Source: Myrmaecium sp. VS I D KN 1 (taxonomy: Eukaryota > Ascomycota > Dothideomycetes > Valsariales > Valsariaceae). Taken from it: 64,000 bases of DNA. How positions within the stretch are numbered: position 1 is the stretch's first letter; every line of letters starts with the position of its first letter. Below are positions 1-64,000 of this stretch, one piece after another. Where the stretch lies: contig JADQAV010000028.1 of assembly GCA_019775845.1 (NCBI GenBank), positions 744,001 through 808,000 of the forward strand, written 5' to 3'. A program made the translations under genes and the position numbers. The notes under the pieces were generated by a model, which did no database searches, was not told where the DNA came from, and was given only the letters and a program-made list of their open reading frames with translations.

Positions 1-636
1 AGGACTTCACAGGTCTCCCCGAGTGTGCCGCCGATGCAATCTACAGCGCTCTAGCCGCAACGACATGCGCAGTCACAGACATCGTCTGCCTCTGCACCGA
101 TCCCACCTTGCACAACACGCTGATGGACGCCGTCCTCACCAGCTGCACTCCCGCGGAGCAAGCCCGTACGTCGTCTCCAACCCGCCCATTCCAACCTGCA
201 GCTAGGCCCAGTTGACCGCTGACCATCGTGCACAGAAGCCCAAGCGTACGCCAACAAGCTGTGTCCGACGTCGAGCAGTGCCGCTGCCAGCACCACCACC
301 AGCACGACAAGCACCGAGTCCTCGACGACCACCGTACCGACGGCGGAGATCACGTCCCCCAGCACCATTGCTACCACCGGCTCCACAGCAACCACGTTCG
401 CCATCGCCACGGGGAGCCCTGCCTTCACCAGCACCACTGCCGTCGCCACCACCACCACCACCTCGAAGTCATCGGCTGCGCTCACTACGACGGCCAGCAG
501 CGGGACCACCGCACTCAAATCCACTGTCACCCAGTACGAAGGCGCGGCGACGACGTTTCCCGAGGTCGGGACGGTGAGGCTGTGGAGCGTGGCCTTTGCG
601 ATGGTGGGGATGGGGTGGATCTTTGCGGAATTGTGA
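1..636 (+). CDS. CFEM-domain GPI-anchored cell-surface protein, 3' part
   Basis: Partial gene: the start lies before the window. The frame opens at base 3, with exons 3-165 and 236-636 and a 70-bp GT-AG intron. The visible part is 187 residues. It begins in a CFEM domain: six cysteines with CFEM-like spacing are seen (PEC, TTC, IVCLC, TSC, KLC), so the first two of the usual eight must be upstream. CFEM is a fungus-specific extracellular fold, known in some members to bind haem. A Ser/Thr-rich stalk of about 110 residues follows, then a C-terminal hydrophobic tail (LWSVAFAMVGMGWIFAEL) typical of a GPI-anchor signal. The product should sit in the plasma membrane or cell wall. Haem binding cannot be judged because the metal-ligand region is cut off. 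The next gene is convergent. Confidence 0.85.
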
Positions 637-1381
637 GAGCGTCTTTTGGGTTCTGCCCTTCCTTCTATTCATATCTCCGGGCCGTGGCTTCCTCACTCAC
701 GCTCTCTCTTACTCCAACATATACTCTCTTTCTTGACCGGTAATCCACCTAATCTGATGTGAAGGGACTTGCATGGAAAAGAAATTATAGATAATACTAG
801 AGACTTGAAAACCATTGCCATTTGCAGTTTGTCTCTGCCCAGAAAGTATTTTCTCTCTCTGATATGCACTGTACTGTATAAAGGGTATCCACATCAGAAC
901 GCCAGAGAGCTTCGGCACATGATATTTGATCCCTAGACCACTGTCGCTGCTAGGCAGCCCGGGTCGTAATGAAAAGATAGGAAGCAACGCCGGGATAGGA
1001 AGATTGTTTCCCATGAGTGAAAAGAAAAGATAGCTTCCGATAAACAGAAAGAGAAGAGAGTTTCCGATGAATAAAAAGAAAAGAGAATCTCCTGTGAATG
1101 CAAGGAAAACAAAAGAAAAGAAAAAAAAATACTGTAAGCAGAACTCTGCATATCTCCGCTAACCATTCGCTTTGGTTGTTCTTCTGATTCTTGCGGGGAT
1201 CCTTTGATGTTTTTTTAGCAATGGATGTGTCCTTGAAATAGTCGACCTCGATCTCTTGTCGAGCCGGCTTCCGAGATCTTGATCTCGACGTTTGGAAACT
1301 CAATCGTTTTCTCGTGATTATGATGGCGTTGGGACTACGACCTGGGAATCTCGAACAGCGGGAAAGATCTCGTTCCTGCCC
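637..1381. other. convergent intergenic region
   Basis: This is the 3' flank shared by two convergent genes. Apart from a 27-bp tandem repeat at 1007-1114 and the A-rich stretch after it, I see nothing that looks coding or structured. Confidence 0.6.
1007..1114. repeat. 27-bp tandem repeat, about four copies
   Basis: Four consecutive 27-bp units start at 1007, 1034, 1061 and 1088. Each begins with a pyrimidine-rich start such as TTTCCGATGA and ends purine-rich (AAAAAGAAAAGAGAA-like). The copies differ at several positions each, the fourth most of all. The unit length is a multiple of three and leaves the minus strand open, giving 9-residue repeats, but there is no sign of a gene. Confidence 0.7.
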
Positions 1382-2659
1382 TCACAAGGTGGCAATGAGA
1401 GCAACCGCCAGACCAAGGATCATGTTGAGGCACTTCGCAATCAGAACCTCGTGACTCTCGCTACTTAGCACCATTGTAGAGGCTCCAGGGGGAAGCGATC
1501 TGCCGGTGCAATCGACCGGCATATGGGCGATCTTGTTGTAGCAAAGGGAGACCGAAGCCGGGACCTTGGGAGTCATGGTCATGGTCGCCATGGATGTAGA
1601 GTTTTGAGTAGGAGTTATAGTCATGAAAGAAGACGTATTCTTGCCAGTGGGCGCAACGGTGCTGCTGGTCAGGGTAGCAGAAACATTCACCGGAATGGTG
1701 ATGTTGATGGCACCGTAAGGGAAGGGCTTGGATCCGGCTATGGTATAATGGACACCGGTACGATTCATGCGAACGCAGGGATAAGTGATCGACTCATTCA
1801 AGACGCCCAGACGGAGCGTAGCGGTGCACCAATCGTGCTGGAGACACGAAGGGATAGTGCCGGTGTACCGAGTCTCAGCCGGGACACTTGGGCCAGATAT
1901 ATTCAGGCAAAGGTAGAGAGCCTTCTTGTTGACTTGGCTTTCACCATCTGCAAGGCAAAGATCGTACGGTGGGCAAGCCGCCTGGCTGGCGAATCCTCCA
2001 GAGATCTTGGACGCATTTGATGGCACAGCTGCCACACCCGGAAGGTCGACTGCTTCTGAAGGAGTCAGCGAGTGGATCTCGGTCAACCAGGGCCAGAAAG
2101 TCTTCTCACGGGGAATCAAAGGACTATAACCGCTGACGGTACTGGTAATGTCCACGGTAGTGATGTTGACGACGCTAGCCTTTGAAGTTTCGGTCTGGTA
2201 TACGGTAGATGGAACGACTTCGGTCGCAGACTGGATGGTCGCAGTCTGATTCGCAACTATGATCGAAGTCACGGCGGCGGTCATGATAGGAAGCTCGAGA
2301 GTGCTTATGGGGCTTGCATAGTCTGAAGCAAATGCCTTCAGGTACGTAGCATTGCTGTTTGCCGGGCCCGTTGAATTGCCGATATGGTAATCCGTGACAC
2401 ATGCTGCCACGATCGCGCCAAACACGGCGAAGCCGATGATGACACTGACACAGTAGCATACGAATGCCCTTGGTTTGCGGCGATAATAAGATCGGAGGTT
2501 TGCAATGGTACAGGTTGAGATCATCTCACGGACCAAGTCGAGACACCCGCACTTGTTCTCATGTTCAGTAACGCCATCATTCTGTTCAGTGTTAGCGACC
2601 AAGGTTGGGGTTGATGATAATATATAAAACTCAAGTACCGGGTTGTTAGTGGCTGGCAT
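1382..2659 (-). CDS. unknown single-pass membrane protein with a Ser/Thr/Asn-rich ectodomain
   Basis: One uninterrupted 425-residue frame; I do not recognise the family. Residues 1-64 are polar and include a CGC pair. One strong membrane segment lies at about 66-88 (CYCVSVIIGFAVFGAIVAAC). After it comes a long region rich in Ser, Thr and N-glycosylation sequons (NST, NAT, NQT, NIT), then a cysteine-bearing block at about 225-300 (CPPYDLCL, YLCL, CLQHDWC). The last residues are hydrophobic (LNMILGLAVALIATL), either a second membrane segment or a GPI-like tail. The likely topology is type II with a glycosylated exterior. It could be a cell-surface or secretory-pathway protein; no catalytic motif is visible. 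Confidence 0.7.
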   Translation of the reverse strand: MPATNNPVLEFYILSSTPTLVANTEQNDGVTEHENKCGCLDLVREMISTCTIANLRSYYRRKPRAFVCYCVSVIIGFAVFGAIVAACVTDYHIGNSTGPANSNATYLKAFASDYASPISTLELPIMTAAVTSIIVANQTATIQSATEVVPSTVYQTETSKASVVNITTVDITSTVSGYSPLIPREKTFWPWLTEIHSLTPSEAVDLPGVAAVPSNASKISGGFASQAACPPYDLCLADGESQVNKKALYLCLNISGPSVPAETRYTGTIPSCLQHDWCTATLRLGVLNESITYPCVRMNRTGVHYTIAGSKPFPYGAINITIPVNVSATLTSSTVAPTGKNTSSFMTITPTQNSTSMATMTMTPKVPASVSLCYNKIAHMPVDCTGRSLPPGASTMVLSSESHEVLIAKCLNMILGLAVALIATL

Positions 2660-2897
2660 CTTGAACGATTTCCGAGAGTCGATTTCGAAAGGAAGCTGCT
2701 AAAGCAAGACAAGATCTTGGACGACGAATGGAGACGGTAAGAAAAGAAGCTGAGGTTTGCAAGATGAACTTTTTCGTCTCAGTTAATGTGCAGGCGACTG
2801 ACGCTAACTTCCGGGCACCTGCAGGGCAGAGCACGTGAATCAACAGACAGGCAAATGTTATTGAAGGCTCTAAGACCTAATTGTCGGTGAGAATGGA

Positions 2898-3594
2898 TCA
2901 GTCTCGGTACATGTCTTCCAGGTATTGTAGCATCTTCCGCTGCAGAACAACACGTTCCTTGGGCAAGATGAGTTCTGGCTTGGTGCCAAAGAACGGCACC
3001 CCCAGATGCTTCAGCTCGGATTCCATGGCGAGGACCATTTCCTTAGAAGCACCGTAAACCTTTCTGTCATATTCCTCGAGTTCTTTTACCTGCTCCCTTC
3101 GGCGCTCTTCCGCATCCCCTTGGTAGGGGCCTGTGTATTTCTTCAGGATTTCAACGCGTCCTTCCCACCTACTGGGGGTTAGAGAGTCCTTGAGACATTT
3201 GTAGACCGGACCTACCATTGTTTCTCATGCTTATGTTGCTCGTGGATCAACTGTCATGCATTATTAAGAAGGTGTTCGGTCGGCCGATTGCTACCAGACT
3301 CACCCTTCGGATGTGCAATCTAAAGTCCGAATTTCGTGCGGACATCTTGGTTACACATCGCAGGCCTTGGGACCATTCGATGATAGTGGCGGGATCAGTC
3401 AAGGAAAGGGTCTCCGTACGAGCCTCATGAGCCTTCCGAGGATCATATGCTGGAATCTGCGGCGCCTGTGCTGGGATGCCTAGATGAGGCTGCGGCACTG
3501 CAACAGGAGGTGCTTGGTTCTTCGGAGCCAGCCTTGCGAGAGTCGCCAGCACTGACTGTAGGTCCGGCACTGGTGCACCGCCGGTCCCTTCCAT
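2898..3594 (-). CDS. DUF2458-like fungal protein of unknown function
   Basis: Three exons, 3594-3304, 3250-3216 and 3168-2898, separated by introns of 53 and 47 bp; together they encode 198 residues in frame. The N-terminus is Pro/Ala-rich with PQIPAYDPRKAHEARTETL. Spliced, the middle exon supplies LIHEQHKHEKQWWEGR, which strongly resembles the conserved core of the fungus-specific DUF2458 family. The remainder is a charged helical region and a short conserved tail (LGVPFF, LQRKMLQYLEDMYRD). No function is established that I can cite. The gene is divergent from the COX14-like gene with 460 bp between start codons. The 35-nt middle exon is easily missed, so automatic models may split this gene. 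Confidence 0.72.
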
Positions 3595-4054
3595 CGCCGG
3601 ATGTGTGCTATCAAAAAAGAGACAGGAAGATGGGATGTCTGTTGACGTGACGCGATCAAGTCCAGGAGGACGGAAGACTGATTTAAGAAAGCGAAAACGG
3701 AATGACGCAAAGGAACATGACTTTTGATGCTGGACAAGAAAATACGGAGTATCACAGGTTGAAGTGCAGTGCTACAGAATAAACAGAGAAAGTTGCAGCT
3801 CTTTGAAGTTCTACCACGGACATAACTCGCCTTGCACATGAAAGGGAAGTCGCAGGTTGAGCGGGCGGTGTTGGAGTTGATAGCAATGAGCGGACGGCAC
3901 TTCCCGGGTCAATCTCGATCGACGATATCGACGGGCCCTCACCAAAAACCTCAGCAGTTCAGTTGATTCCTCCGCGCCCGTCTCCACGCTCCGCACATAA
4001 TCAGCTCCTCCGCCATATTTAAGAGCGATAATTTCGATATACCCCTCCAGCAAC
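3595..4054. promoter_or_regulatory. divergent promoter of the DUF2458-like and COX14-like genes
   Basis: The 460 bp between two oppositely directed start codons must hold both promoters. No specific factor site could be assigned by eye. Confidence 0.5.
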
Positions 4055-4932
4055 ATGGCACGATCGCCACAAGATGCTACCCGCTTCACGCCGACAGGCC
4101 CGCACGCTTCCCGAGCGTCGACGATCGCCTTCTCCTCCCCTCCGCCCCCAAACGAGACGCCCCAGCAGAAGATTGCCCGGTTACGAGAGGCATCGCGGAG
4201 GGCAAAGCTGGCGCAAGAGAGCAAGTACGACAAAATTGTTGCAAGGGGACGGGTGTGGGCGGACAGGGCACACAGGTTCACCACCATGTCGCTGATCATC
4301 GGCACGGGTAAGCCAGATCGCCATAGCTTTTAGAGCTTGGGGCATGCTCCTCTTGGCTCTTTGAAAGACAACCGAGTTAATTGGCATGATATTCAGGACT
4401 GATCACCGTGGTCGCCGTCTTTTCGCTTAGCGACATGGTTCTCTACAACCGACGGAAGCGGGAGGAGTTCTTCACCGAGCAACAGAAGAAGATGGTGGAG
4501 GAGCTTAAGGCTGTCCAGAAGGCTATCACCGAAGGCACCGCAACCCAGGAACAGATCGCCTTCCTGAACGAGCAGGTAGCAGCGGCGAGAGCGGCGCGGG
4601 ATGCGGAGGAGGCTAAGAAGAGCAAGCGCGGTATCTTTAAGAGGCTGTTCGGAGGCAGCACTACGGCGGGAGAGGAGGCCGGCGCAGCTGCGCAATCGAC
4701 AAAGGAGTCTGTGACGGAGGCAGTGCAGGCTGCAAGGGCCGGCGCGACCGAGGCTAAGGCGGGAATTATGGAGAGTGTCGATAAAATGAAGAAAGAGGCA
4801 GAGCATATCACGGAACGCGCCCAGGAAAAGGTACAGCCGACTGGTGGGCCCTTAGATCAAAAGGCGCAGGAGGTTACTGAAGTCGTGAAGGATAAATCGA
4901 AGGGTTGGACAAGCTGGCTGACCGGCCGGTAA
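4055..4932 (+). CDS. cox14: COX14-like cytochrome c oxidase assembly protein
   Basis: Exons 4055-4307 and 4397-4932 join in frame across an 89-bp intron to give 262 residues. The N-terminal third carries the COX14-type signature: a basic helix (YDKIVARGRVWADRAHRFT) running into a single membrane segment (MSLIIGTGLITVVAVFSLSD), then NRRKREEF. In yeast, Cox14 is a small inner-membrane protein that binds newly made Cox1 and links its synthesis to complex IV assembly. This protein is much longer than yeast Cox14 (about 70 residues). The extra C-terminal 150 residues are Ala/Glu/Lys-rich and probably helical or coiled coil, ending in KGWTSWLTGR. The same family call could cover related small mitochondrial membrane proteins; I am surer of the domain than of the exact orthology. 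Confidence 0.7.
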
Positions 4933-5184
4933 CTGAGATCTTGGTGGAATTCTGGGACGGGAAATGTCGCACGGCGGAGTTCGCACCTTCGTTTGTCTGT
5001 ATGATATACAATCGCTGCACGAATCTGCTGTATGATAGAAGCTGTACATTGGGACGGAGTCATTGGAGCCTGTTAGGTACAGAGGAGAGGCATTTGTTTT
5101 GTAAATGGGGTATCCAAAAAGTAAATATGACCTCCTATCATCCTTTCAAATGAGACGCCAGACGCCGTGTTACCCGTCAATCTC

Positions 5185-5820
5185 TCATCCTACATGACCT
5201 GGAATTGGAGCATAGCTTCGGCGCTCGCGGTATTTCTGGGGGAGGGTCAGTATAGCTACGCCGACGATCGGGGTCAATATCGAGCATACTTCAATCCACC
5301 CTTCTACCCAAGGCTGAAAGATAGCGTAGAGCAACAAGCCAACCGTGGCAATGACAAATATGAACACTACAGCCTGATCCTTGGCCGAGTCTCTCTCTGG
5401 ATCCATCCGTCAGCATTCTCTCGGTCCCAGCGGCCCTGGTATAAGAGGAACGTACGGAAGCAGGTCGTAAACACGTCCTCCTCCGTGGCCTTCTTGCAGA
5501 TTTCTAAGCCTTGATTCAGGCAGAACTGGCGGTTGCAATCATTGCAGGTTTTCTTAGAGCTGCGAGGCTCGAGCAGCCTATGAGACGTGGACGGGACAGA
5601 CTGTGGGCCGTTCAGAGGGATTATTGTACTGTTTGAGAAACAGGTACACTTGCAAAAGGAGGTCGGGTCTGCGAAACAGTATTAACGACACATCCATCGT
5701 CCGCAAGACAAGTGAGACAAAGCGAAAAGATGTGGAAAAGTACATACTGGCAGCGGAAGCGATGGAGAGGAGGCTGACAAAAGACAAGATGAAGAACAAT
5801 ATACTGTGTCTACGCTGCAT
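5185..5820 (-). CDS. small fungal secretory-pathway protein with a signal peptide and two C-terminal membrane segments
   Basis: Three exons, 5820-5748, 5668-5456 and 5396-5185, encode 165 residues in frame (introns 79 and 59 bp). The chosen ATG gives a clean signal peptide (MQRRHSILFFILSFVSLLS); an in-frame ATG nine codons upstream (5847) would spoil it. The mature part has a cysteine-rich luminal region (SFCKCTCF, KTCNDCNRQFC, EICKKATEEDVFTTCF) and then two hydrophobic helices (VVFIFVIATVGLLLYAIF and a second about 15 residues later). The spaced Cys and EEDVFTTCFQRDS motif is one I associate with a conserved, unnamed family of filamentous fungi. Function unknown. The gene is divergent from the nucleolar RRM gene with about 300 bp between starts. 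Confidence 0.75.
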
Positions 5821-6117
5821 GGTTGCTGGAGAGTAGACGCAGTGCAAAGAGCCTATGAGCGCAGCTGTGATGTTTCATAGAGGCATTGATGTGAGGGGGA
5901 GCTCTTCGGAGGTGATACAGCTCTCCGCCAATGGTGTGGTCCAAGCGCCCAATTTTCCAGACCCTGCGCGCCGTGTCAAGAAAATAAAATGTCCTGGGCG
6001 TAAGAGCTCCGAAATCGTCTACCCGTCCCACGTTCCCTTGATCAAATCACTATCAATACGTGCGCTACTACCGTCCGGGGACTATGTATCACGGCTGACC
6101 CTGTCATCGATCTGGAT

Positions 6118-7944
6118 ATGCCCACTACGACGACCCCGGCGCTTACAGCACCTGCCACCAGTACTGCGACGAGCCCTGAAGCAGGCTCAAACGCTCGTAC
6201 GCGCCTTCACATAACACCATTCAATCCCTCCCTGCTCGAGAAGATCATCCCGCCTACGGTTCTCCCGCAGGCGACTGGCATCTCCTACCACTCCGTCCAG
6301 ACCTTTCCCGAGAAAGGGTTCGGCTACGTCGAACTCCCCACCATGGAGGCTGAGAAGATCAAGAAGAAGCTCAACGGCTCGATCCTGAAGGGCTCCAAGA
6401 TTCGCATCGAAGAAGCCAAACCGCTCAAGAGGAGACAACCGGAAAGCGGAGATGAAGGGGACGTCGCTACCGGCGAGGAAAGGCAACGAAAGGCGAAGAG
6501 GTCGAAGAGCGAGAAGAGAAAGGAAAAGATAATTGATGGCGTTGAATTACCGGCTGAGCGGAGCGTCAAGCGCGGGTGGACGGCAACGCCTGCCGAGGTC
6601 AAGGAGAAGAAGAAGAAAGACAAGGACAAGAAGGACAAGAAGGACAAGAAGAAGCAGGCCAAGCACGTGCAGGTTTCGCAGTACACTACTGAGCCCGAGA
6701 TGCTGTTCCGGACCAGCTTGCCGCCCAATGTCGCTGCTGCGCTGCCCGAGAAGGAAGTCAAGAAGAAGGGCAAGGATAAGAAGTCGAAGGCGGGGAAGGA
6801 TGTGGTGGTCCATGAATTCGCTCACACTACGAAACACGCGGCATTCCTCAAAACCAGCCAGATCCCGAAGGATAGCAAACGGGCTGCTGAGTATGTGGAA
6901 GGCAAGGGCTGGGTAGACGAGGAGGGCAACGTGCTGGAGCCAGAGGTCAAGAGCAAAAGACCCAAGACCAAGGCGCCTGCACCTTCGCCAAAGCCATCGG
7001 CCACTTCGAAACCTGTCCTCAATAACGATCAAGGGACGAAGGGTGCCGACAAGGCGGCCTCAACAGAGAAGAAGGGGAAAAAATCCAAGTCCAAGAAGAT
7101 CGAAAGGCAGGCCACCCCGGAAAGCGAAAGCGAAAGCGATGCATCGTCCATCCTATCCACGAGCTCCTCAGACGTGAGCAGCATATCCTCTTCATCCGAC
7201 GCTCAGTCCGAGTCCGAGTCCAATCCTGAGTCCGACGCATCAGAAAGTTCCTCCGACTCCGAATCGGACGCAGACTCCACCACCTCCAGCCGGTCCCAAC
7301 CCAAAGCGACCAGCGCATCCACCGCCCCATCCGACAAACCCGCCACAGCAACAGACCAGCAAAAGAAAGACGTCCACCCCCTCGAAGCGCTCTTCAAGCG
7401 TCCCGCCCCAACCAGCGACGCCAGGCCCTCCACCGCCACCCAGCCCGCCCCAATCAACACCTCCTTCTCCTTCTTCGGCGGTGGCGGCGAGGACGACGAC
7501 GACAACAACGGTGACGAGACCATGGCCGACGACGTCGCCATCCCCGAAGCCTCTGCCTCCACCGACAACAATACCCGCGACCCGCACACCCCCTACACGA
7601 AGCAGGACATGCAGTTCCGCTCCCTGCGCTCCGGCGCCCCGACCCCGGACACCGCCGCCATCGGCGGCCGCTTCCGCACGCCCTGGGGCGCTGCCGCCGA
7701 CGAGTACCCGGAGGATGAGGAGGAGGAGGAGGAGGAGGACCCCGGCCAACGCGACGGTGCAGCTGCGGGCGGTCGGGCTGCGGAGAAGGACGAGGAGGAG
7801 GGAAAGGAGGAGGAGAGCGAGTTCGCCAAGTGGTTTTGGGAGAACCGGGGCGAGACGAATCGGGCGTGGAAGAAGCGGCGGCGGGAGGCGCTCAAGGCCC
7901 GTCGGCAGCGGGAGAACCGGAAGGCGGGGCGGAAGGTCGTGTGA
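6118..7944 (+). CDS. nucleolar RRM protein with acidic-serine tract (Nop8/SRP40-like)
   Basis: Single 608-residue exon. An RRM-like domain lies at about 28-102 (TRLHITPFNPSLLEKIIPP, then GFGYVEL as the RNP1-like strand and LKGSKIRIEEAKP). A lysine-rich nuclear/nucleolar stretch follows, including a run of KKDKKDKK-type repeats at about 165-180. A serine/acidic tract at about 338-395 recalls SRP40 and Nopp140. An acidic Glu run lies near 533-545 (GAG repeat), and the end is very basic (WKKRRREALKARRQRENR). This layout fits ribosome-biogenesis factors such as Nop8 or its metazoan relative NOL8, inferred from the architecture; the C-terminal FAKWFWENR motif may be diagnostic. Strong compositional bias means homology should be judged on the RRM and the C-terminus only. 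Confidence 0.75.
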   Translation: MPTTTTPALTAPATSTATSPEAGSNARTRLHITPFNPSLLEKIIPPTVLPQATGISYHSVQTFPEKGFGYVELPTMEAEKIKKKLNGSILKGSKIRIEEAKPLKRRQPESGDEGDVATGEERQRKAKRSKSEKRKEKIIDGVELPAERSVKRGWTATPAEVKEKKKKDKDKKDKKDKKKQAKHVQVSQYTTEPEMLFRTSLPPNVAAALPEKEVKKKGKDKKSKAGKDVVVHEFAHTTKHAAFLKTSQIPKDSKRAAEYVEGKGWVDEEGNVLEPEVKSKRPKTKAPAPSPKPSATSKPVLNNDQGTKGADKAASTEKKGKKSKSKKIERQATPESESESDASSILSTSSSDVSSISSSSDAQSESESNPESDASESSSDSESDADSTTSSRSQPKATSASTAPSDKPATATDQQKKDVHPLEALFKRPAPTSDARPSTATQPAPINTSFSFFGGGGEDDDDNNGDETMADDVAIPEASASTDNNTRDPHTPYTKQDMQFRSLRSGAPTPDTAAIGGRFRTPWGAAADEYPEDEEEEEEEDPGQRDGAAAGGRAAEKDEEEGKEEESEFAKWFWENRGETNRAWKKRRREALKARRQRENRKAGRKVV

Positions 7945-8627
7945 TTTGGGAGATTGGGGGAGGGCTGCTGTCATGTTTGTTGCGAGGTCGAGGTAGTTGG
8001 ATATCATCTCAATGTGCCATGGAGTCGATGTCGGGGCCGATCCGATCTTGTGTGTGAAAGGGTTAGTGTGTCACAGTTATTGATCAAATCATGCGCATGA
8101 GCGAAAATGTAGTGATTTAGTTAAAATGTTGATATGATTTAGACTTCCTCTAATCAAAACAAAATCTAGTACCTTCACTACTTCAAAACGGAGTAATCTA
8201 CTACGGGAGAGAAAAGAGACTCTAAGAAAAAAATTCTAAGAGAACTGTCGGCACCAAGTGAAAGAGATATGACCGCCTCTGGTCTCTCTCATCTAATGCG
8301 TTCAGCTATGCAACCAGCCATATCTTGCCCTTTCTGGTCTTTCTAGACCGCTATCTAGAACAGAAATTAAAGGAAAACCATGCATACCGAACATAGGAAA
8401 CCTGACGGATGCGGAGAAGCAAAAGAAAACGAAGAGTAGAAACTAAACACCGTACTTCTAAAGCCAAGGAGAAAAAGTGACGGCCTCGGATGACCTTCTG
8501 ATGAAGGGAATGAGGTGATCGCGCCGGATCGAAACTCCGTAATAAGAAACAAAGTATTTAGAAAAATATTGTGGTACGGTGCAGACCGCAAGGCCTAGCA
8601 CCGCGGTAGCACATGCTCGACAAATGG
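7945..8627. other. convergent intergenic region
   Basis: The 683 bp between two convergent genes are AT-rich, with short poly-A and poly-T runs expected of 3' ends. No coding or structured element is visible. Confidence 0.5.
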
Positions 8628-11610
8628 TTACAACCATTGCCGATCCTCGTCATCATTCGTCTCCCGGTATCGCTGCGACGCAAACGCGTTTCCTTGGGCG
8701 TGCGTCCGCGAAGACGTGTCACGGACGTCTCCTGTCGGAATGCGGGCAACGTCAGGGTAAAGACCGTCGGTGGCCGGAGAGGCAGAGTCCATCATACTGC
8801 CGGTCGGAATGCGAGCAACGTTGGGACGCAACGACTGTCGCCTGCCAGGGTAGAGACCTCCATCACTCGGAGAGGCAGGGGTCATCATCGCAGCACTTTG
8901 TTGCTGTTGCATCTGCTGCTGTTGCATCTGTTGTTGTTGCATCTGTTGTTGTTGCATTTGTTGATGCTGCTCGTACTCATAAGCCGGTCCAGGTTGGTTG
9001 ATGTATGGGACCGCACGGTTCGGGCTGGGTGATCTGGCGGTTCCTGCCCTTCGTTTGCCCTGAGACGCGGTCTTATGCAGGAGGCTGCGCACTTCGTCAT
9101 AGTCCTTTTGATCAGAGACGCTATGCCGTCCGATGCTAGAAGAATCATCGCCACGCGCCGCCCAGGCAGCATCCCGAGTGGGGTCTACAGCGAGGTTGCG
9201 ATTGACGACATCGTGCACGGCGACGTTTTCTGGCTTCGAGACGGACGCACTGAGATAATCCGCACCGCTAGATTTCCCAGCTTCATTAGCCTCAGCGGGG
9301 GAGGTTGACTTTGGCGCATCGGTAACCATATGCGCAGCCGCTCTAGCCTTTGCAGCCTTATCCTTGTTCTCTTCTGCTTGCTCGGGCGAGATTGCCACAG
9401 AGTAGTTCGGGTTTGCGGCTTCACCGAGACCGGGACCACCACCTCCAGGGGCGTATATCGGGATCTTGCGGATGGCAATAACCAGGGCGCACATGAACTT
9501 CGAACGACGCATGGCGCGCACGCTCTCGTTGGCCCAGTTGCTCTTGTGGCGGATTTCTATGCGTAGCTCGAGCTTGTCCATCTCATTGATCCCAAGAACC
9601 TCGATATCGACGTCTGGCTGGAAGTCCCTGCAATTCTCTTTGTCCCTTACAAACTTCGTCATTTCCTCTTTCAGGAGCTTGATGTCCTCGAAGGTAGTAT
9701 CGAACGCAACATAAAGCGAGATCTGTTCCCTCATAGCCTTCGACCGACTTACGTTCTCAATCCAGAGACTGTTCAGGACGTTGTTCGGTATCTGAACAAG
9801 CTTTCCGGTCATAGAGCGCTTGAAAACGGTGAACAGAAGGGAGGTGTGCTCAACCGTCAGCTGGTCGTTGCCGATGTCCACCCGGTCGCCGACATCGTAG
9901 GGATGCTTGACGAAAATGAAAATGCAAGAACCGAGGACTTCCTGACAAGTGACAGAGAAGATGAACGAAAGTGAGATCAGGGTGGTACCAGCAGTGGCCA
10001 GCGTAGTGGTGAAGCTGCTGTTGAGGAACGATACGAAGACGAAGATGCACACCACGAATACGACGCCGTTCAACAGGGAATCGAGGACGTTGATAGCCTG
10101 ATCGACATCATGCATGCTGGTTGCAATGGATTTGCGCTCGCGGCCAAACTCGGTAACGGTCAAGATCATCTCGTCCAGACTGACGTCGCCATTGCCGTCA
10201 CGGTCAAGGGCAGCGAACGCCTCTTCAGCTTCGACTTGGTGCTCAGGACCAAGCACCTCGACGATATCTTCGTGTGAAAGCGTGTTTCTGCCTTCCACCA
10301 CGAAAGACATCCAGATACGGCGAGCCAGCGCTTCAGCAGACCGATTCTTCTCGAGGGCTTGCGTGACGATGGTGTGAGCGGAGTTGACATCAAAAACCCG
10401 CTTTCCCGTGATTTCTTGTGCTACGTTTCCGAACATAGACGTGACCTTATCTCCTACTCGGTGCATATCCTGGAGCAGTCTCATTGGGGTAACAGAGCCA
10501 GAACGGGCGTGGGCCCGTCCCTTCTTCTTTCCGAGATTGAGGTTGATCACGTCGGTGATGATATAGTCTTCCTCGGCGAATTCATTGCAATACATTGGGA
10601 ATAATGTCCGCGATGCATCGTACAAGAGGCATAGGAGGTTGATGTTGCGTTTGGAATCCTTGATCCTCGCATCGAATTGCTTGCGGTGATAGTTGATGCT
10701 GATGAGCTGAATGAAGGTTTTCTCGCCCAGGAAAATGCAAGCGGATACCAATGCGGCAACGAGGATCTGCTTGACCACGCTCTGCCAATGTTGTTCTGCG
10801 TCAAGTTCATTGCGATTCTCCGGGATGATCACAGTGACCTAGAGTAGAGTTAGAAATCGGACAGAACTTGCTTGAAATCGTATGAGTGTAACCTACGGGT
10901 TCGAACGTGGTCAAAGCTACGAGTCCCCAGCCCACCAGTGACAGAGGAATTTCCAGAGATCGGAGGACCAAAGCGTACTTCCGGACTCCGGCACTGACGA
11001 CGCCCATAAAGAATGCAAAAACCGTTGGTAGACTATGCGCGACGATTTTGGAAATCCAGATACCGACCCATACTACAGGCTGTCAGTAAGCGGGCGGCGT
11101 CCAACGATGTGAGCCTTCTCACTTACCAATCTCGATCCAGGTGAAGAACCAAACCAGTGGAACCTTGCCAATCCTAGCGTAGGGTGCAGCGGTTGCACCG
11201 ATGATGATGGGCACAGCAAAGCATGCCGCCAGGGGTAAAATGTAGATGAGGTAACGAGTGAAAATGCTGAACTGAAGGACTTTCTCGTACAACCGGCCCA
11301 TGCGGTTCAAGTAGGTCTTTTCCTCGGTATCACCGAGAGCAGCGGGCTGGCCCTTGGAGTTCACCTTCTTGAGCCTCCGGCCGCGGTGAAAGAGGCCGCT
11401 GTCCTTCTCCGCAGCCGTCTCGTCGGACTCGTTTCCGACATTGTAACCCGACGCCGCGCCGCGGTTGGACGGACTATGGCTGACAACGGTCTGGAGGGGA
11501 ATGTCGTAGGTCGCGTTTTGGGGTGGCATGCTGCCTTCGCTGGAGTATTCTAACGGCTGGAAGCCTTGTTGCGAGAAAGAACGTTGATGTTGCGAGGGGC
11601 GTATGGACAT
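8628..11610 (-). CDS. EF-hand mechanosensitive ion channel of the MscS family (Msy1/Msy2-like)
   Basis: Exons 11610-11127, 11072-10898 (last base 10897) and 10838-8628 give 956 residues in frame; introns are 54 and 58 bp. The N-terminus is polar, followed by a membrane domain with several helices (TRYLIYILPLAACFAVPIII, LVWFFTWIEI). A canonical EF-hand loop, DRDGNGDVSLDE, lies at 432-443. The MscS pore and beta domain follow (LGSCIFIFVKHPYDVGDRVDI, VQIPNNVLNSLWIENVSRS). In fission yeast the EF-hand MscS proteins Msy1 and Msy2 sit in the ER and shape Ca2+ release on hypo-osmotic shock; the same role is inferred here. The C-terminal tail contains a Met/Gln repeat (see the repeat at 8901-8960). 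Confidence 0.92.
8901..8960 (-). repeat. 15-bp in-frame repeat coding (MQQQQ)n
   Basis: Four 15-bp units start at 8901, 8916, 8931 and 8946 and differ only at single bases. Read on the minus strand they encode repeated Gln-Gln-Met-Gln-Gln units in the cytosolic tail of the MscS channel. Confidence 0.85.
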
Positions 11611-13275
11611 AATAGATGCACGCGTCCGCTGCAGATGTCCGATCGCGAGGGAAGCGGGTGCGTCGATCTATTACGTCGTCGGGGAAGTCTGTGTGGAGAC
11701 GGGCGGCGGAGAAAAGGAGATGGCCAGTTCGCCTTGGGATGGGTGAGGTGGCAGGATAACGACCAGTGCGCACGCAAAGATGGCCGATGCTGATGCTGGT
11801 GCTGGCGCTGCTGCTGGTGCTGATGCTGCGTGGTGCCCGAGTGTTTCGGGAAACGCGTGTCAATGATCAATGATCGGAATGCGTCGAGGACGGCGGGGCC
11901 GCTTTTCGAAACGAGGGAATGCGGATTTGGTCTGGTCGTCCCGGTCGGTCGGTGGGTGGAGACCAAGGGCCGAAAAAAAAAGAGGAGACCTGATGAACAA
12001 CTTCGTCTCCGGACGGTGAATGAGCGAGAGAAGGGTCCTGCCGTCCTGCCGAAGAGAGGGAAAAGAGGAAAAAAGGAAGGGTTATAGCACCGAGGCGAAA
12101 GCAACGCTCCGTGCCTATATATACAGTATAGCCCAATCCGCACGCGAACAAAGGAGATGAAGGGACCGCGAGCTACCAGCAGCGGCTCGAAAAAAAAAAC
12201 TGGCAGCGGAGGTTGAGGAGGTGGAGGCGTGCGGCTTTCTAACGACGACCAACGTTCCAGAGGGCGGCGGGCTGTGAACGCCATTGACGCCACCGCGTCC
12301 CACCCAGGCTCGCCCTTGCATTTCCACAGGTCCCCGGTCCGCTGCTCGCACATCCATGATCGTCACCAGGTTCCACGAATCGGGGGCTCGGCCCACCCCC
12401 TGCCCCGCCATGGCACTCCCACCCGGTCCTCGGTGCCTCCCACCTGCAGAGTACTAACTCAAGGTACTTGTACTTGAACACGAAACCTTCCCCCGCCGGG
12501 TCACATCGCCTTCATGGTGAGATTACGAACGGCTGCTAACTACTCCATTACGGATGACCGCATCTCCTCTCACCATCACAGCTCCACCCAGCACCCGCTG
12601 CCCAGCGGCTCAGGGTCCGGGAAAGGGTCTTTTCTGGTCCATTGGCGTCTGTCAGGCAGCACAGGGTTTCCGCAGGTCTCCGCCTGAAGAGCCCCTGAAG
12701 CACCGGAGCTCTTCCCTCGAGGGCGGACGCACTGAAGCTGCAGAATCCCAACGCGTCCGTATAACCTAGGGTGCGGATCTCAATCTCGACACAACAGCAT
12801 CTGGTGCGGAAAAGGTGATTATTAGCCTTTACTAAGGATAAATATGTCCACCGTGCAGCCCCGATTCCATATACTGGTACTCCCGCCAAAGGAATCATCA
12901 TCCTAACTATGCTCGAAATGTGGTCATTGCTGGCCGTTCCCCTTGACCCTCCTGCACGCTCGCTGAGCAAAGCATTCTGCTGCTAAACCCTTTCTCAACC
13001 CATCCTCTCGGCGTAATTCGCGGGCGGCCGATCTTTGCCGTAAATGCTCTTTGCTCGGACATGAGCGAGCACATGAATACTCATCTGGTGGTCCGCTCGC
13101 CTTCGCCATGTTTGCCTACCGCGTAGCAAACTAATGGCTGAGATAGTTGTGCATTGGTAGGTTCCTCCATTATTGTTCCCGGGAGACAAAGACGCCACGT
13201 TATGTTGGAAACCACCGGGAAACCACCTGTTCATCTAAAAGATTAAAAAAAGGAAGCATTGTCACCCACAACGCT
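11611..13275. other. upstream region of the MscS gene and 3' flank of the FAD oxidoreductase gene
   Basis: 1.66 kb without a convincing gene. The part next to the channel start has CT/GCT-rich tracts typical of long fungal 5' leaders. Open frames here overlap each other on both strands, lack splice-consistent partners and have low-complexity products. Nothing else identified. Confidence 0.45.
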
Positions 13276-14823
13276 TCAGGGCAGTGCAAGAGCTGTGATG
13301 TTGACGGAGGGAGAGCGACCTTCCATTAGCTCCGTCATCACGAAGCCCGTGCCCGGGGCTTGCGAGATCCCTAGGCGAATGAGTTAGCACGCATCGTACG
13401 GTGAGTCGCAGAAAATGCAGAAGAAGCTTACCCCAAGCACCGTGTCCAGCAGCGATGAACACACCACCTTCGGCACCTCCAAGCGTCGAGATCTCTCCTC
13501 CTAGCTTTTCATCAGGTACGCGGGAGATGATTGGGCGACCGCTTGATGTCACCGGGCGAAAGCACTGAGATCGTGTCAGTCAATGAAAGCATGGGAGAAG
13601 GCCATCGTTCTTGATCATACAATCGATTCCCGTAAGATTTGCAAGTCGTCCTGCTCTGGAAGTCCGACCATGCGGCGCGCGCAATCTCTCAACTGCTGCA
13701 TGGCTTTGTTATCCACTTTCACGGCTGTGGCAAGCTCTGGCATTGGGATCATGGTGCTGTTCAGACCCGCGATATATATCTCACCACCACGACGGCTGAA
13801 AAGTTCTGGGGAGAAACCGAGGGTCTCTGTGGCGAATACAGCATGGCATCCAGACTCCTCATCCTTCTCCGTCCAGCGAGGTGTCTTCAACAACAAGGAG
13901 TGTCCAGCAAGCGGAGCGATTGGTATTCGGACTGGAGCCTTCGGAAAGAGGGTCGAGAATACCTTCGGTGACCATGCACCAGCAGCAATGAGGAGTCGTG
14001 TACAGGGTACTGTTTACTGGGTTAGCCAGGGGGCATGATCAGTGGCAGAGGCCTGACAGGGGCCACGAACGATCTGTTTCTGTGCTATCCTCTTTTACTA
14101 TCCGTACGCTCGATAGTTTGTCCTTCATATCCTTGGAGATGGATACAGCTTTAGCCGGATGGTGCAACTGTACGCCTCGAGCCAGGCATTCCTCGAGAAG
14201 GAATTTAGAGAAACGCAAGGGATCTCTGATACTAGCGTCAGTAGCCATCAATTCAGACGCAGCTGACTGGAACGCACATCTGAGCAGTGCTGTTGTCGCG
14301 GCTGATGATCTCTAAGCTGGCACCGCCGATTCCGGTCAGCCATGCTGGTCCGTCTGTGGTAGAGCCAGCAGCCTTTCCGCCCGCGGCGCTTGCTCGACTC
14401 GTTCCGTTTGTAAGAAAGTCTTCTCCGCTCCCGCCCACGGCTTCGCTGTCTTCACCGTCGATGCTCAGCGAGGCGCCGGTGCTTGGGCTGTACCCCCATC
14501 GCTTATCCCCGCCATACTTTGCCGCCAACTGTTTGTGCAGCCTGAAGGAGAGGTTACCCAAGGGCGCGACGGACGGGGCGAACCCTTGAATGAAGTTAGC
14601 ACGTGGTAAGAAATGGCGGATATGCAGTGTGCCGGGGTGGGGTGGTAATACAATCGGCTGCTAAGAAGCCTCCGGCAAGCCCCGAGGCGGAGCAAAACAG
14701 CTCCGGCGAGGAGTCGACGAGGTGGATCGTATCGGCCGCGGTCTTGGGAGACTGAGAGAGGAAATAGGCGGTCGAGCAGCCGATGATGCCAGCACCCAAG
14801 ATGACGGTGTGTGAGTGTGACAT
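13276..14823 (-). CDS. FAD-dependent oxidoreductase (DAO fold, TDA3-like)
   Basis: Six exons: 14823-14652, 14584-14278, 14231-14071, 14009-13621, 13564-13432 and 13370-13276, all joined by GT-AG introns of 46-67 bp and in frame, 418 residues. The Rossmann dinucleotide-binding motif is at 7-20 (VILGAGIIGCSTAYFL), with the acidic ribose-binding end in IHLVDSS. The motif SGLAGGFLAADW resembles yeast Tda3 and its fungal relatives, as do WGYSPSTG and the second FAD contact LLIAAGAW. The C-terminus has RPIISRVPDE and the FIAAGHGAWGISQAPGTG FAD-closing loop. Tda3 affects endosome-to-Golgi trafficking in yeast; its substrate is not known to me. It is divergent from the short-chain dehydrogenase with only 333 bp between start codons, so the two may be co-regulated. 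Confidence 0.88.
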
Positions 14824-15156
14824 GGTTTGCTGAAGACGGCGGGGAATCTGGGGTAAAGGATGACCATAGCCAGAACTTCGACTGGGGAACAGTTGGCATT
14901 ATATGCTATTTAAGTATCTACAGCGGCGGGAAAATCAGGACCTGCAAGAACCGTTCGATGTGGTCTGTTAGAGAGTTCAGGAGCGACTGGATCATACGAC
15001 TTTGCTGGGAAAGGTCGAAGGGTCCGCGGTCGGTGCCCCACCAGTCGTCCCCCAGCTTCGGTCCCCAATATGTCAGAGCGAGCACATCCTATTACTACGC
15101 CCGACGCCCAACTGGCGAGACCACCGTCTATATACAACAGCTGCCTGGAGGTAATC
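14824..15156. promoter_or_regulatory. divergent promoter of the FAD oxidoreductase and short-chain dehydrogenase genes
   Basis: 333 bp between opposite start codons. A TATATACA stretch lies about 25 bp before the dehydrogenase ATG (15130-15137), a plausible core element for that gene. Confidence 0.45.
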
Positions 15157-16176
15157 ATGGCTCCCACCAACGCCAAAACCGTCATCGTGACCGGAGCTTC
15201 GAGAGGTACTGTACTGGCAAGGCGCCCTGTCCCGCCGGCAACCCCCTCCCACACACCTTCCTTCCGCCCTCCCCAGAAGCCTCAGGTTCTCCATCCAGCA
15301 TGTCCTGGCCCCGTAGGATCCGACTAATTAACCGCATCCCTTCCGTGCAGGCATCGGGCTCGCCGTCGCCCACTTCCTGCTCAAGCGGTCCTGCAACCTC
15401 GTAGTGGTCGCACGAAGCAGCGAGCCGCTCGAACGGCTGCGCGAGCAATATCCCGACCAAGTGCGGGTGCTGGCGGGGGATCTGGCAGATTTCTCCCTCG
15501 GCCAGCGGGCAGCATCCCTGTGCATCGACACCTGGAACCGGATCGACGGACTGGTCGTGAACCATGGCGTTCTTGATCCCGTCAAAAGAGTCGGCGAATG
15601 TTCCGCAGAGGAATGGAGAGCTGCCTTCGATGTCAACGTGTTTTCTGCAGTAGCACTCGTAAGTCCGACCTCCTAGACTCCTCTCCAGACGAGATCCTCA
15701 AAAGTTATCCCGTCACAGATCAAAGCGGCATTGCCTGCGGTGCGGGCAGCTGAAGGTAAAATCATTCTTACCAGCTCAGGCGCGTCGATAAGCAACTATG
15801 TTACATGGGGAAGCTATGGTGCTTCCAAAGCTGCGTTGAACCATCTTGCGACAACACTGGCCGCCGAAGAGCCACAGGTAACGACTCTTTCTATCCGTCC
15901 AGGTGTCGTGGACACAGAAATGCAACGAGAGATCAGAGAGAATCACTGTTCAAACATGGACAAGAAAGATGCAGAGAAATTCCTGGGCTTGAAACAGAAC
16001 GGCGGGCTTCTGAAACCAGAACAACCGGGACATGTCATGGCTCGGCTAGTACTGGATGCACCGAAGGAGCTCAGCGGTAAATTCCTGAAGTATGTATTTG
16101 GAGAATTGCTCTATTTTACAAGGCTAACTATGAGTGCAGCTGGAATGACCAGGCTTTGGCGGATTATCAAGGTTGA
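15157..16176 (+). CDS. short-chain dehydrogenase/reductase (Irc24/benzil-reductase-like)
   Basis: Four exons, 15157-15205, 15351-15658, 15719-16089 and 16140-16176, encode 254 residues. The classical SDR elements are all present: TGASRGIG at 12-19 for NADP(H), NHG in the fourth strand, and the catalytic triad Ser139, Tyr152 and Lys156 (WGSYGASKAALNHLA). RPGVVDTEMQ follows the active site. The size and this set of motifs fit the yeast Irc24/YIR035C group, which reduces benzil-type diketones; the natural substrate is unknown. The last exon is only 12 codons, ending NWNDQALADYQG, and restores a typical SDR C-terminus that reading through the intron would lose. Confidence 0.88.
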
Positions 16177-17407
16177 AGGTACTTTTGCAGTCTCACTGTC
16201 AATTAGGTTAGCCACGACCCTGAAGATGTATAATAGAAATTAAATCGAGCAAGAATGGATGCATATCAGTCGAAAGATGAAAAGGCTCAATATGATAACA
16301 GCATAAGGCTCGAAAGCCTTCAGGTTTAGCATGGAATATTGGTGTGTCATCATTGCACGTAGTAAAAAATATGAGAAGGTTCTTACCTTGAAGAAATATG
16401 ATCGAATATTTCACTAGATTGACGACTGCGATAACATTCAGTTAGTTTATCGAGATCACATGCTGAACCATGAGTATTTCCAACACGGAAGCATGCTGTA
16501 GATCAGGATATAGATTGTCGTCCGCAGGCAGTCCGAATTTGATAGTACTTGATATGGTGCATCACGGTAAGATATTCAAAGGAATAAAATGTTGCTATCT
16601 TACCCATCGAGAAGATCACGGGACAGTGAGGCCCCAGTATAGCATATAGCATGACCTTAGGGATCCTTCCCTTGCAATCACTCGGACATCTTGAGGGAGG
16701 CTATGCAGGCCTCTCTAGCGTGCTGGCAACATACTGAAACCATCTGCACACGCCCGGCCTATGTGGGCAATCTCTGACCTATTTATGTGGTATGTTCGGG
16801 CGTGTTCATGGGAAAAGTGGGCTGGGGCAAACGTATGACTAAATCGCACAATTAGCTAAAACTGATTTGCGAAAGCAGAAAGTGCAACATAAGAGAGGAA
16901 GAATCTCAGATAGTCCGTTTGGCTAGGACAGGTAAATCACCATGATAGGTAAGATAGGGGCGACACGAAAGTTCATCATTGAATATGATAACGAAGAGAA
17001 TTTGAGAACTTACACAGCTAGGAATAGCTCCCTGGAGAGCAATAGTACTGTAGTGGTACTATCAGCCCTCAGGAGCGAGTCGCAGCGACTCCGCTGATTG
17101 CATTGCAAACGAAAGCAACAATTGCAGTCCGTTTACAGCTTGCGACATGGCTGGGTATGCGCGCCTTGTGAGATGCAAGAAAGTCTGATGAAGAGAGGGC
17201 AGAAAATGAGATTTTTATAGGCGTCGGGTCCGTGCAATGCCAAGCTTCCGCGGGCCCCGCAGCGCTGCTGCGAACTCATATTGAGCGTGCGCATATAAAG
17301 AAGCGGCCTAACACCCCGCGATCAAGATGTCTATTGACGACACTTAACGATATACCCGCTTCAGCCGTCTGATCACACCTCAGAGTTTTCAGGCTCTTTC
17401 GATAGAC
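16177..17407. other. AT-rich intergenic region
   Basis: 1.23 kb between two plus-strand genes. It is richer in A and T than its surroundings, has no long open frame and no tRNA-like box, and contains nothing I can name. Confidence 0.45.
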
Positions 17408-18104
17408 ATGTCCGACCGCGAATTTGGAGGTATACACTACCTCAAATCGGTTCCAAGCGGTACAACTGATGGCTAACATCCACAATGTAGGAAACGATGA
17501 CCTGTCGCTACCGAAGGGTAAGAATGCCCTCGATTCAGTAACCCGTCATATTTCAGAGGATAGTTCTCTATCCGTTTGAGCCCTCACGATTGATTTCACG
17601 ACGCGCCGTTCATAACGGCTCCTCAACACTCCGTGCGACATTGCTGACTGACCCTGGTCAGCAACGGTACAGAAGATCATCACGGAGATCCTTGCGAACG
17701 ACCCAGGTGTTTCGTTTGCGAAGGACACGCGCGACTTGTTGATTGAGTGTTGCGTGGAGTTCATCACCCTCATATCGTCTGAAGCCAACGACATTGCCGA
17801 GAAAGAGGCCAAGAAAACGATTGCTTGCGAGCATGTGAAAGCCGCTCTCGAGGAGCTTGGATTCGGACATTATGTCGAGGAGATCCTGAAGGTGGCTGCA
17901 GAATTCAAGCAATCGCAGGCGGTAAGGCAACCCTGAACTCTGATGGACAGGCCAGGAGACTGACGGCGCTGAAAGCATCGGGAGAAGAAGCAAAATAAGA
18001 TGAACAACAGCAACTTGTCGGAGGAAGAGTTGTTACGTCAACAGCAGGAACTCTTTCGCTCCGCCACGGCCAAGTACCATGAAGGCGGTCAGGAATCCGT
18101 TTAA
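17408..18104 (+). CDS. ncb2: NC2-beta (Dr1/Ncb2), TBP-associated transcription regulator
   Basis: Four exons, 17408-17429, 17491-17517, 17662-17921 and 17976-18104, give 145 residues. The first two exons are just 22 and 27 nt. A histone fold spans about 15-100 (KATVQKIITEIL, FAKDTRDLLIECCVEFITL, EANDIAEKEAKKTIACEHVK, ALEELGFGHYVEEI). The C-terminus carries the Q-rich motif EEELLRQQQELFRSATAKYH seen in fungal Ncb2. With NC2-alpha (Bur6) it forms a heterodimer that binds TBP on DNA and represses or tunes RNA polymerase II initiation. The size matches the family. The last acceptor at 17975 was chosen because it alone gives an open frame into the conserved tail. Confidence 0.93.
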
Positions 18105-18624
18105 CGCCTTTTATACGTGGGAACTGGAAAATGGGAAATGGGCGGAGTTTCCGGTTGTGAGCTAGACAACCCGGCGTTCAGTCATTGAGAGGCGTTTGAG
18201 GCATGGGATCTTCAGTAGGCAGTAGGTATGGATTAGCATATGGTTTTCTGGGGAAGCCTTTGCACAGTTTTGATGTATAATTAACTGGGCGGGAACCAAA
18301 TGGCAGGGATTGATCAGGTACATTTATGCAGATAATCGTGGATTTGAAACGTATGTTGTGTATGTGTATTTGGTCAAGTATTGCTGCGGTTCAAATGACC
18401 GCTGTTTGCAGTGAAGTTCCAGAATGTCTTCAGCCTCATGACGTGTTTCTGCCGCCTGAGGCGGAACCTCCTGTGGAGATCCGCATCGCTTCTCCGGACC
18501 ATTCTGGCTTTCCACTGCCCCTCTCCGTAACTACATCAATAACTCCACACGTATTCCGTCCACCGACCTTCAAGGCTTTCCGCACCAGGTTCCCGGTTTC
18601 CCATACTCATATTTCGCCAACGTC
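18105..18624. other. intergenic region before did2
   Basis: 520 bp holding the 3' end of ncb2 and the promoter of did2. No further element is visible. Confidence 0.5.
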
Positions 18625-19392
18625 ATGTCCGGCTTAGAAAAAGCGCTGTTCAACCTCAAGGTACAAACCCTCCGCACATCGCCGGTCGTGAACCTCGCGC
18701 TTACCTGCAGATTAGTTCACTGCGAAGCAGCTGAACCGACAAGCTGCTAAGGCCGGGAAGGATGAACAGGCGGAAAAGGCCAAATTAGAGAAGGTACTGT
18801 CCTGGGCACCTCCGTCCCGCGCCTGGAAGCTGACTCTCCCTCGCACCGTAGGCCATGAAGCAAAACCACCATGACATCGCCAGGATATATGCGCAAAATG
18901 CAATCAGAAAGCAGAATGAGAAACTGAATCTCCTCCGACTCGCTTCCAGAATCGATGCGGTTAGCAGCAGAGTTCAAACGGCAGTTACGATGCGACAGGT
19001 TACAGGAAGCATGGCCAACGTCGTGAGAGGGATGGATTCTGCCATGAAGGCTATGGACTTGGATAAGGTGAATAAGGCAACCGCGCAAGCTTTCTTATCG
19101 TAGCATACCTAACACGATGTCATCACAGATTTCCGCAATCATGGACAAGTTCGAGACGCAGTTCGAGGACTTGGACGTCGCGACCGGATATTACGAAAAC
19201 GCAACCTCATCAGCAACAGCAGTTGGAACACCGCAAGAGGACGTCGATCGTCTGATGGCTCAAGCTGCGGACAAAGCGGGTGTCGAGCTGCACCAGGATC
19301 TCGAGGCTGCGGCACCGGTAAAGACCAAGATCGGGCCGACAGAGCAAGAAGAAGAAGGGCTCAATGAAAGACTGAGGGCACTAAGGAACTGA
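18625..19392 (+). CDS. did2: ESCRT-III-associated protein Did2/Vps46 (CHMP1)
   Basis: Four exons, 18625-18660, 18716-18793, 18852-19067 and 19129-19392, encode 197 residues, close to yeast Did2 (204). The basic N-terminal helix ([20 protein letters not shown]), the long helical hairpin ([20 protein letters not shown]) and the acidic C-terminus ending in a MIM-like helix ([10 protein letters not shown]) match CHMP1. Did2 recruits the AAA ATPase Vps4 and its cofactors to endosomal ESCRT-III filaments for disassembly during multivesicular-body formation. No oddities. Confidence 0.95.
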
Positions 19393-20979
19393 TTGTACAC
19401 AGGGGAGTTTTTCTGAGGGGATAAGCTGGGAGTTCAGGAGTTTGGGCGCTTTCGGCACACTAAATGGTCAGATCGGAAGGATCAATCGTACTCCAAGGTG
19501 GCGGTGAAGAAGAACAGGGATTTGCTCTTTAGTATGTACTCCCTACGGTTCGACTTGTCTTGCGCCGATTGTTCTCGTCACTTGCTCGCACCGTTGAGCC
19601 CATGATGGTAATTAGGGATGTCGCTTGGAAGGAATTATTACCGTTAACGCAGTACCCTCCGATCGTAACTGTACTTCTCCCAATTGGTGTTTGCTGTTCT
19701 GCTTTGTATCGAACGGGATAAACGTTCACCGCATATGTTCTACCTACCAATCGCACGGGTTCCCGGGTCAGTGGTCCGTTGTTTCGGTTGCCGCACGGCA
19801 CTGTGACTGTCGAAAACGGGCGATAAGGAACAGAGCACCTCAATCCATGAAGTCATAGCCACTGGATCCCAATGATCTCAAACTCGATATACTACAGTAC
19901 AAGTCAAAATATGGTATAAAGTAGAGCATCTACTGTTACCCTACTCCTATAGAGGTACCTCACAACTACTAGCCGCGGGAGCTGTCAGCCATTAGATCTG
20001 AAATGGCTGTATAAGCGGCGTTAGGAATGTATAAGCAGGTACATCGTGCCGGTCATGAATGATTGATTGATCACTGGTTGAAGGCCGTTGTCTTCGGCGG
20101 ACCCTCCTTTCCAATGCTCTAGGGCCGGCTCGCCTCCACTGGGGTTTATGCAAGACGGACGTGCAAACCTTTAGTGGAGCCTTGTTTGTACGCAAGTTTT
20201 CTTGGCCGTGAAGTCCACGTAACATGGAAACGTTGGACCGTAGTCCACATGTAGTACCTACATAACATACACATCCCAATATCTTTACGTCGCAACTTGC
20301 CAACCGAACTCAAACGCAACGCGGACGGTGAGAACGGAAAAGGCAATGCCGATGACTGGCTTCGCGAGGCGCAGCAGTTGTGTGGCTTGGTCAACTGCGC
20401 CACAAATTTAGGCGGGCTGGGCTGGGAGAAACCTGGGAGGTGGGTCTCGGCGCTGGGTCCAGGTGCTGGGTAGTCGTCAGTAGGTCGGGTAGGGCCAGGC
20501 GAGGACCTCCTGAATAGCAGAGTGTTTCGCTATGACGGACGTCGAGAAACCCACCCTTGAAAGGCCTTATATGAGCTATCGCCCCCCGCATAGATAAACC
20601 TCTCGCGTTCAGTGCTTCTCGCCTACAACATCCTCCATCGGTCGACGCTGCAAGGCTACTACACAGCCGCAGCTTGCACTTCGTTTTTGCTTACTAGTAC
20701 ACTGTACTATAGCTTGCGTTCGTCCCATTCGACACCTCAGGTTATTCATGCGTAAGTGTCTGATTAGTCCACCTCCATCGGCAACTTATTCCTGGCTTGC
20801 CCGCCTCACCTTGCGTCTCCCACTTCTGGTTCGACAGGTGCTCTGTGGGCCGCCATCCCTGCTAACCTTAGCGGCTCGTCCACGTTATCCCGTTGGTCGT
20901 CGTGCGCCTATATGAGGAGCACCCTCCGGCGACTTCCTTATGCCTGTCGTTCACACTCCGCTCACTTTGTCTTACATCG
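19393..20979. other. intergenic region and likely 5' leader of the Ca2+/H+ antiporter gene
   Basis: 1.59 kb. The last 350 bp are pyrimidine-rich like a fungal leader, and GTAAGT at 20753 followed by an acceptor at 20838 could be a 5'UTR intron. The rest shows no open frame of note and no RNA gene. Confidence 0.4.
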
Positions 20980-23916
20980 ATGGGAGAACCTTCTAACCAC
21001 CTGACTTCCCTAGACCGCATCAATTCATGGGCAAAAGCTCATGCCTCACGCCGAACTGTGTTCGCTGGAGACCAACGGTCTGTTCTCCCAGTGAGCAACC
21101 AGCCAGCCGATACGACTCCAAATGCCCATTCGCGGACCACCACTCCTCGCTCGGCTCCAGCTGCACCCGGAAGAGCGAATAGTGACAAGCCATCCCGAAG
21201 TCATGCCGCAGACACTGCGTCCGCCCCTCAGCCGCCGCCCGGCCCGTCGTCTGAGGGACATCAACCTTCCGCCGTAGAAGCATCCGAGAAGCAGGCAGAC
21301 AAGCCTGGCTTGCCTGCCCGCATGAAGAATGGCTCCATTCGTTTTGTAAAACATACCAAGGATGCTGTCACCTCTAGCTGGGTGAACGTGCTCCTGGTTT
21401 TCGTACCCATCGGTATCGCCGCTGAAGCTGTCCATCTCAGCCCGGGACTCATCTTCGCAATGAACGCCATCGCTATCATTCCGCTGGCTGGGCTTCTGAG
21501 CCACGCAACTGAGAGCGTCGCAAGCCGATTGGGAGATACCCTGGGTGCGCTGCTCAATGTGTCCTTTGGTAATGCTGTTGAGTTGATTATATTGTGAGTT
21601 ATGATCGTCTATCATTCCCTGACAACAGCTAACCGAGTTTCCTAGTATGTATGTCGTTCCCAAATCAAATATATGCGCTTTCGCCTTATCAATCAACATG
21701 CCCATGCTACTGCCCCGATTTTGTGGCTTTGTAAACCATTTGATACATCCGAATGACCACTAACAATCATCCTTTGTCGTATAGCATCGCACTCGTGAAG
21801 GTAATTCTCTCTATGACTTGTTTCAAGATCCCCTGGCTAACTTCTTACAGAATGAGATCCGTATTGTCCAGGCGTCTTTACTGGGGTCCATTCTCGCGAA
21901 TTTGCTCCTTATCCTCGGAATGGCATTCCTTTTTGGTGGCCTAAGATTCCGAGAGCAGGCAAGTGGATTGGTATGGTTGATCATTAGAAATCTACTAACG
22001 GCGGGCATTCAAGATCTACAATAGCACAGTGACGCAAATGAGTGCTTGTCTCCTCAGCCTTAGTGTGATGAGCTTGCTTCTTCCTGTGAGTACATACAAT
22101 GCGACCTCTATCGGGACATGGCCAAGGACTGACCTCTTCACGTCAAGACCGCCTTTCACGCCTCATTCCAGAGCAACGATAAAGCGGATGATTATACCCT
22201 ACGCATCAGCCGCGGCACCAGTGTGGTAAGTATGACATATGATATGCTCGTATCTGACGCTAATGATATACCAAGGTGTTGCTTTTGGTCTATATTCTGT
22301 ACCTGCTCTTCCAGCTGAAGTCTCACGCATACCTCTACGAAAGCACGCCACAGCAAATCATTGACGAAGAGTCACATCCTGGTGTCCTTGCGGACATGCT
22401 AGGATCGTCTAGCTCGTCCGGTTCCTCGGATGATTCTGGTTCTGACACGGATAGCTCTGCCGGCTCACACACTACGGCTAAGCGCATCAGGCGAGCGTTT
22501 CGAAATCGCCGACGACGCAAGTCAAGTGCTAGTTCCAAGGATACTCCGTCCATACCGTCGACTCTTAGCTCGCCCTCCGGTCCACAGTCAGTGCTCTTCG
22601 AGAGCTATGCATCTCCAGCTCTTGTTACCCCTCAGGAGGAAGGAGGACACGCGTCTCTTGGCCCTATCTTGAGCGGAGATGAAGCAGACGATGATCATGA
22701 GGCATCGAACGTACCTCGCGTAAGGGATTTTGAAGCTGGTGCCATAAAACCCCGGTCTACAGGTTCAGACAACAAAGAGAAGAAGCGTAGGAAGAAACGG
22801 AGCAAGCATCATCGCGAAGCAACATCGGTAGAGCAGTGCGACAAAGAGATCTTGCGTGGATCAGGAACCGGGACTAGTGGCGAGGCGAACGCCGCTCAAG
22901 CTCAGCCTCGCGTTGGCTTCTCAGAGAACGTACAAATCTCCGAGCACCGTGACCACCCGGCATATAGGAAGTCGCCCTTCAACATTGTCAAGCCTCTCCG
23001 CCCTGCTTTACCATCCCTGCTCACGAACACGGTTTTCTCAACTCCGCCGCCGGCGCCTTCAGGCTCACCCTCTCTAGGCCCAGGTAGGCCCCGACCGTTA
23101 CGTCGGACTAACTCGCTGCCGGATCGGCTGAACCAGACCTCACGTCTGAACAATTTGACGGCGACAAATTCGTATCCCCCTCATCCGGTCCGGAATGGTG
23201 CGCCTGAGATGAATCTGGCGATGACTGAAGTTGAAGGGGTTGATATCGCGCCCGAGATGTCTCGAACTGCTGCGGTTGTTCTTTTGCTGGTTAGCACGGC
23301 ACTTGTTGCTGTATGCGCTGAGTTCTTGGTCGATAATATTCCCTCCATGGTCGACGATTCCAATGTGAGCCAGGCATTCATTGGTCTCATCATTCTCCCA
23401 ATTGTTGGCAACGCCGCCGAGCACGTTACTGCAGTCACTGTTGCTGCGAAAAACAAGATGGATCTTGCTATTGGTGTCGCCGTCGGTAGCAGTATTCAGA
23501 TCGGTAACTACTCCCCCGTCTCTTACGGTCGCCTTCGAATTAGTGTTAACCTCAGTAATAGCTATCTTTGTCACTCCATTCGTGGTTCTCCTTGGCTGGT
23601 TCATGGGCAAAGAAATGACCCTCTATTTCAACCTTTTCGAAACCATATCCCTCTTCGTCACTGCTTTCGTGGTCAACTTTCTCGTATTGGATGGCAGGAG
23701 CAATTATCTGGAAGGTTCCCTTCTGGTGGCGGCCTACGTTATCATTGCGTAAGTTCGATTCGTATAGACCGGTCAGTACTTCGCTAACTTGCCCTGTTCA
23801 ATAGTGTGGCGGCTTTCTATTACCCGGATACCGAGGATCAGAGTTTGCTGGGAGGCTCTGAAAGCAACTCTACAGAAGCAATTGCCAGTCGCATGGCAAT
23901 GGCCCTCCTCAGGTAG
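20980..23916 (+). CDS. vcx1: vacuolar Ca2+/H+ antiporter, VCX1 type, with a long loop insertion
   Basis: Eight exons: 20980-21593, 21785-21800, 21851-21958, 22014-22085, 22148-22225, 22276-23503, 23544-23748 and 23805-23916; 810 residues in frame. The two CaCA repeats are clear: GNAVELIIFIALVKNEIRIVQ before LLGSILANLLLILGMAFLFGG, and GNAAEHVTAVTVAAKNKMDL before AIGVAVGSSIQI. Family members exchange Ca2+ for protons at the vacuole. The protein is about twice the length of yeast Vcx1 (411) because of a 110-residue polar N-terminus and a roughly 300-residue Ser-, basic- and acidic-rich loop inserted between the two halves, which could be regulatory. Exon 2 is a 16-nt microexon. The intron at 21959-22013 has a GC donor (GCAAGT). 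The gene lies next to the GlcNAc cluster, tail to tail with dac1. Confidence 0.92.
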
Positions 23917-24278
23917 TTCAGCTGATCGGGCACCAGATAGGGTACAAGTGTTCTCCAGACACATCAGCCTATAACGACCAGCCCTCTGTCGTTACCTTCA
24001 GGGGACGCGTTCATGATTGACTTTTCGCAACGGTGTTGCGCTTTCGTGAAGCTCACCGTTCGAGCTTCCGTCTCTCATTCTATTTTGTGTTGGTATCAAT
24101 ACTGCTGGCTTTCTTTGCTTCATGTCGACATTCATGTAAAACTATTTTAGTCGCGAAATATCCTGCAAGTTGTCCTCTGAACGATATAATCATACTCTTC
24201 TCCTTTTACCGTGCTTATGATTCCTGGATGGGACTGGTGTAAAAATATTGCACACGAACCACCTACGTCTACGGCCCC
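23917..24278. other. convergent intergenic region
   Basis: 362 bp between vcx1 and dac1 3' ends, T-rich; nothing else seen. Confidence 0.5.
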
Positions 24279-25811
24279 TTACTCAAGTATTTCATTGTCA
24301 ACGCCAATTTCCTGGCCCTTCTTGAACATGCAACTCCCAAACTTCCACACCTGCTCGACCTCCAACTTCCTCCAGCCGCCATGGACGCGCTGCAAGTCCA
24401 GAATGACGAGGTCGGCGTCGGCGTCCGGGTCGAGGCAGCCCTTGACGCCGTCCAGGCCGAGCAGGCGGGCAGGGGTCTCGGTGACGGCGCGGACGGCGTG
24501 GGGGACGGCGACGCCGGTCCAGTTGAGGAAGTTGCTGACGCACTCGACGAGCGCGATCGACGAGCCGGCGATCCGGCCGGTCTCGAGCTGGGTGAGGAGG
24601 GGGCCGCGCTTTCGGATGCGGCTGCCGCCGGCGTCAGCGGTCTTGTTGCCACGGGACCAGTCGTAGTCGCCGTCGGGGAGGCCGGCGAGGGCCATGGCGT
24701 CGGTGACGAGGACGAGGCCGGCCGGGTGGGCGGTCGCGGCGATCTTGACGGTGGTCGGGTGGAGGTGGATGCCGTCGGCGATGATGCCGAAGTAGGGTTT
24801 TTGGAGGGGTTGGAGAGGTTGGAAGGGCGGTGCGGGGGTGGAGGAGGAAGGCGTGGAGGGCGGCGATGAGGCTGCGGATGCGGATGCGGTGCTGGGGGCG
24901 GGAGGGAAGGTCTCGGTGCCGAGGAGGCCGAAGATGCCGGGGTTGCGGTGGTGGAGGGGCCGCATGGCGTTGAAGAGGTGGGTGATCATGGTCGCACCAG
25001 CGGTGATGCCGGCCAGGGCTTCCTCATAGGTCGCTTCCGAGTGGCCGATGCTCGCGATGAGCCGGTTGGGATTGGAGGCGGCCGTGAGGGAGGCGATGCA
25101 GTCGAGCGCGCCGGGCAGTTCAGGGGCGAGGGTGATGATTTTGGCGTTGGCGAGCGCGTTGGGACCGCCGTAGAAGGCGGACAGGGTGGCGAAGCCGTCG
25201 GGACCGGCCTCTTGAAGGAGGTGAGGGTCGTGGATGCCGTTCTTGGTTGGGGAGATGAAGGGGCCTTCGAGGTGGGCGCCGAGCGATTCCGCACCGTCTT
25301 GGGGGTTCCGCGAGGTCCCTGATGGCCCCAGGTATGGGAGTGTCTGGGCTCAATGTCAGTATGTGTTTGTGGTTTAGGACATTCCGGCCGGTATCGCTGA
25401 GGCGTCGCTGACCTGATGGTAGACCTCGCTCCTTTGGCTGATGAGAGTCGGCAGGTAGGAAGTCACTCCGGTTCGGATCAGCTTCTTGTTGACCCGTTTG
25501 ACGCCTTTGGCATAGGCAGCCATGTCTTCGGGCACGACGGAGAAGTCGCAGCTAAAGGCGCCATTGAGCTGGACGTCGATGAAGCCCGGTGCCACGATCT
25601 TGCCATCGAGGTCAATGACTTGGTCCGGGACGGCTCTCTGTCCGAAGAAGACCTCTTGGCTGTGGAGGATCTTGCCGGTGACGGAGCTGAACCAGAGGTC
25701 GTCCTGGATGAGCCTGTCGCCCTTGATCAAGAGGCAGTTGGTGAACTTGGTGATGCCGCTTCGGCTTGGAGAGCAGGACGAAGGAGGCGTGTGAGTGGTT
25801 ACGGACGGCAT
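24279..25811 (-). CDS. dac1: N-acetylglucosamine-6-phosphate deacetylase
   Basis: Exons 25811-25413 and 25343-24279 encode 487 residues; the 69-bp intron has a GTCAGC donor. This is the NagA amidohydrolase that turns GlcNAc-6-P into GlcN-6-P and acetate. Visible motifs are VAPGFIDVQLNGAFSCDF, the metal-site HLEGPF at 157-162, GHSEATYEEALAGI, HLFNAMRPLHHRNPG, the substrate loop DGIHLHP and the catalytic aspartate region VTDAMALAGLPDGDY. An insertion of about 40 residues (275-315) rich in Pro, Ser, Thr and Ala separates GIFGLLG from YFGIIADG, where bacterial NagA has a short loop. dac1 is head to head with nag3, and its substrate would be made by hxk3 in the same cluster. Confidence 0.95.
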
Positions 25812-27048
25812 TGGTAGGGGCAGTCCAAGCGATTGGGTGATATTCGGACGGAAAAGAAAGAGGGAAGAGAAGATAAGCTGGGAATCGTTCAGCGCGAGGA
25901 GAAAAAAGGCTTGAAGAAAGACGAGAGGAAAGGGAAGAAGTAGATAGCATTAGACACAGACATGTTGTCTATATCAATGAGCCGGCACGTTTGGCCCGGT
26001 GCACATGGCGTGAAGATTGATATTCATTGAGCCTGTTTCGTCATGGGCCAGTCAGGTCTACCTGAGTATCAGTCACAACCACATGCAGTGCAGACTGAGA
26101 ACCGGCCGACGCGACAAGTACGGTGCTAAATTCCGAGTAAGTAGTATGTAGCAGTGTAGTACAGGATTCGCAAGATTCCGGGAAGGGGTGGTGCTGTTCT
26201 GTTATCATGTTATCTGTATCCATCTCTCCCTGTACAAGCGGCTTCAGTTAGTACAGTACCTAGTACTAGTGACTGGAAACGCTCGCTTGGACTATCCTAT
26301 CAATTACGGTTGCAATCGAGGTGACCTCCAGCCGCGGAGATCAACGTCGGTGCGATGGGAGGAGGGGAGGAGGAATCTGCGTTCATTCCTCCGCACCTGG
26401 CACTGCGACCTTTACTACTATGTAACTACCCACCTATCACACTGTACTCGCTCGAGTACCTAGGTACCGTCGTATGTCGGACTCCCTCACTTGACGTTAC
26501 GGTTCTGTACTACCTTAGGGACTGAGGTGCCTGAGGTGGTATAGTAGCAGAGTCGCCCCGGTTCATCATGTCGGTTCGCTTCGGTTGCTCCCACCCTTGC
26601 CTGATAACGTTATCCGGACGTCGTCCCATCTCGATCCCTCCGTCCCATCGTTCCCCTTGGTCTCTTCCGTCGCAACCTCGGATCACTCCTGGTGACTTGC
26701 TGACGATACTCACCCTGCCCTGCCCGCTAAATTAGCGGATTCAGAGTAGCACTCCCGTCCCCACACCCCGGCCAACCCCCGGCCAAGGAGGTTCAGCACA
26801 TACTAGTATCTCACACCTCGTCTCTCGTATCTCAAATGCGACCTCACAGCTGAAGTGCATGCAGAGAGGCAGCGAGCGCGGCCACCCAGCACGACCCAAC
26901 CCTACCCTCCCCACACTATCCTACCTACCTCTCGACATTTCCATCAGCCTGTCCATCCGATCGAACCGGATCTCGACTCCTTTGGCGAGCTGGATCCAAC
27001 CTGCGGCCTGGCACGTTCCATGCAGCCCTACTGCTACTGCCGCCCGCC
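25812..27048. promoter_or_regulatory. divergent promoter of dac1 and nag3
   Basis: 1.24 kb between the opposite start codons of two GlcNAc genes. It holds both promoters and is the natural place for RON1-dependent sites. By eye I could not assign a specific binding motif, and no open frame here looks real. Confidence 0.55.
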
Positions 27049-30000
27049 ATGGTTGCTGAGGATCCCCCAAAGCTTGAACCCGTGTGGGATGATCTAGACA
27101 GGCAAGTCGCTCTTTATCCTCTCCATACGGTGTTAGTGACGCGCTAATGGTAAAGCTGGCAGGACCCTGGTATGACAGCCAATCCGTTAATGGTCATTGA
27201 GTCCCTCCGAGAAGCATGGCTAACATGGCTACTTTAGGGCCAACTGTTTATGATGGGCTTTGATGGCACCTCAGTAACCCCACAGATACGTTCCCTGATC
27301 GAAAATCACCATCTGGGCTCCATCCTCTTGACCGCCAAGAACTTGAAGTGTAAGCCCCCTTTCACTTGGCTATCTCAGACATAGCATGTTGAACGTTGCG
27401 CAGCTGCAGAGGACACCACCAAGCTGGTGTACGAGTTGCAGAAGATTGCCCACGATGCTGGTCATCCGGTGCCGCTGCTCATTGCTGTCGACCAGGAGAA
27501 TGGTGGAGTCAACAGTCTCTTCGACGAAATATACATTCGCCAGTACCCCAGTGCTATGGGGATAGCCGCCACGGGGTCTACCGACCTTGCTTTCGAAGTA
27601 GCAAAAGCAACCGCCCAGGAGATATCAGCATGTGGCATCAACATGATTATGGGGCCGTGCCTCGACGTACTCACCAACGCTCGGAACCAGCCGCTGGGGG
27701 TACGGACTGCCGGTGATGATCCCCAGGAGGTCTCCTCCTTCGGCGTGGCCTTCATGAAAGGCTACAAGGAAGGCGGCGTGGTGACATTGGGAAAGCATTT
27801 CCCTTCGTATGGCAATCTCGAGTTTCTGGGCTCCGCATTAGATGTACCCATCATCACCGAATCCTTGGAGCAACTCAGTCTCAGCGCGCTCATACCATAC
27901 CGCAACGCCATCTTGCAAGGCCTTGACTCGATGATGGTGGGCGGTTGTGCGATGTCCTCTGCCGGACTCAATATCATGCACGCATGCCTATCGGACCAGG
28001 TCGTGGAGGGCCTTCTCCGCTCAGATCTCAAATTCGATGGCGTGGTCGTTTCCGAGTGTCTGGAGATGGAAGCCTTGAGTCACAACATTGGCGTTGGGGG
28101 AGGCACAGTCATGGCAGTGAACGCAGGCTGCGATATTGTCCTCTTGTGCCGCGCTTACTCGGCTCAGCTGGAAGCAATTAATGGACTCAAACTTGGCATC
28201 GAGAATTCCATGATCACCAAGGAGCGCATTCAACTATCCCTAAGACGAGTTTTGGCCTTGAAAGCCAAATGCACGTCCTGGGAGAAGGCTCTCCACCCTC
28301 CTGGCATCAGCTTCCTGGAGAGACTGCAGCCATCGCATATAGCTCTGTCCCAGAAAGCATACAATAGCTCCATAACGGTGGTCCGGGACAAAAACCGGTT
28401 ACTACCGTTGTCCAATATTATCGACGCAGAGGAAGAACTGCTTCTCTTGACCCCTTTGGTCAAACCGCTGGCTGCTTCAGCTGCTTCACGCGCAATCACC
28501 GAAACCGTCACAGCAGGCTCTCCTGAACCGGCCGCCTGGGAACGGAGTGTCTCCGTTATGAGTGGTGAGCGGGTCTTCAGAGAGCTCGGCAGATCCTTAG
28601 CACGCCAAAGGAGCGGACGGGTCCTGCATACGTCCTACACAGCGAATGGCGTTAGGCCTGTCCACGAGAATCTCATCAACCGCGCCAGTGCTATCATTGT
28701 TGTCACGGCGGATGCGAACAGGAATCTCTATCAGAATGGCTTCACAAAGCATGTTTCGATGATTTGCAACATGCAGTATTCTGCTGGAGGTGAAAAGAGG
28801 GAGAAGCCACTGATAGTGGTGGCAGTGAGCTCGCCTTACGACTTTGCCATGGACCCATCCATCGGTACCTACATATGTACCTATGACTTCACGGAGACCG
28901 CATTAAACTCCCTGGTCAAGGTCCTGTATGGCGAATTAACCCCCACAGGATCTGTGCCAGGCACTATCAGCCAGAGCCAGAAACTTCACCAGTCCCGACA
29001 ACACTGGCTCGTGGAAATCTACAACGAAGAGAGAGACGCGCATGCCCTTGACAACCTTGTGAGGGTCGTAACAGAAGAGTCTCCGCCCAACCAGCGATCA
29101 GAACTTTCGGGGGCATCCTCCAGTTCTTTCATGCTGAACCACCCGGAGGTGATTGAGACTCACTTCGTAGTCCGGAACAGCAGCACACAATCTCTCTACG
29201 GCTTCTGCTCGACATACTTCTTCAAGTCCACGGGCACGGGCATCATCGGTGCACTATTTGTAGACCCTGGCCGCCGAAAGCTATCAATCGGGCATTCCCT
29301 TCACACTCGCGCGATCCGAACTCTACTTCAGAGGGAAGGTATCAAGAGATTCCAACTGGGCTCTCGTCTTCCCAGTATCTATCTCGGCGTGCCCACAACG
29401 CACTCCGCGGAAAGAAAGCGGATCCGGGCTTGGTTCGCCCATATGGGATGGAACATGGCTTTGTCACGTCCGGTCTGCAGCATGGTCGCGCGGAATCTGT
29501 CGACATGGGCACCCCCGGAGGGCATGGCGAAGAGTCTGGAGAGCGCTGGCGCCAAGTTCGACCTTGTCTACGGTTGGGAGTACTCGGGGCCGATTCTTGA
29601 CCATATCAAAACGAGCAATCGTCAAGGCCTGTCTGAGACGTACAAGCTGGCATTGATGGACCCGTCGGCATGCGGGATCATCCGCGCGAAACGGCCAGAC
29701 GACGGCGCACTGGTGGGGACAGTAGTGCTCTACAACATGAACTCACGGCTTGCGGAGTATGTCCCGGCGATGAAAGATCTTGGAGAGGTGACGGGCGGGA
29801 TCTCATCTCCAGTGATCTCCCCTGCGGTTGGTGAATATTCAACGCTGCTGCAGGGGTTGATTCTGCTCGGTATGCGCCAAATCAAGCAGCAGGGCTGCAA
29901 TGCCTGCATCTTGGACTATGTGAGTAGCATCCCACCGCTCTCGTCTGCACATTACCACCCCTTCTCGCGCAGCCCCTTCATTTGCTTTTTTGACATGTTT

Positions 30001-30161
30001 CTGACCATGTATGGCACCCACAGATGGATGGCGATGGCAGCGTAGATGGCCTCTCGGCCATGGGCTTCAGCGTGCTGCATAATTTCGAGGAGGTCAGCTG
30101 CGATGCAGCAACGTGGAATATGGTTCCCCATGGTCAAATGGAATCGGCGCGCGTCTGGTAG
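27049..30161 (+). CDS. nag3: GH3 glycosidase-like protein fused to tandem GNAT-like domains (NAG3)
   Basis: Five exons: 27049-27101, 27163-27169, 27238-27349, 27404-29919 and 30024-30161; 941 residues. Intron 1 has a GC donor and exon 2 is a 7-nt microexon; together they restore DLDRTLGQLFMMGFDGT. Residues about 17-370 form a NagZ-type GH3 barrel: DQENGGVNSL, RNQPLGVRTAGDDP and KHFPSYGN at 188-195 align with bacterial NagZ. However, the SDxLxM nucleophile motif reads SECLEM (Glu275), and the DSH acid/base dyad is not found after KHFP. Two acetyltransferase-like regions follow, about 640-750 (VDPGRRKLSIGHSLHTRAI) and 780-941. The same fusion occurs in fungal GlcNAc clusters under the name NAG3. 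There is no signal peptide, so it is probably cytosolic. Hydrolysis of GlcNAc-containing sugars is inferred, not proven. Confidence 0.9.
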
Positions 30162-31813
30162 GGGTGGTACCGTTCGTAGCCACGGGATTGGATCTGTTTT
30201 GTGATGCATCTTTGGACGAACGCTGGGAGAGCTGCACTTGGCGATTTGACGCCGTGACACGGCAGCTCCAGCGCCTCTTCCAGACAAATGAAGATAGGAA
30301 AGACAGGACAACGGCGCATTCTTGACGGTATAGAAGCCCGTTCACCTTGTCCTCGGCCTGCTGGATCAGTTCGTTGTTCACTTACGACGTCGGCGGACGG
30401 ACTATCGCAAAGGATTGGGGGGTGGGAGACCAGATGAAAATCGGGGTGATCCTACAGACTGGATGATTGGAAGCTGTGCACCAAATGCAGGCCGTTGGTC
30501 GGCTGTCAGCAATCACATGCGAGCCGGCGGGCGGTAAGAGCGAACGGGCGGGTGATAACCGGCGAGGGCTCTTGTGGTGATGGCTGGGTGAGGGCCCAGG
30601 GTCAGCTCCGATAGGCAGATTGCGGGGATGCCGAAGCCGAACGGACGGAGCGAGCGTTCCGGAAACGCGCCGAGGGTTACTAGTAGGTACTTGTCCGGTC
30701 CCCCTATCTCGGAAATCCGTCCTCTTTTAGGCTGCTTCTTGCATTTGCTCGATGCGTGTCGGATACAAATAAATGCATGCGCCTTTCTGAGTGAATCAAC
30801 CGTGGCCCCCAACGAGCTCCGTCATCAGTGAATGCGGCTCTCACCAAGGCGGCTCAGCAAGCGGGCCGGTGTTGTTGGTCGGTTGTCGGCGGGGGTCCGG
30901 GGATCCCCCTTGGGCCAAAGCCGGGCCCCCACCCCGGGGCTCGTCTGTCTTGCCGGCACTCCGCAAAAATCGACCGCCCATTTTTTTTATCTCCGTCATT
31001 CGCGGAGTTCGAAGTTCACGTTCCCTGGACATCATCGGCCACGCCGAGAGAGCAAAGGGAGCAGGAAAGGAATCGTGTGCGCGCATGACCCGGCCCGTCG
31101 TCCGGTTCCTGTTACGCAGACTGGGTCGCCGGCGTGGTCGCACCAAACATCCATCCATCCATCCACCCATCCCTCTTGCCCCCGGAGGATTTTTTTTTTT
31201 CGCAGCCGTGCCCTGAGCTGAGTGGACGGAGGGACAGCGTCGGTGTCGGTACAGCAAAAGTACCTGCCCTGCCTGGTGGTTACCTGCCTCCTCCCATCAC
31301 CTCCGGCGCAGGCAGGCAGTCAGGCAGTTGCTGCTGCGGGCACTCGCTCCTCCTCGTCCTCCCTCCTCATCCACCGTCACCGCTGCCATCCTCCTTTCCC
31401 CCCTCCTTCCTTTCCGGCTCCCATCCCGTCCTTCTCCGGCCAGACTCACGCCGGACCTGCTGTCGCTCTCTCCTTCCAGTGCCGTTATCGCCTTTTTTCC
31501 GGGCTACCGGCAGCGTGAAGTGAACAGGAAGCATCAGAGGCGCTGCCTCTCCCGCTGCGGAAATCCGTCCACCGTCCACCGTGCGCCCGCTGCCCGCTGC
31601 CCGCCCGTTCCCACTCCCACTCCCACTCCCACACTCGGCCTTCCCGGGGCGGCCTCCCCTCGCCTCACCATACCACACACCTCACCTCACCACGCCCGCC
31701 CGCCCTCCTCGCCGTCCGTCATCAGGCGTCGAACAGGAGAACCTAGCGGAGCGCATGTACACCGTCGTCCCTTCCCACCCATTCACTCCGTTGCCTTGTC
31801 CGTCTACCCGGCT
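30162..31813. promoter_or_regulatory. promoter and probable long 5' leader of ron1
   Basis: 1.65 kb from the nag3 stop to the ron1 start. The second half is strongly C/T-rich with short tandem motifs, for example CATC repeats near 31146 and TCCCAC repeats at about 31609-31632. That is typical of long leaders of fungal regulator genes. Several upstream ATGs occur; the nearest opens the overlapping frame at 31755. Confidence 0.5.
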
Positions 31814-31877
31814 ATGGAGGGCTTCGATACCATTACGATGTCCTACTTGGCGGCTCCCATGTCACTTTCCAACGTGA
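31755..31877 (+). promoter_or_regulatory. upstream ORF overlapping the ron1 start codon
   Basis: ATG at 31755 opens a 40-codon frame that stops at 31877, 64 bp past the ron1 ATG (31814) and in a different frame. Both ATGs have a purine at -3. If this leader is transcribed unspliced, translation of the uORF would suppress RON1 synthesis unless it is skipped. Confidence 0.45.
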
Positions 31878-33546
31878 CCGCGCCGGACCATCATCACCTC
31901 GGCGGCCCGCTCCTCTCCCTCGACAGCCTCGATCACCACTCGAACCACTACGACAACGAAACTTTCGTCGGGTACTTGCCCCTGTCCTTCCCCTCCCCCT
32001 TTCCCGTAAAGAGACGTTCAAGCGAGAGCTATCGCTGCGACGGTGCTGACAGCTACTTTCTTTCCGCAGGAGCGACGATGCGCCGCCGTTTGCGCCCCAG
32101 CATCATGCTCTGCAACAACCACACCCGCCGCCGATGAAGCGCTACTCCAGCACGTACGACGACCCGTTCTCCGATGCCATCAGCGCCTACGAACAACCCG
32201 TCCGACCGGACCAGAATGGCCCTGGAAGCCCCTCGATCGACCGTGACAACAAGCTGCTCAGCTTTTCCGCCCCGGTTTACCCGTACACCCTGCTCGACTA
32301 CACCTACCGGAGAACGTCCATCTCTCTGTCGGCGCAGCTACATGGCATGTTCTTCCTCGCCGAGTCGCCCTGGGCCTCCGCAGAGGGCGCCGCCGCGCCG
32401 CCGACGGAGCTGACCTGCTATCGACGGAATCTCTTCCAGATCACCGGAACCATCACCCTGCCGCGCACGCTCCAGTACATCATGACGGAGGCTGGAGAGC
32501 AGATCCCGATCGGGCGCCCAGAATTGACGATTTCGGCTACCGAGTCCGTCGAAGGCCATCCGGTGAAGATCATCTCGGTCCCGTGGAAGACGCCGGCGAG
32601 CAACGCCAGCGTGATTGAAGATAAGACCGAGAAGGAGCCGCCTTCGATCCCGCTCGATCTGAATAATGGCCAGGACATCGACTCGGACTTCGTCAACTTC
32701 CCCATCGCCTGGAAGAGGCTGCAGTTTCGGATCGCGACGGCCAACAACGGACGCAGGAAAGAGTTGCAGCAGCACTTCGTGGTTCGGTTGAAGGTCGTGG
32801 CCACCACCCCGAACGGCAGTCGGGTCACCGTGTGCGAGGTGCATTCCGGGGCCATCATCGTGCGCGGACGGAGTCCTCGGAACTTCCAATCCAGGAAGGA
32901 CTTACCCATCAGCAGTGGCGCCACCGTCGGACGGAAAGCTCACGCGCCGCATCCCACTCGAACTTCGACCGGGGACTCCAGCCATGGCGCGCCCACGGCC
33001 ACGCCCGAGCGACTCAAGCCGAATCCGTTGGACGTCCCTACCCTCTTCAGCTACGACTCCCACGACCTGCAAGTCTCACCGGACTTCTTCGACTGGAAGA
33101 TCCCTCCGGGGCACGGCGGCGCCATGACCGCGATTCCGCACGGCCTCTCCTACACGATGCAACCACCGGGAGATTATGCGCAAACCTCACCAGACATGCA
33201 AACGAAGCCGTCCGCACCTCGCGCCCCTCCCGCGCCCCTGCCCCTTTCCCTCACGGATGACGAGCCGACGAAATCGATGTCACCGTCCGAGGGGCCCAAG
33301 AAGGCGCCGAAACTGACGCCCGGCAGGCCGCCGTCCTTCTCCCTCAATCTAATCGCCAGCCCGGATGAGAGCGCGGATCTGCTGTATGAATACTTCCCAC
33401 TTGGACTGGACGACTGGATGCCGCCAGTGGACGCGGTCTATCGGCCGCACGTGGTGCATCACATGGCCAGCCTGCCGGGCGACTCGAAGGCGATGATGGG
33501 CGGTGGGAGGCGGAGCAAGCGGTACTTCAGCGAGGACCAGTCGTAA
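31814..33546 (+). CDS. ron1: Ndt80/PhoG-like transcription factor, regulator of GlcNAc catabolism (RON1)
   Basis: Exons 31814-31971 and 32070-33546 join in frame across a 98-bp intron, 544 residues. An Ndt80-type DNA-binding domain spans about 119-336: YTLLDYTYRRTSISLSAQLH, YRRNLFQITGTITLP, VNFPIAWKRLQFRIATANN and the closing GRSPRNFQSRKDLP. The flanks are His/Pro-rich and disordered. In Trichoderma and relatives an Ndt80-like factor named RON1 sits in the GlcNAc gene cluster and is required for induction of GlcNAc genes; position and domain make this the ortholog. It is distinct from the Ndt80 of meiosis. It lies downstream of nag3 on the same strand and is convergent with hxk3. An overlapping uORF covers the start codon. 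Confidence 0.9.
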
Positions 33547-35261
33547 CACTCGGGGAGGGAGAGCAGCGTTGCGTGTGTTTGGTCGCTTCGGCATGAGAGG
33601 ATATTCGTCCTGGCCTGTCCGTCATCTGGTGCATGGTTGCGGTGTGAGAGCGATCGGGCGCGCGTCGCGATGTCGTTGGTTGAGAGCGCAATCGGCACAT
33701 GAGTGTGTTTTTTCGAAAGAGTGAAAGGACAAGGCCCTCCTCCCTCCCATCCACCGGCAGGCAGCCTCACTGTCTATTTGTTCCTCTCTCTCCGCAATCC
33801 CCTCTGAAATTTATGACTGCGCGCCATGGCCGAACATCGGCCTTCTTTCGCTCCGCGGCTATCGTCGGGTCATCCGAGGACGGAGGCGGGCAGGGAAATG
33901 CATCTACCTATGCGTCTTGTCCCCCTCAGGAAGTATCTCTTGGGCGCGGTTCGAGAAGAGAACGTAGAAGAAAGGCAAACAGGGTCGAAAATCGCGGAGG
34001 GGAAAAAATATCGGAGAGACAAAGAAAAGATGGGAGAAGGCGGGGGTGGGTGAGGAAGGGGGATGACTGTCCGTCCGCCCGTCCGTTCGTTTGTTCGTTC
34101 GGTCGCCCGTTTCGTTCTTCGGGGAGGTGAAAGGGAACCCGTCCCGAACCGATCGACCGTCCGACCAACCGACCGACCGACGGGGCCACCGACCGAATCG
34201 GAGTTTCTCCATTTCGTTTCGTTCTTACGTACAGTACGTGACGTGACCTGACTGACGGGTAGGATCGCGGCAGCGGGCCGCGACAGAACGCAAAAGCCAT
34301 GGAGGCATGTCATCAGCCTTCGCATCTTCCATCCCCTTGCGTGCGGGAAGGAATGCGCAGCGGAAACGCACCCTCGCGCATCCTGTCCGTGACGGCAGCG
34401 AAAGAAATACCTACAGAAGGGAAACCAAAAAAAAAAAGAAATCGCGAACGACAGCGGCCCCGCCTCATTGACACAGTCCCCTCCCTTCTCATCCGTTCTC
34501 CTTTCCGTTGCCGACGGGGTTTTTGGAACGGTTGCCGTCAGCGCGCGGAAGGGAAAGGATGGCAGATGCCGAGGTGCTTGCTGCTGCTGCTGCTGCTGCT
34601 GCAGGGAAAGCCCTTGGGAACGGGAGGAGTAACTTCGGCGCGTCTGTTTCCCCCCGCTCGCCGATACCGGCGACTCGTGGTGGTGGTCGGGTGGTGGTGG
34701 GGTGCGGGTCTCGGACCGACCAGGCTGATGATTCCCGTCAGGTCAGCGCAGGCGGGGGGACCCTAACGGGAGGTCCCGGCCCGTCGAGGAACTTGCTTTT
34801 TTCTTCTCCGTCACCAACCGAATTAACAAAAAGTCTGTTTTATCTTTCTCTTCCTCTCTCTTTATAGGCGATCGGGAGAGCGAGTGTGTTTTTACTTCAC
34901 TTATTTTTTCTACGTGTGAAGGATGATATGTCAGGATAGGATGGGTATCTATATATTTTCTTCATATACCACAGAACCGAATATATTTTTCACCTACAGT
35001 ATATTCTTGCGGACGCGGAGACAGCATGAGAGCCTCCCTCATTTTTTTAGAAGGACATCGTCTCGACCATGATGGCATAACGATCACCTAGGAAGGGAAA
35101 AGGGAAAAAAAAAAAGAAAAAAAGGAACCTGTGCGCCATTCCCGCTGTGCCCCTCAGGGGCATCCATCGCCATGTAACGCCGTACGCTAAGAGGAATATC
35201 CAAGCAAGGGAAAAAAAGAGAAGAATGCGGATTACTGGGCTTGCCTTCCCGCCAAGCATCC
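33547..35261. other. convergent intergenic region between ron1 and hxk3
   Basis: 1.7 kb, unusually long for a tail-to-tail gap. It has CCGT/CGAC-type degenerate tetranucleotide runs (34066-34190), an approximately nine-copy CTG run (34578-34603), and T-rich stretches near 34800-34990 suited to 3' ends. Open frames here are short, overlapping and low in complexity. No gene is supported. Confidence 0.45.
34578..34603. repeat. (CTG)n microsatellite
   Basis: A perfect CTG run of about nine copies in non-coding sequence between ron1 and hxk3. Confidence 0.8.
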
Positions 35262-37143
35262 TCAGCAAGAGGAGTAAGACGAGCAACAAGCCGCAGCAAC
35301 CGCCGCGCCAAAGATGGCCGACTCATACGCCGGCTCAAGGACGACGACGGAGCGGGGTTCCGAACCTCCCAATGAGGACGACGACGACGACGGGGCAGCA
35401 ACGAGCTCGTCGAGGAAGGCCTGGGCGGTCGCGGCGAAGCCCGGGTACCGCTCGATGACGGAGCCGTTGCAGCCGATGGTGATGCGGCCGGCGTCGGCGA
35501 GGGAGGTCGGGGGCGCGCCCTCCTCGGCCGCGGCCCGGACGGAGAGCAGGGCGTGGATGCCGACGGCGAGGTAGGCGGCCGCGCGGCGGGTGACGAGCCG
35601 GGCGACGGTGCGGACGAGCAGGATTTCCGCGCAGCCGTACGGTCGGCTTAAGGGGTGGGTGGCGTGGAGCAGCGCGGTGGCGCGCGAGAGCGACGCTGTT
35701 TCGTCACTGTGGATGGTGTATTTGTTTAGTTATCTGGTGGAGACGGTCGCGGCCGCGGTCACATTGGTTTGGGAAGAAGTAGAACGTACGCTTCGATGAC
35801 AGCGATGGTTCCGGTGTCGAGCGCGTACGGCTCGAGGAACCGCGCGGGCACCTCGCCGCCGAACAGGCCAGCGGTCTGGATCGCGTCCAGGAGGACCAAC
35901 CGCACGATCTCGCCTAGGTAACGACCGCTGATCAGAAGCTCGAGCGGCTGGAAATCGGGCTGGCTGTGGTTGCGGTTCAACTGCTCGTCCCACCGGGTGA
36001 TCGGGTAGATGTTCTTTCCGAACATGCTGATCTCCGTGTTGACGAGCACGTGCGTAGCCTTGTCATGCCAGGACCGCGGCCGTGTGCCATATTTCTCCGG
36101 CGACAGGGCGGTGACGGGCAGATGTACGGCCATGTTGGTTCCCGTGCCCAGGATCAGTGCCAGTCGGGTAGCGCTGTCCTTGTAGGCTCGCGAAAGGAGG
36201 GTGGCCGTACCGTCGTTAACGATGGCATCCATCCGAACGTTAAGATTCTATTCCGCATATCAGCGACTGCAGGGAAAGAGGCCAAGGGGAGGCTTGCTCA
36301 CTTTCTTCTGACAGGACCGGATGATGGTGTCAGCCAGGTCCTGTCCGTCCAGGCCTTCCATTGCACGGAAGCCCTTTCCCATGGCGACCATTCTGCCGCT
36401 CCTCATGGACGTCTGTCTGTCGCGAGGTCAGTTTCATGACCGAGGCAAAACCAGGTCGAACCATGTCAATCAAGAGCAATACTGAGGCGGAAGAAGGCGA
36501 GAGGAGACACCCATCGTTACAGAGGGAGAGGAGGGAAGATTGCAACTCACTCAATAGTAAAGGACCACGCCAAGCCCATGGGCAACACGGCGTCCCCATG
36601 AGCAGCGCCTCTGACTTCCGGATCCGCCAGCGTCTCCGCGATCTTCTCCGCCATCCAGTCGAAGAAAGCCACGCCCCGGAGTTCGCGAACGGCATCGTCG
36701 ATCCGGTACGTCACCATCCGGACGATACGCATGGCTCGGTCTCCGGCGTCGACGCCATTGAGTTCCACCAGTGCGACCCGAAAGGTCGAGCCGCCCACAT
36801 CCAGGGCGAGATAGGCACCGCGCTCGCGGCCGGACGGCAAGGTGTGGTGGTAGGAAGGCAGCATGCACACGTTGCTCGACCGAAGCTTCTGCCGGAGCTG
36901 TTCCTGCAGCTTCCCGGAGACGGCCAGCAGGTTGGGGGTGCGGAGGGGAGCGTCGAACGAGGCTCGCACCTCGGCCAGGAAGTCGTCCATGGTCCGGTCG
37001 AAGGAGGGCTTGGGGATGGGCGGCGCATTGCGTTCACGAACGCGCTTCGGCGCCGGAAGGGAGGGGAAGACGGAGTGGACGAGGGAGGGGAGCGTGGCGA
37101 CCCTCTCCATGGCCGTGAGGAGGCTTTGCCAGAAGTCGAACAT
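35262..37143 (-). CDS. hxk3: hexokinase-family GlcNAc kinase (HXK3)
   Basis: Exons 37143-36551, 36416-36302, 36247-35790 and 35706-35262 encode 536 residues in frame. Hexokinase motifs are recognisable but divergent: phosphate-1 loop DVGGSTFRV at 115-123 (LDLGGTNxRV in glucose kinases), the sugar site EQTSMRSGRMVAMGKGF, the catalytic aspartate in NDGTATL (Asp248), and phosphate-2 loop LGTGTNM. The C-terminus has ITIGCNGSVIERYPGF and EPAYESAIFGAA. Retention of Asp248 argues for an active kinase rather than one of the inactive hexokinase-like regulators of Aspergillus. In fungal GlcNAc clusters HXK3 is the GlcNAc kinase making GlcNAc-6-P for DAC1; the divergence from glucose hexokinases fits that role. 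Function is from context plus motifs. Confidence 0.9.
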
Positions 37144-38222
37144 CGATGCCAGGGGCTCAGTGTGTCGGCCGGAAGCAGTAATCCGGGGAAGCGAACGGGA
37201 GCACAGACGCGCGGGTATCGTTCTCGCCGCGAGGTTTCAGGCGATGCGGCGCAGGATCTTGTCCAACCTTGGCACCGGAAGGGGGAAGAGGGAGTGAGTG
37301 AGTGGTGGAATGGCCAGCGGAAGCGAAGCAGCGGCGGCGGCAGCGGCGGCAGCGGCAGGTGGTGACGATGGGAAAGCAGGAGGGCGAGTGGTGACAGTGA
37401 GCCCGAGGTCTTACGTAGGAACTCAGCTCAGTCACGCACGATGGGGGGGAAGGAATTGAGTGACGGGATGCAAGAAGTGGGCGGAAGCAACAGCGGCGAG
37501 GAAACTTAATAGAGGGCTCGCTTCTCCGTAGCGACCGTAGCAGAGACGAAGACGAAGACGAAGAGGGAAAAGAACAAAGAATTGTGAAATGAAAAAAAAA
37601 AGGAAGAGGCCGGCCGCCCGTAACGCAACGTGAGAGAGAGACGGGGAGGAGTGGGAAAAAAGGCTACGGGCAACTACCGGGCGGACCCAGTCGACCGATG
37701 TCGCGGGGTGCGGCGATGCATGGCCGTTGTTGTATCGAACGGGACCGGAGGGGCCTGCCTGGGGCGATTGGCGACTGGTGACTGCCGATGGACGACGGAC
37801 GATGGGGGAGGAGGTGGGAGGGGGGATGGTAATGGGAATAACCTGATGTCGGGAAGTGGGAGGGAATCGCCGCGGAAGTGGACAGGAAGGTGTCATCGAA
37901 TTACTACTGTACTGACTGCACAGCTGTACCTGGGAAGGTCCAGCTCGGCGCTCGGTTGGCGGGGTGGGGGGAACCTAAGGAGAGGGAAATGGATGTGCAG
38001 GTGCAGGCGAACCCCATCCGAGAGCGGCGGCGGCATCTGGGCATCATCTGGGCAATGGAACTTGAATTGAAGTGAGTGTACGGGTAAAGGTACAGTACCT
38101 ATCTAGTAAAAAAGAAATACATACTTTAGGTAGGTACAGGAGATACTACCACATCAAGACGAGAGAATCCCCGAGCCCCCCCGCCGCCGCCGCGGAACGA
38201 TCCGTACGAGATCGGAAGGGTT

Positions 38223-38253
38223 GGATGGATGGATGGATGGATGGATGGATGGA
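38223..38253. repeat. (GGAT)n microsatellite
   Basis: About eight GGAT units in a row in the hxk3-ngt1 gap. Confidence 0.85.
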
Positions 38254-38934
38254 GGGTGGCATACTCAGCTTGTATGTACACTTAACGATGGCAGCAGGCA
38301 GTACGAAATACGGAGTCGTAGTAACGGTAAGGTGGTTTTCAGGGGTGGAAAACATGTAACCGTTCGATGGAACCCAAGGATCGACTAAGTTCCGTATCTC
38401 CCCATCCCCGCCCCGAGGCTGAGCCGCATGGCATGGTATGGATGGAGGGGCGAGAACATCCCACTCATTCCCTCGTTTTGCTTTGGCTTTCGAGCTCACT
38501 CATTCACTATTCTCTCGCTTCTTCTTTTTGCGGTCATTTGTTTTTTCTTGTCTTCATCCTGACAGCCATTGGCCACGTGCGAACGCATGGTCACCGACTA
38601 AACTGTAAGGGAGCCATGCGTATCTCCACGCCTTGCTTCCATCCAACAAACGGGCAGTGACGAACCTTGGCAAGAAGAGTCTCCCAAGAGCCGTGGTTTC
38701 GAAATCGATCCTTTTCTCTTCACACCGTACCGTCGTCTCGGCTTTCCTTGTTTTTGTCCTTTTTTTTGTAGATTTATGTTGAATTATCATCATTTTGACT
38801 GCACGCTGTATTGTACCTTCTTCTTCATCTGCTACCGTATACGCACATACATCCATCCATCTATATATGATACTAATCTCATGACCATTACTCGGATACC
38901 CCCTCCCCCCTGCCTTTCCCATGCCTTTCCCATG

Positions 38935-39028
38935 CGCCATGCGCCATGCGCCATGTCCCATGTCCTTGCAACGCATCCATGGCACGCATCCATGCCATAC
39001 ATCGCATCGCATCGCATCGCATAGCATC
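38935..39028. repeat. compound minisatellite: CGCCATG units, then GCATC units
   Basis: Three exact CGCCATG units with variants on both sides (38935-38962) are followed, after about 40 bp, by four to five GCATC units (39003-39028). Confidence 0.7.
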
Positions 39029-39384
39029 GATGCACACACGTGGGGATGCCCCACACTTACACCCCCCCCCCCCCCCAAAGTAAGGAACCAAAAAGAAGAT
39101 CAAAAATCCGATCGGGATTTCATTAATGTGGGTATGAATTGTTGGTATGGATGGATGTTCCCTCTCTTCATCATCATGAGATAAAATCATTACATGGGAA
39201 GAAATCATGACAGAAAATAAAAAGACGAGAGGGGGGAGGGGGGGCAAACAAGGGAAAAAAAGAAAAGGAAAATACAAGAAGCAATCTTTCAACAACACGC
39301 TTCCCCCCTTCCCCCCTCCAAATATAGACTCCCCAAGAAGCGCTCCTCTCACATTTTCATAACGCCCTCTACTCTCTCTCCCAA

Positions 39385-41082
39385 TTAAGCAGGTTGCGCC
39401 CCCGCCCCCGCCCCCGCCCCCGCCCCCGCCCCCGCCACCGCCGCCGCCACCTCCTTCACCTTGCCCGACGGCACGACATCCTCGACCGTCTCGTCGGAGA
39501 ACTTGAGGTCCTCCTCGAGCGGGACGGTGTCGCGGACCTTCCAGAGGATGACGGGGGCGGCGAAGAGGAGCCCCGCGACGAGCAGGGCCCAGCACGAGGC
39601 GAACATGTTCATGTACGGCACCTTCCGGTCGTCCAGCCCCCACATGATCGCCCCGCCCGCCGACTGGATCCCTTTGTAGAAGCCGGCGAAGTTGGCCAGC
39701 TTGCGCCCGTTGTTCGTGAGGGCGCCCATGTACCTGCGCAGAGGTCAGTATGCGGTTAATTGATCGATGGATCTGGCTGCGGCTGCCGGGCTGCACCCAC
39801 CAGTAGACGACGGTTTGCCAGGAAGCATCGTAGAAGCCGTAGAAGATGTAGAGGGTGAACGGGCCGCCGAACCCGTCGTCCGACCAGTCGATCGGGTGGT
39901 AGGTGCTCTCGGCGATGTCGGCGCGGGTGTACGTCTTCTGGAAGTCGTACCCGCCGCCCCAGATGACCATCGTGAGGACGAAGAGGATGACCCAGGCGAT
40001 CTTGGCGCGGACGGTGCGCCGGAGCGACTTGATGTCGAGGATGTAGCCCATGATGAAGGCGCCGATGATCTGCATCGTGTAGTAGACGACCGTGTTGAGC
40101 GCCTTGGTGCGGGTGTTGAACTTGGCCCCGTTGATGTCGTTGAACTGGTAGGTGTAGAACCAGTTCGACGCCAGGAACATGGGGAAGAGCAGCAGGATGT
40201 ACGGGTCCGTGAAGAAGGTCTCCCACAGGCCCAGCAGCTCCGTCTTCCAGGACGGGTGCTTCATCACGATGACGTGCGAGCCGTCCGACCGGATCACGCT
40301 CTTCGCGTTGACCAGGCAGAGCGCCAACGCGGCGCCGATCAGGGTGAGGACGAGGAAGCCGATGTAGGTGCCGTCGGAGACGGTCTGGTTCGTTGTGACG
40401 TGGATGTTCTGTCCGAGCGGAATCTGCACGACCATGTTAGCTTTCCTGGTCCGTTGCTCGAGACAGCACACCCCGGTGGTTTGAGCCTTACCAGGCCACC
40501 GATGACCGCGCCCAGGTTGAAGATCATCCAGAACCAGGAGATGTATTTCCCCTTGGATTCTTCAGGCGGATAGGACATCATGATGGTGCCTTGAGCGCAC
40601 CACAGCACGCCTGCGCAGACGCCGAGGTAGGCGCCGGCAAAGATGGTGAAGCCGTAGTTGTGGTCGTGGCTGAAGGACAGGAAGGAGGCCACATAGATGG
40701 AATATCCGGTGCCGCCCACGGCCAACGCCGGTTTCACCCCGAGCCAGTTGGTGATGGTGCCGGCAAAGAAGCCGACGACGGCGAAGGTGGTGTACAGGGC
40801 GACGTTGGCCTTGTTCGCGGCCGAGGGATCGACCTGCCCGCCGCCGCCCATGCCGCTCAGCGCATTGTACATGCCCGGGCACATGAAGCAGACGAAGGAG
40901 ACCATGAACAGTTGGATCTGCGGCGAGGCATACCAGGGGATGTAGAGACCCCCGATCCGGCGGTCCTTGTACTTCCACGACTTGGGGACCTCGACCGTGC
41001 CGGTCTCTTCGGCGGAGTAGGAGTGCGAGTCGCCCGCGGAGGTGATCTCCGGAGCCGCTTCCTTCTCGGTAGGAGTCGCCAT
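39385..41082 (-). CDS. ngt1: GlcNAc transporter, UNC93/DUF895-type major facilitator
   Basis: Exons 41082-40492, 40423-39801 and 39733-39385 encode 520 residues. Hydrophobic helices run throughout (SPQIQLFMVSFVCFMCPGMY, NVALYTTFAVVGFFAGTITN, TYIGFLVLTLIGAALALCLV, KIAWVILFVLTMVIWGGGYD), with the GMYNALSGMGGGG loop typical of the UNC93-like DUF895 branch of the MFS. The N- and C-termini face the cytosol; the C-terminus ends in an Ala-Gly repeat coded by the GC-rich run at about 39399-39436. Members of this group stand in fungal GlcNAc clusters as NGT1, the proton-linked GlcNAc importer. I assign the substrate from the cluster, not from sequence. The gene is divergent from dam1. Confidence 0.87.
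39399..39436 (-). repeat. 6-bp GC repeat coding Ala-Gly
   Basis: Consecutive CCCCCG units, in frame at the 3' end of ngt1, give an (Ala-Gly)n tail in the transporter. Confidence 0.85.
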
Positions 41083-43181
41083 GGGATGCGGTCAATATTC
41101 ACGGCGCGGGGGTGAAGTTCGAAAAGCAAACAAAAAAATACTGAGCGAGCAGGATGACTCGGCCCGTTCCAAATTCAGCGGGGAGGAGGAGTTGGCCGTG
41201 AATAAATTGCTCGGATGGACCTGCTCACGGGAAATCCGACGCGGTGTTCGGTTCGGTAACGAGAGCAGCGGTCGGACAGAGCACGAGGGGGGCGGAGCGG
41301 AAGGCAGCCTGTCGCGGGAGGGACAATCTTAACTTTATAAATCGGCGGTGCCGGGGGGAGGAGGAGAAGGAGGAGGAGGACAGCCAGGACCACCGCTTCT
41401 CCGCAATAAAAGAAGGGCAGCGCAGAGCGGCGCAGATAGGGCGGATGCACGCGACACCACCGGGCGTGCAGGAGAATGGGAGAGGGAAGGAGGATCGTGT
41501 GGCCCATCACGGGTTGACCCCTGGAGGGGGTGAGAATCCTGTGGGTGGTGGACTGCTCGACCCGACGGTTACGGGTAATCGGCGCGGCAGGGGGATGGGA
41601 TGGCGTCGGACGAGGCCTCGGTCGTGTGGCTGGAGGTTTTCCATCCCTCCCAGTCCCGTTCCACTCCCGCCCTGCGATCGCCCAGCTTACACGAGGGCAG
41701 GTGGCAGCTTATCAGCGAGTGGGAGGGAGAGAGAGCCAGAGAGAGCCAGTGGGAGCCTCGAAACCCCTCGAGCTGGCGTCCGCTGGCGTGAGCACCACGA
41801 CGGTTTGGGGGCCCTCGGGCTCGGAAAGCTGGGCAAAACTGGGCAAACTGGGGGTGGACTTGGGACTTGGTCCGGAGTGTGGAGAAGGGGCGGACTCGGT
41901 CAGGGACTAGTGCTCGGTACAGCAATTTGCCTTATCACGGATGTCTGATAACCACACCTAATCTCGTATGCTACATCGTATGTTAATCCATAAGTCATAT
42001 TTAGCACTTGTATACAGTATACAGGATAAGAGTGAGGTATACGGCGGAGGAGTCCTGGGCATGTCTACTATTTCCTCGACTGGCGCTTCTCTGACTTCCC
42101 CGGCCTGGGCTGCTAATGTAGTGAGAACCTTCAGGGACCGGTCCGCCCGCCAACCACTCTTGAACCTGAGCTCCCGTCCCCCTCTCACCTTTCCAAAGCT
42201 CTAAAGCCACTCGGGCGGTCGTTCCCCTCTCGAGTGCTACACCATTTCTCCCGTTACGTTCGGCGGCTCTCACTGCGACCGTGCAACCATGCCTTCGCCT
42301 TATCGCCTCTGACCTGCCAATGCTGTATCCCCTTCCGCATCTGCCTTTCACGTTCACGATCACACACCACCCTCCTTCGTTGTTCCACGACGCTGCAACC
42401 GTTGGGCGTCGTACAGCATCGCACATCCTCTTTCCCGGGGGGTACGCTGAAGGCTTGGAGATGTAACGTAACCCTTCTCCCTGGCATGGCCAAACTCGAG
42501 CAGCTTCCTTCCATCTTCCTCGAGCAGGGTAGCAAGTACGAGGCGGCATGCGAGGGGTGGTGGCTCGCCACGGCACTGCACATGTTCGTTCGGCTATCCT
42601 TATCAGCGCGTCTCGATTGCCGCGTCCTCTCCACGTTTCCCACCCTCCTCCTCTTCACTCGTCGATTACTACGACATTCTCACATGGTATCCGAATCTGA
42701 TCTGCGCCGGATCACCCAACTTCCATGATAGCAATGTAGCAGCATTAGCAAGCATCGGGCTCCGTATAGACGGTGCCTACTGAAGGTGGTAGGTCACACT
42801 GGAAGATAACGTCGTTCAGGTGAATGTGTTCACAACAACTCCTACCCGTACGGTGGGGAGGGGAACATCCTTCTCCAGTCCTACTTGCACCCTTCGCCTT
42901 GACCTTCCCTCCCCAACAGCAACATCCTCGGGGAACACAGCGATGCTACCAATGATGTCCTGCGCACCTGGCTTCGGCGGCATCACGGTCACTAGCTTGT
43001 ATGACGTGAGAAGCTCCCTCATGTACCGTATATACCGCGCGAGCCCGGCATGATTGCAGCTGCGTGTTCGGGGAATTGTCGCCAACATCATCAGCCAGAA
43101 GGGTGTCTCGCGTGCCACAGACGTTTCGAACTTCTTCACAATGTATGTCGCTCGCCTGCAGTTCCTCCGTCGTGCTTCTTT
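41083..43181. promoter_or_regulatory. divergent promoter of ngt1 and dam1
   Basis: 2.1 kb between the start codons of the transporter and the deaminase. The first 700 bp carry GGA/GAG-rich tracts. Its dam1-proximal end contains the possible small minus-strand gene at 42745-43051. RON1 sites are expected but were not identified. Confidence 0.5.
42745..43051 (-). CDS. possible small three-exon gene, 66 residues, unknown
   Basis: Candidate only. Exons 43051-43027, 42967-42846 and 42798-42745 have GT-AG boundaries, introns of 59 and 47 bp (the second with a CTGAAC branch-point-like sequence), and one continuous 66-codon frame. The product starts MPGSRGIYGAQDIIGSIAVF, has a basic patch (GEGRSRRRV) and ends VGTVYTEPDAC. 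It has no signal peptide, membrane segment or motif I know. Two introns falling in frame in 300 bp is suggestive, but chance or a gene relic is quite possible. It overlaps the dam1 promoter on the opposite strand. Confidence 0.28.
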
Positions 43182-44603
43182 ATGCTAAGAGATGCATCAA
43201 GGAGAGTCATCATTAGAGAGAATCCGGAGGGAGCCTCCAGATACATTGCAGATTATATCATTCGTGAGCGATGTCTTCCTGCAGCGTTACTGTTGCACAT
43301 GGCCTGACCACCTTAAGATCGTATCAACACCTTTGAACCGACTCCGGAGAAGCCCTTCGTCCTTGGTCTTCCGACTGGAAGCAGTCCCGTCCTAGTTTAT
43401 AAGTACCTTGTCGCCGCACATAAGAAGGGCGAGGTGTCTTTCAAGAATGTGATCACCTTCAATATGGTATGTGATCGTCCAATGGACAATTGTAGATACG
43501 CCGGCCGATACTCCCTCGCATTCTCGAAGAGCCTTTCATCTTGCATTTGTTGATATCCGTGCCTGTAGGACGAGTATGTCGGCATCCCTCGGGAACACCC
43601 TGAGAGCTATCACAGCTTCATGTACAAGCACTTCTTCTCCCACGTCGACGTTGACCCGGAGAACGTAAACATCTTGAACGGCAACGCACCCGACCTGGAG
43701 GCGGAGTGCATCGCCTACGAGGAAAAGATCAAGCTCGTCGGCGGGATCGAGTTGTTTCTCGGTGGCATTGGCCCAGACGGCCACATTGCGTTCAATGAGC
43801 CGGGCTCCAGCCTCCAGTCCAGAACCAGAGTGAAGACGCTGGCGTATGACACCATCCTGGCGAACTCGAGATTCTTTAACAATGATCTGGCGCAAGTCCC
43901 TCGTATGGCATTGACGGTTGGTGTCCAAACGGTTCTAGATGTAAGCAAACTCTCACTGGAGGAATTGGCGTGCGCTAAGTGAAGGACAGGCCCGGGAAGT
44001 TGTGGTGATCATCACAGGTGCCCACAAAGCGCTCGCCCTGCAGAAGTGCCTCGAGGGCGGCATTAATCATATATGGACACTTTCCAGCCTCCAACTCCAC
44101 CCACATCCCATGTTCGTGGTGGACGAGGACGCTACCCTCGAACTTCAAGTGAAGACCGTCAAGGTCAGTCCACATTCCTTCTTTCTTCCCTCTCTCCCTG
44201 TTTACCGCCCCACCATCGTCGGAGTGATTACTGACACTGGGCTGGGAAACAACAGTATTTCAAGAGCATCGAAAAGGTCGCCTTAGAGTGCGGCTTCAAC
44301 CAGCACCTCTCCCCAGAAGTCCGCACCGGCGCCAAACGCTCCGTCATCGTCAAGGACCTGCGCCAGAGCCCCGCCCAGAGCCCGCGCAGCCCACGCAGCC
44401 AGCAGCAAGCAAACACCCTTCAGCTCGCGGCGCCCAAGCCCGACGTCGTCCTCCGGTCGGTCACGCCCGAGCTGATCCCGGACCGGATGGCCTCGCGCAT
44501 TTCCCCCGAGTCGGCGGTTCCTCCGCTGCCTGAGATCGGTCCGGCTGTGGAGGATGCGCCGTTCCAGCGGATGGGTGCCCGGGTCGCTCCTCTGGCAGGT
44601 TAA
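43182..44603 (+). CDS. dam1: glucosamine-6-phosphate deaminase/isomerase
   Basis: Five exons: 43182-43263, 43318-43466, 43569-43940, 43990-44163 and 44256-44603; 374 residues. This is the NagB-type enzyme that converts GlcN-6-P to fructose-6-P and ammonia, the last step of the pathway. Motifs: [15 protein letters not shown] phosphate loop, [20 protein letters not shown] (Asp78), [19 protein letters not shown] with His149 and Glu154 of the ring-opening/proton-transfer site, and [20 protein letters not shown]. The C-terminal 80 residues beyond the enzyme core ([14 protein letters not shown] onward) are Pro/Ser-rich and absent from bacterial NagB. The first exon start ([17 protein letters not shown]) is the only in-frame ATG near the core; fungal relatives often start closer to the VIIREN strand, so the true N-terminus may differ slightly. 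Confidence 0.93.
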
Positions 44604-45375
44604 TGGGGGGGTCCTGTGCGGATTGCCCGCTCTTATACGAGCTGTTTTGAGTATGCGAGATATACGTTGCAAACTCTCCTCTGAGATTTTCTTAACGCTC
44701 TCTTGGAGGATATCTGGTCGGACTTCTCTGACTGCGAAGCTACTCTGCTTGGACAGGCGCTCGTTTGAGATTCGAGGGTGGTGGACTCGTCGTCGGAGGA
44801 AAGCAAGGGACAAGGAGATCAAATTTTTATGTTATACCAAATAGGGGATCATGTTAACCCACATATCGGTGATCCTACTTAAACGCGAATGCCTGTTGAG
44901 CAGGCAGATGGGAAGACCACACGGTCTTATTAGGTTCTGGAGTAGGCGAATAGTTCTTAGAACTGTTCAAGATATTTAGCTACAGTTCATGTAAATTTCA
45001 ATGTCCAGACGCTTTTCCTGATCTCTCCTAATAGCCGTGTGAAGTCGGGTGGTACAGTGATCATCGCTGGGGCTCGCGTCGCGGGGGAAGTGGAGACGAG
45101 AGGGGTCCGCGCTCACCGGAACTGACCGAGCACTGCAGCTCCCAGGTGGAGCATCGGATGTTTGTTTCCAGGGTCTTCTCTGCCTCTTTCCTCTCCCATC
45201 GGACGACCTGTGCAAGAAAGAAAAAGGGACTCGGGGCATCACAACCTTCGACCGAAGCAAACAACCTGCCCTCCTTACCGTCACCATCGAGTTTCGACTA
45301 GAGCATCGAGCAGACGGCCGCCTGAGCGAGCACACATCCACACACGTCTATATATCCACATTCACACGATCCCAA
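44604..45375. other. intergenic region before sfh5
   Basis: 772 bp with the dam1 3' end and the sfh5 promoter; this is the right-hand edge of the GlcNAc cluster. No other element seen. Confidence 0.5.
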
Positions 45376-46631
45376 ATGTCCCAGCCCGCGCAGTCGGAGG
45401 TTCCGTCCGCCAGCGCGACGGAGGTCAAGCCGGCAGAGACGACGGTCGCTGTCCCTGCTGCTGCTGCGACTCCTGCTGCTGACCCTTCTGCTGCTACTGC
45501 TGCTGCTGCTGCGACTCCCGCTGCCGCTCCCGCTGTCAACGCGGACGCTAGCAACGGCATCCCATCGGCAGCAGAAACAACAACTGGAACGCCGCAGGCC
45601 GCTCCTCCGGCGGAGGAATCCACCCCCGCCGAACCGTCCCAGGAAGGAACCGCACCCGCACCCGCACCCGCACCCGCAAACGAACCGGCACCCGGACCGA
45701 CCTGGCCCGACCTCGCAGCCGACCACCCGCTCTCCCGGCTGCTGGCCGAGCTGCCCGGCATCCTGACGGCGACGGGGCACGACGAGGTGTACGGCATCAG
45801 GCTGGACGCGGCGGGCTCCTCCTCCTTCCACACGAAGCTGATCCTGCAGAAGTTCCTGCGGGCGAACGCGAACGACGTGGGCAAGGCGCGGGAGCAGCTG
45901 GCGGCGACGCTGCGGTGGCGGAAGGAGTTCCGCCCGCTCGAGGCCAAGACAGCCGTCTTCAGCCGCGCCCGCTTCGACAAGCTCGGCTACGTGACTGTCC
46001 TGGAGGGCGTGCCTGGCAGCGATCGCCCCGAGGTCGTGACGTTTAATATTTATGGCGCGGTCAAGGATAATAAGGCGACGTTTGAGGATGTGGATGGGTA
46101 TGGGTTCTTCTTCCCTTACTGGACGCGCATACAGAGGCAGAGCGTGGCTTGGTATAAACAAAAAAAAAAACGATGCTAACCTATCCCCCCCCTCACAGCT
46201 TCCTCCGCTGGCGCGTCGGCCTCATGGAGCTCGGCCTCGAAAAACTCCACCTCGCCGACGCCCGCACGCCCATCCCGGACTACGGCCAGGGGCCGGACCC
46301 CTACCAAGGCTACCAGGTGCACGACTACCTGCAGGTGAGCTTCCTGCGGCAGGACCCGCACGTCAAGGCCGCCTCCAAGAAAACCATCGAGCTCTTCACC
46401 CGCTGCTACCCGGAGACCCTGAGCCGGAAGTTCTTCGTCAACGTGCCCGCCGTCATGGGCTGGCTCTTCGCCGCCCTCAAGCTCCTCCTCCCCCGCGACA
46501 CCGTCCGCAAGTTCACCGTTCTCGCCGACGGCGCCCAGCTCGCCGCCGAGCTCGGCCCGAACCTGCCCCCCGCCTACGGCGGCTCCGGCCCGGATCTGGA
46601 GGCTGTTGGGGAGGTGTTGAAGATGGAGTGA
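45376..46631 (+). CDS. sfh5: phosphatidylinositol transfer protein SFH5 (Sec14 family)
   Basis: Exons 45376-46097 and 46199-46631 encode 384 residues. A CRAL-TRIO N-domain (LILQKFLRANANDVGKAREQ, LAATLRWRKEF) is followed by the lipid-binding Sec14 domain (GYVTVLEGVPGSDRPEVVTF, VHDYLQVSFLRQDPHVKAAS, YPETLSRKFFVNVPAVMGW, FTVLADGAQLAAELG). Sfh5 exchanges phosphatidylinositol (in yeast it also binds haem) at ER and plasma-membrane sites. The first 110 residues are an Ala/Pro/Thr/Glu-rich low-complexity extension coded largely by GCT-type repeats. The intron contains an A11 tract near its middle. Confidence 0.88.
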
Positions 46632-47275
46632 TGGGCGAGAAGGCCTTGCCTTCTCCTCTCTCAGGCCAGTCGACTTGAGGGGGGAAGTGAATGTCGCTTC
46701 TGCACGGGAGAAGGATGGGTTTTGCTGTTTGTTGCTCTTATTTCTCACGTTTTCTTTCTCCTTCTTTCTTACTTCTCTTTTAATTCCTCCCTCTTTTTAT
46801 TCCCAAGGGGAGCGTCGAAGATACCGCCACCAGCCAGCCTTTTGTTTTTCCTTTTCCATCGTTCCATACCAATTTTTCTTTCCTCTTTCTTTTTCTCCTC
46901 TTCGGAAGAGCGCAGGAGTTGACTTCAACGACATGAGCGAATTAGGAGGAGATACAATTGATAATCCTATGGGGTTGGAGTAGTATGTAATAGTCGCGTA
47001 AGGAACTAATATAACAAATGCTTACACGTCGAAAGAAACCGGAAAGCGAGCCTTGACCGCATCCCCAGCGCATTGCCAGAAGGCGGGCTGAAAAATCGTC
47101 AAAGAAGGAATTACAAAAGGAGTACCATAGCCACTCCCGGCGACGCCCTAATGATGATGATGATGGAAAAAATGCTCGAAAACCATGAACCGAAAACCCT
47201 TACCACCCAACCTCCCATGATCTGAAACCAAACGCCATCCTTCCCACCACCCACCGACTGACTCCTCATCTCTCC
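46632..47275. other. convergent intergenic region
   Basis: 644 bp with long T/C-rich stretches at 46740-46900, the 3' flanks of two convergent genes. Nothing else seen. Confidence 0.5.
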
Positions 47276-48988
47276 TTAACCCAACTCCATCCGCGCGTCG
47301 TCGCCCAGGCCCCAGTTGTGCTCGCGCTCCTGGTCCGGGACGGGGTGATGGAGGTCGTCGTCGACGGCGTCTCGCTCCAGCGCGTCCGCGCTGCTCCCCG
47401 TCGCCGCGCTCCGCTCGCTGTGCGCCTTGCTGTCCCGGCGGAACCAGCCGCGCTTCCGCGTCCGGCTGGGCGAGTCGATGTCGGCGCCGGTTGCGGAGGG
47501 GGCTGGCGTCGCTTCTACCGCGACGCTTGCTGTCGCTGATGTCGCCGCATCCGCGTTCTCCTTGCTCTCGGTCGTTTCGAGGGTGGTGGTAGTGGTAGTA
47601 GTAGTAGTAGAAGGGGTCGGCTCGGAAGCTGGGTCGATCTCGACCAGTTCCGCGTCCCGACACCATTTGCGCCGCCTCGTGTACCGACCCCAACCGTCCT
47701 GGCCCCGGCGTCCATCGCGCCACTATGATATCAGTTAGGGACAGAAGGTGACCAGGAGAGCGAAGAAGGTACGCACCTTATTGTCATAATACACCCAGCC
47801 CTCATCATCTACGCTTCCACCCTCCGTCTTCCCCTCTCCAGCACCCTCCACTCGCCAGTCGCTTCCCTCCACCCAGCGCCACTTTGCATTCCCTCCCTTC
47901 GCTTCCGGCAACTCGAACTCCTCCTTCGGCGGGGACGGGTTGAGGTGCTCGTCGGTCCACGGTGCCCTTTCATACGCCAGCATGGACGACGTCCACCCGA
48001 GCCCGAGCCAGCGACGCTGGTTCTCGTAGACCGCGAACGTGAACCGAATGGAAGGCGCATTTAGAGCACGGTGACGGACAGCATAGCCGGCCGCTTGGGC
48101 TACCGCATCCTGCGAGGCTGATGTTTCCGGCGCCGTCCCCTCACACGGTAATCCCGTTAGCACCGCACAGATCTGACGAACCGTCCGCGATCGCCAGAGG
48201 ATGGTGCGTGAAACTCTGGCCGGCCGGGAATACCAGCTCAGTACAATTGTCCCGATCGTCAAAATCACCCTTCGGGTGGTGATGATGTATAAAGGAGGGA
48301 GAGTCAAGAGGATCCAGATAGGAGTGACCAGAACGATGCGAACCAGCAAGGCGGTCAGGGCGGGTCTGGTAGTTGAGGATGTAGCGGTTTTCTGGGTGGA
48401 GAGGACGTCGGTGAGGAGGAACAGGGGATCGAGGAGGATGCTACAGCGCGAGGTGAACAGATTCAACGTATCCACCATCTCTTCGAGGGTCGTGTGGTTG
48501 CGCGGGCTACCGTCGGAACCCGACTTCTCCTGGTCCCCTTCTCCGCTCTTCTTCGCCGAGCTCCGCGAGGAGAGCGGTGAGTATCTCCGAGCATACGTGC
48601 CGGCGATGAGCATGAGGACTAGAACCAAGGGGCCCGCCCATCGCACCAGGACGTCGCCATAGAGGGTGACGGCCCAGAAGCTGGCGAGGAGGAGGAAGCT
48701 CTCCCAGGGATCGTCGCTGGTCCATGTGAGCAGTCCGAGAGCCTTGGTCAGCGGCAGCAAGAACGGATAGGAGTAGGCGAGGGCGCGGGTAATCTGAGGC
48801 GGAGTTGTGACGAGCAAGGGGGACTTCTGCCGCAGCAAGATGGTTGGCCGATCCTGGACGGAGGAGGGATAGTGGCCTAGGACGGCCGGGGCGAAGGCGG
48901 CGAAGGTGGGCGGATTGCCGTTCCGATCCACGGCGGTCGACTGCGACGGGTCATGATGCTCCGAAGGCGGCGGTGCGGAGGAGGACAT
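47276..48988 (-). CDS. peroxisomal/ER membrane peroxin of the Pex23/Pex30 family (DysF domain)
   Basis: Exons 48988-47777 and 47722-47276 encode 552 residues; the intron is 54 bp. An in-frame ATG 28 codons upstream (49072) is possible. Membrane helices lie at ALGLL..ESFLLLASFWAVTL, AGPLVLVLMLIAGTYA and ALLVRIVLVTPIWILLTLPP. A DysF-type region follows: FTFAVYENQRRWLGLGW, WRWVEGSDWRVEG, and after splicing DDEGWVYYDNKWRDGRRGQ and YTRRRKWCRDAEL. This is the Pex24/Pex30 integral peroxin architecture; family members act at ER subdomains that make peroxisomes and lipid droplets. The tail is Ser/Thr-rich. The DysF C-terminal half is recovered only by splicing, so a model ending at 47735 would be truncated. 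Confidence 0.87.
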
Positions 48989-49912
48989 GGAACTGATCCA
49001 GGGGGTTTCTACGCGGGCGGATGTTGGCAAAGCGACGCAGGCGGCATTGCTTCCGTGGCGGGAGGACCACAAGGACGGGGGAGGAGAGGAAGGAAGGAAG
49101 TAAGGATGAAGACTGGGGTAGAAGTTGGGGAAAGGTAAAGTAAGGTAAGGCAGGGTAAGGGTAGTAAGGTAAAGTAAGGAAAGGAAAGGAAGGGTCAGGT
49201 AAAGTGAGGTACGGTTAGTTACTGCTTACCAAGTGCGGCCATGCATAGAACCAGTCGGATCAACAGACGTCATCATCCGGGGGATGCGCGAACAGGAACA
49301 GCAACAACAGGAACTGCGAGGAAAGGAGAAACCGGTGGTGAGGAAGGAGAACACAAGGTTAGGTTAGGGAAATCACCGGCGCGTAAGAGAGATGTCGGTA
49401 CCCAGGTGCTTTTGTTTACTTATAGGCGGGCTCGGACATGGTCAGCCGGAAGTAATGAGCTCCCTTTACCTTTGTTTCCCTTCCGTTTCTTCAACCCGGT
49501 GACATGTGAAACCATGTTTCGATGCCTTCATGCCTTAGGCCGACAGAAACTAAGGCTGGCGTGCCGGACATCCACGTGATGTCACGGGAATATCTCGGTC
49601 ATGGTGGGCAAGATCTGTATACCTCAGGCACACATTGCCGCTGGCTTAAGTAATCATGCTTCCATGCGCTGCTCGACCTTCCATACGCTGCAATCGCCGC
49701 AGCTTGTCCGAAAAATCATCCCGACCGTCTCTCATCGCAGAAAACCACCGCTTTCTCAAACCCCACTGCGCCCCGCCGGTATACGCACGTGAACGGAGTC
49801 GGATATTCTTCTACCGGGCAGATAATCCCAGACATTAGACAACAGCGCCTCACCTTCTGTCTTTTCTCGCGCATCCAAACCGTAACCACTCCTCCATAGG
49901 TCCATCTTCGCA
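48989..49912. promoter_or_regulatory. divergent promoter of the peroxin and pam16 genes
   Basis: 924 bp between start codons (841 bp if the peroxin begins at 49072). It contains the GTAAG-type repeat at 49135-49220. The 80 bp before pam16 are C/T-rich, as in fungal leaders. Confidence 0.5.
49135..49220. repeat. degenerate GTAAG/GTAAA tandem repeat
   Basis: About 15 imperfect 5-bp units (GTAAG, GTAAA, GGAAA variants) run for roughly 85 bp between the peroxin and pam16. On the plus strand many units resemble intron donor sites. Confidence 0.75.
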
Positions 49913-50456
49913 ATGGTAACGCCTTCCTGTCACTCCTCTCTCTCTCCGGCCTCTTCCCTTGTCCATTCAATTCGGCCATTCTACTTCTCTCCATAGCCAA
50001 ACGACTTCTTTCTCTAACTATTTTTGACCACAGGCCCATCGGATCATCACCCAAGTCGTCCTGACCGGGTCCCGCGTGTTCGGGCGGGCCTTCGCAGAGG
50101 CATGGCGGCAGGCGGCCGCCTCGCAAAAATACGCGGCCGCGGCGGCGAAGAACCCGGGCGGGGCGAAGCCGCTCGCGGGCGGCGGCGCGGGCGGCCTCAC
50201 CCTGGACGAGGCCGTCAAGATCCTGAACGTGGCCCCGCCCAAGGGCGGCCAGGCCAACCTGGAGGAGGTCACCGACCGGTTCAAGAAGCTGTTCGACCTG
50301 AACGACCCCAAGAACGGCGGGAGCTTCTACCTCCAGTCCAAGGTGCTCCGCGCGCGCGAGCGCATCGAGGCCGAGGTTCGCGCCGCCGAGGAGGCCGCCG
50401 CTCGCAAGCGCGAGCTCGAAGAGGGTTGGCAGCCCAAGATCTACAAGGATCGGTAA
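49913..50456 (+). CDS. pam16: Pam16/Tim16, presequence translocase motor subunit
   Basis: Exon 1 is only the ATG (49913-49915); exon 2 is 50034-50456, giving 141 residues that begin MAHRIITQVVLTGSRVFGRA, the near-invariant Pam16 N-terminus. The J-like domain is present (LTLDEAVKILNV, VTDRFKKLFDLNDPKNGGSF, LQSKVLRARERIEAE) with DPK replacing the HPD of true J-proteins, as expected. Pam16 pairs with Pam18 and restrains its stimulation of mitochondrial Hsp70 at the TIM23 channel. The 118-bp intron falls right after the start codon. Confidence 0.95.
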
Positions 50457-51599
50457 ATCAGTCGCGCGGAATGATGGATGCTTATGCGGCTTAGCAAACC
50501 GATGACCGCCGTCGCTCGTCGTCGTCCTCCTCCTCCTGTATCCTCCTCCGCCACCGATGACGCTTCGCTGCGTTCTTCCTTCCTCCGCGCCCCCCTCCGC
50601 TCCCGTCGACTCCCGGCTCCCCTCCGATATGCGAACGCGCTGTACTCGCTCGTCACCCTTTCATCTTCCGATACGAACCGATACCATAACATGTCCGGGG
50701 GAGGTGGAGGAAGAGGAGGAGGGGTTCTGTTTCCACTCAGCATATTAGCATGGCGTTTTTGATTTGGATCTGTTTCTTTTCTGTCTGATGCGGGGTAAGA
50801 AGCGGGTGGGGCGAGAGGTCGGGGAGATGAAGATGGATTTATCAGATATATTCGTTGAAGGCCTTCGCTCCCTCCGTTCCTAGCTCCCTCTTTCTCTCTC
50901 TATGTCGCTGTATGATTAGGAAGGCATTGCGGTGGCGGTGGCGGGGTGGTTCGTGATCGTGCCGCCGCTGTTCGTCTTGCGTGGTTGGCATTTTCCTTTC
51001 TATAGATGCATGGCTCTTTTCCCTCTGTTTCTTTCTCTCCTCTATCCCCCCGATGAATAAAAAGGAATCAAGATGTTATGATCAAATGGATGGCTGTATT
51101 GCGAGAGCATAACCTCTCTTCCCTTCCTCTCGCTCTTCGCCGTCTTAATAAAGCAAAGCTCAATAGCATCTCTCATCGATTCATGTGACGTGTGGCGCGT
51201 GCCATCAAATAACTCCATTCGGGGTATATGAACAGATATCTATATCAGCTACACATCAACAAACATGTGTCAATGTCACATAACAGAGAGACAGAGAGAG
51301 AGAGAAGTGCATGAAACCTACCCCAAAGCCGCCGCGATGCATGGTTCTCCCCTCCCCCCATTTCGTCGTGCTGGGTCAAAGACTCCTGGGGGAATGGTGA
51401 CGGATACCAGAAGAATTCTCAAAGGAAGCAGCGAGTCCGGACTGCTCATCTTCTCTCTCTCTCTACATCCCTCACCTTCCTCCAGACATCTCTCTTCAAA
51501 CCGCGATCGCCAAGCCCAGATAGGCCGGTCGTGCGGAGCGGTAAGTAAGGTAGGTACGGTAGGTAGACAGGTCATCAGTCCTTCCCCCTCCAAACCTCT
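50457..51599. other. convergent intergenic region
   Basis: 1.14 kb between pam16 and nse1 3' ends; CT-rich and with AATAAA-like signals near 51055. No gene supported. Confidence 0.45.
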
Positions 51600-52707
51600 T
51601 CACCTCCCCACCCTCCTCGTCCCCGCGGCCTTCTCCCCCACGAAGTCGGTGCCGGTCCACTCGGCTTGACACTTGGGACACCGTCGCGCGGGCTGGTTGC
51701 GGAAGAACTGCTGGGTGCAGAGGTTGTGCAGACGACAGGTGCACGTCCGGTTCGAGCAGCGTTGGCCCTGTGGGTTGGGTTGGGTTAGTGTTCAATCAGC
51801 ATGTGCGCATCTTTCTGCTTCGGGGGGAAATGGATCGTCCATGAAAGAGGGAAAGAGAGGGGGGTTGGAGAGTTTGAATCCACATACCACCGTGATAATC
51901 TCCCGACACGCCTCGCAGAACTTAATCCGCTGCCAACCTCCATCGCCATCGCCACCATCATCCCCATCTTCCTCCTCCTCAGGAGGCTCATTGTACGTCT
52001 CGACGAGCCAGGAGCGCAGCTCCATCAGCGCGCGCGGGCTCAAGCTGTAGAAGCCCGCGGCGCTCCGCTCGAACCAGCCTTCAAGGACCATGCTATCCAG
52101 AAGCCGCTGGGCCTCCGTCTTCGACAGTGCAGCAGCGGAACCCGTTCCCGGCGCCTCGCCGCCGCCGCCTGTGCCGCTACCACGGGCCAGATTAACAGCC
52201 TCCATGCTCCGAATGGCCATCACCTCGGCCTGGGGGGTGTTGTACGTCTCGAAGATGGCGTCGAGGACGCGCTTGATGAAGGCGATCGCATCCGCCGAGT
52301 GGGTGGTCGCCAGCTGCGTCAGCGCGTCCGAGGTCGTGTTCACGAGCGCGTAGACCCGCCGCCGGTCCGCCGACTGCGCCTGCGTCGACCGGATCTCCAG
52401 GTCCAGCCGGGACAGCTGGCCGTTCACCGCGACCACGTAGCCGTGCACGTCCGCTTCGGTGATGTCCTCCGGTAGCGTCGCGCGCCCTTCTGTGCGTGAT
52501 GGAATGAATCAGCGTCGGGCCATTCACACATACAACCGGAGGCGGATAAGTGGATGTGTAAAGTATTAGTAGCGGCGTACCTTGCGCGGTCAAGATGCCG
52601 GCGAGCACCGGTTTCACTTCCTCCAACGTGAAGACAGACCGGGCCAAGAACGCCTGCAGGAAGGCGCGATGCGAGTCATTGTAGTTGGGGTCCTGATCTT
52701 CCGCCAT
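51600..52707 (-). CDS. nse1: Nse1, RING-like subunit of the Smc5-Smc6 complex
   Basis: Exons 52707-52581, 52489-51888 and 51767-51600 encode 298 residues. The N-terminal winged-helix region (HRAFLQAFLARSVFTLEEVK, GYVVAVNGQLSRLDLEIRST) leads to a zinc-binding RING-like end: FCEACREIITVGQRCSNRTC, CRLHNLCTQQFF, RRCPKC. Nse1 with Nse3 and Nse4 forms the ubiquitin-ligase arm of Smc5-Smc6, needed for repair of replication damage. An in-frame ATG 26 codons upstream (52785) is less likely than the chosen start, which gives MAEDQDPNYNDSHRAFLQAF. The RING is completed only after splicing the last exon. Confidence 0.9.
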
Positions 52708-53268
52708 TGTGATCAGGCCGTGGTTTGCAATCGGAAAAGAGGTCGCCTCCAGCGGAAAGTACCCGTCCGGTCCGATCGCGTTCACGCGAAGTCACGTGCG
52801 GTATATCTGCTCATACCTACCCGACAGTGTGTGTCTCCAGCAGCGCAAGCGGTATATTATCTTTTCATGAAAGATGGACTCTCTACATCCCTTTATTACT
52901 ACCTCTCTCAGTCGAATCAGACGACTGCCAGGATGTTACTTATTTTTGCCCAGAACGGTAATCAGATAGACGAAGCGGAAAACGATGAAAACTAATCATA
53001 TCCCTACGCGGCTTCCCAGTAACCAAATACAAAAGACCAAAAACCTAGAAGCAATGCCGGAAGTGCGCCTCGTTAATGCAATGCTGATGCACCAGAAAAT
53101 GCGTCGTGAACCCGCCCCTCGCCGGTACATTCATAAGGGCGAGGCCATGACTGAGAGATAACCGTGTCCTGATTTCCCGCGCAAGCCTTGCCTACTAGGC
53201 AATAGTCCCCCACACGTCTACTATGTCTATCAAATATCGAATGAAAAGGAAAGAGGAGCTATCCTCTG
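52708..53268. other. intergenic region: nse1 promoter and PTP 3' flank
   Basis: 561 bp. A short AT-rich stretch around 52850-52990 probably belongs to the phosphatase 3' flank. Nothing else seen. Confidence 0.45.
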
Positions 53269-56058
53269 TTACTGTTGATGCTGTTGCTGAACGATCCACT
53301 CCAGAACGCTTTCATAACAAAGAACAAACTGGCGCAGGCTTTGAACCATGCTTAAACGTTGTTTTCTGAAGTGCTCCACCGTCTTCTCTATAAGGTCTTC
53401 TTTATCATTCTCGATCCAGTCGCTGTTGTCGCTGTCCGGAGACGGACGGAAGAAGTCATGTTCCTCTTGCTCTTGCTTGGTGGAGTCCACATCCATAGGG
53501 GTCGTCTGATGTTTCCCTCGTTCTTGACGCTGACGTTTCAGCATATCAATGACGCTGTCAACGGTGCAGAAAGTTCCCGTTCGTCCACAGCCGGCGCTGC
53601 AGTGAACAAGCACAGGTCTTTCATTTGGAGGGTCTGGGTTGGATGCTTTCCCTCCATACGTGGATCTCACCACGGCGTCGCATTGTTCGACAAGTCCAAG
53701 TAGATGGGCTGGGTGCGCAGGAGCCCCGAAATCCGGCCAGCTTGAGTATTGTAGTTGAGTGATCTCCCGCATCCTTTCGAAAGGCGCGTCAGAGCGTGAG
53801 AGAGTGAACTTTCTCACTATGACGTAGGGCTGTTCCGTAGTCGAGGCAGCATCCTTTCCATCGTGTGGGCTATTCGTCGGATTACTTAAGATGTTGTCGC
53901 CGGATAACGATCGGCCTCGGTTTCGACGTATTCTGGAGGGCTCAAGAGATGCACGGTGTTCTGATAAGAAGTTCAGTTGCAAATTCCCGTAAGTCTTTTG
54001 CGACCAGTAATTGTGCGCCTTGATCTGGCCACTCTCTTCTTCGGCCGTCAGCATGACTATGACACGCACATCCTGTTGCCACACAACATTCCAGAAGTCC
54101 TTAGACGGGTGTTAGTGTACAGACTCTCTATAAGGGGGGACTGAACAACTCACAGTGAAGGTACTCGGCAAAGGACCCTGCGTCGCGATGTACCGTTTGT
54201 TAGACCAGGCGGCCTTCACGTGGTTGGCGTTGACGTAGTCGCAATCCCCATCGCGGACTCCCTGTAACTTGACCCTGGAATGCTCATATGGCCAGATGCT
54301 GTTGTATCGATTCTTATTGCCCTTCTCTATCCCCGCAATCTGAATGGACTTCGCACCATCAGAGCCAGCCGACCCCGCGGAACCGTAGATGACGCGACCA
54401 GACAATGCCTCCTGCATTCGCTTTTGCTCCCGCTTTTCGATATGAAGGAACTTGTCGGAGACTCGTTTGCCGTGGTCGGAGCCGTCTATAGCCTCTCTAA
54501 GCCAGGTTGGCAGCCGAGACTCGTCCTGCTTGTTCATTGAAGCTGGATGTTTGATACTCATTTGGCCTACACCTCCGATCAAGTCCATATTTTGACGGAT
54601 GTTTCCGAAGAAAGGATTTGCAGCATTTTGGGTTGCCGGCAAAGGACAACCACCTACCACAGGCGCTACCGATGGACCACTCAAGTTCAGACTTGGTTTG
54701 CCGGATCCACTGGCAGCATCCCGATTGGAACCGTACGCGATCAGCTTCGGAAATTTGCGCGAGAACTCGTTAAAGCCGCCACGGATGATATAAGATGCGC
54801 CTGTCCAGCCTTCGACGATGAACTTCTTTAGGATGTTAACGCAGGAAGTGGCGTCCTTCAGTTGGACGGATTCGGCGTCATAAACGATGATGTACTTGCT
54901 TGTCCTCCACCGTTCGAACTTGCCCCTCTCCTCCTCATTGCTGAACGTTTCGGCCAACTTACGAACATTGAACGTGGCGCGCTTCAGTAAGGTGGTCGGT
55001 ATGCATAAATTTAGGGCGCCGGTGATTCTGGCGCGTGCGTATTGTGTGGATACACGTAAGTCTAGCAACAGCATCTCCTCACCGGAGGCTTCCAACAGGT
55101 TGGCTACATGCTGCGGCGTAACCATTGTGGCCCCTTCTCCGCTTTTGTGCCCTTCGAGGTTAACAGGTAGAGTTTCAGAGCGCTGATGAGTCGGGTTGGA
55201 AACATTTGATTTTGTGGCAGGTAACGAAGGCCTAGAATGACCCTCTTCGAACAGAGGACGGGCATCGCCAACAAACTTCCCCGTCTCATTATCCGTGAAA
55301 CTTGCGGGCGACTGGCGTCGAGGGCGCTCAGGCTCGATGTAGGAGTCTGAGGAGAGCAAGCGTTTCGGCGACCGATTTGAGGCGGGTGCAGGGACTCCGT
55401 CGCTATTCTCTAGGACTTTAGACCTAGGAGGAGGGAACGGAAGCGCTGGGCTGAATGGTGGATTAGCTGCCGTGCGATCGATCCCAGATCCATGAGCTGC
55501 TTGGCGAGCCGGCGGTGCTGGCGGTCGGCTCAGTCCGAAGTCGGCAAGGCTACCCAGGTTGAATCTGCTAGTCTCAGACTGTCTGCGAAAAGCTTCAAAT
55601 TCGGGGTTCTGGTCAACTGGAATGACTTTCGGCGACGCTGCCGCCGCCGAACGGACGTGGGATGTGGGCGGGCTCCAGTTGCCGCGGGCATGTTGAGCAG
55701 CGCTGGACGAGAAGCAATCGGCAGAATGATCGATCGTGAGCCCGAAGTAATTTGGACTCGGCGTGCGAGGATCCTGCACGTGCGCGTCATGCAGTCGGCT
55801 TGGAGGAAGAGGTTGACCGACCGAGGCCGGCGTTCGTGCAGCGGAAGGGTGATGGGGTGAAGGTCGTGGCGGGAAGGACTGCGTGGGCAGTTTTTCGTGA
55901 TGCCGAGGGGAGATCGTCGGGGTCGTCATTGTCTTGCTGCGGTTAAAAGAGAAGCCGGCGGTGGCTCCTTGCCTCACCGGAAGCTGAACATGAAAGCCCG
56001 CAGCACGACGTGGAAAGGGTTGACGGAGAGCTTGCAGAGCTTGCAGAGCTTTGCGCAC
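53269..56058 (-). CDS. protein tyrosine phosphatase with an inactive rhodanese domain (Pyp-like)
   Basis: Exons 56058-54154 and 54099-53269 encode 911 residues; a second candidate start at 55929 (MTTPTISPRHHEK) would give 868. The N-terminal 300 residues are Pro/Ser-rich and disordered. A rhodanese/CDC25-like domain spans about 313-440 (MLLLDLRVSTQYARARITGA) but its active-site loop reads YDAES with no cysteine, so it is a docking domain. The PTP catalytic domain spans about 590-905: YVNANHVKAAWSNKRYIATQ, WPD loop at 756-758, P-loop HCSAGCGRTGT with Cys802. Rhodanese plus PTP is the layout of fission-yeast Pyp1/Pyp2, which dephosphorylate stress MAP kinases; that role is inferred. The first 43 residues, if used, are Arg/Ala-rich with a short LQALQA repeat. 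Confidence 0.9.
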
Positions 56059-57924
56059 TGATTTTGGGATGCGTGCGAAGCGGACGCCGGGAGGCTAGGA
56101 TGGAGCGAAAAGGGAGGATGGTTGGAGATGGGTTGGTGCGATTTGGTTGGTGGTGGACGAGGTGACGGAGGAAGGTGGCAGGTGGGTTAAAAGAGGCAAG
56201 GAGGGCGGCCGTTCGGGGGATGTGACGTAGGGTGGCGCACACGACCGATGTGGCCGTTCAGAGCACAGCAAAGAGGCAACCGCACGCCCCGGGGGAGCGC
56301 AGGGAGCAGCAGGACGGGACAGGGCAAGTGGAGTGACCGGGACTGCTCCGCTCCATACTCCTAGCATGCTAGCACTGAGGCAGGCAAGGAGCAGAAAGCA
56401 CCCGACGCTCCAGAGCTGAGGCTGACGGGACGCTGACGCTGACGATGACCTCGCTCGCGGGATTTCCAAGACTTGACTCTCTCTCAGTTTCAAAACCCCA
56501 TAACTACCTGATAGTAGTAGCTTTTAATAACTATTATGTTCAAAGTTATCGATCGTTGGACGTTGGGAGGGGACGACGGTTGCCGCGGGTCCAGGTCCAG
56601 GTCCAGGTCCAGGTCGAGGCCCATGCGGGAAGCTGGGAAGGTTTGCTGGTTCCCTCCTCTCCCCTTTCCCCCCTCGCGCCGGTCCCTGCAGAGGGTGAGG
56701 TGCCGAGTGAGTGAGTGACGGGAGTGAAGTGAACCCGGGGCGGCCGAAGGGGACGATCGTCATGACACGATGGATCACGATATTCAGGCACGAAGAGCTC
56801 TTCGGTTAGGGGACCAGCTGCTGCCTGATGCTTTCTATTGGTTGCGGAGGCGTTCATGCTGCGCTGCGCACGACTGCGCACAGTACTAGTTGTGACTGCT
56901 GACGACCTCTCCCCCCCCTCCCCCTCCCACCGTGAAGAAGGAGACGAAGAAAGACGACGCCGGCATGCAATCCCTGACCCGTCCGATACGCCCAACCGAC
57001 GGGAACGGGGCGGGGAGGGGGCGCCATCTTCTGCGCCGAGCGCGAGATGTAGAGACGGGCACATGGAACGCAAAATCGCGAAGACCTTCGGGCCTCAACG
57101 CAACCCCGAGATTCTTCATCAGCCGATGCCAGTGACCTCCCCCGAGCTGCTATCGAAGATAGTAATTCACGCCTCCAAATTGTGCGCCAGCTGATGAGGT
57201 GAAGGCAGGCAGTCCACGAGGAGGTGAAGGAAGAATTGGAGGAGGCACATGCGGCTCCCAAACCCACCACCCTTGCTCCCCCTAGTCGAACCCTCGATGG
57301 CGCCGACAAGCGACGACGACGACGGAGGACGACGAGGCACGACAGCGGGACAGGGTCCGTGTCACACGAGCGCCCCATCCCTTGCCCGAACCATAGAACA
57401 GGTCAGGTCGCAATGGGTATCTCACAACTACCTAGTACTCACGCTCATCGTCGGCATCCAAAGAAAGCCCCCTCTCCAGGCGTGCTGCGGTCCTGTTATT
57501 TCCACCGTGCTCCCGTCACGGGTTGCGTCCTCGCGCCCGCGGCTCCAATCCTTCAGAACTGCACCTCCATGTCGTCCCGCTCACAGTTCGTGATAGCAAG
57601 CTGCATAAACTAACTCGCTCATTATCATATATACGTCGCTCTCTTAAAATCTGCGGGATATTTCAGAAGATCACCGTTTGGAAGTTGGTGATCAATAGCA
57701 GTTTCCCATTTGGCTACGACCAGAGAGAGCGCAGTTCGTCGTGCCCCGCTGCAGAGAAAATCAAAAACGCCCGAACCACACATCGAAGCTCGCGCGGCCC
57801 GAGCATAGGAGCCGCCGCGACCGGTAAGGTATAGAACTGTGACCCCAAAATTCAGAGAAAAAGAAACCCAATCCCGTCAATCTTCGTACTTTGTCCCGCT
57901 GCAGACAATGGAAGAAGATCTGCA
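56059..57924. other. upstream region of the phosphatase gene and 3' flank of vnx1
   Basis: 1.87 kb. It contains a GGTCCA hexamer run at 56588-56613 and GC-rich overlapping frames on both strands that differ in coding potential from the genes around. No gene supported. Confidence 0.45.
56588..56613. repeat. (GGTCCA)n hexanucleotide repeat
   Basis: About four to five GGTCCA units in non-coding sequence upstream of the phosphatase gene. Confidence 0.85.
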
Positions 57925-60900
57925 TCAGTATGCGCGCCCGCTTCGCGTTCGTCCCACGGTTTTGAAGCCCATGCTTTCCATTTCCCCTCGGACCAATCCT
58001 CCCACCGCCAGAGTATCGAACCGATCAATCCCCATCGTGCTCATATCATTGAACCCCGAAAGATAGAATCCAACAATCACCACGATGTAGGAGAGGATGA
58101 GGATTGAGCCCTTGAAATAGTTACTCTTGCCCTCCCCGTACATGTAAGATAGCAGGAAAACGCAAAGGATGACGGTGACCATGTCCCACTGGGGAAAGAT
58201 GAGTGCTGTAACATGGTTAGGAAGCGATCGAATCGGCAGGTTAGAGATGTGTACGTACTAAAGGTATGATCGATCATGTCATCAGAGGTAATGAAGCGGC
58301 CTTGGAAAGCGCTGTAAAGAACGAGAGCTGGTATCTGCAAAAGACAAACTTGTAGAGCGTATGCTGAGCCGATTTCCATGGATAAAGCGATATTTCCGTT
58401 CATAGCAAAAGAGATGGCGTTCTGTGGAGTATATCAGCTACAGCATCACGCCGGAAGATGAAGCAATGGTAACATACCAGGAATTCGGTAGTGTTCGGAA
58501 CCAAGGCGAATAGAGTAATTCCAAGGAATTTCTCATCGATGTCAATGTTCTCCAAGACCGCATCGACTGTGTTCACAAGAATTTCTGCGATGACGGCGTA
58601 GGCCACGGTGGCCGTCAGGAGGATCACGGCACTTTTTGTCCTGCTCCAATTTGGTGCATCATGGCCGCCGCCGTGATCATGACCTGGCACTGCTTCTCCT
58701 GTGTCATCTACGATCGACCTAGCCGCTTGCGCATGGATCCAGTCACCGTGAAGCGCAGGGGTGTTTGAACCTAGCTGAGAGGCTTTGCGCGGTGCTTTAG
58801 TAGCATCACGGGCAGCTATGGTGGCCGCGGTTGCTGCAAGTTCGGCGACGTGCTGGAAGAGTTCTCGGTTTTGCTCCTCAGTAAGCCCCTCAAACATAAG
58901 AGCCCTTCCTCGGTCGTCAGCGTGATGGGTCCGAGAGGACGCAGCATATGACACTGGGATTTGATCGCTCGATGCCTGATGTGATAGCGTGGGGTCGCCG
59001 TCGACACTCGACCCAAGCCCAGCTTGCTTGAGGGACTGGCCCAATATGCGTTTATACAGCTGTGACTCACGAATATTGGAAGAAGACGAATGACCGATAG
59101 TCTGGCTCGTCTCATTCCTCGAAAGAGTTCCCGGTGGCTCTATGATACCACTCCCGCCTAAGTGAGTATGATTTCCGTCTGCTTTTTCGATCTTCTTCTC
59201 ATCTTCACTACTCCATATAACGGCGGCGTGGGTTCGAAGGGTGAACAGAAGCCCAATAACATAAGAAAGGAACAACATGACCGCGGCGAGCCAGATGTAA
59301 GGACGAACCGCTACTTCATAGAATCTATCATGGATCGCTGGTGTTTGCGAGAAGTAACAGCGGCGACAGTCGCGTGCTAGGTCGCTTGAGGAAGGCTGGA
59401 CGCACGCGTGGCAATTGAGCTCGTGCTAAAGACGGTCAGTATAGGCTAGTCAAAGCAGGTCGATAGATGGGGGACAGACACTACCATAGATCTGATAGAA
59501 CAGAGTAGGTCCAAATGCTCCGATGACAGCGAAAAGCAGCATGGTCGAAGTGACTCCGGCTGATCTCACGTTGAAACGTTGCGTTTTTCTTTTCAACGCG
59601 CCGAAGCACATTGATATCCCAGGAAGAAACAATATTCCAGCGAAGATGCTCCCGATAATACTTCCTTCAACTAATCTCGCTTTTCCTTCTTTTAAAGCGA
59701 CGCAGTATAGAAAAACTTCCACAATGGTAGAAAAGAAGGCGTTGATGGTCGCTCCGAGACCCATTGACGACTGAGCCGAAATGGAAGCTACGGCCTGACC
59801 AATAAAGTATGCAAGTGGAATTATAGAGAATAAAGCCATTGTGAAGACAAGGCCTTGGTTTGTCAGAGGAATTCTCAAGCCCAGGGTAACATCAAGAACC
59901 CAATAGTCGAATATTGCGAAGGCAACGATGCCCAAGAGATTGATTAGGAAGATATTGGTTCCGTCGATGGTATATTTCCAGTATTTAAGACCCACTGCAC
60001 GGTATGTGCAAAGAAGGACGGCTGACGATGGATCACCTGCGCGCCGGGCATCAGCGCTGTCGGAATGAAACGACAGCGCTAGAGGATGTCTTCTCAGATG
60101 GTCAGCAAGCAACAGCGTCACTCTTCCCATTGGAATCGTGAAAACGAGGAGCCAGCATATGCCAGACACCAAGAAGAGCGCCGGGGTGAGCAATCCATAG
60201 AACACAAGGAAAAAGATGACCCGGCCAACATTCCACTTGCCTCTGCCGAACAACCTCCTCTTAGATCGAGCAATTTGCTGCGGACGAAGTTCACCACGAG
60301 GAGAGCGTCCTAGGAGGCTTTGGGTCTCATCAGCTGAATCAACGCTATTTCTTCGTCTCCCAATTAGAGACCGACTCGCGTTGAGAGGCCCGAAAAAGAG
60401 CCGCCCCTCTTCAAGATCACCATTTTGCCATTGTTCGTACTCGCTTATACTCCGTCCTTCTCCTTCGTCTTCTTCAGCATATGCTTCATCTTGCATAAGC
60501 TTGACATATTTGCCAAAAGGATATAACAAGTAGCCCGCGAGGCCCCATAGGACTCGCCCATATTCGAGAGCACCATCGCCAAAACCGAACATCAGACAAA
60601 CAAGACCACCTAAAGCGGCAAGAAGAGCGAGCCACCAGCCGAAAAGGAGTGACCATGCGAAGTTAAATAGGACCAGCCAGTTGCTCACGAACAAACCAGG
60701 TGTTGAGTGGATATCACCTTCCGCATTTCGCTGCACGGACCTGCTTTTCTTATATAAGGCTGGTTTCCATATTCTGATACCGAAGGGATGGGTTTCGTTG
60801 ATGGCTTTTTGGCGGTCCTTGAGGGTGAAGCTTTCAGCATCGCTAAGGTCAGCATCGTCTCCATGAGGTTCTGAGTCTTCAACATCCAGTGATGTAGCTT

Positions 60901-61483
60901 CGCCCGAGGAGTCCGCTTGCTGATAATCTACGTCCGTGTCTTCTCGCTGCTCCTGATTCCCGGTTTGATCACCAGCTGCATCAATCAAAGGACTGACCGA
61001 AGGATTCTGCGCTGTAGGGCGCCGTCTAAGGGTGGACGCCTGCCTCTTAAGGGACCCCGTTGCTGACTTCGCTTGCTTTTGCCTCTGTGCTAGATCCTTG
61101 TCTACTTCTTCTTGCGCATCATCTACAGAAAACTCCTGTCCTCTGTGAGGCAGGTACGATGATGTTGTTCGCCTGGCGATGTTCGGTTTTTTGGGTTTCT
61201 GTGGAAAAGCTTCCGGTGGAGCAGCTGGTGGACGAGTGGAGGTCGTCAGACTGAAAGAACCTTTTGATCGATCAGCGTGAATGTCAAGTCGCTATACGTA
61301 TTGGTACCCACCATATCCAGCTGATGGCTGCGGCTGTTTTCTCTTTGACGCGTCGGCATGCGAGGGTGTATTTGCGTACGAATCGAACACACCTGGGAGA
61401 TTGGACGAATCTGAAAGCTGTTGTGGCTCGTCTTGGGTTGGAATATTCTCCTGGGGCGGAGTGCCTATGCCGGAATTCGACAT
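57925..61483 (-). CDS. vnx1: vacuolar cation/H+ antiporter, VNX1 type
   Basis: Five exons: 61483-61308, 61250-59480, 59425-58478, 58421-58259 and 58205-57925; 1112 residues. The N-terminal 200 residues are polar. Membrane parts include LFNFAWSLLFGWWLALLAAL and FFLVFYGLLTPALFLVSGI. The two CaCA repeats are present in the altered form of this branch: INAFFSTIVEVFLYCVALKE before LVEGSIIGSIFAGILFLPG, and VPNTTEFLNAISFAMNGNIA before LSMEIGSAYALQV. Yeast Vnx1 exchanges Na+ and K+ for protons at the vacuole. A cysteine-bearing luminal loop (LNCHACVQPS) and a long cytosolic loop separate the halves. The intron after 59480 has a GTCTGT donor; the acceptor could alternatively be 6 bp later. It is divergent from rpt6. 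Confidence 0.92.
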
Positions 61484-61975
61484 GGTGCCTTGGATCGGCG
61501 GGCGTGCCAGCTACTAGTATGTAGTCGCGATACCCTTTCGCAAGCCGCAATAGATGGATGCGATAGGGTATACTCAATACTCGTTCATCCCTGTGGAGTG
61601 TGGACGGTCTGAAGATGCATAAGAGGACCGGTTGTCTTTATGTTCGACCGATAAGACGTGCAGCTGATCAAGACCAACCAATGATGCATCGCGCGATCGA
61701 GCTCGTGGCAGGGTATGTGTAGTTGGGCATGGAACGCGGTCGTAGCTACTCGCACAATGTTTCTCCGAGCCGGCGGACCTTGCCAATGACGGGAGCTAGG
61801 ACGATGGCCGAACATCAAGAGCTCACCCGGAACGAAGTCCTCATACATCGGCATCTCCAATACAACCGGCCGCCGCCCACTCAAGCTCCAAAATCGCATC
61901 CCGCTGATTAAGTCAGATCCTGTGTGGACTCACCCGGCATAGGTCGCTCAGCTCGACCACAGACTCGCCACCAGC
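61484..61975. promoter_or_regulatory. divergent promoter of vnx1 and rpt6
   Basis: 492 bp between opposite start codons. The rpt6 side should contain a proteasome-gene promoter; I did not find an Rpn4/PACE-like box (GGTGGCAAA). Confidence 0.5.
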
Positions 61976-63256
61976 ATGGCCCTGGATACGTTCTTCCATA
62001 ATAAGATCGAGAGCATGAAGCTCGAGATCATCCAAGGACAGGCTGTTCTCCGACGACTAGAAGCACAAAGAAATGACTACAATTCTCGCGTGAGGCTTCT
62101 AAGGGAAGAGCTTGGTTTGCTTCAGCAACCTGGCTCGTACGTGGGCGAAGTGGTCAAAGTGATGGGCACTAAGAAGGTGCTTGTCAAGGTTCATCCTGAA
62201 GGCAAATATGGTGAGTCGCTTCAGATCAGGCTTTCAACACGTCCGCTAATACCTATCAAAATTAGTGGTCGATGTGGCAGACAGCGTCGATATTTCAAAG
62301 CTCACAGTCGGCAAGCGCGTCACGCTCCTTAGCGACTCCTACAAACTGGAAAAAATGCTTCCCTCTTCGGTCGACCCTTTAGTATCCTTGATGATGGTCG
62401 AGAAAGTTCCCGATAGTACATACGATATGATCGGCGGGTTAGACCAACAGATCAAGGAGATCAAAGAAGTAATCGAACTGGGCCTTAAGCATCCTGAACT
62501 GTTCGAGTCGCTTGGAATCGCGCAGCCCAAAGGCGTACTTCTATACGGCCCCCCTGGTACCGGCAAGACACTGTTGGCTAGAGCCGTTGCGCATCACACC
62601 GATTGCAAGTTCATCCGAGTAAGCGGCAGCGAGCTTGTGCAGAAATACATCGGTGAAGGCAGCCGTATGGTGCGGGAGCTTTTCGTCATGGCGCGAGAGC
62701 ATGCGCCCAGTATCATCTTCATGGATGAGATTGACAGCATCGGGTCAAGCAGAGTTGAAGGAAGTTCAGGAGGAGATTCCGAGGTGCAGCGAACCATGTT
62801 GGAACTACTGAACCAGTTAGACGGTTTTGAGCCAACCAAGAACATCAAGATCATCATGGCGACGAACCGTCTCGACATCCTAGATCCGGCGTTGCTCAGG
62901 CCTGGACGCATTGACCGGAAGATCGAGTTTCCGCCGCCCACGGTTGAGGCAAGAGCCGACATCTTGCGGATCCATTCCCGGAGCATGAATCTTACGCGGG
63001 GCATCAACCTCACGAAGATAGCAGAGAAGATGAACGGCTGCTCTGGTGCGGAGCTAAAGGGTGTATGCACCGAGGCGGGCATGTATGCTTTACGAGAAAG
63101 GAGAGTTCACGTAACTCAAGAGGACTTCGATCTTGCTACGGCAAAGGTTCTTAACAAGCATGACGACAAACAAGTAAGTATACCTGAACATACTCTCTAC
63201 TTTCGTAAAGCTAACCATCCTTTTCCTAGATGTCCCTTAGCAAGCTTTTCAAGTAG
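61976..63256 (+). CDS. rpt6: 26S proteasome regulatory ATPase Rpt6
   Basis: Exons 61976-62210, 62266-63173 and 63230-63256 encode 389 residues. After a coiled-coil N-terminus ([15 protein letters not shown]) come the OB domain ([20 protein letters not shown]) and AAA module: GPPGTGKT at 173-180, [12 protein letters not shown] with DEID at 232-235, sensor IIMATN, and [11 protein letters not shown] arginine-finger region. Rpt6 is one of six ATPases of the 19S base that unfolds substrates into the 20S core. The final 27-nt exon encodes MSLSKLFK; its terminal hydrophobic residues match Rpt6's usual SVSKLFK end. Very highly conserved; near certain. Confidence 0.97.
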
Positions 63257-63730
63257 TTTTAGCAATAACTATCGCATGAGCTTGGTGTACATGATGCTCT
63301 CTACGGCTAGCTTATCCAATGGAATTAAAGCAGAAGCCTACTAGTAACATCCAATTCGATAAGATCTATGATTCGTGATTATTTCTTTTGATAGATGCGA
63401 CTCAGGTTATCATCCTGATTTAGAGATGGCCCGTATTTGCTGTAGGTTCACATAGTATATACATACTAAGCTCCAGTAGCTACACGGCTAGTTCCTAGCG
63501 AATCATTGAAGTACACAGTATAGAGAGAGGGTTATCTACTCCATAGAAATCTCGGCATCTACAGTACCTACTGGTCAACTCTATAAATATACTGAGGGGC
63601 TAGCCTAAGCCTTACACGCCACAGGACGCACGGCCACAAACCCCACCCTTTCCCGTTCGCTGACCTCAGTCAGGCAGGAAAAAATTCATTGCAACTGTTT
63701 CAACGATCTCACTTCTTAAGACACGTCATA
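63257..63730. other. intergenic region before the DAHP synthase gene
   Basis: 474 bp, AT-rich at first, with C-rich leader sequence near 63620-63660. A TATAAATATA sequence at 63581-63590 could be a core promoter element, though 140 bp before the ATG. Confidence 0.45.

Positions 63731-64000
<270 letters not shown>

Follow-up and report, generated by a model that had tools for sequence, protein, structure and literature searches.

A compact cluster of predicted GlcNAc utilisation genes with a putative sensor and an Ndt80-like regulator in an ascomycete genome

Gene content of the locus and its described relatives

GlcNAc catabolic clusters of T. reesei and other Ascomycota were compared by Kappel et al. 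(2015, PMC4950302), and the published ascomycete clusters contain the same six gene families as the locus described here. In that comparison ron1 and nag3 are often clustered, as they are here. T. reesei ngt1 is listed in the summary of that paper beside "all GlcNAc cluster genes", which suggests that an arrangement of all six genes together may not be Trichoderma's, whereas ngt1 lies within the cluster in this fungus; in A. nidulans, also unlike here, the cluster is described as divided by an inversion (PMC4950302). The H. capsulatum region reported by Gilmore et al. (2013, PMC3778022) brings together NGT1, HXK1, DAC1 and NAG1 with GIT7, which is given as the NGS1 orthologue in PMC5063960, but the four genes extend over 75 kb there compared with six over 20.3 kb here. 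C. albicans shares with this locus a GH3-GNAT sensor with an Ndt80-like partner, in its Ngs1-Rep1 system for GlcNAc sensing (PMC5063960), and the GlcNAc-binding residues are retained here; NGS1 (PMC5063960) and NGT1 (PMC3778022) are, however, reported to lie outside the C. albicans catabolic cluster.

The window (the whole 64-kb stretch of DNA that was analysed) contains the following six genes, which together occupy 20.3 kb (24279-44603).

24279..25811, minus strand: dac1, predicted GlcNAc-6-phosphate deacetylase, 487 aa; spliced model, exons 25413-25811 and 24279-25343; PF01979
27049..30161, plus strand: ngs1 (nag3), GH3-GNAT protein, 941 aa; spliced model, exons 27049-27101, 27163-27169 (7 nt), 27238-27349, 27404-29919 and 30024-30161; PF00933, PF00583
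31814..33546, plus strand: ron1, Ndt80-like regulator, 544 aa; spliced model, exons 31814-31971 and 32070-33546; PF05224, E 1.2e-39
35262..37143, minus strand: hxk3, predicted hexokinase-family GlcNAc kinase, 536 aa; spliced model, exons 36551-37143, 36302-36416, 35790-36247 and 35262-35706; PF00349, PF03727
39385..41082, minus strand: ngt1, predicted GlcNAc:H+ symporter, 520 aa; spliced model, exons 40492-41082, 39801-40423 and 39385-39733; PF05978, PF07690
43141..44603, plus strand: dam1, predicted glucosamine-6-phosphate deaminase, 368 aa; spliced model, exons 43141-43142 (AT of the start codon), 43202-43263, 43318-43466, 43569-43940, 43990-44163 and 44256-44603; TIGR00502

The initial annotation had named these six genes in the order and orientation dac1(-), ngs1/nag3(+), ron1(+), hxk3(-), ngt1(-), dam1(+), with the cluster running from the dac1 stop codon (24279) to the dam1 stop codon (44603), and all of this was recovered. 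The six genes are present in this order with intact frames: each yields one open spliced protein model (368-941 aa), and every product matched its expected Pfam family above the gathering cut-offs. Fifteen of the 16 introns in these models are GT-AG, and the remaining one, in ngs1, is GC-AG. The gene models also bear out dac1/ngs1 and ngt1/dam1 as genuine divergent pairs, and the internal gaps (1237, 1652, 1715, 2241 and 2058 bp) agree with the 1.2-2.2 kb given earlier. The further claim that these gaps are longer than most outside the cluster holds against the two flanking gaps (~0.36 kb and ~0.77 kb), which are the only ones compared and whose sizes are approximate since the flanking genes are only partly modelled. 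As had been proposed, no unrelated gene with a Pfam domain is interposed, with none of the 100 ORFs of 60 aa or more in the intergenic gaps matching Pfam at E 0.01, which leaves room for an intergenic gene lacking a Pfam domain.

In the 25.66 Mb genome, the sole close match to NGT1, the DAC1 match whose catalytic VTD motif is complete and the only deaminase-like PF01182 member all fall within this 20 kb, and chance is not an issue as an explanation of the six-gene grouping. Homologues of the hexokinase (hxk3), deacetylase (dac1) and deaminase (dam1) families are linked, and the Ndt80-like ron1 and the GH3-GNAT nag3 are also in the cluster. The gene set is thus the ascomycete GlcNAc catabolic cluster as outlined by Kappel et al. 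(PMC4950302), well preserved and of a kind already known. The match to the known cluster put forward in the initial annotation stands as regards gene families, linkage and resemblance to the ascomycete cluster, while the all-six layout may differ from that of Trichoderma.

The catabolic enzymes and the transporter

The top PDB match of DAC1 was 7nut, an N-acetylglucosamine-6-phosphate deacetylase (E 1.9e-81), and all 10 of its PDB matches carried this name. Its scores lay below the curated nagA cut-offs, at 215.1 bits for TIGR00221 (cut-off 225.65) and 178.9 for NF008371 (cut-off 483). DAC1 carries E159, H234, H255 and D348, which we take to be the metal and catalytic positions, with the catalytic Asp retained, and its predicted deacetylase chemistry follows from family membership. 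The same reasoning from family membership applies to the predicted deaminase chemistry of DAM1, which scored 396.8 bits against TIGR00502 nagB (above the cut-off of 236.9) and 388.5 against the narrower NF001685 (under the cut-off of 513), aligned from residue 1 with PDB 1ne7 (E 5.1e-116) and has the deaminase catalytic residues D72, D141, H143 and E148. The other PF01182 locus of the genome, 21% identical to DAM1, was taken for a putative 6-phosphogluconolactonase.

HXK3 matched the hexokinase fold and retains Asp248, presumably the catalytic Asp. Its best PDB matches were glucose hexokinases (2nzt Hexokinase-2, E 5.3e-73), with 46 of 46 matches named as hexokinase, glucokinase or phosphotransferase kinds, and it is distinct from the genome's four further hexokinase loci, to which it is 25-31% identical. 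NGT1 has the fold of an MFS/UNC-93-type transporter (PF05978, PF07690). For both proteins we infer GlcNAc specificity, chiefly because their genes are linked to dac1 and dam1.

A search of the genome for a close NGT1 paralogue found none, with other matches just 22-31% identical, so ngt1 seems to be clustered in a fungus without NGT2; H. capsulatum, in contrast, also has NGT2 (PMC3778022). This arrangement would run contrary to a correlation described in PMC3778022, where species with Ngt1 alone are said not to have it near other GlcNAc genes, and the locus therefore bears on that statement as a compact example of all six genes in a genome without an obvious NGT2.

A probable GlcNAc sensor and the control of the cluster

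NGS1 had been labelled NAG3, and it is a GH3-GNAT protein as that label implied, matching PF00933 (E 1.4e-60) for the GH3 domain and PF00583 (24.2 bits against a cut-off of 20.7) for the GNAT domain. The unspliced ORF would end at 30045, and this end was discarded for one at 30161, since splicing of a GTGAGT..CACAG intron extends the C-terminus. The residues 3' of this last intron are presumably conserved in other fungi. The top PDB match was 4zm6 (E 7.3e-89), RmNag of Rhizomucor miehei (PMC4680927), which has the same GH3 plus GNAT architecture and is the closest solved structure.

Motif context and the 4zm6 alignment placed D87, R158, K188 and H189 as retained GlcNAc-binding residues, which are reported as D74, R145, K175 and H176 in CaNgs1 (PMC5063960). 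Where RmNag, an active glycosidase, has Asp190, His192 and Asp268 (PMC4680927), NGS1 has Gly, Ala and Glu, with the dyad replaced by G200/A202 and E275 at the nucleophile position. From a 10-residue spacing and the RmNag alignment, V677/G687 probably correspond to V685/G695, the acetyl-CoA positions described for TrNGS1 (PMC12176254). With the catalytic dyad and nucleophile lost and the GlcNAc-binding residues kept, the name NGS1 fits better than NAG3, and the protein is probably a GlcNAc sensor-acetyltransferase and no chitobiase.

NGS1 could instead be an active intracellular glycosidase freeing GlcNAc from chitobiose, and the cluster would then serve the use of disaccharide as well as monomer. 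The GH3 fold is in keeping with this, as is the activity of its nearest solved relative as an N-acetylglucosaminidase (PMC4680927), and Su et al. (PMC5063960) describe Pezizomycotina orthologues as retaining a beta-glucosidase acid/base glutamate and possibly some activity. However, substitution of both dyad residues and the nucleophile makes a glycosidase unlikely, and the T. reesei protein, variant at the same positions, has been renamed a sensor (PMC12176254).

RON1 contains an Ndt80/PhoG DNA-binding domain, and the genome yielded a single further Ndt80 locus. Exon 2 of RON1 had no PDB match at E 0.001, yeast Ndt80 included, whereas the second locus matched yeast Ndt80 (E 5.9e-9).

We consider it very likely that the six genes form a complete GlcNAc utilisation cluster of the filamentous ascomycete type, comprising import, kinase, deacetylase and deaminase functions together with RON1-NGS1 control. 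For chitin-monomer use the predicted gene set of this fungus is complete, sensor and regulator included. NGT1 would import GlcNAc together with protons, HXK3 would phosphorylate it, DAC1 would remove the acetyl group, and DAM1 would deaminate and isomerise GlcN-6-P to fructose-6-P. By analogy with C. albicans and T. reesei, RON1 would sit on the cluster promoters carrying NGS1, whose dead GH3 domain would bind GlcNAc and switch on the C-terminal acetyltransferase, so that promoter histones would be acetylated and the cluster induced.

Shared control across the divergent pairs, suggested earlier, is plausible, and two intergenic regions are candidates for it.

25812..27048, no strand: gap between the divergent dac1 and ngs1, possibly a shared control region; 1237 bp
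41083..43140, no strand: gap between the divergent ngt1 and dam1, possibly a shared control region; 5 copies of GATAAG where 0.5 is expected, a weak lead

Four promoter regions were scanned for seven motifs (CRCAAA, CRCAAAW, GNCRCAAAW, TTTGTG, SYGGRG, GATAAG and CCAAT), and the counts were compared with 100 dinucleotide shuffles, giving 28 tests, with the hxk3 promoter region represented by 1500 bp of its 2241-bp gap. Neither these motifs nor k-mers yielded a convincing motif shared by the four regions. The Ndt80-type core CRCAAA was not clearly enriched (observed/expected 0/0.5, 3/1.4, 1/1.0 and 0/1.5), and the sole standout among the 28 tests was the GATAAG count in the ngt1/dam1 gap. The broader HGATAR occurs 8 times in this gap and 134 times in the whole 64 kb, where ~4 would be expected in the gap by length, and the GATAAG excess is thus a weak lead only. 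The four regions had 25 7-mers in common (shuffles: mean 15.2, maximum 25), two 8-mers (mean 0.5, maximum 3) and one 9-mer (mean 0.0, maximum 2), and the common 8- and 9-mers are CT-rich. The palindrome TAACGTTA, which we take to be a C. albicans GAL motif, was considered as a control motif and set aside, as its single copy (26605) gives nothing to build on.

That the genes are neighbours by inheritance alone, without co-regulation, and that RON1 is chiefly the starvation and protease regulator XprG, would suit the promoter result, the orthology of RON1 and XprG with its starvation role in A. nidulans (PMC4950302) and the A. fumigatus A1163 genes that are called non-clustered yet are GlcNAc-induced (PMC12584764), but is very unlikely given that the six genes are contiguous, with no Pfam-recognised gene inserted, and that GlcNAc is reported to induce orthologues in T. 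reesei (six genes, PMC4950302), H. capsulatum (five, PMC3778022) and A. fumigatus (three, PMC12584764).

The start codon of dam1

Translation of dam1 probably starts at an ATG that a 59-nt intron interrupts between T and G (AT^G, 43142/43202). This start was preferred because it brings residue 1 of DAM1 into register with residue 1 of 1ne7 and 1cd5, because the catalytic residues then fall at 72, 141, 143 and 148, because the donor is GTATGT, and because CACAATG looks the better start context. We take 1ne7 and 1cd5 to be the human and E. coli deaminase structures, respectively. On these grounds of alignment, residue numbering, donor and context, an unsplit in-frame ATG at 43182, which would give 374 aa, was less favoured. 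A literature search, judged by titles and abstracts, for introns within start codons, in general and in deaminase genes, returned nothing relevant, which is no proof of absence.

When the intron is retained, this ATG begins an out-of-frame ORF of 15 codons, so splicing of this intron could gate the last step of GlcNAc catabolism, although we regard such an on/off gate as highly improbable. The split start codon of DAM1 and the 7-nt exon of NGS1 are annotation traps for automatic pipelines.

Gene models and extent of the cluster

The GlcNAc catabolism cluster is real, an ordinary case of a known kind and apparently intact, with all six genes contained in 20.3 kb of a 25.66 Mb assembly of 66 contigs. 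The window is C19:744001-808000 of this assembly, whose genes and short introns point to a fungal genome. What is new here is the corrected gene models, the reassignment of NAG3 as NGS1, an apparent exception in having NGT1 without NGT2, and a split DAM1 start codon. The models were predicted from the sequence on the basis of splice signals and homology; a start-to-stop reading frame is open in all six, and all six proteins match above cut-off the Pfam families expected from the initial annotation, whose outer coordinates coincide exactly with the stop codons of dac1 and dam1.

Cluster genes and outer neighbours, with lengths of the spliced models and Pfam families matched above cut-off
Ends 23916 (frame chosen): sodium/calcium exchanger family gene, outer neighbour, ~362 bp from dac1
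dac1, minus strand, stop at 24279: DAC1, 487 aa, Amidohydro_1
ngs1 (nag3), plus strand: NGS1, 941 aa, Glyco_hydro_3 and Acetyltransf_1
ron1, plus strand: RON1, 544 aa, NDT80_PhoG
hxk3, minus strand: HXK3, 536 aa, Hexokinase_1 and Hexokinase_2
ngt1, minus strand: NGT1, 520 aa, UNC-93 and MFS_1
dam1, plus strand, stop at 44603: DAM1, 368 aa, Glucosamine_iso
Starts 45376: CRAL-TRIO protein gene, outer neighbour, ~772 bp from dam1

The models contain 16 introns of 49-134 nt, 15 of them GT-AG and one GC-AG, the latter lying in NGS1 just before a 7-nt exon at 27163-27169 (region 27102-27237). The intergenic gaps inside the cluster measure 1237, 1652, 1715, 2241 and 2058 bp, and 100 stop-to-stop ORFs taken from them, each 60 aa or longer, gave no Pfam match at E 0.01, in keeping with the earlier claim that no unrelated gene intervenes. 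Since no amino-sugar family was matched among 20 ORFs scanned in the remainder of the window (19 of the 33 listed ORFs of at least 180 aa plus one of 157 aa), no further GlcNAc gene was found past the proposed borders in that sample. Sodium/calcium exchanger domains occur at two places in the window, 22267-23916 and 58403-61291; the second extends over a pair of ORFs, and in one of them a YccF domain is present as well.

The DAM1 start codon is apparently interrupted by an intron, judging from the sequence. In the favoured model, AT at 43141-43142 is joined to G at 43202 (AT^G) across a first intron with donor GTATGT and acceptor CAAG, which pairs DAM1 residue 1 with residue 1 of PDB entries 1ne7 and 1cd5 and places the catalytic residues at 72, 141, 143 and 148; with this intron kept, an ORF of 15 codons, closed by TAA, would run from that ATG instead. 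The other candidate start, an unsplit in-frame ATG at 43182, makes the protein six residues longer.

Identity of the enzymes and transporter

DAM1, whose residues 1 to 259 align with 1ne7, passes the TIGR00502 nagB model (396.8 bits, cut-off 236.9) and falls below the narrower NF001685 (388.5 bits, cut-off 513). A second PF01182 locus in the genome, on C53 and with 21% identity to DAM1, is taken for a 6-phosphogluconolactonase. DAC1 scores below the nagA cut-offs (TIGR00221, 215.1 versus 225.65 bits; NF008371, 178.9 versus 483), but each of its ten PDB matches is a GlcNAc-6-P deacetylase, with 7nut at the top (E 1.9e-81); what we take to be the metal and catalytic residues of the deacetylase are present. 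Residues 282-316 (24795-24899, minus strand) form an Ala/Ser/Pro low-complexity insert between two stretches aligned with 7nut. A second DAC1-like locus (C51:118433-119938) has 28-31% identity to DAC1 over two pieces, or 31-42% over three shorter pieces in another alignment, with VTN in place of the catalytic VTD and THPLYST in place of THLFNAM. The ORFs beside it resemble, by eye, acyl-CoA synthetase and tricalbin, so it is not a second GlcNAc cluster.

HXK3 retains the hexokinase catalytic Asp. Its top PDB matches are glucose hexokinases, and none of its 46 matches there is a GlcNAc kinase by name. Identity to the four other hexokinase loci of the same genome is 25-31% over aligned stretches, so HXK3 is no recent copy of any of those four. 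Its predicted role as the GlcNAc kinase rests on linkage and published clusters, as does GlcNAc as the predicted cargo of NGT1. The end of NGT1 (39385-39450, minus strand) is an Ala-Gly repeat encoded by a GGGGGC-type repeat, which possibly varies from strain to strain.

The genome search also returned at least one GH20 match and at least six GH18 matches at four or more loci, which seems a small chitinolytic set beside those of other fungi.

Comparison with published clusters

The likeness to the ascomycete GlcNAc cluster proposed initially holds. Kappel et al. (PMC4950302) looked for the same six genes in 18 Ascomycota; the catabolic ones formed clusters that often included ron1 and nag3, and RON1 dependence was demonstrated in T. 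reesei. Layout varies between species: the A. nidulans cluster is split through inversion (PMC4950302), ngt1 and ngs1 of C. albicans lie outside the cluster (PMC3778022, PMC5063960), and in H. capsulatum four genes are spread over 75 kb, a region that also holds GIT7 (PMC3778022). Here the six genes, ngt1 and ngs1 included, lie within 20.3 kb. A. fumigatus A1163 is called non-clustered, yet the table and legend of the same source give near-consecutive loci (PMC12584764).

Many fungi with both transporters have Ngt1 beside other GlcNAc genes, while Ngt1-alone species do not, according to PMC3778022. Two NGT1 paralogues lie on other contigs (28-30% identity on C15, 22-31% on C43); given these low values and the E of 8.2e-90 published for H. 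capsulatum Ngt2 against C. albicans Ngt1 (PMC3778022), neither looks like an Ngt2. Provided that NGT2 is truly absent, this fungus seems not to follow the Ngt1-alone rule, although later surveys may already contain further exceptions.

NGS1 and the likely control of the cluster

The initial annotation was right about the gene and its GH3-GNAT families, but the name NGS1 fits better than NAG3. The nearest solved relative is RmNag (4zm6), which is active with Asp190, His192 and Asp268 (PMC4680927), whereas NGS1 carries Gly200, Ala202 and Glu275 at these positions. T. reesei NAG3, renamed NGS1 and described as a sensor, has a change of the same kind (Gly206, Asp208, Glu282; PMC12176254). The GlcNAc-binding residues of C. 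albicans Ngs1, placed by motif context, are also found. From these residues, the protein is probably a GlcNAc sensor, with some hydrolase activity in Pezizomycotina Ngs1 orthologues left possible by Su et al. (PMC5063960). The genome has 11 GH3 matches at nine loci, and NGS1 shares 22-29% identity over parts with four of the eight others.

In C. albicans, promoter-bound Rep1, the RON1 orthologue, holds Ngs1 in place, and GlcNAc activates the Ngs1 acetyltransferase so that promoter histones are acetylated (PMC5063960). The mechanism here likely follows that precedent: RON1 would hold NGS1 at promoters, GlcNAc binding would activate the NGS1 acetyltransferase, and promoter histones would then be acetylated. 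RON1 is one of two Ndt80-family loci in the genome; the other, on C10, matches yeast Ndt80 in PDB (E 5.9e-9), and RON1 exon 2 gave no match to it at E 0.001.

The divergent arrangement of dac1/ngs1 and ngt1/dam1 stands, but no convincing motif support was found for the shared control suggested for these pairs. The Ndt80-type core showed no clear enrichment in the four promoter regions, and k-mers common to all four were within shuffle range, the 8- and 9-mers being CT-rich. The motif reported for Rep1 of C. albicans is rich in adenine and does not resemble CACAAA (PMC9925049), so the Ndt80 core may be a mistaken target in these promoters. The sole outlier of 28 tests was GATAAG in the ngt1/dam1 gap (sites 41708-42604; 5 observed, 0.5 expected), where GATA-factor (nitrogen) input is possible.
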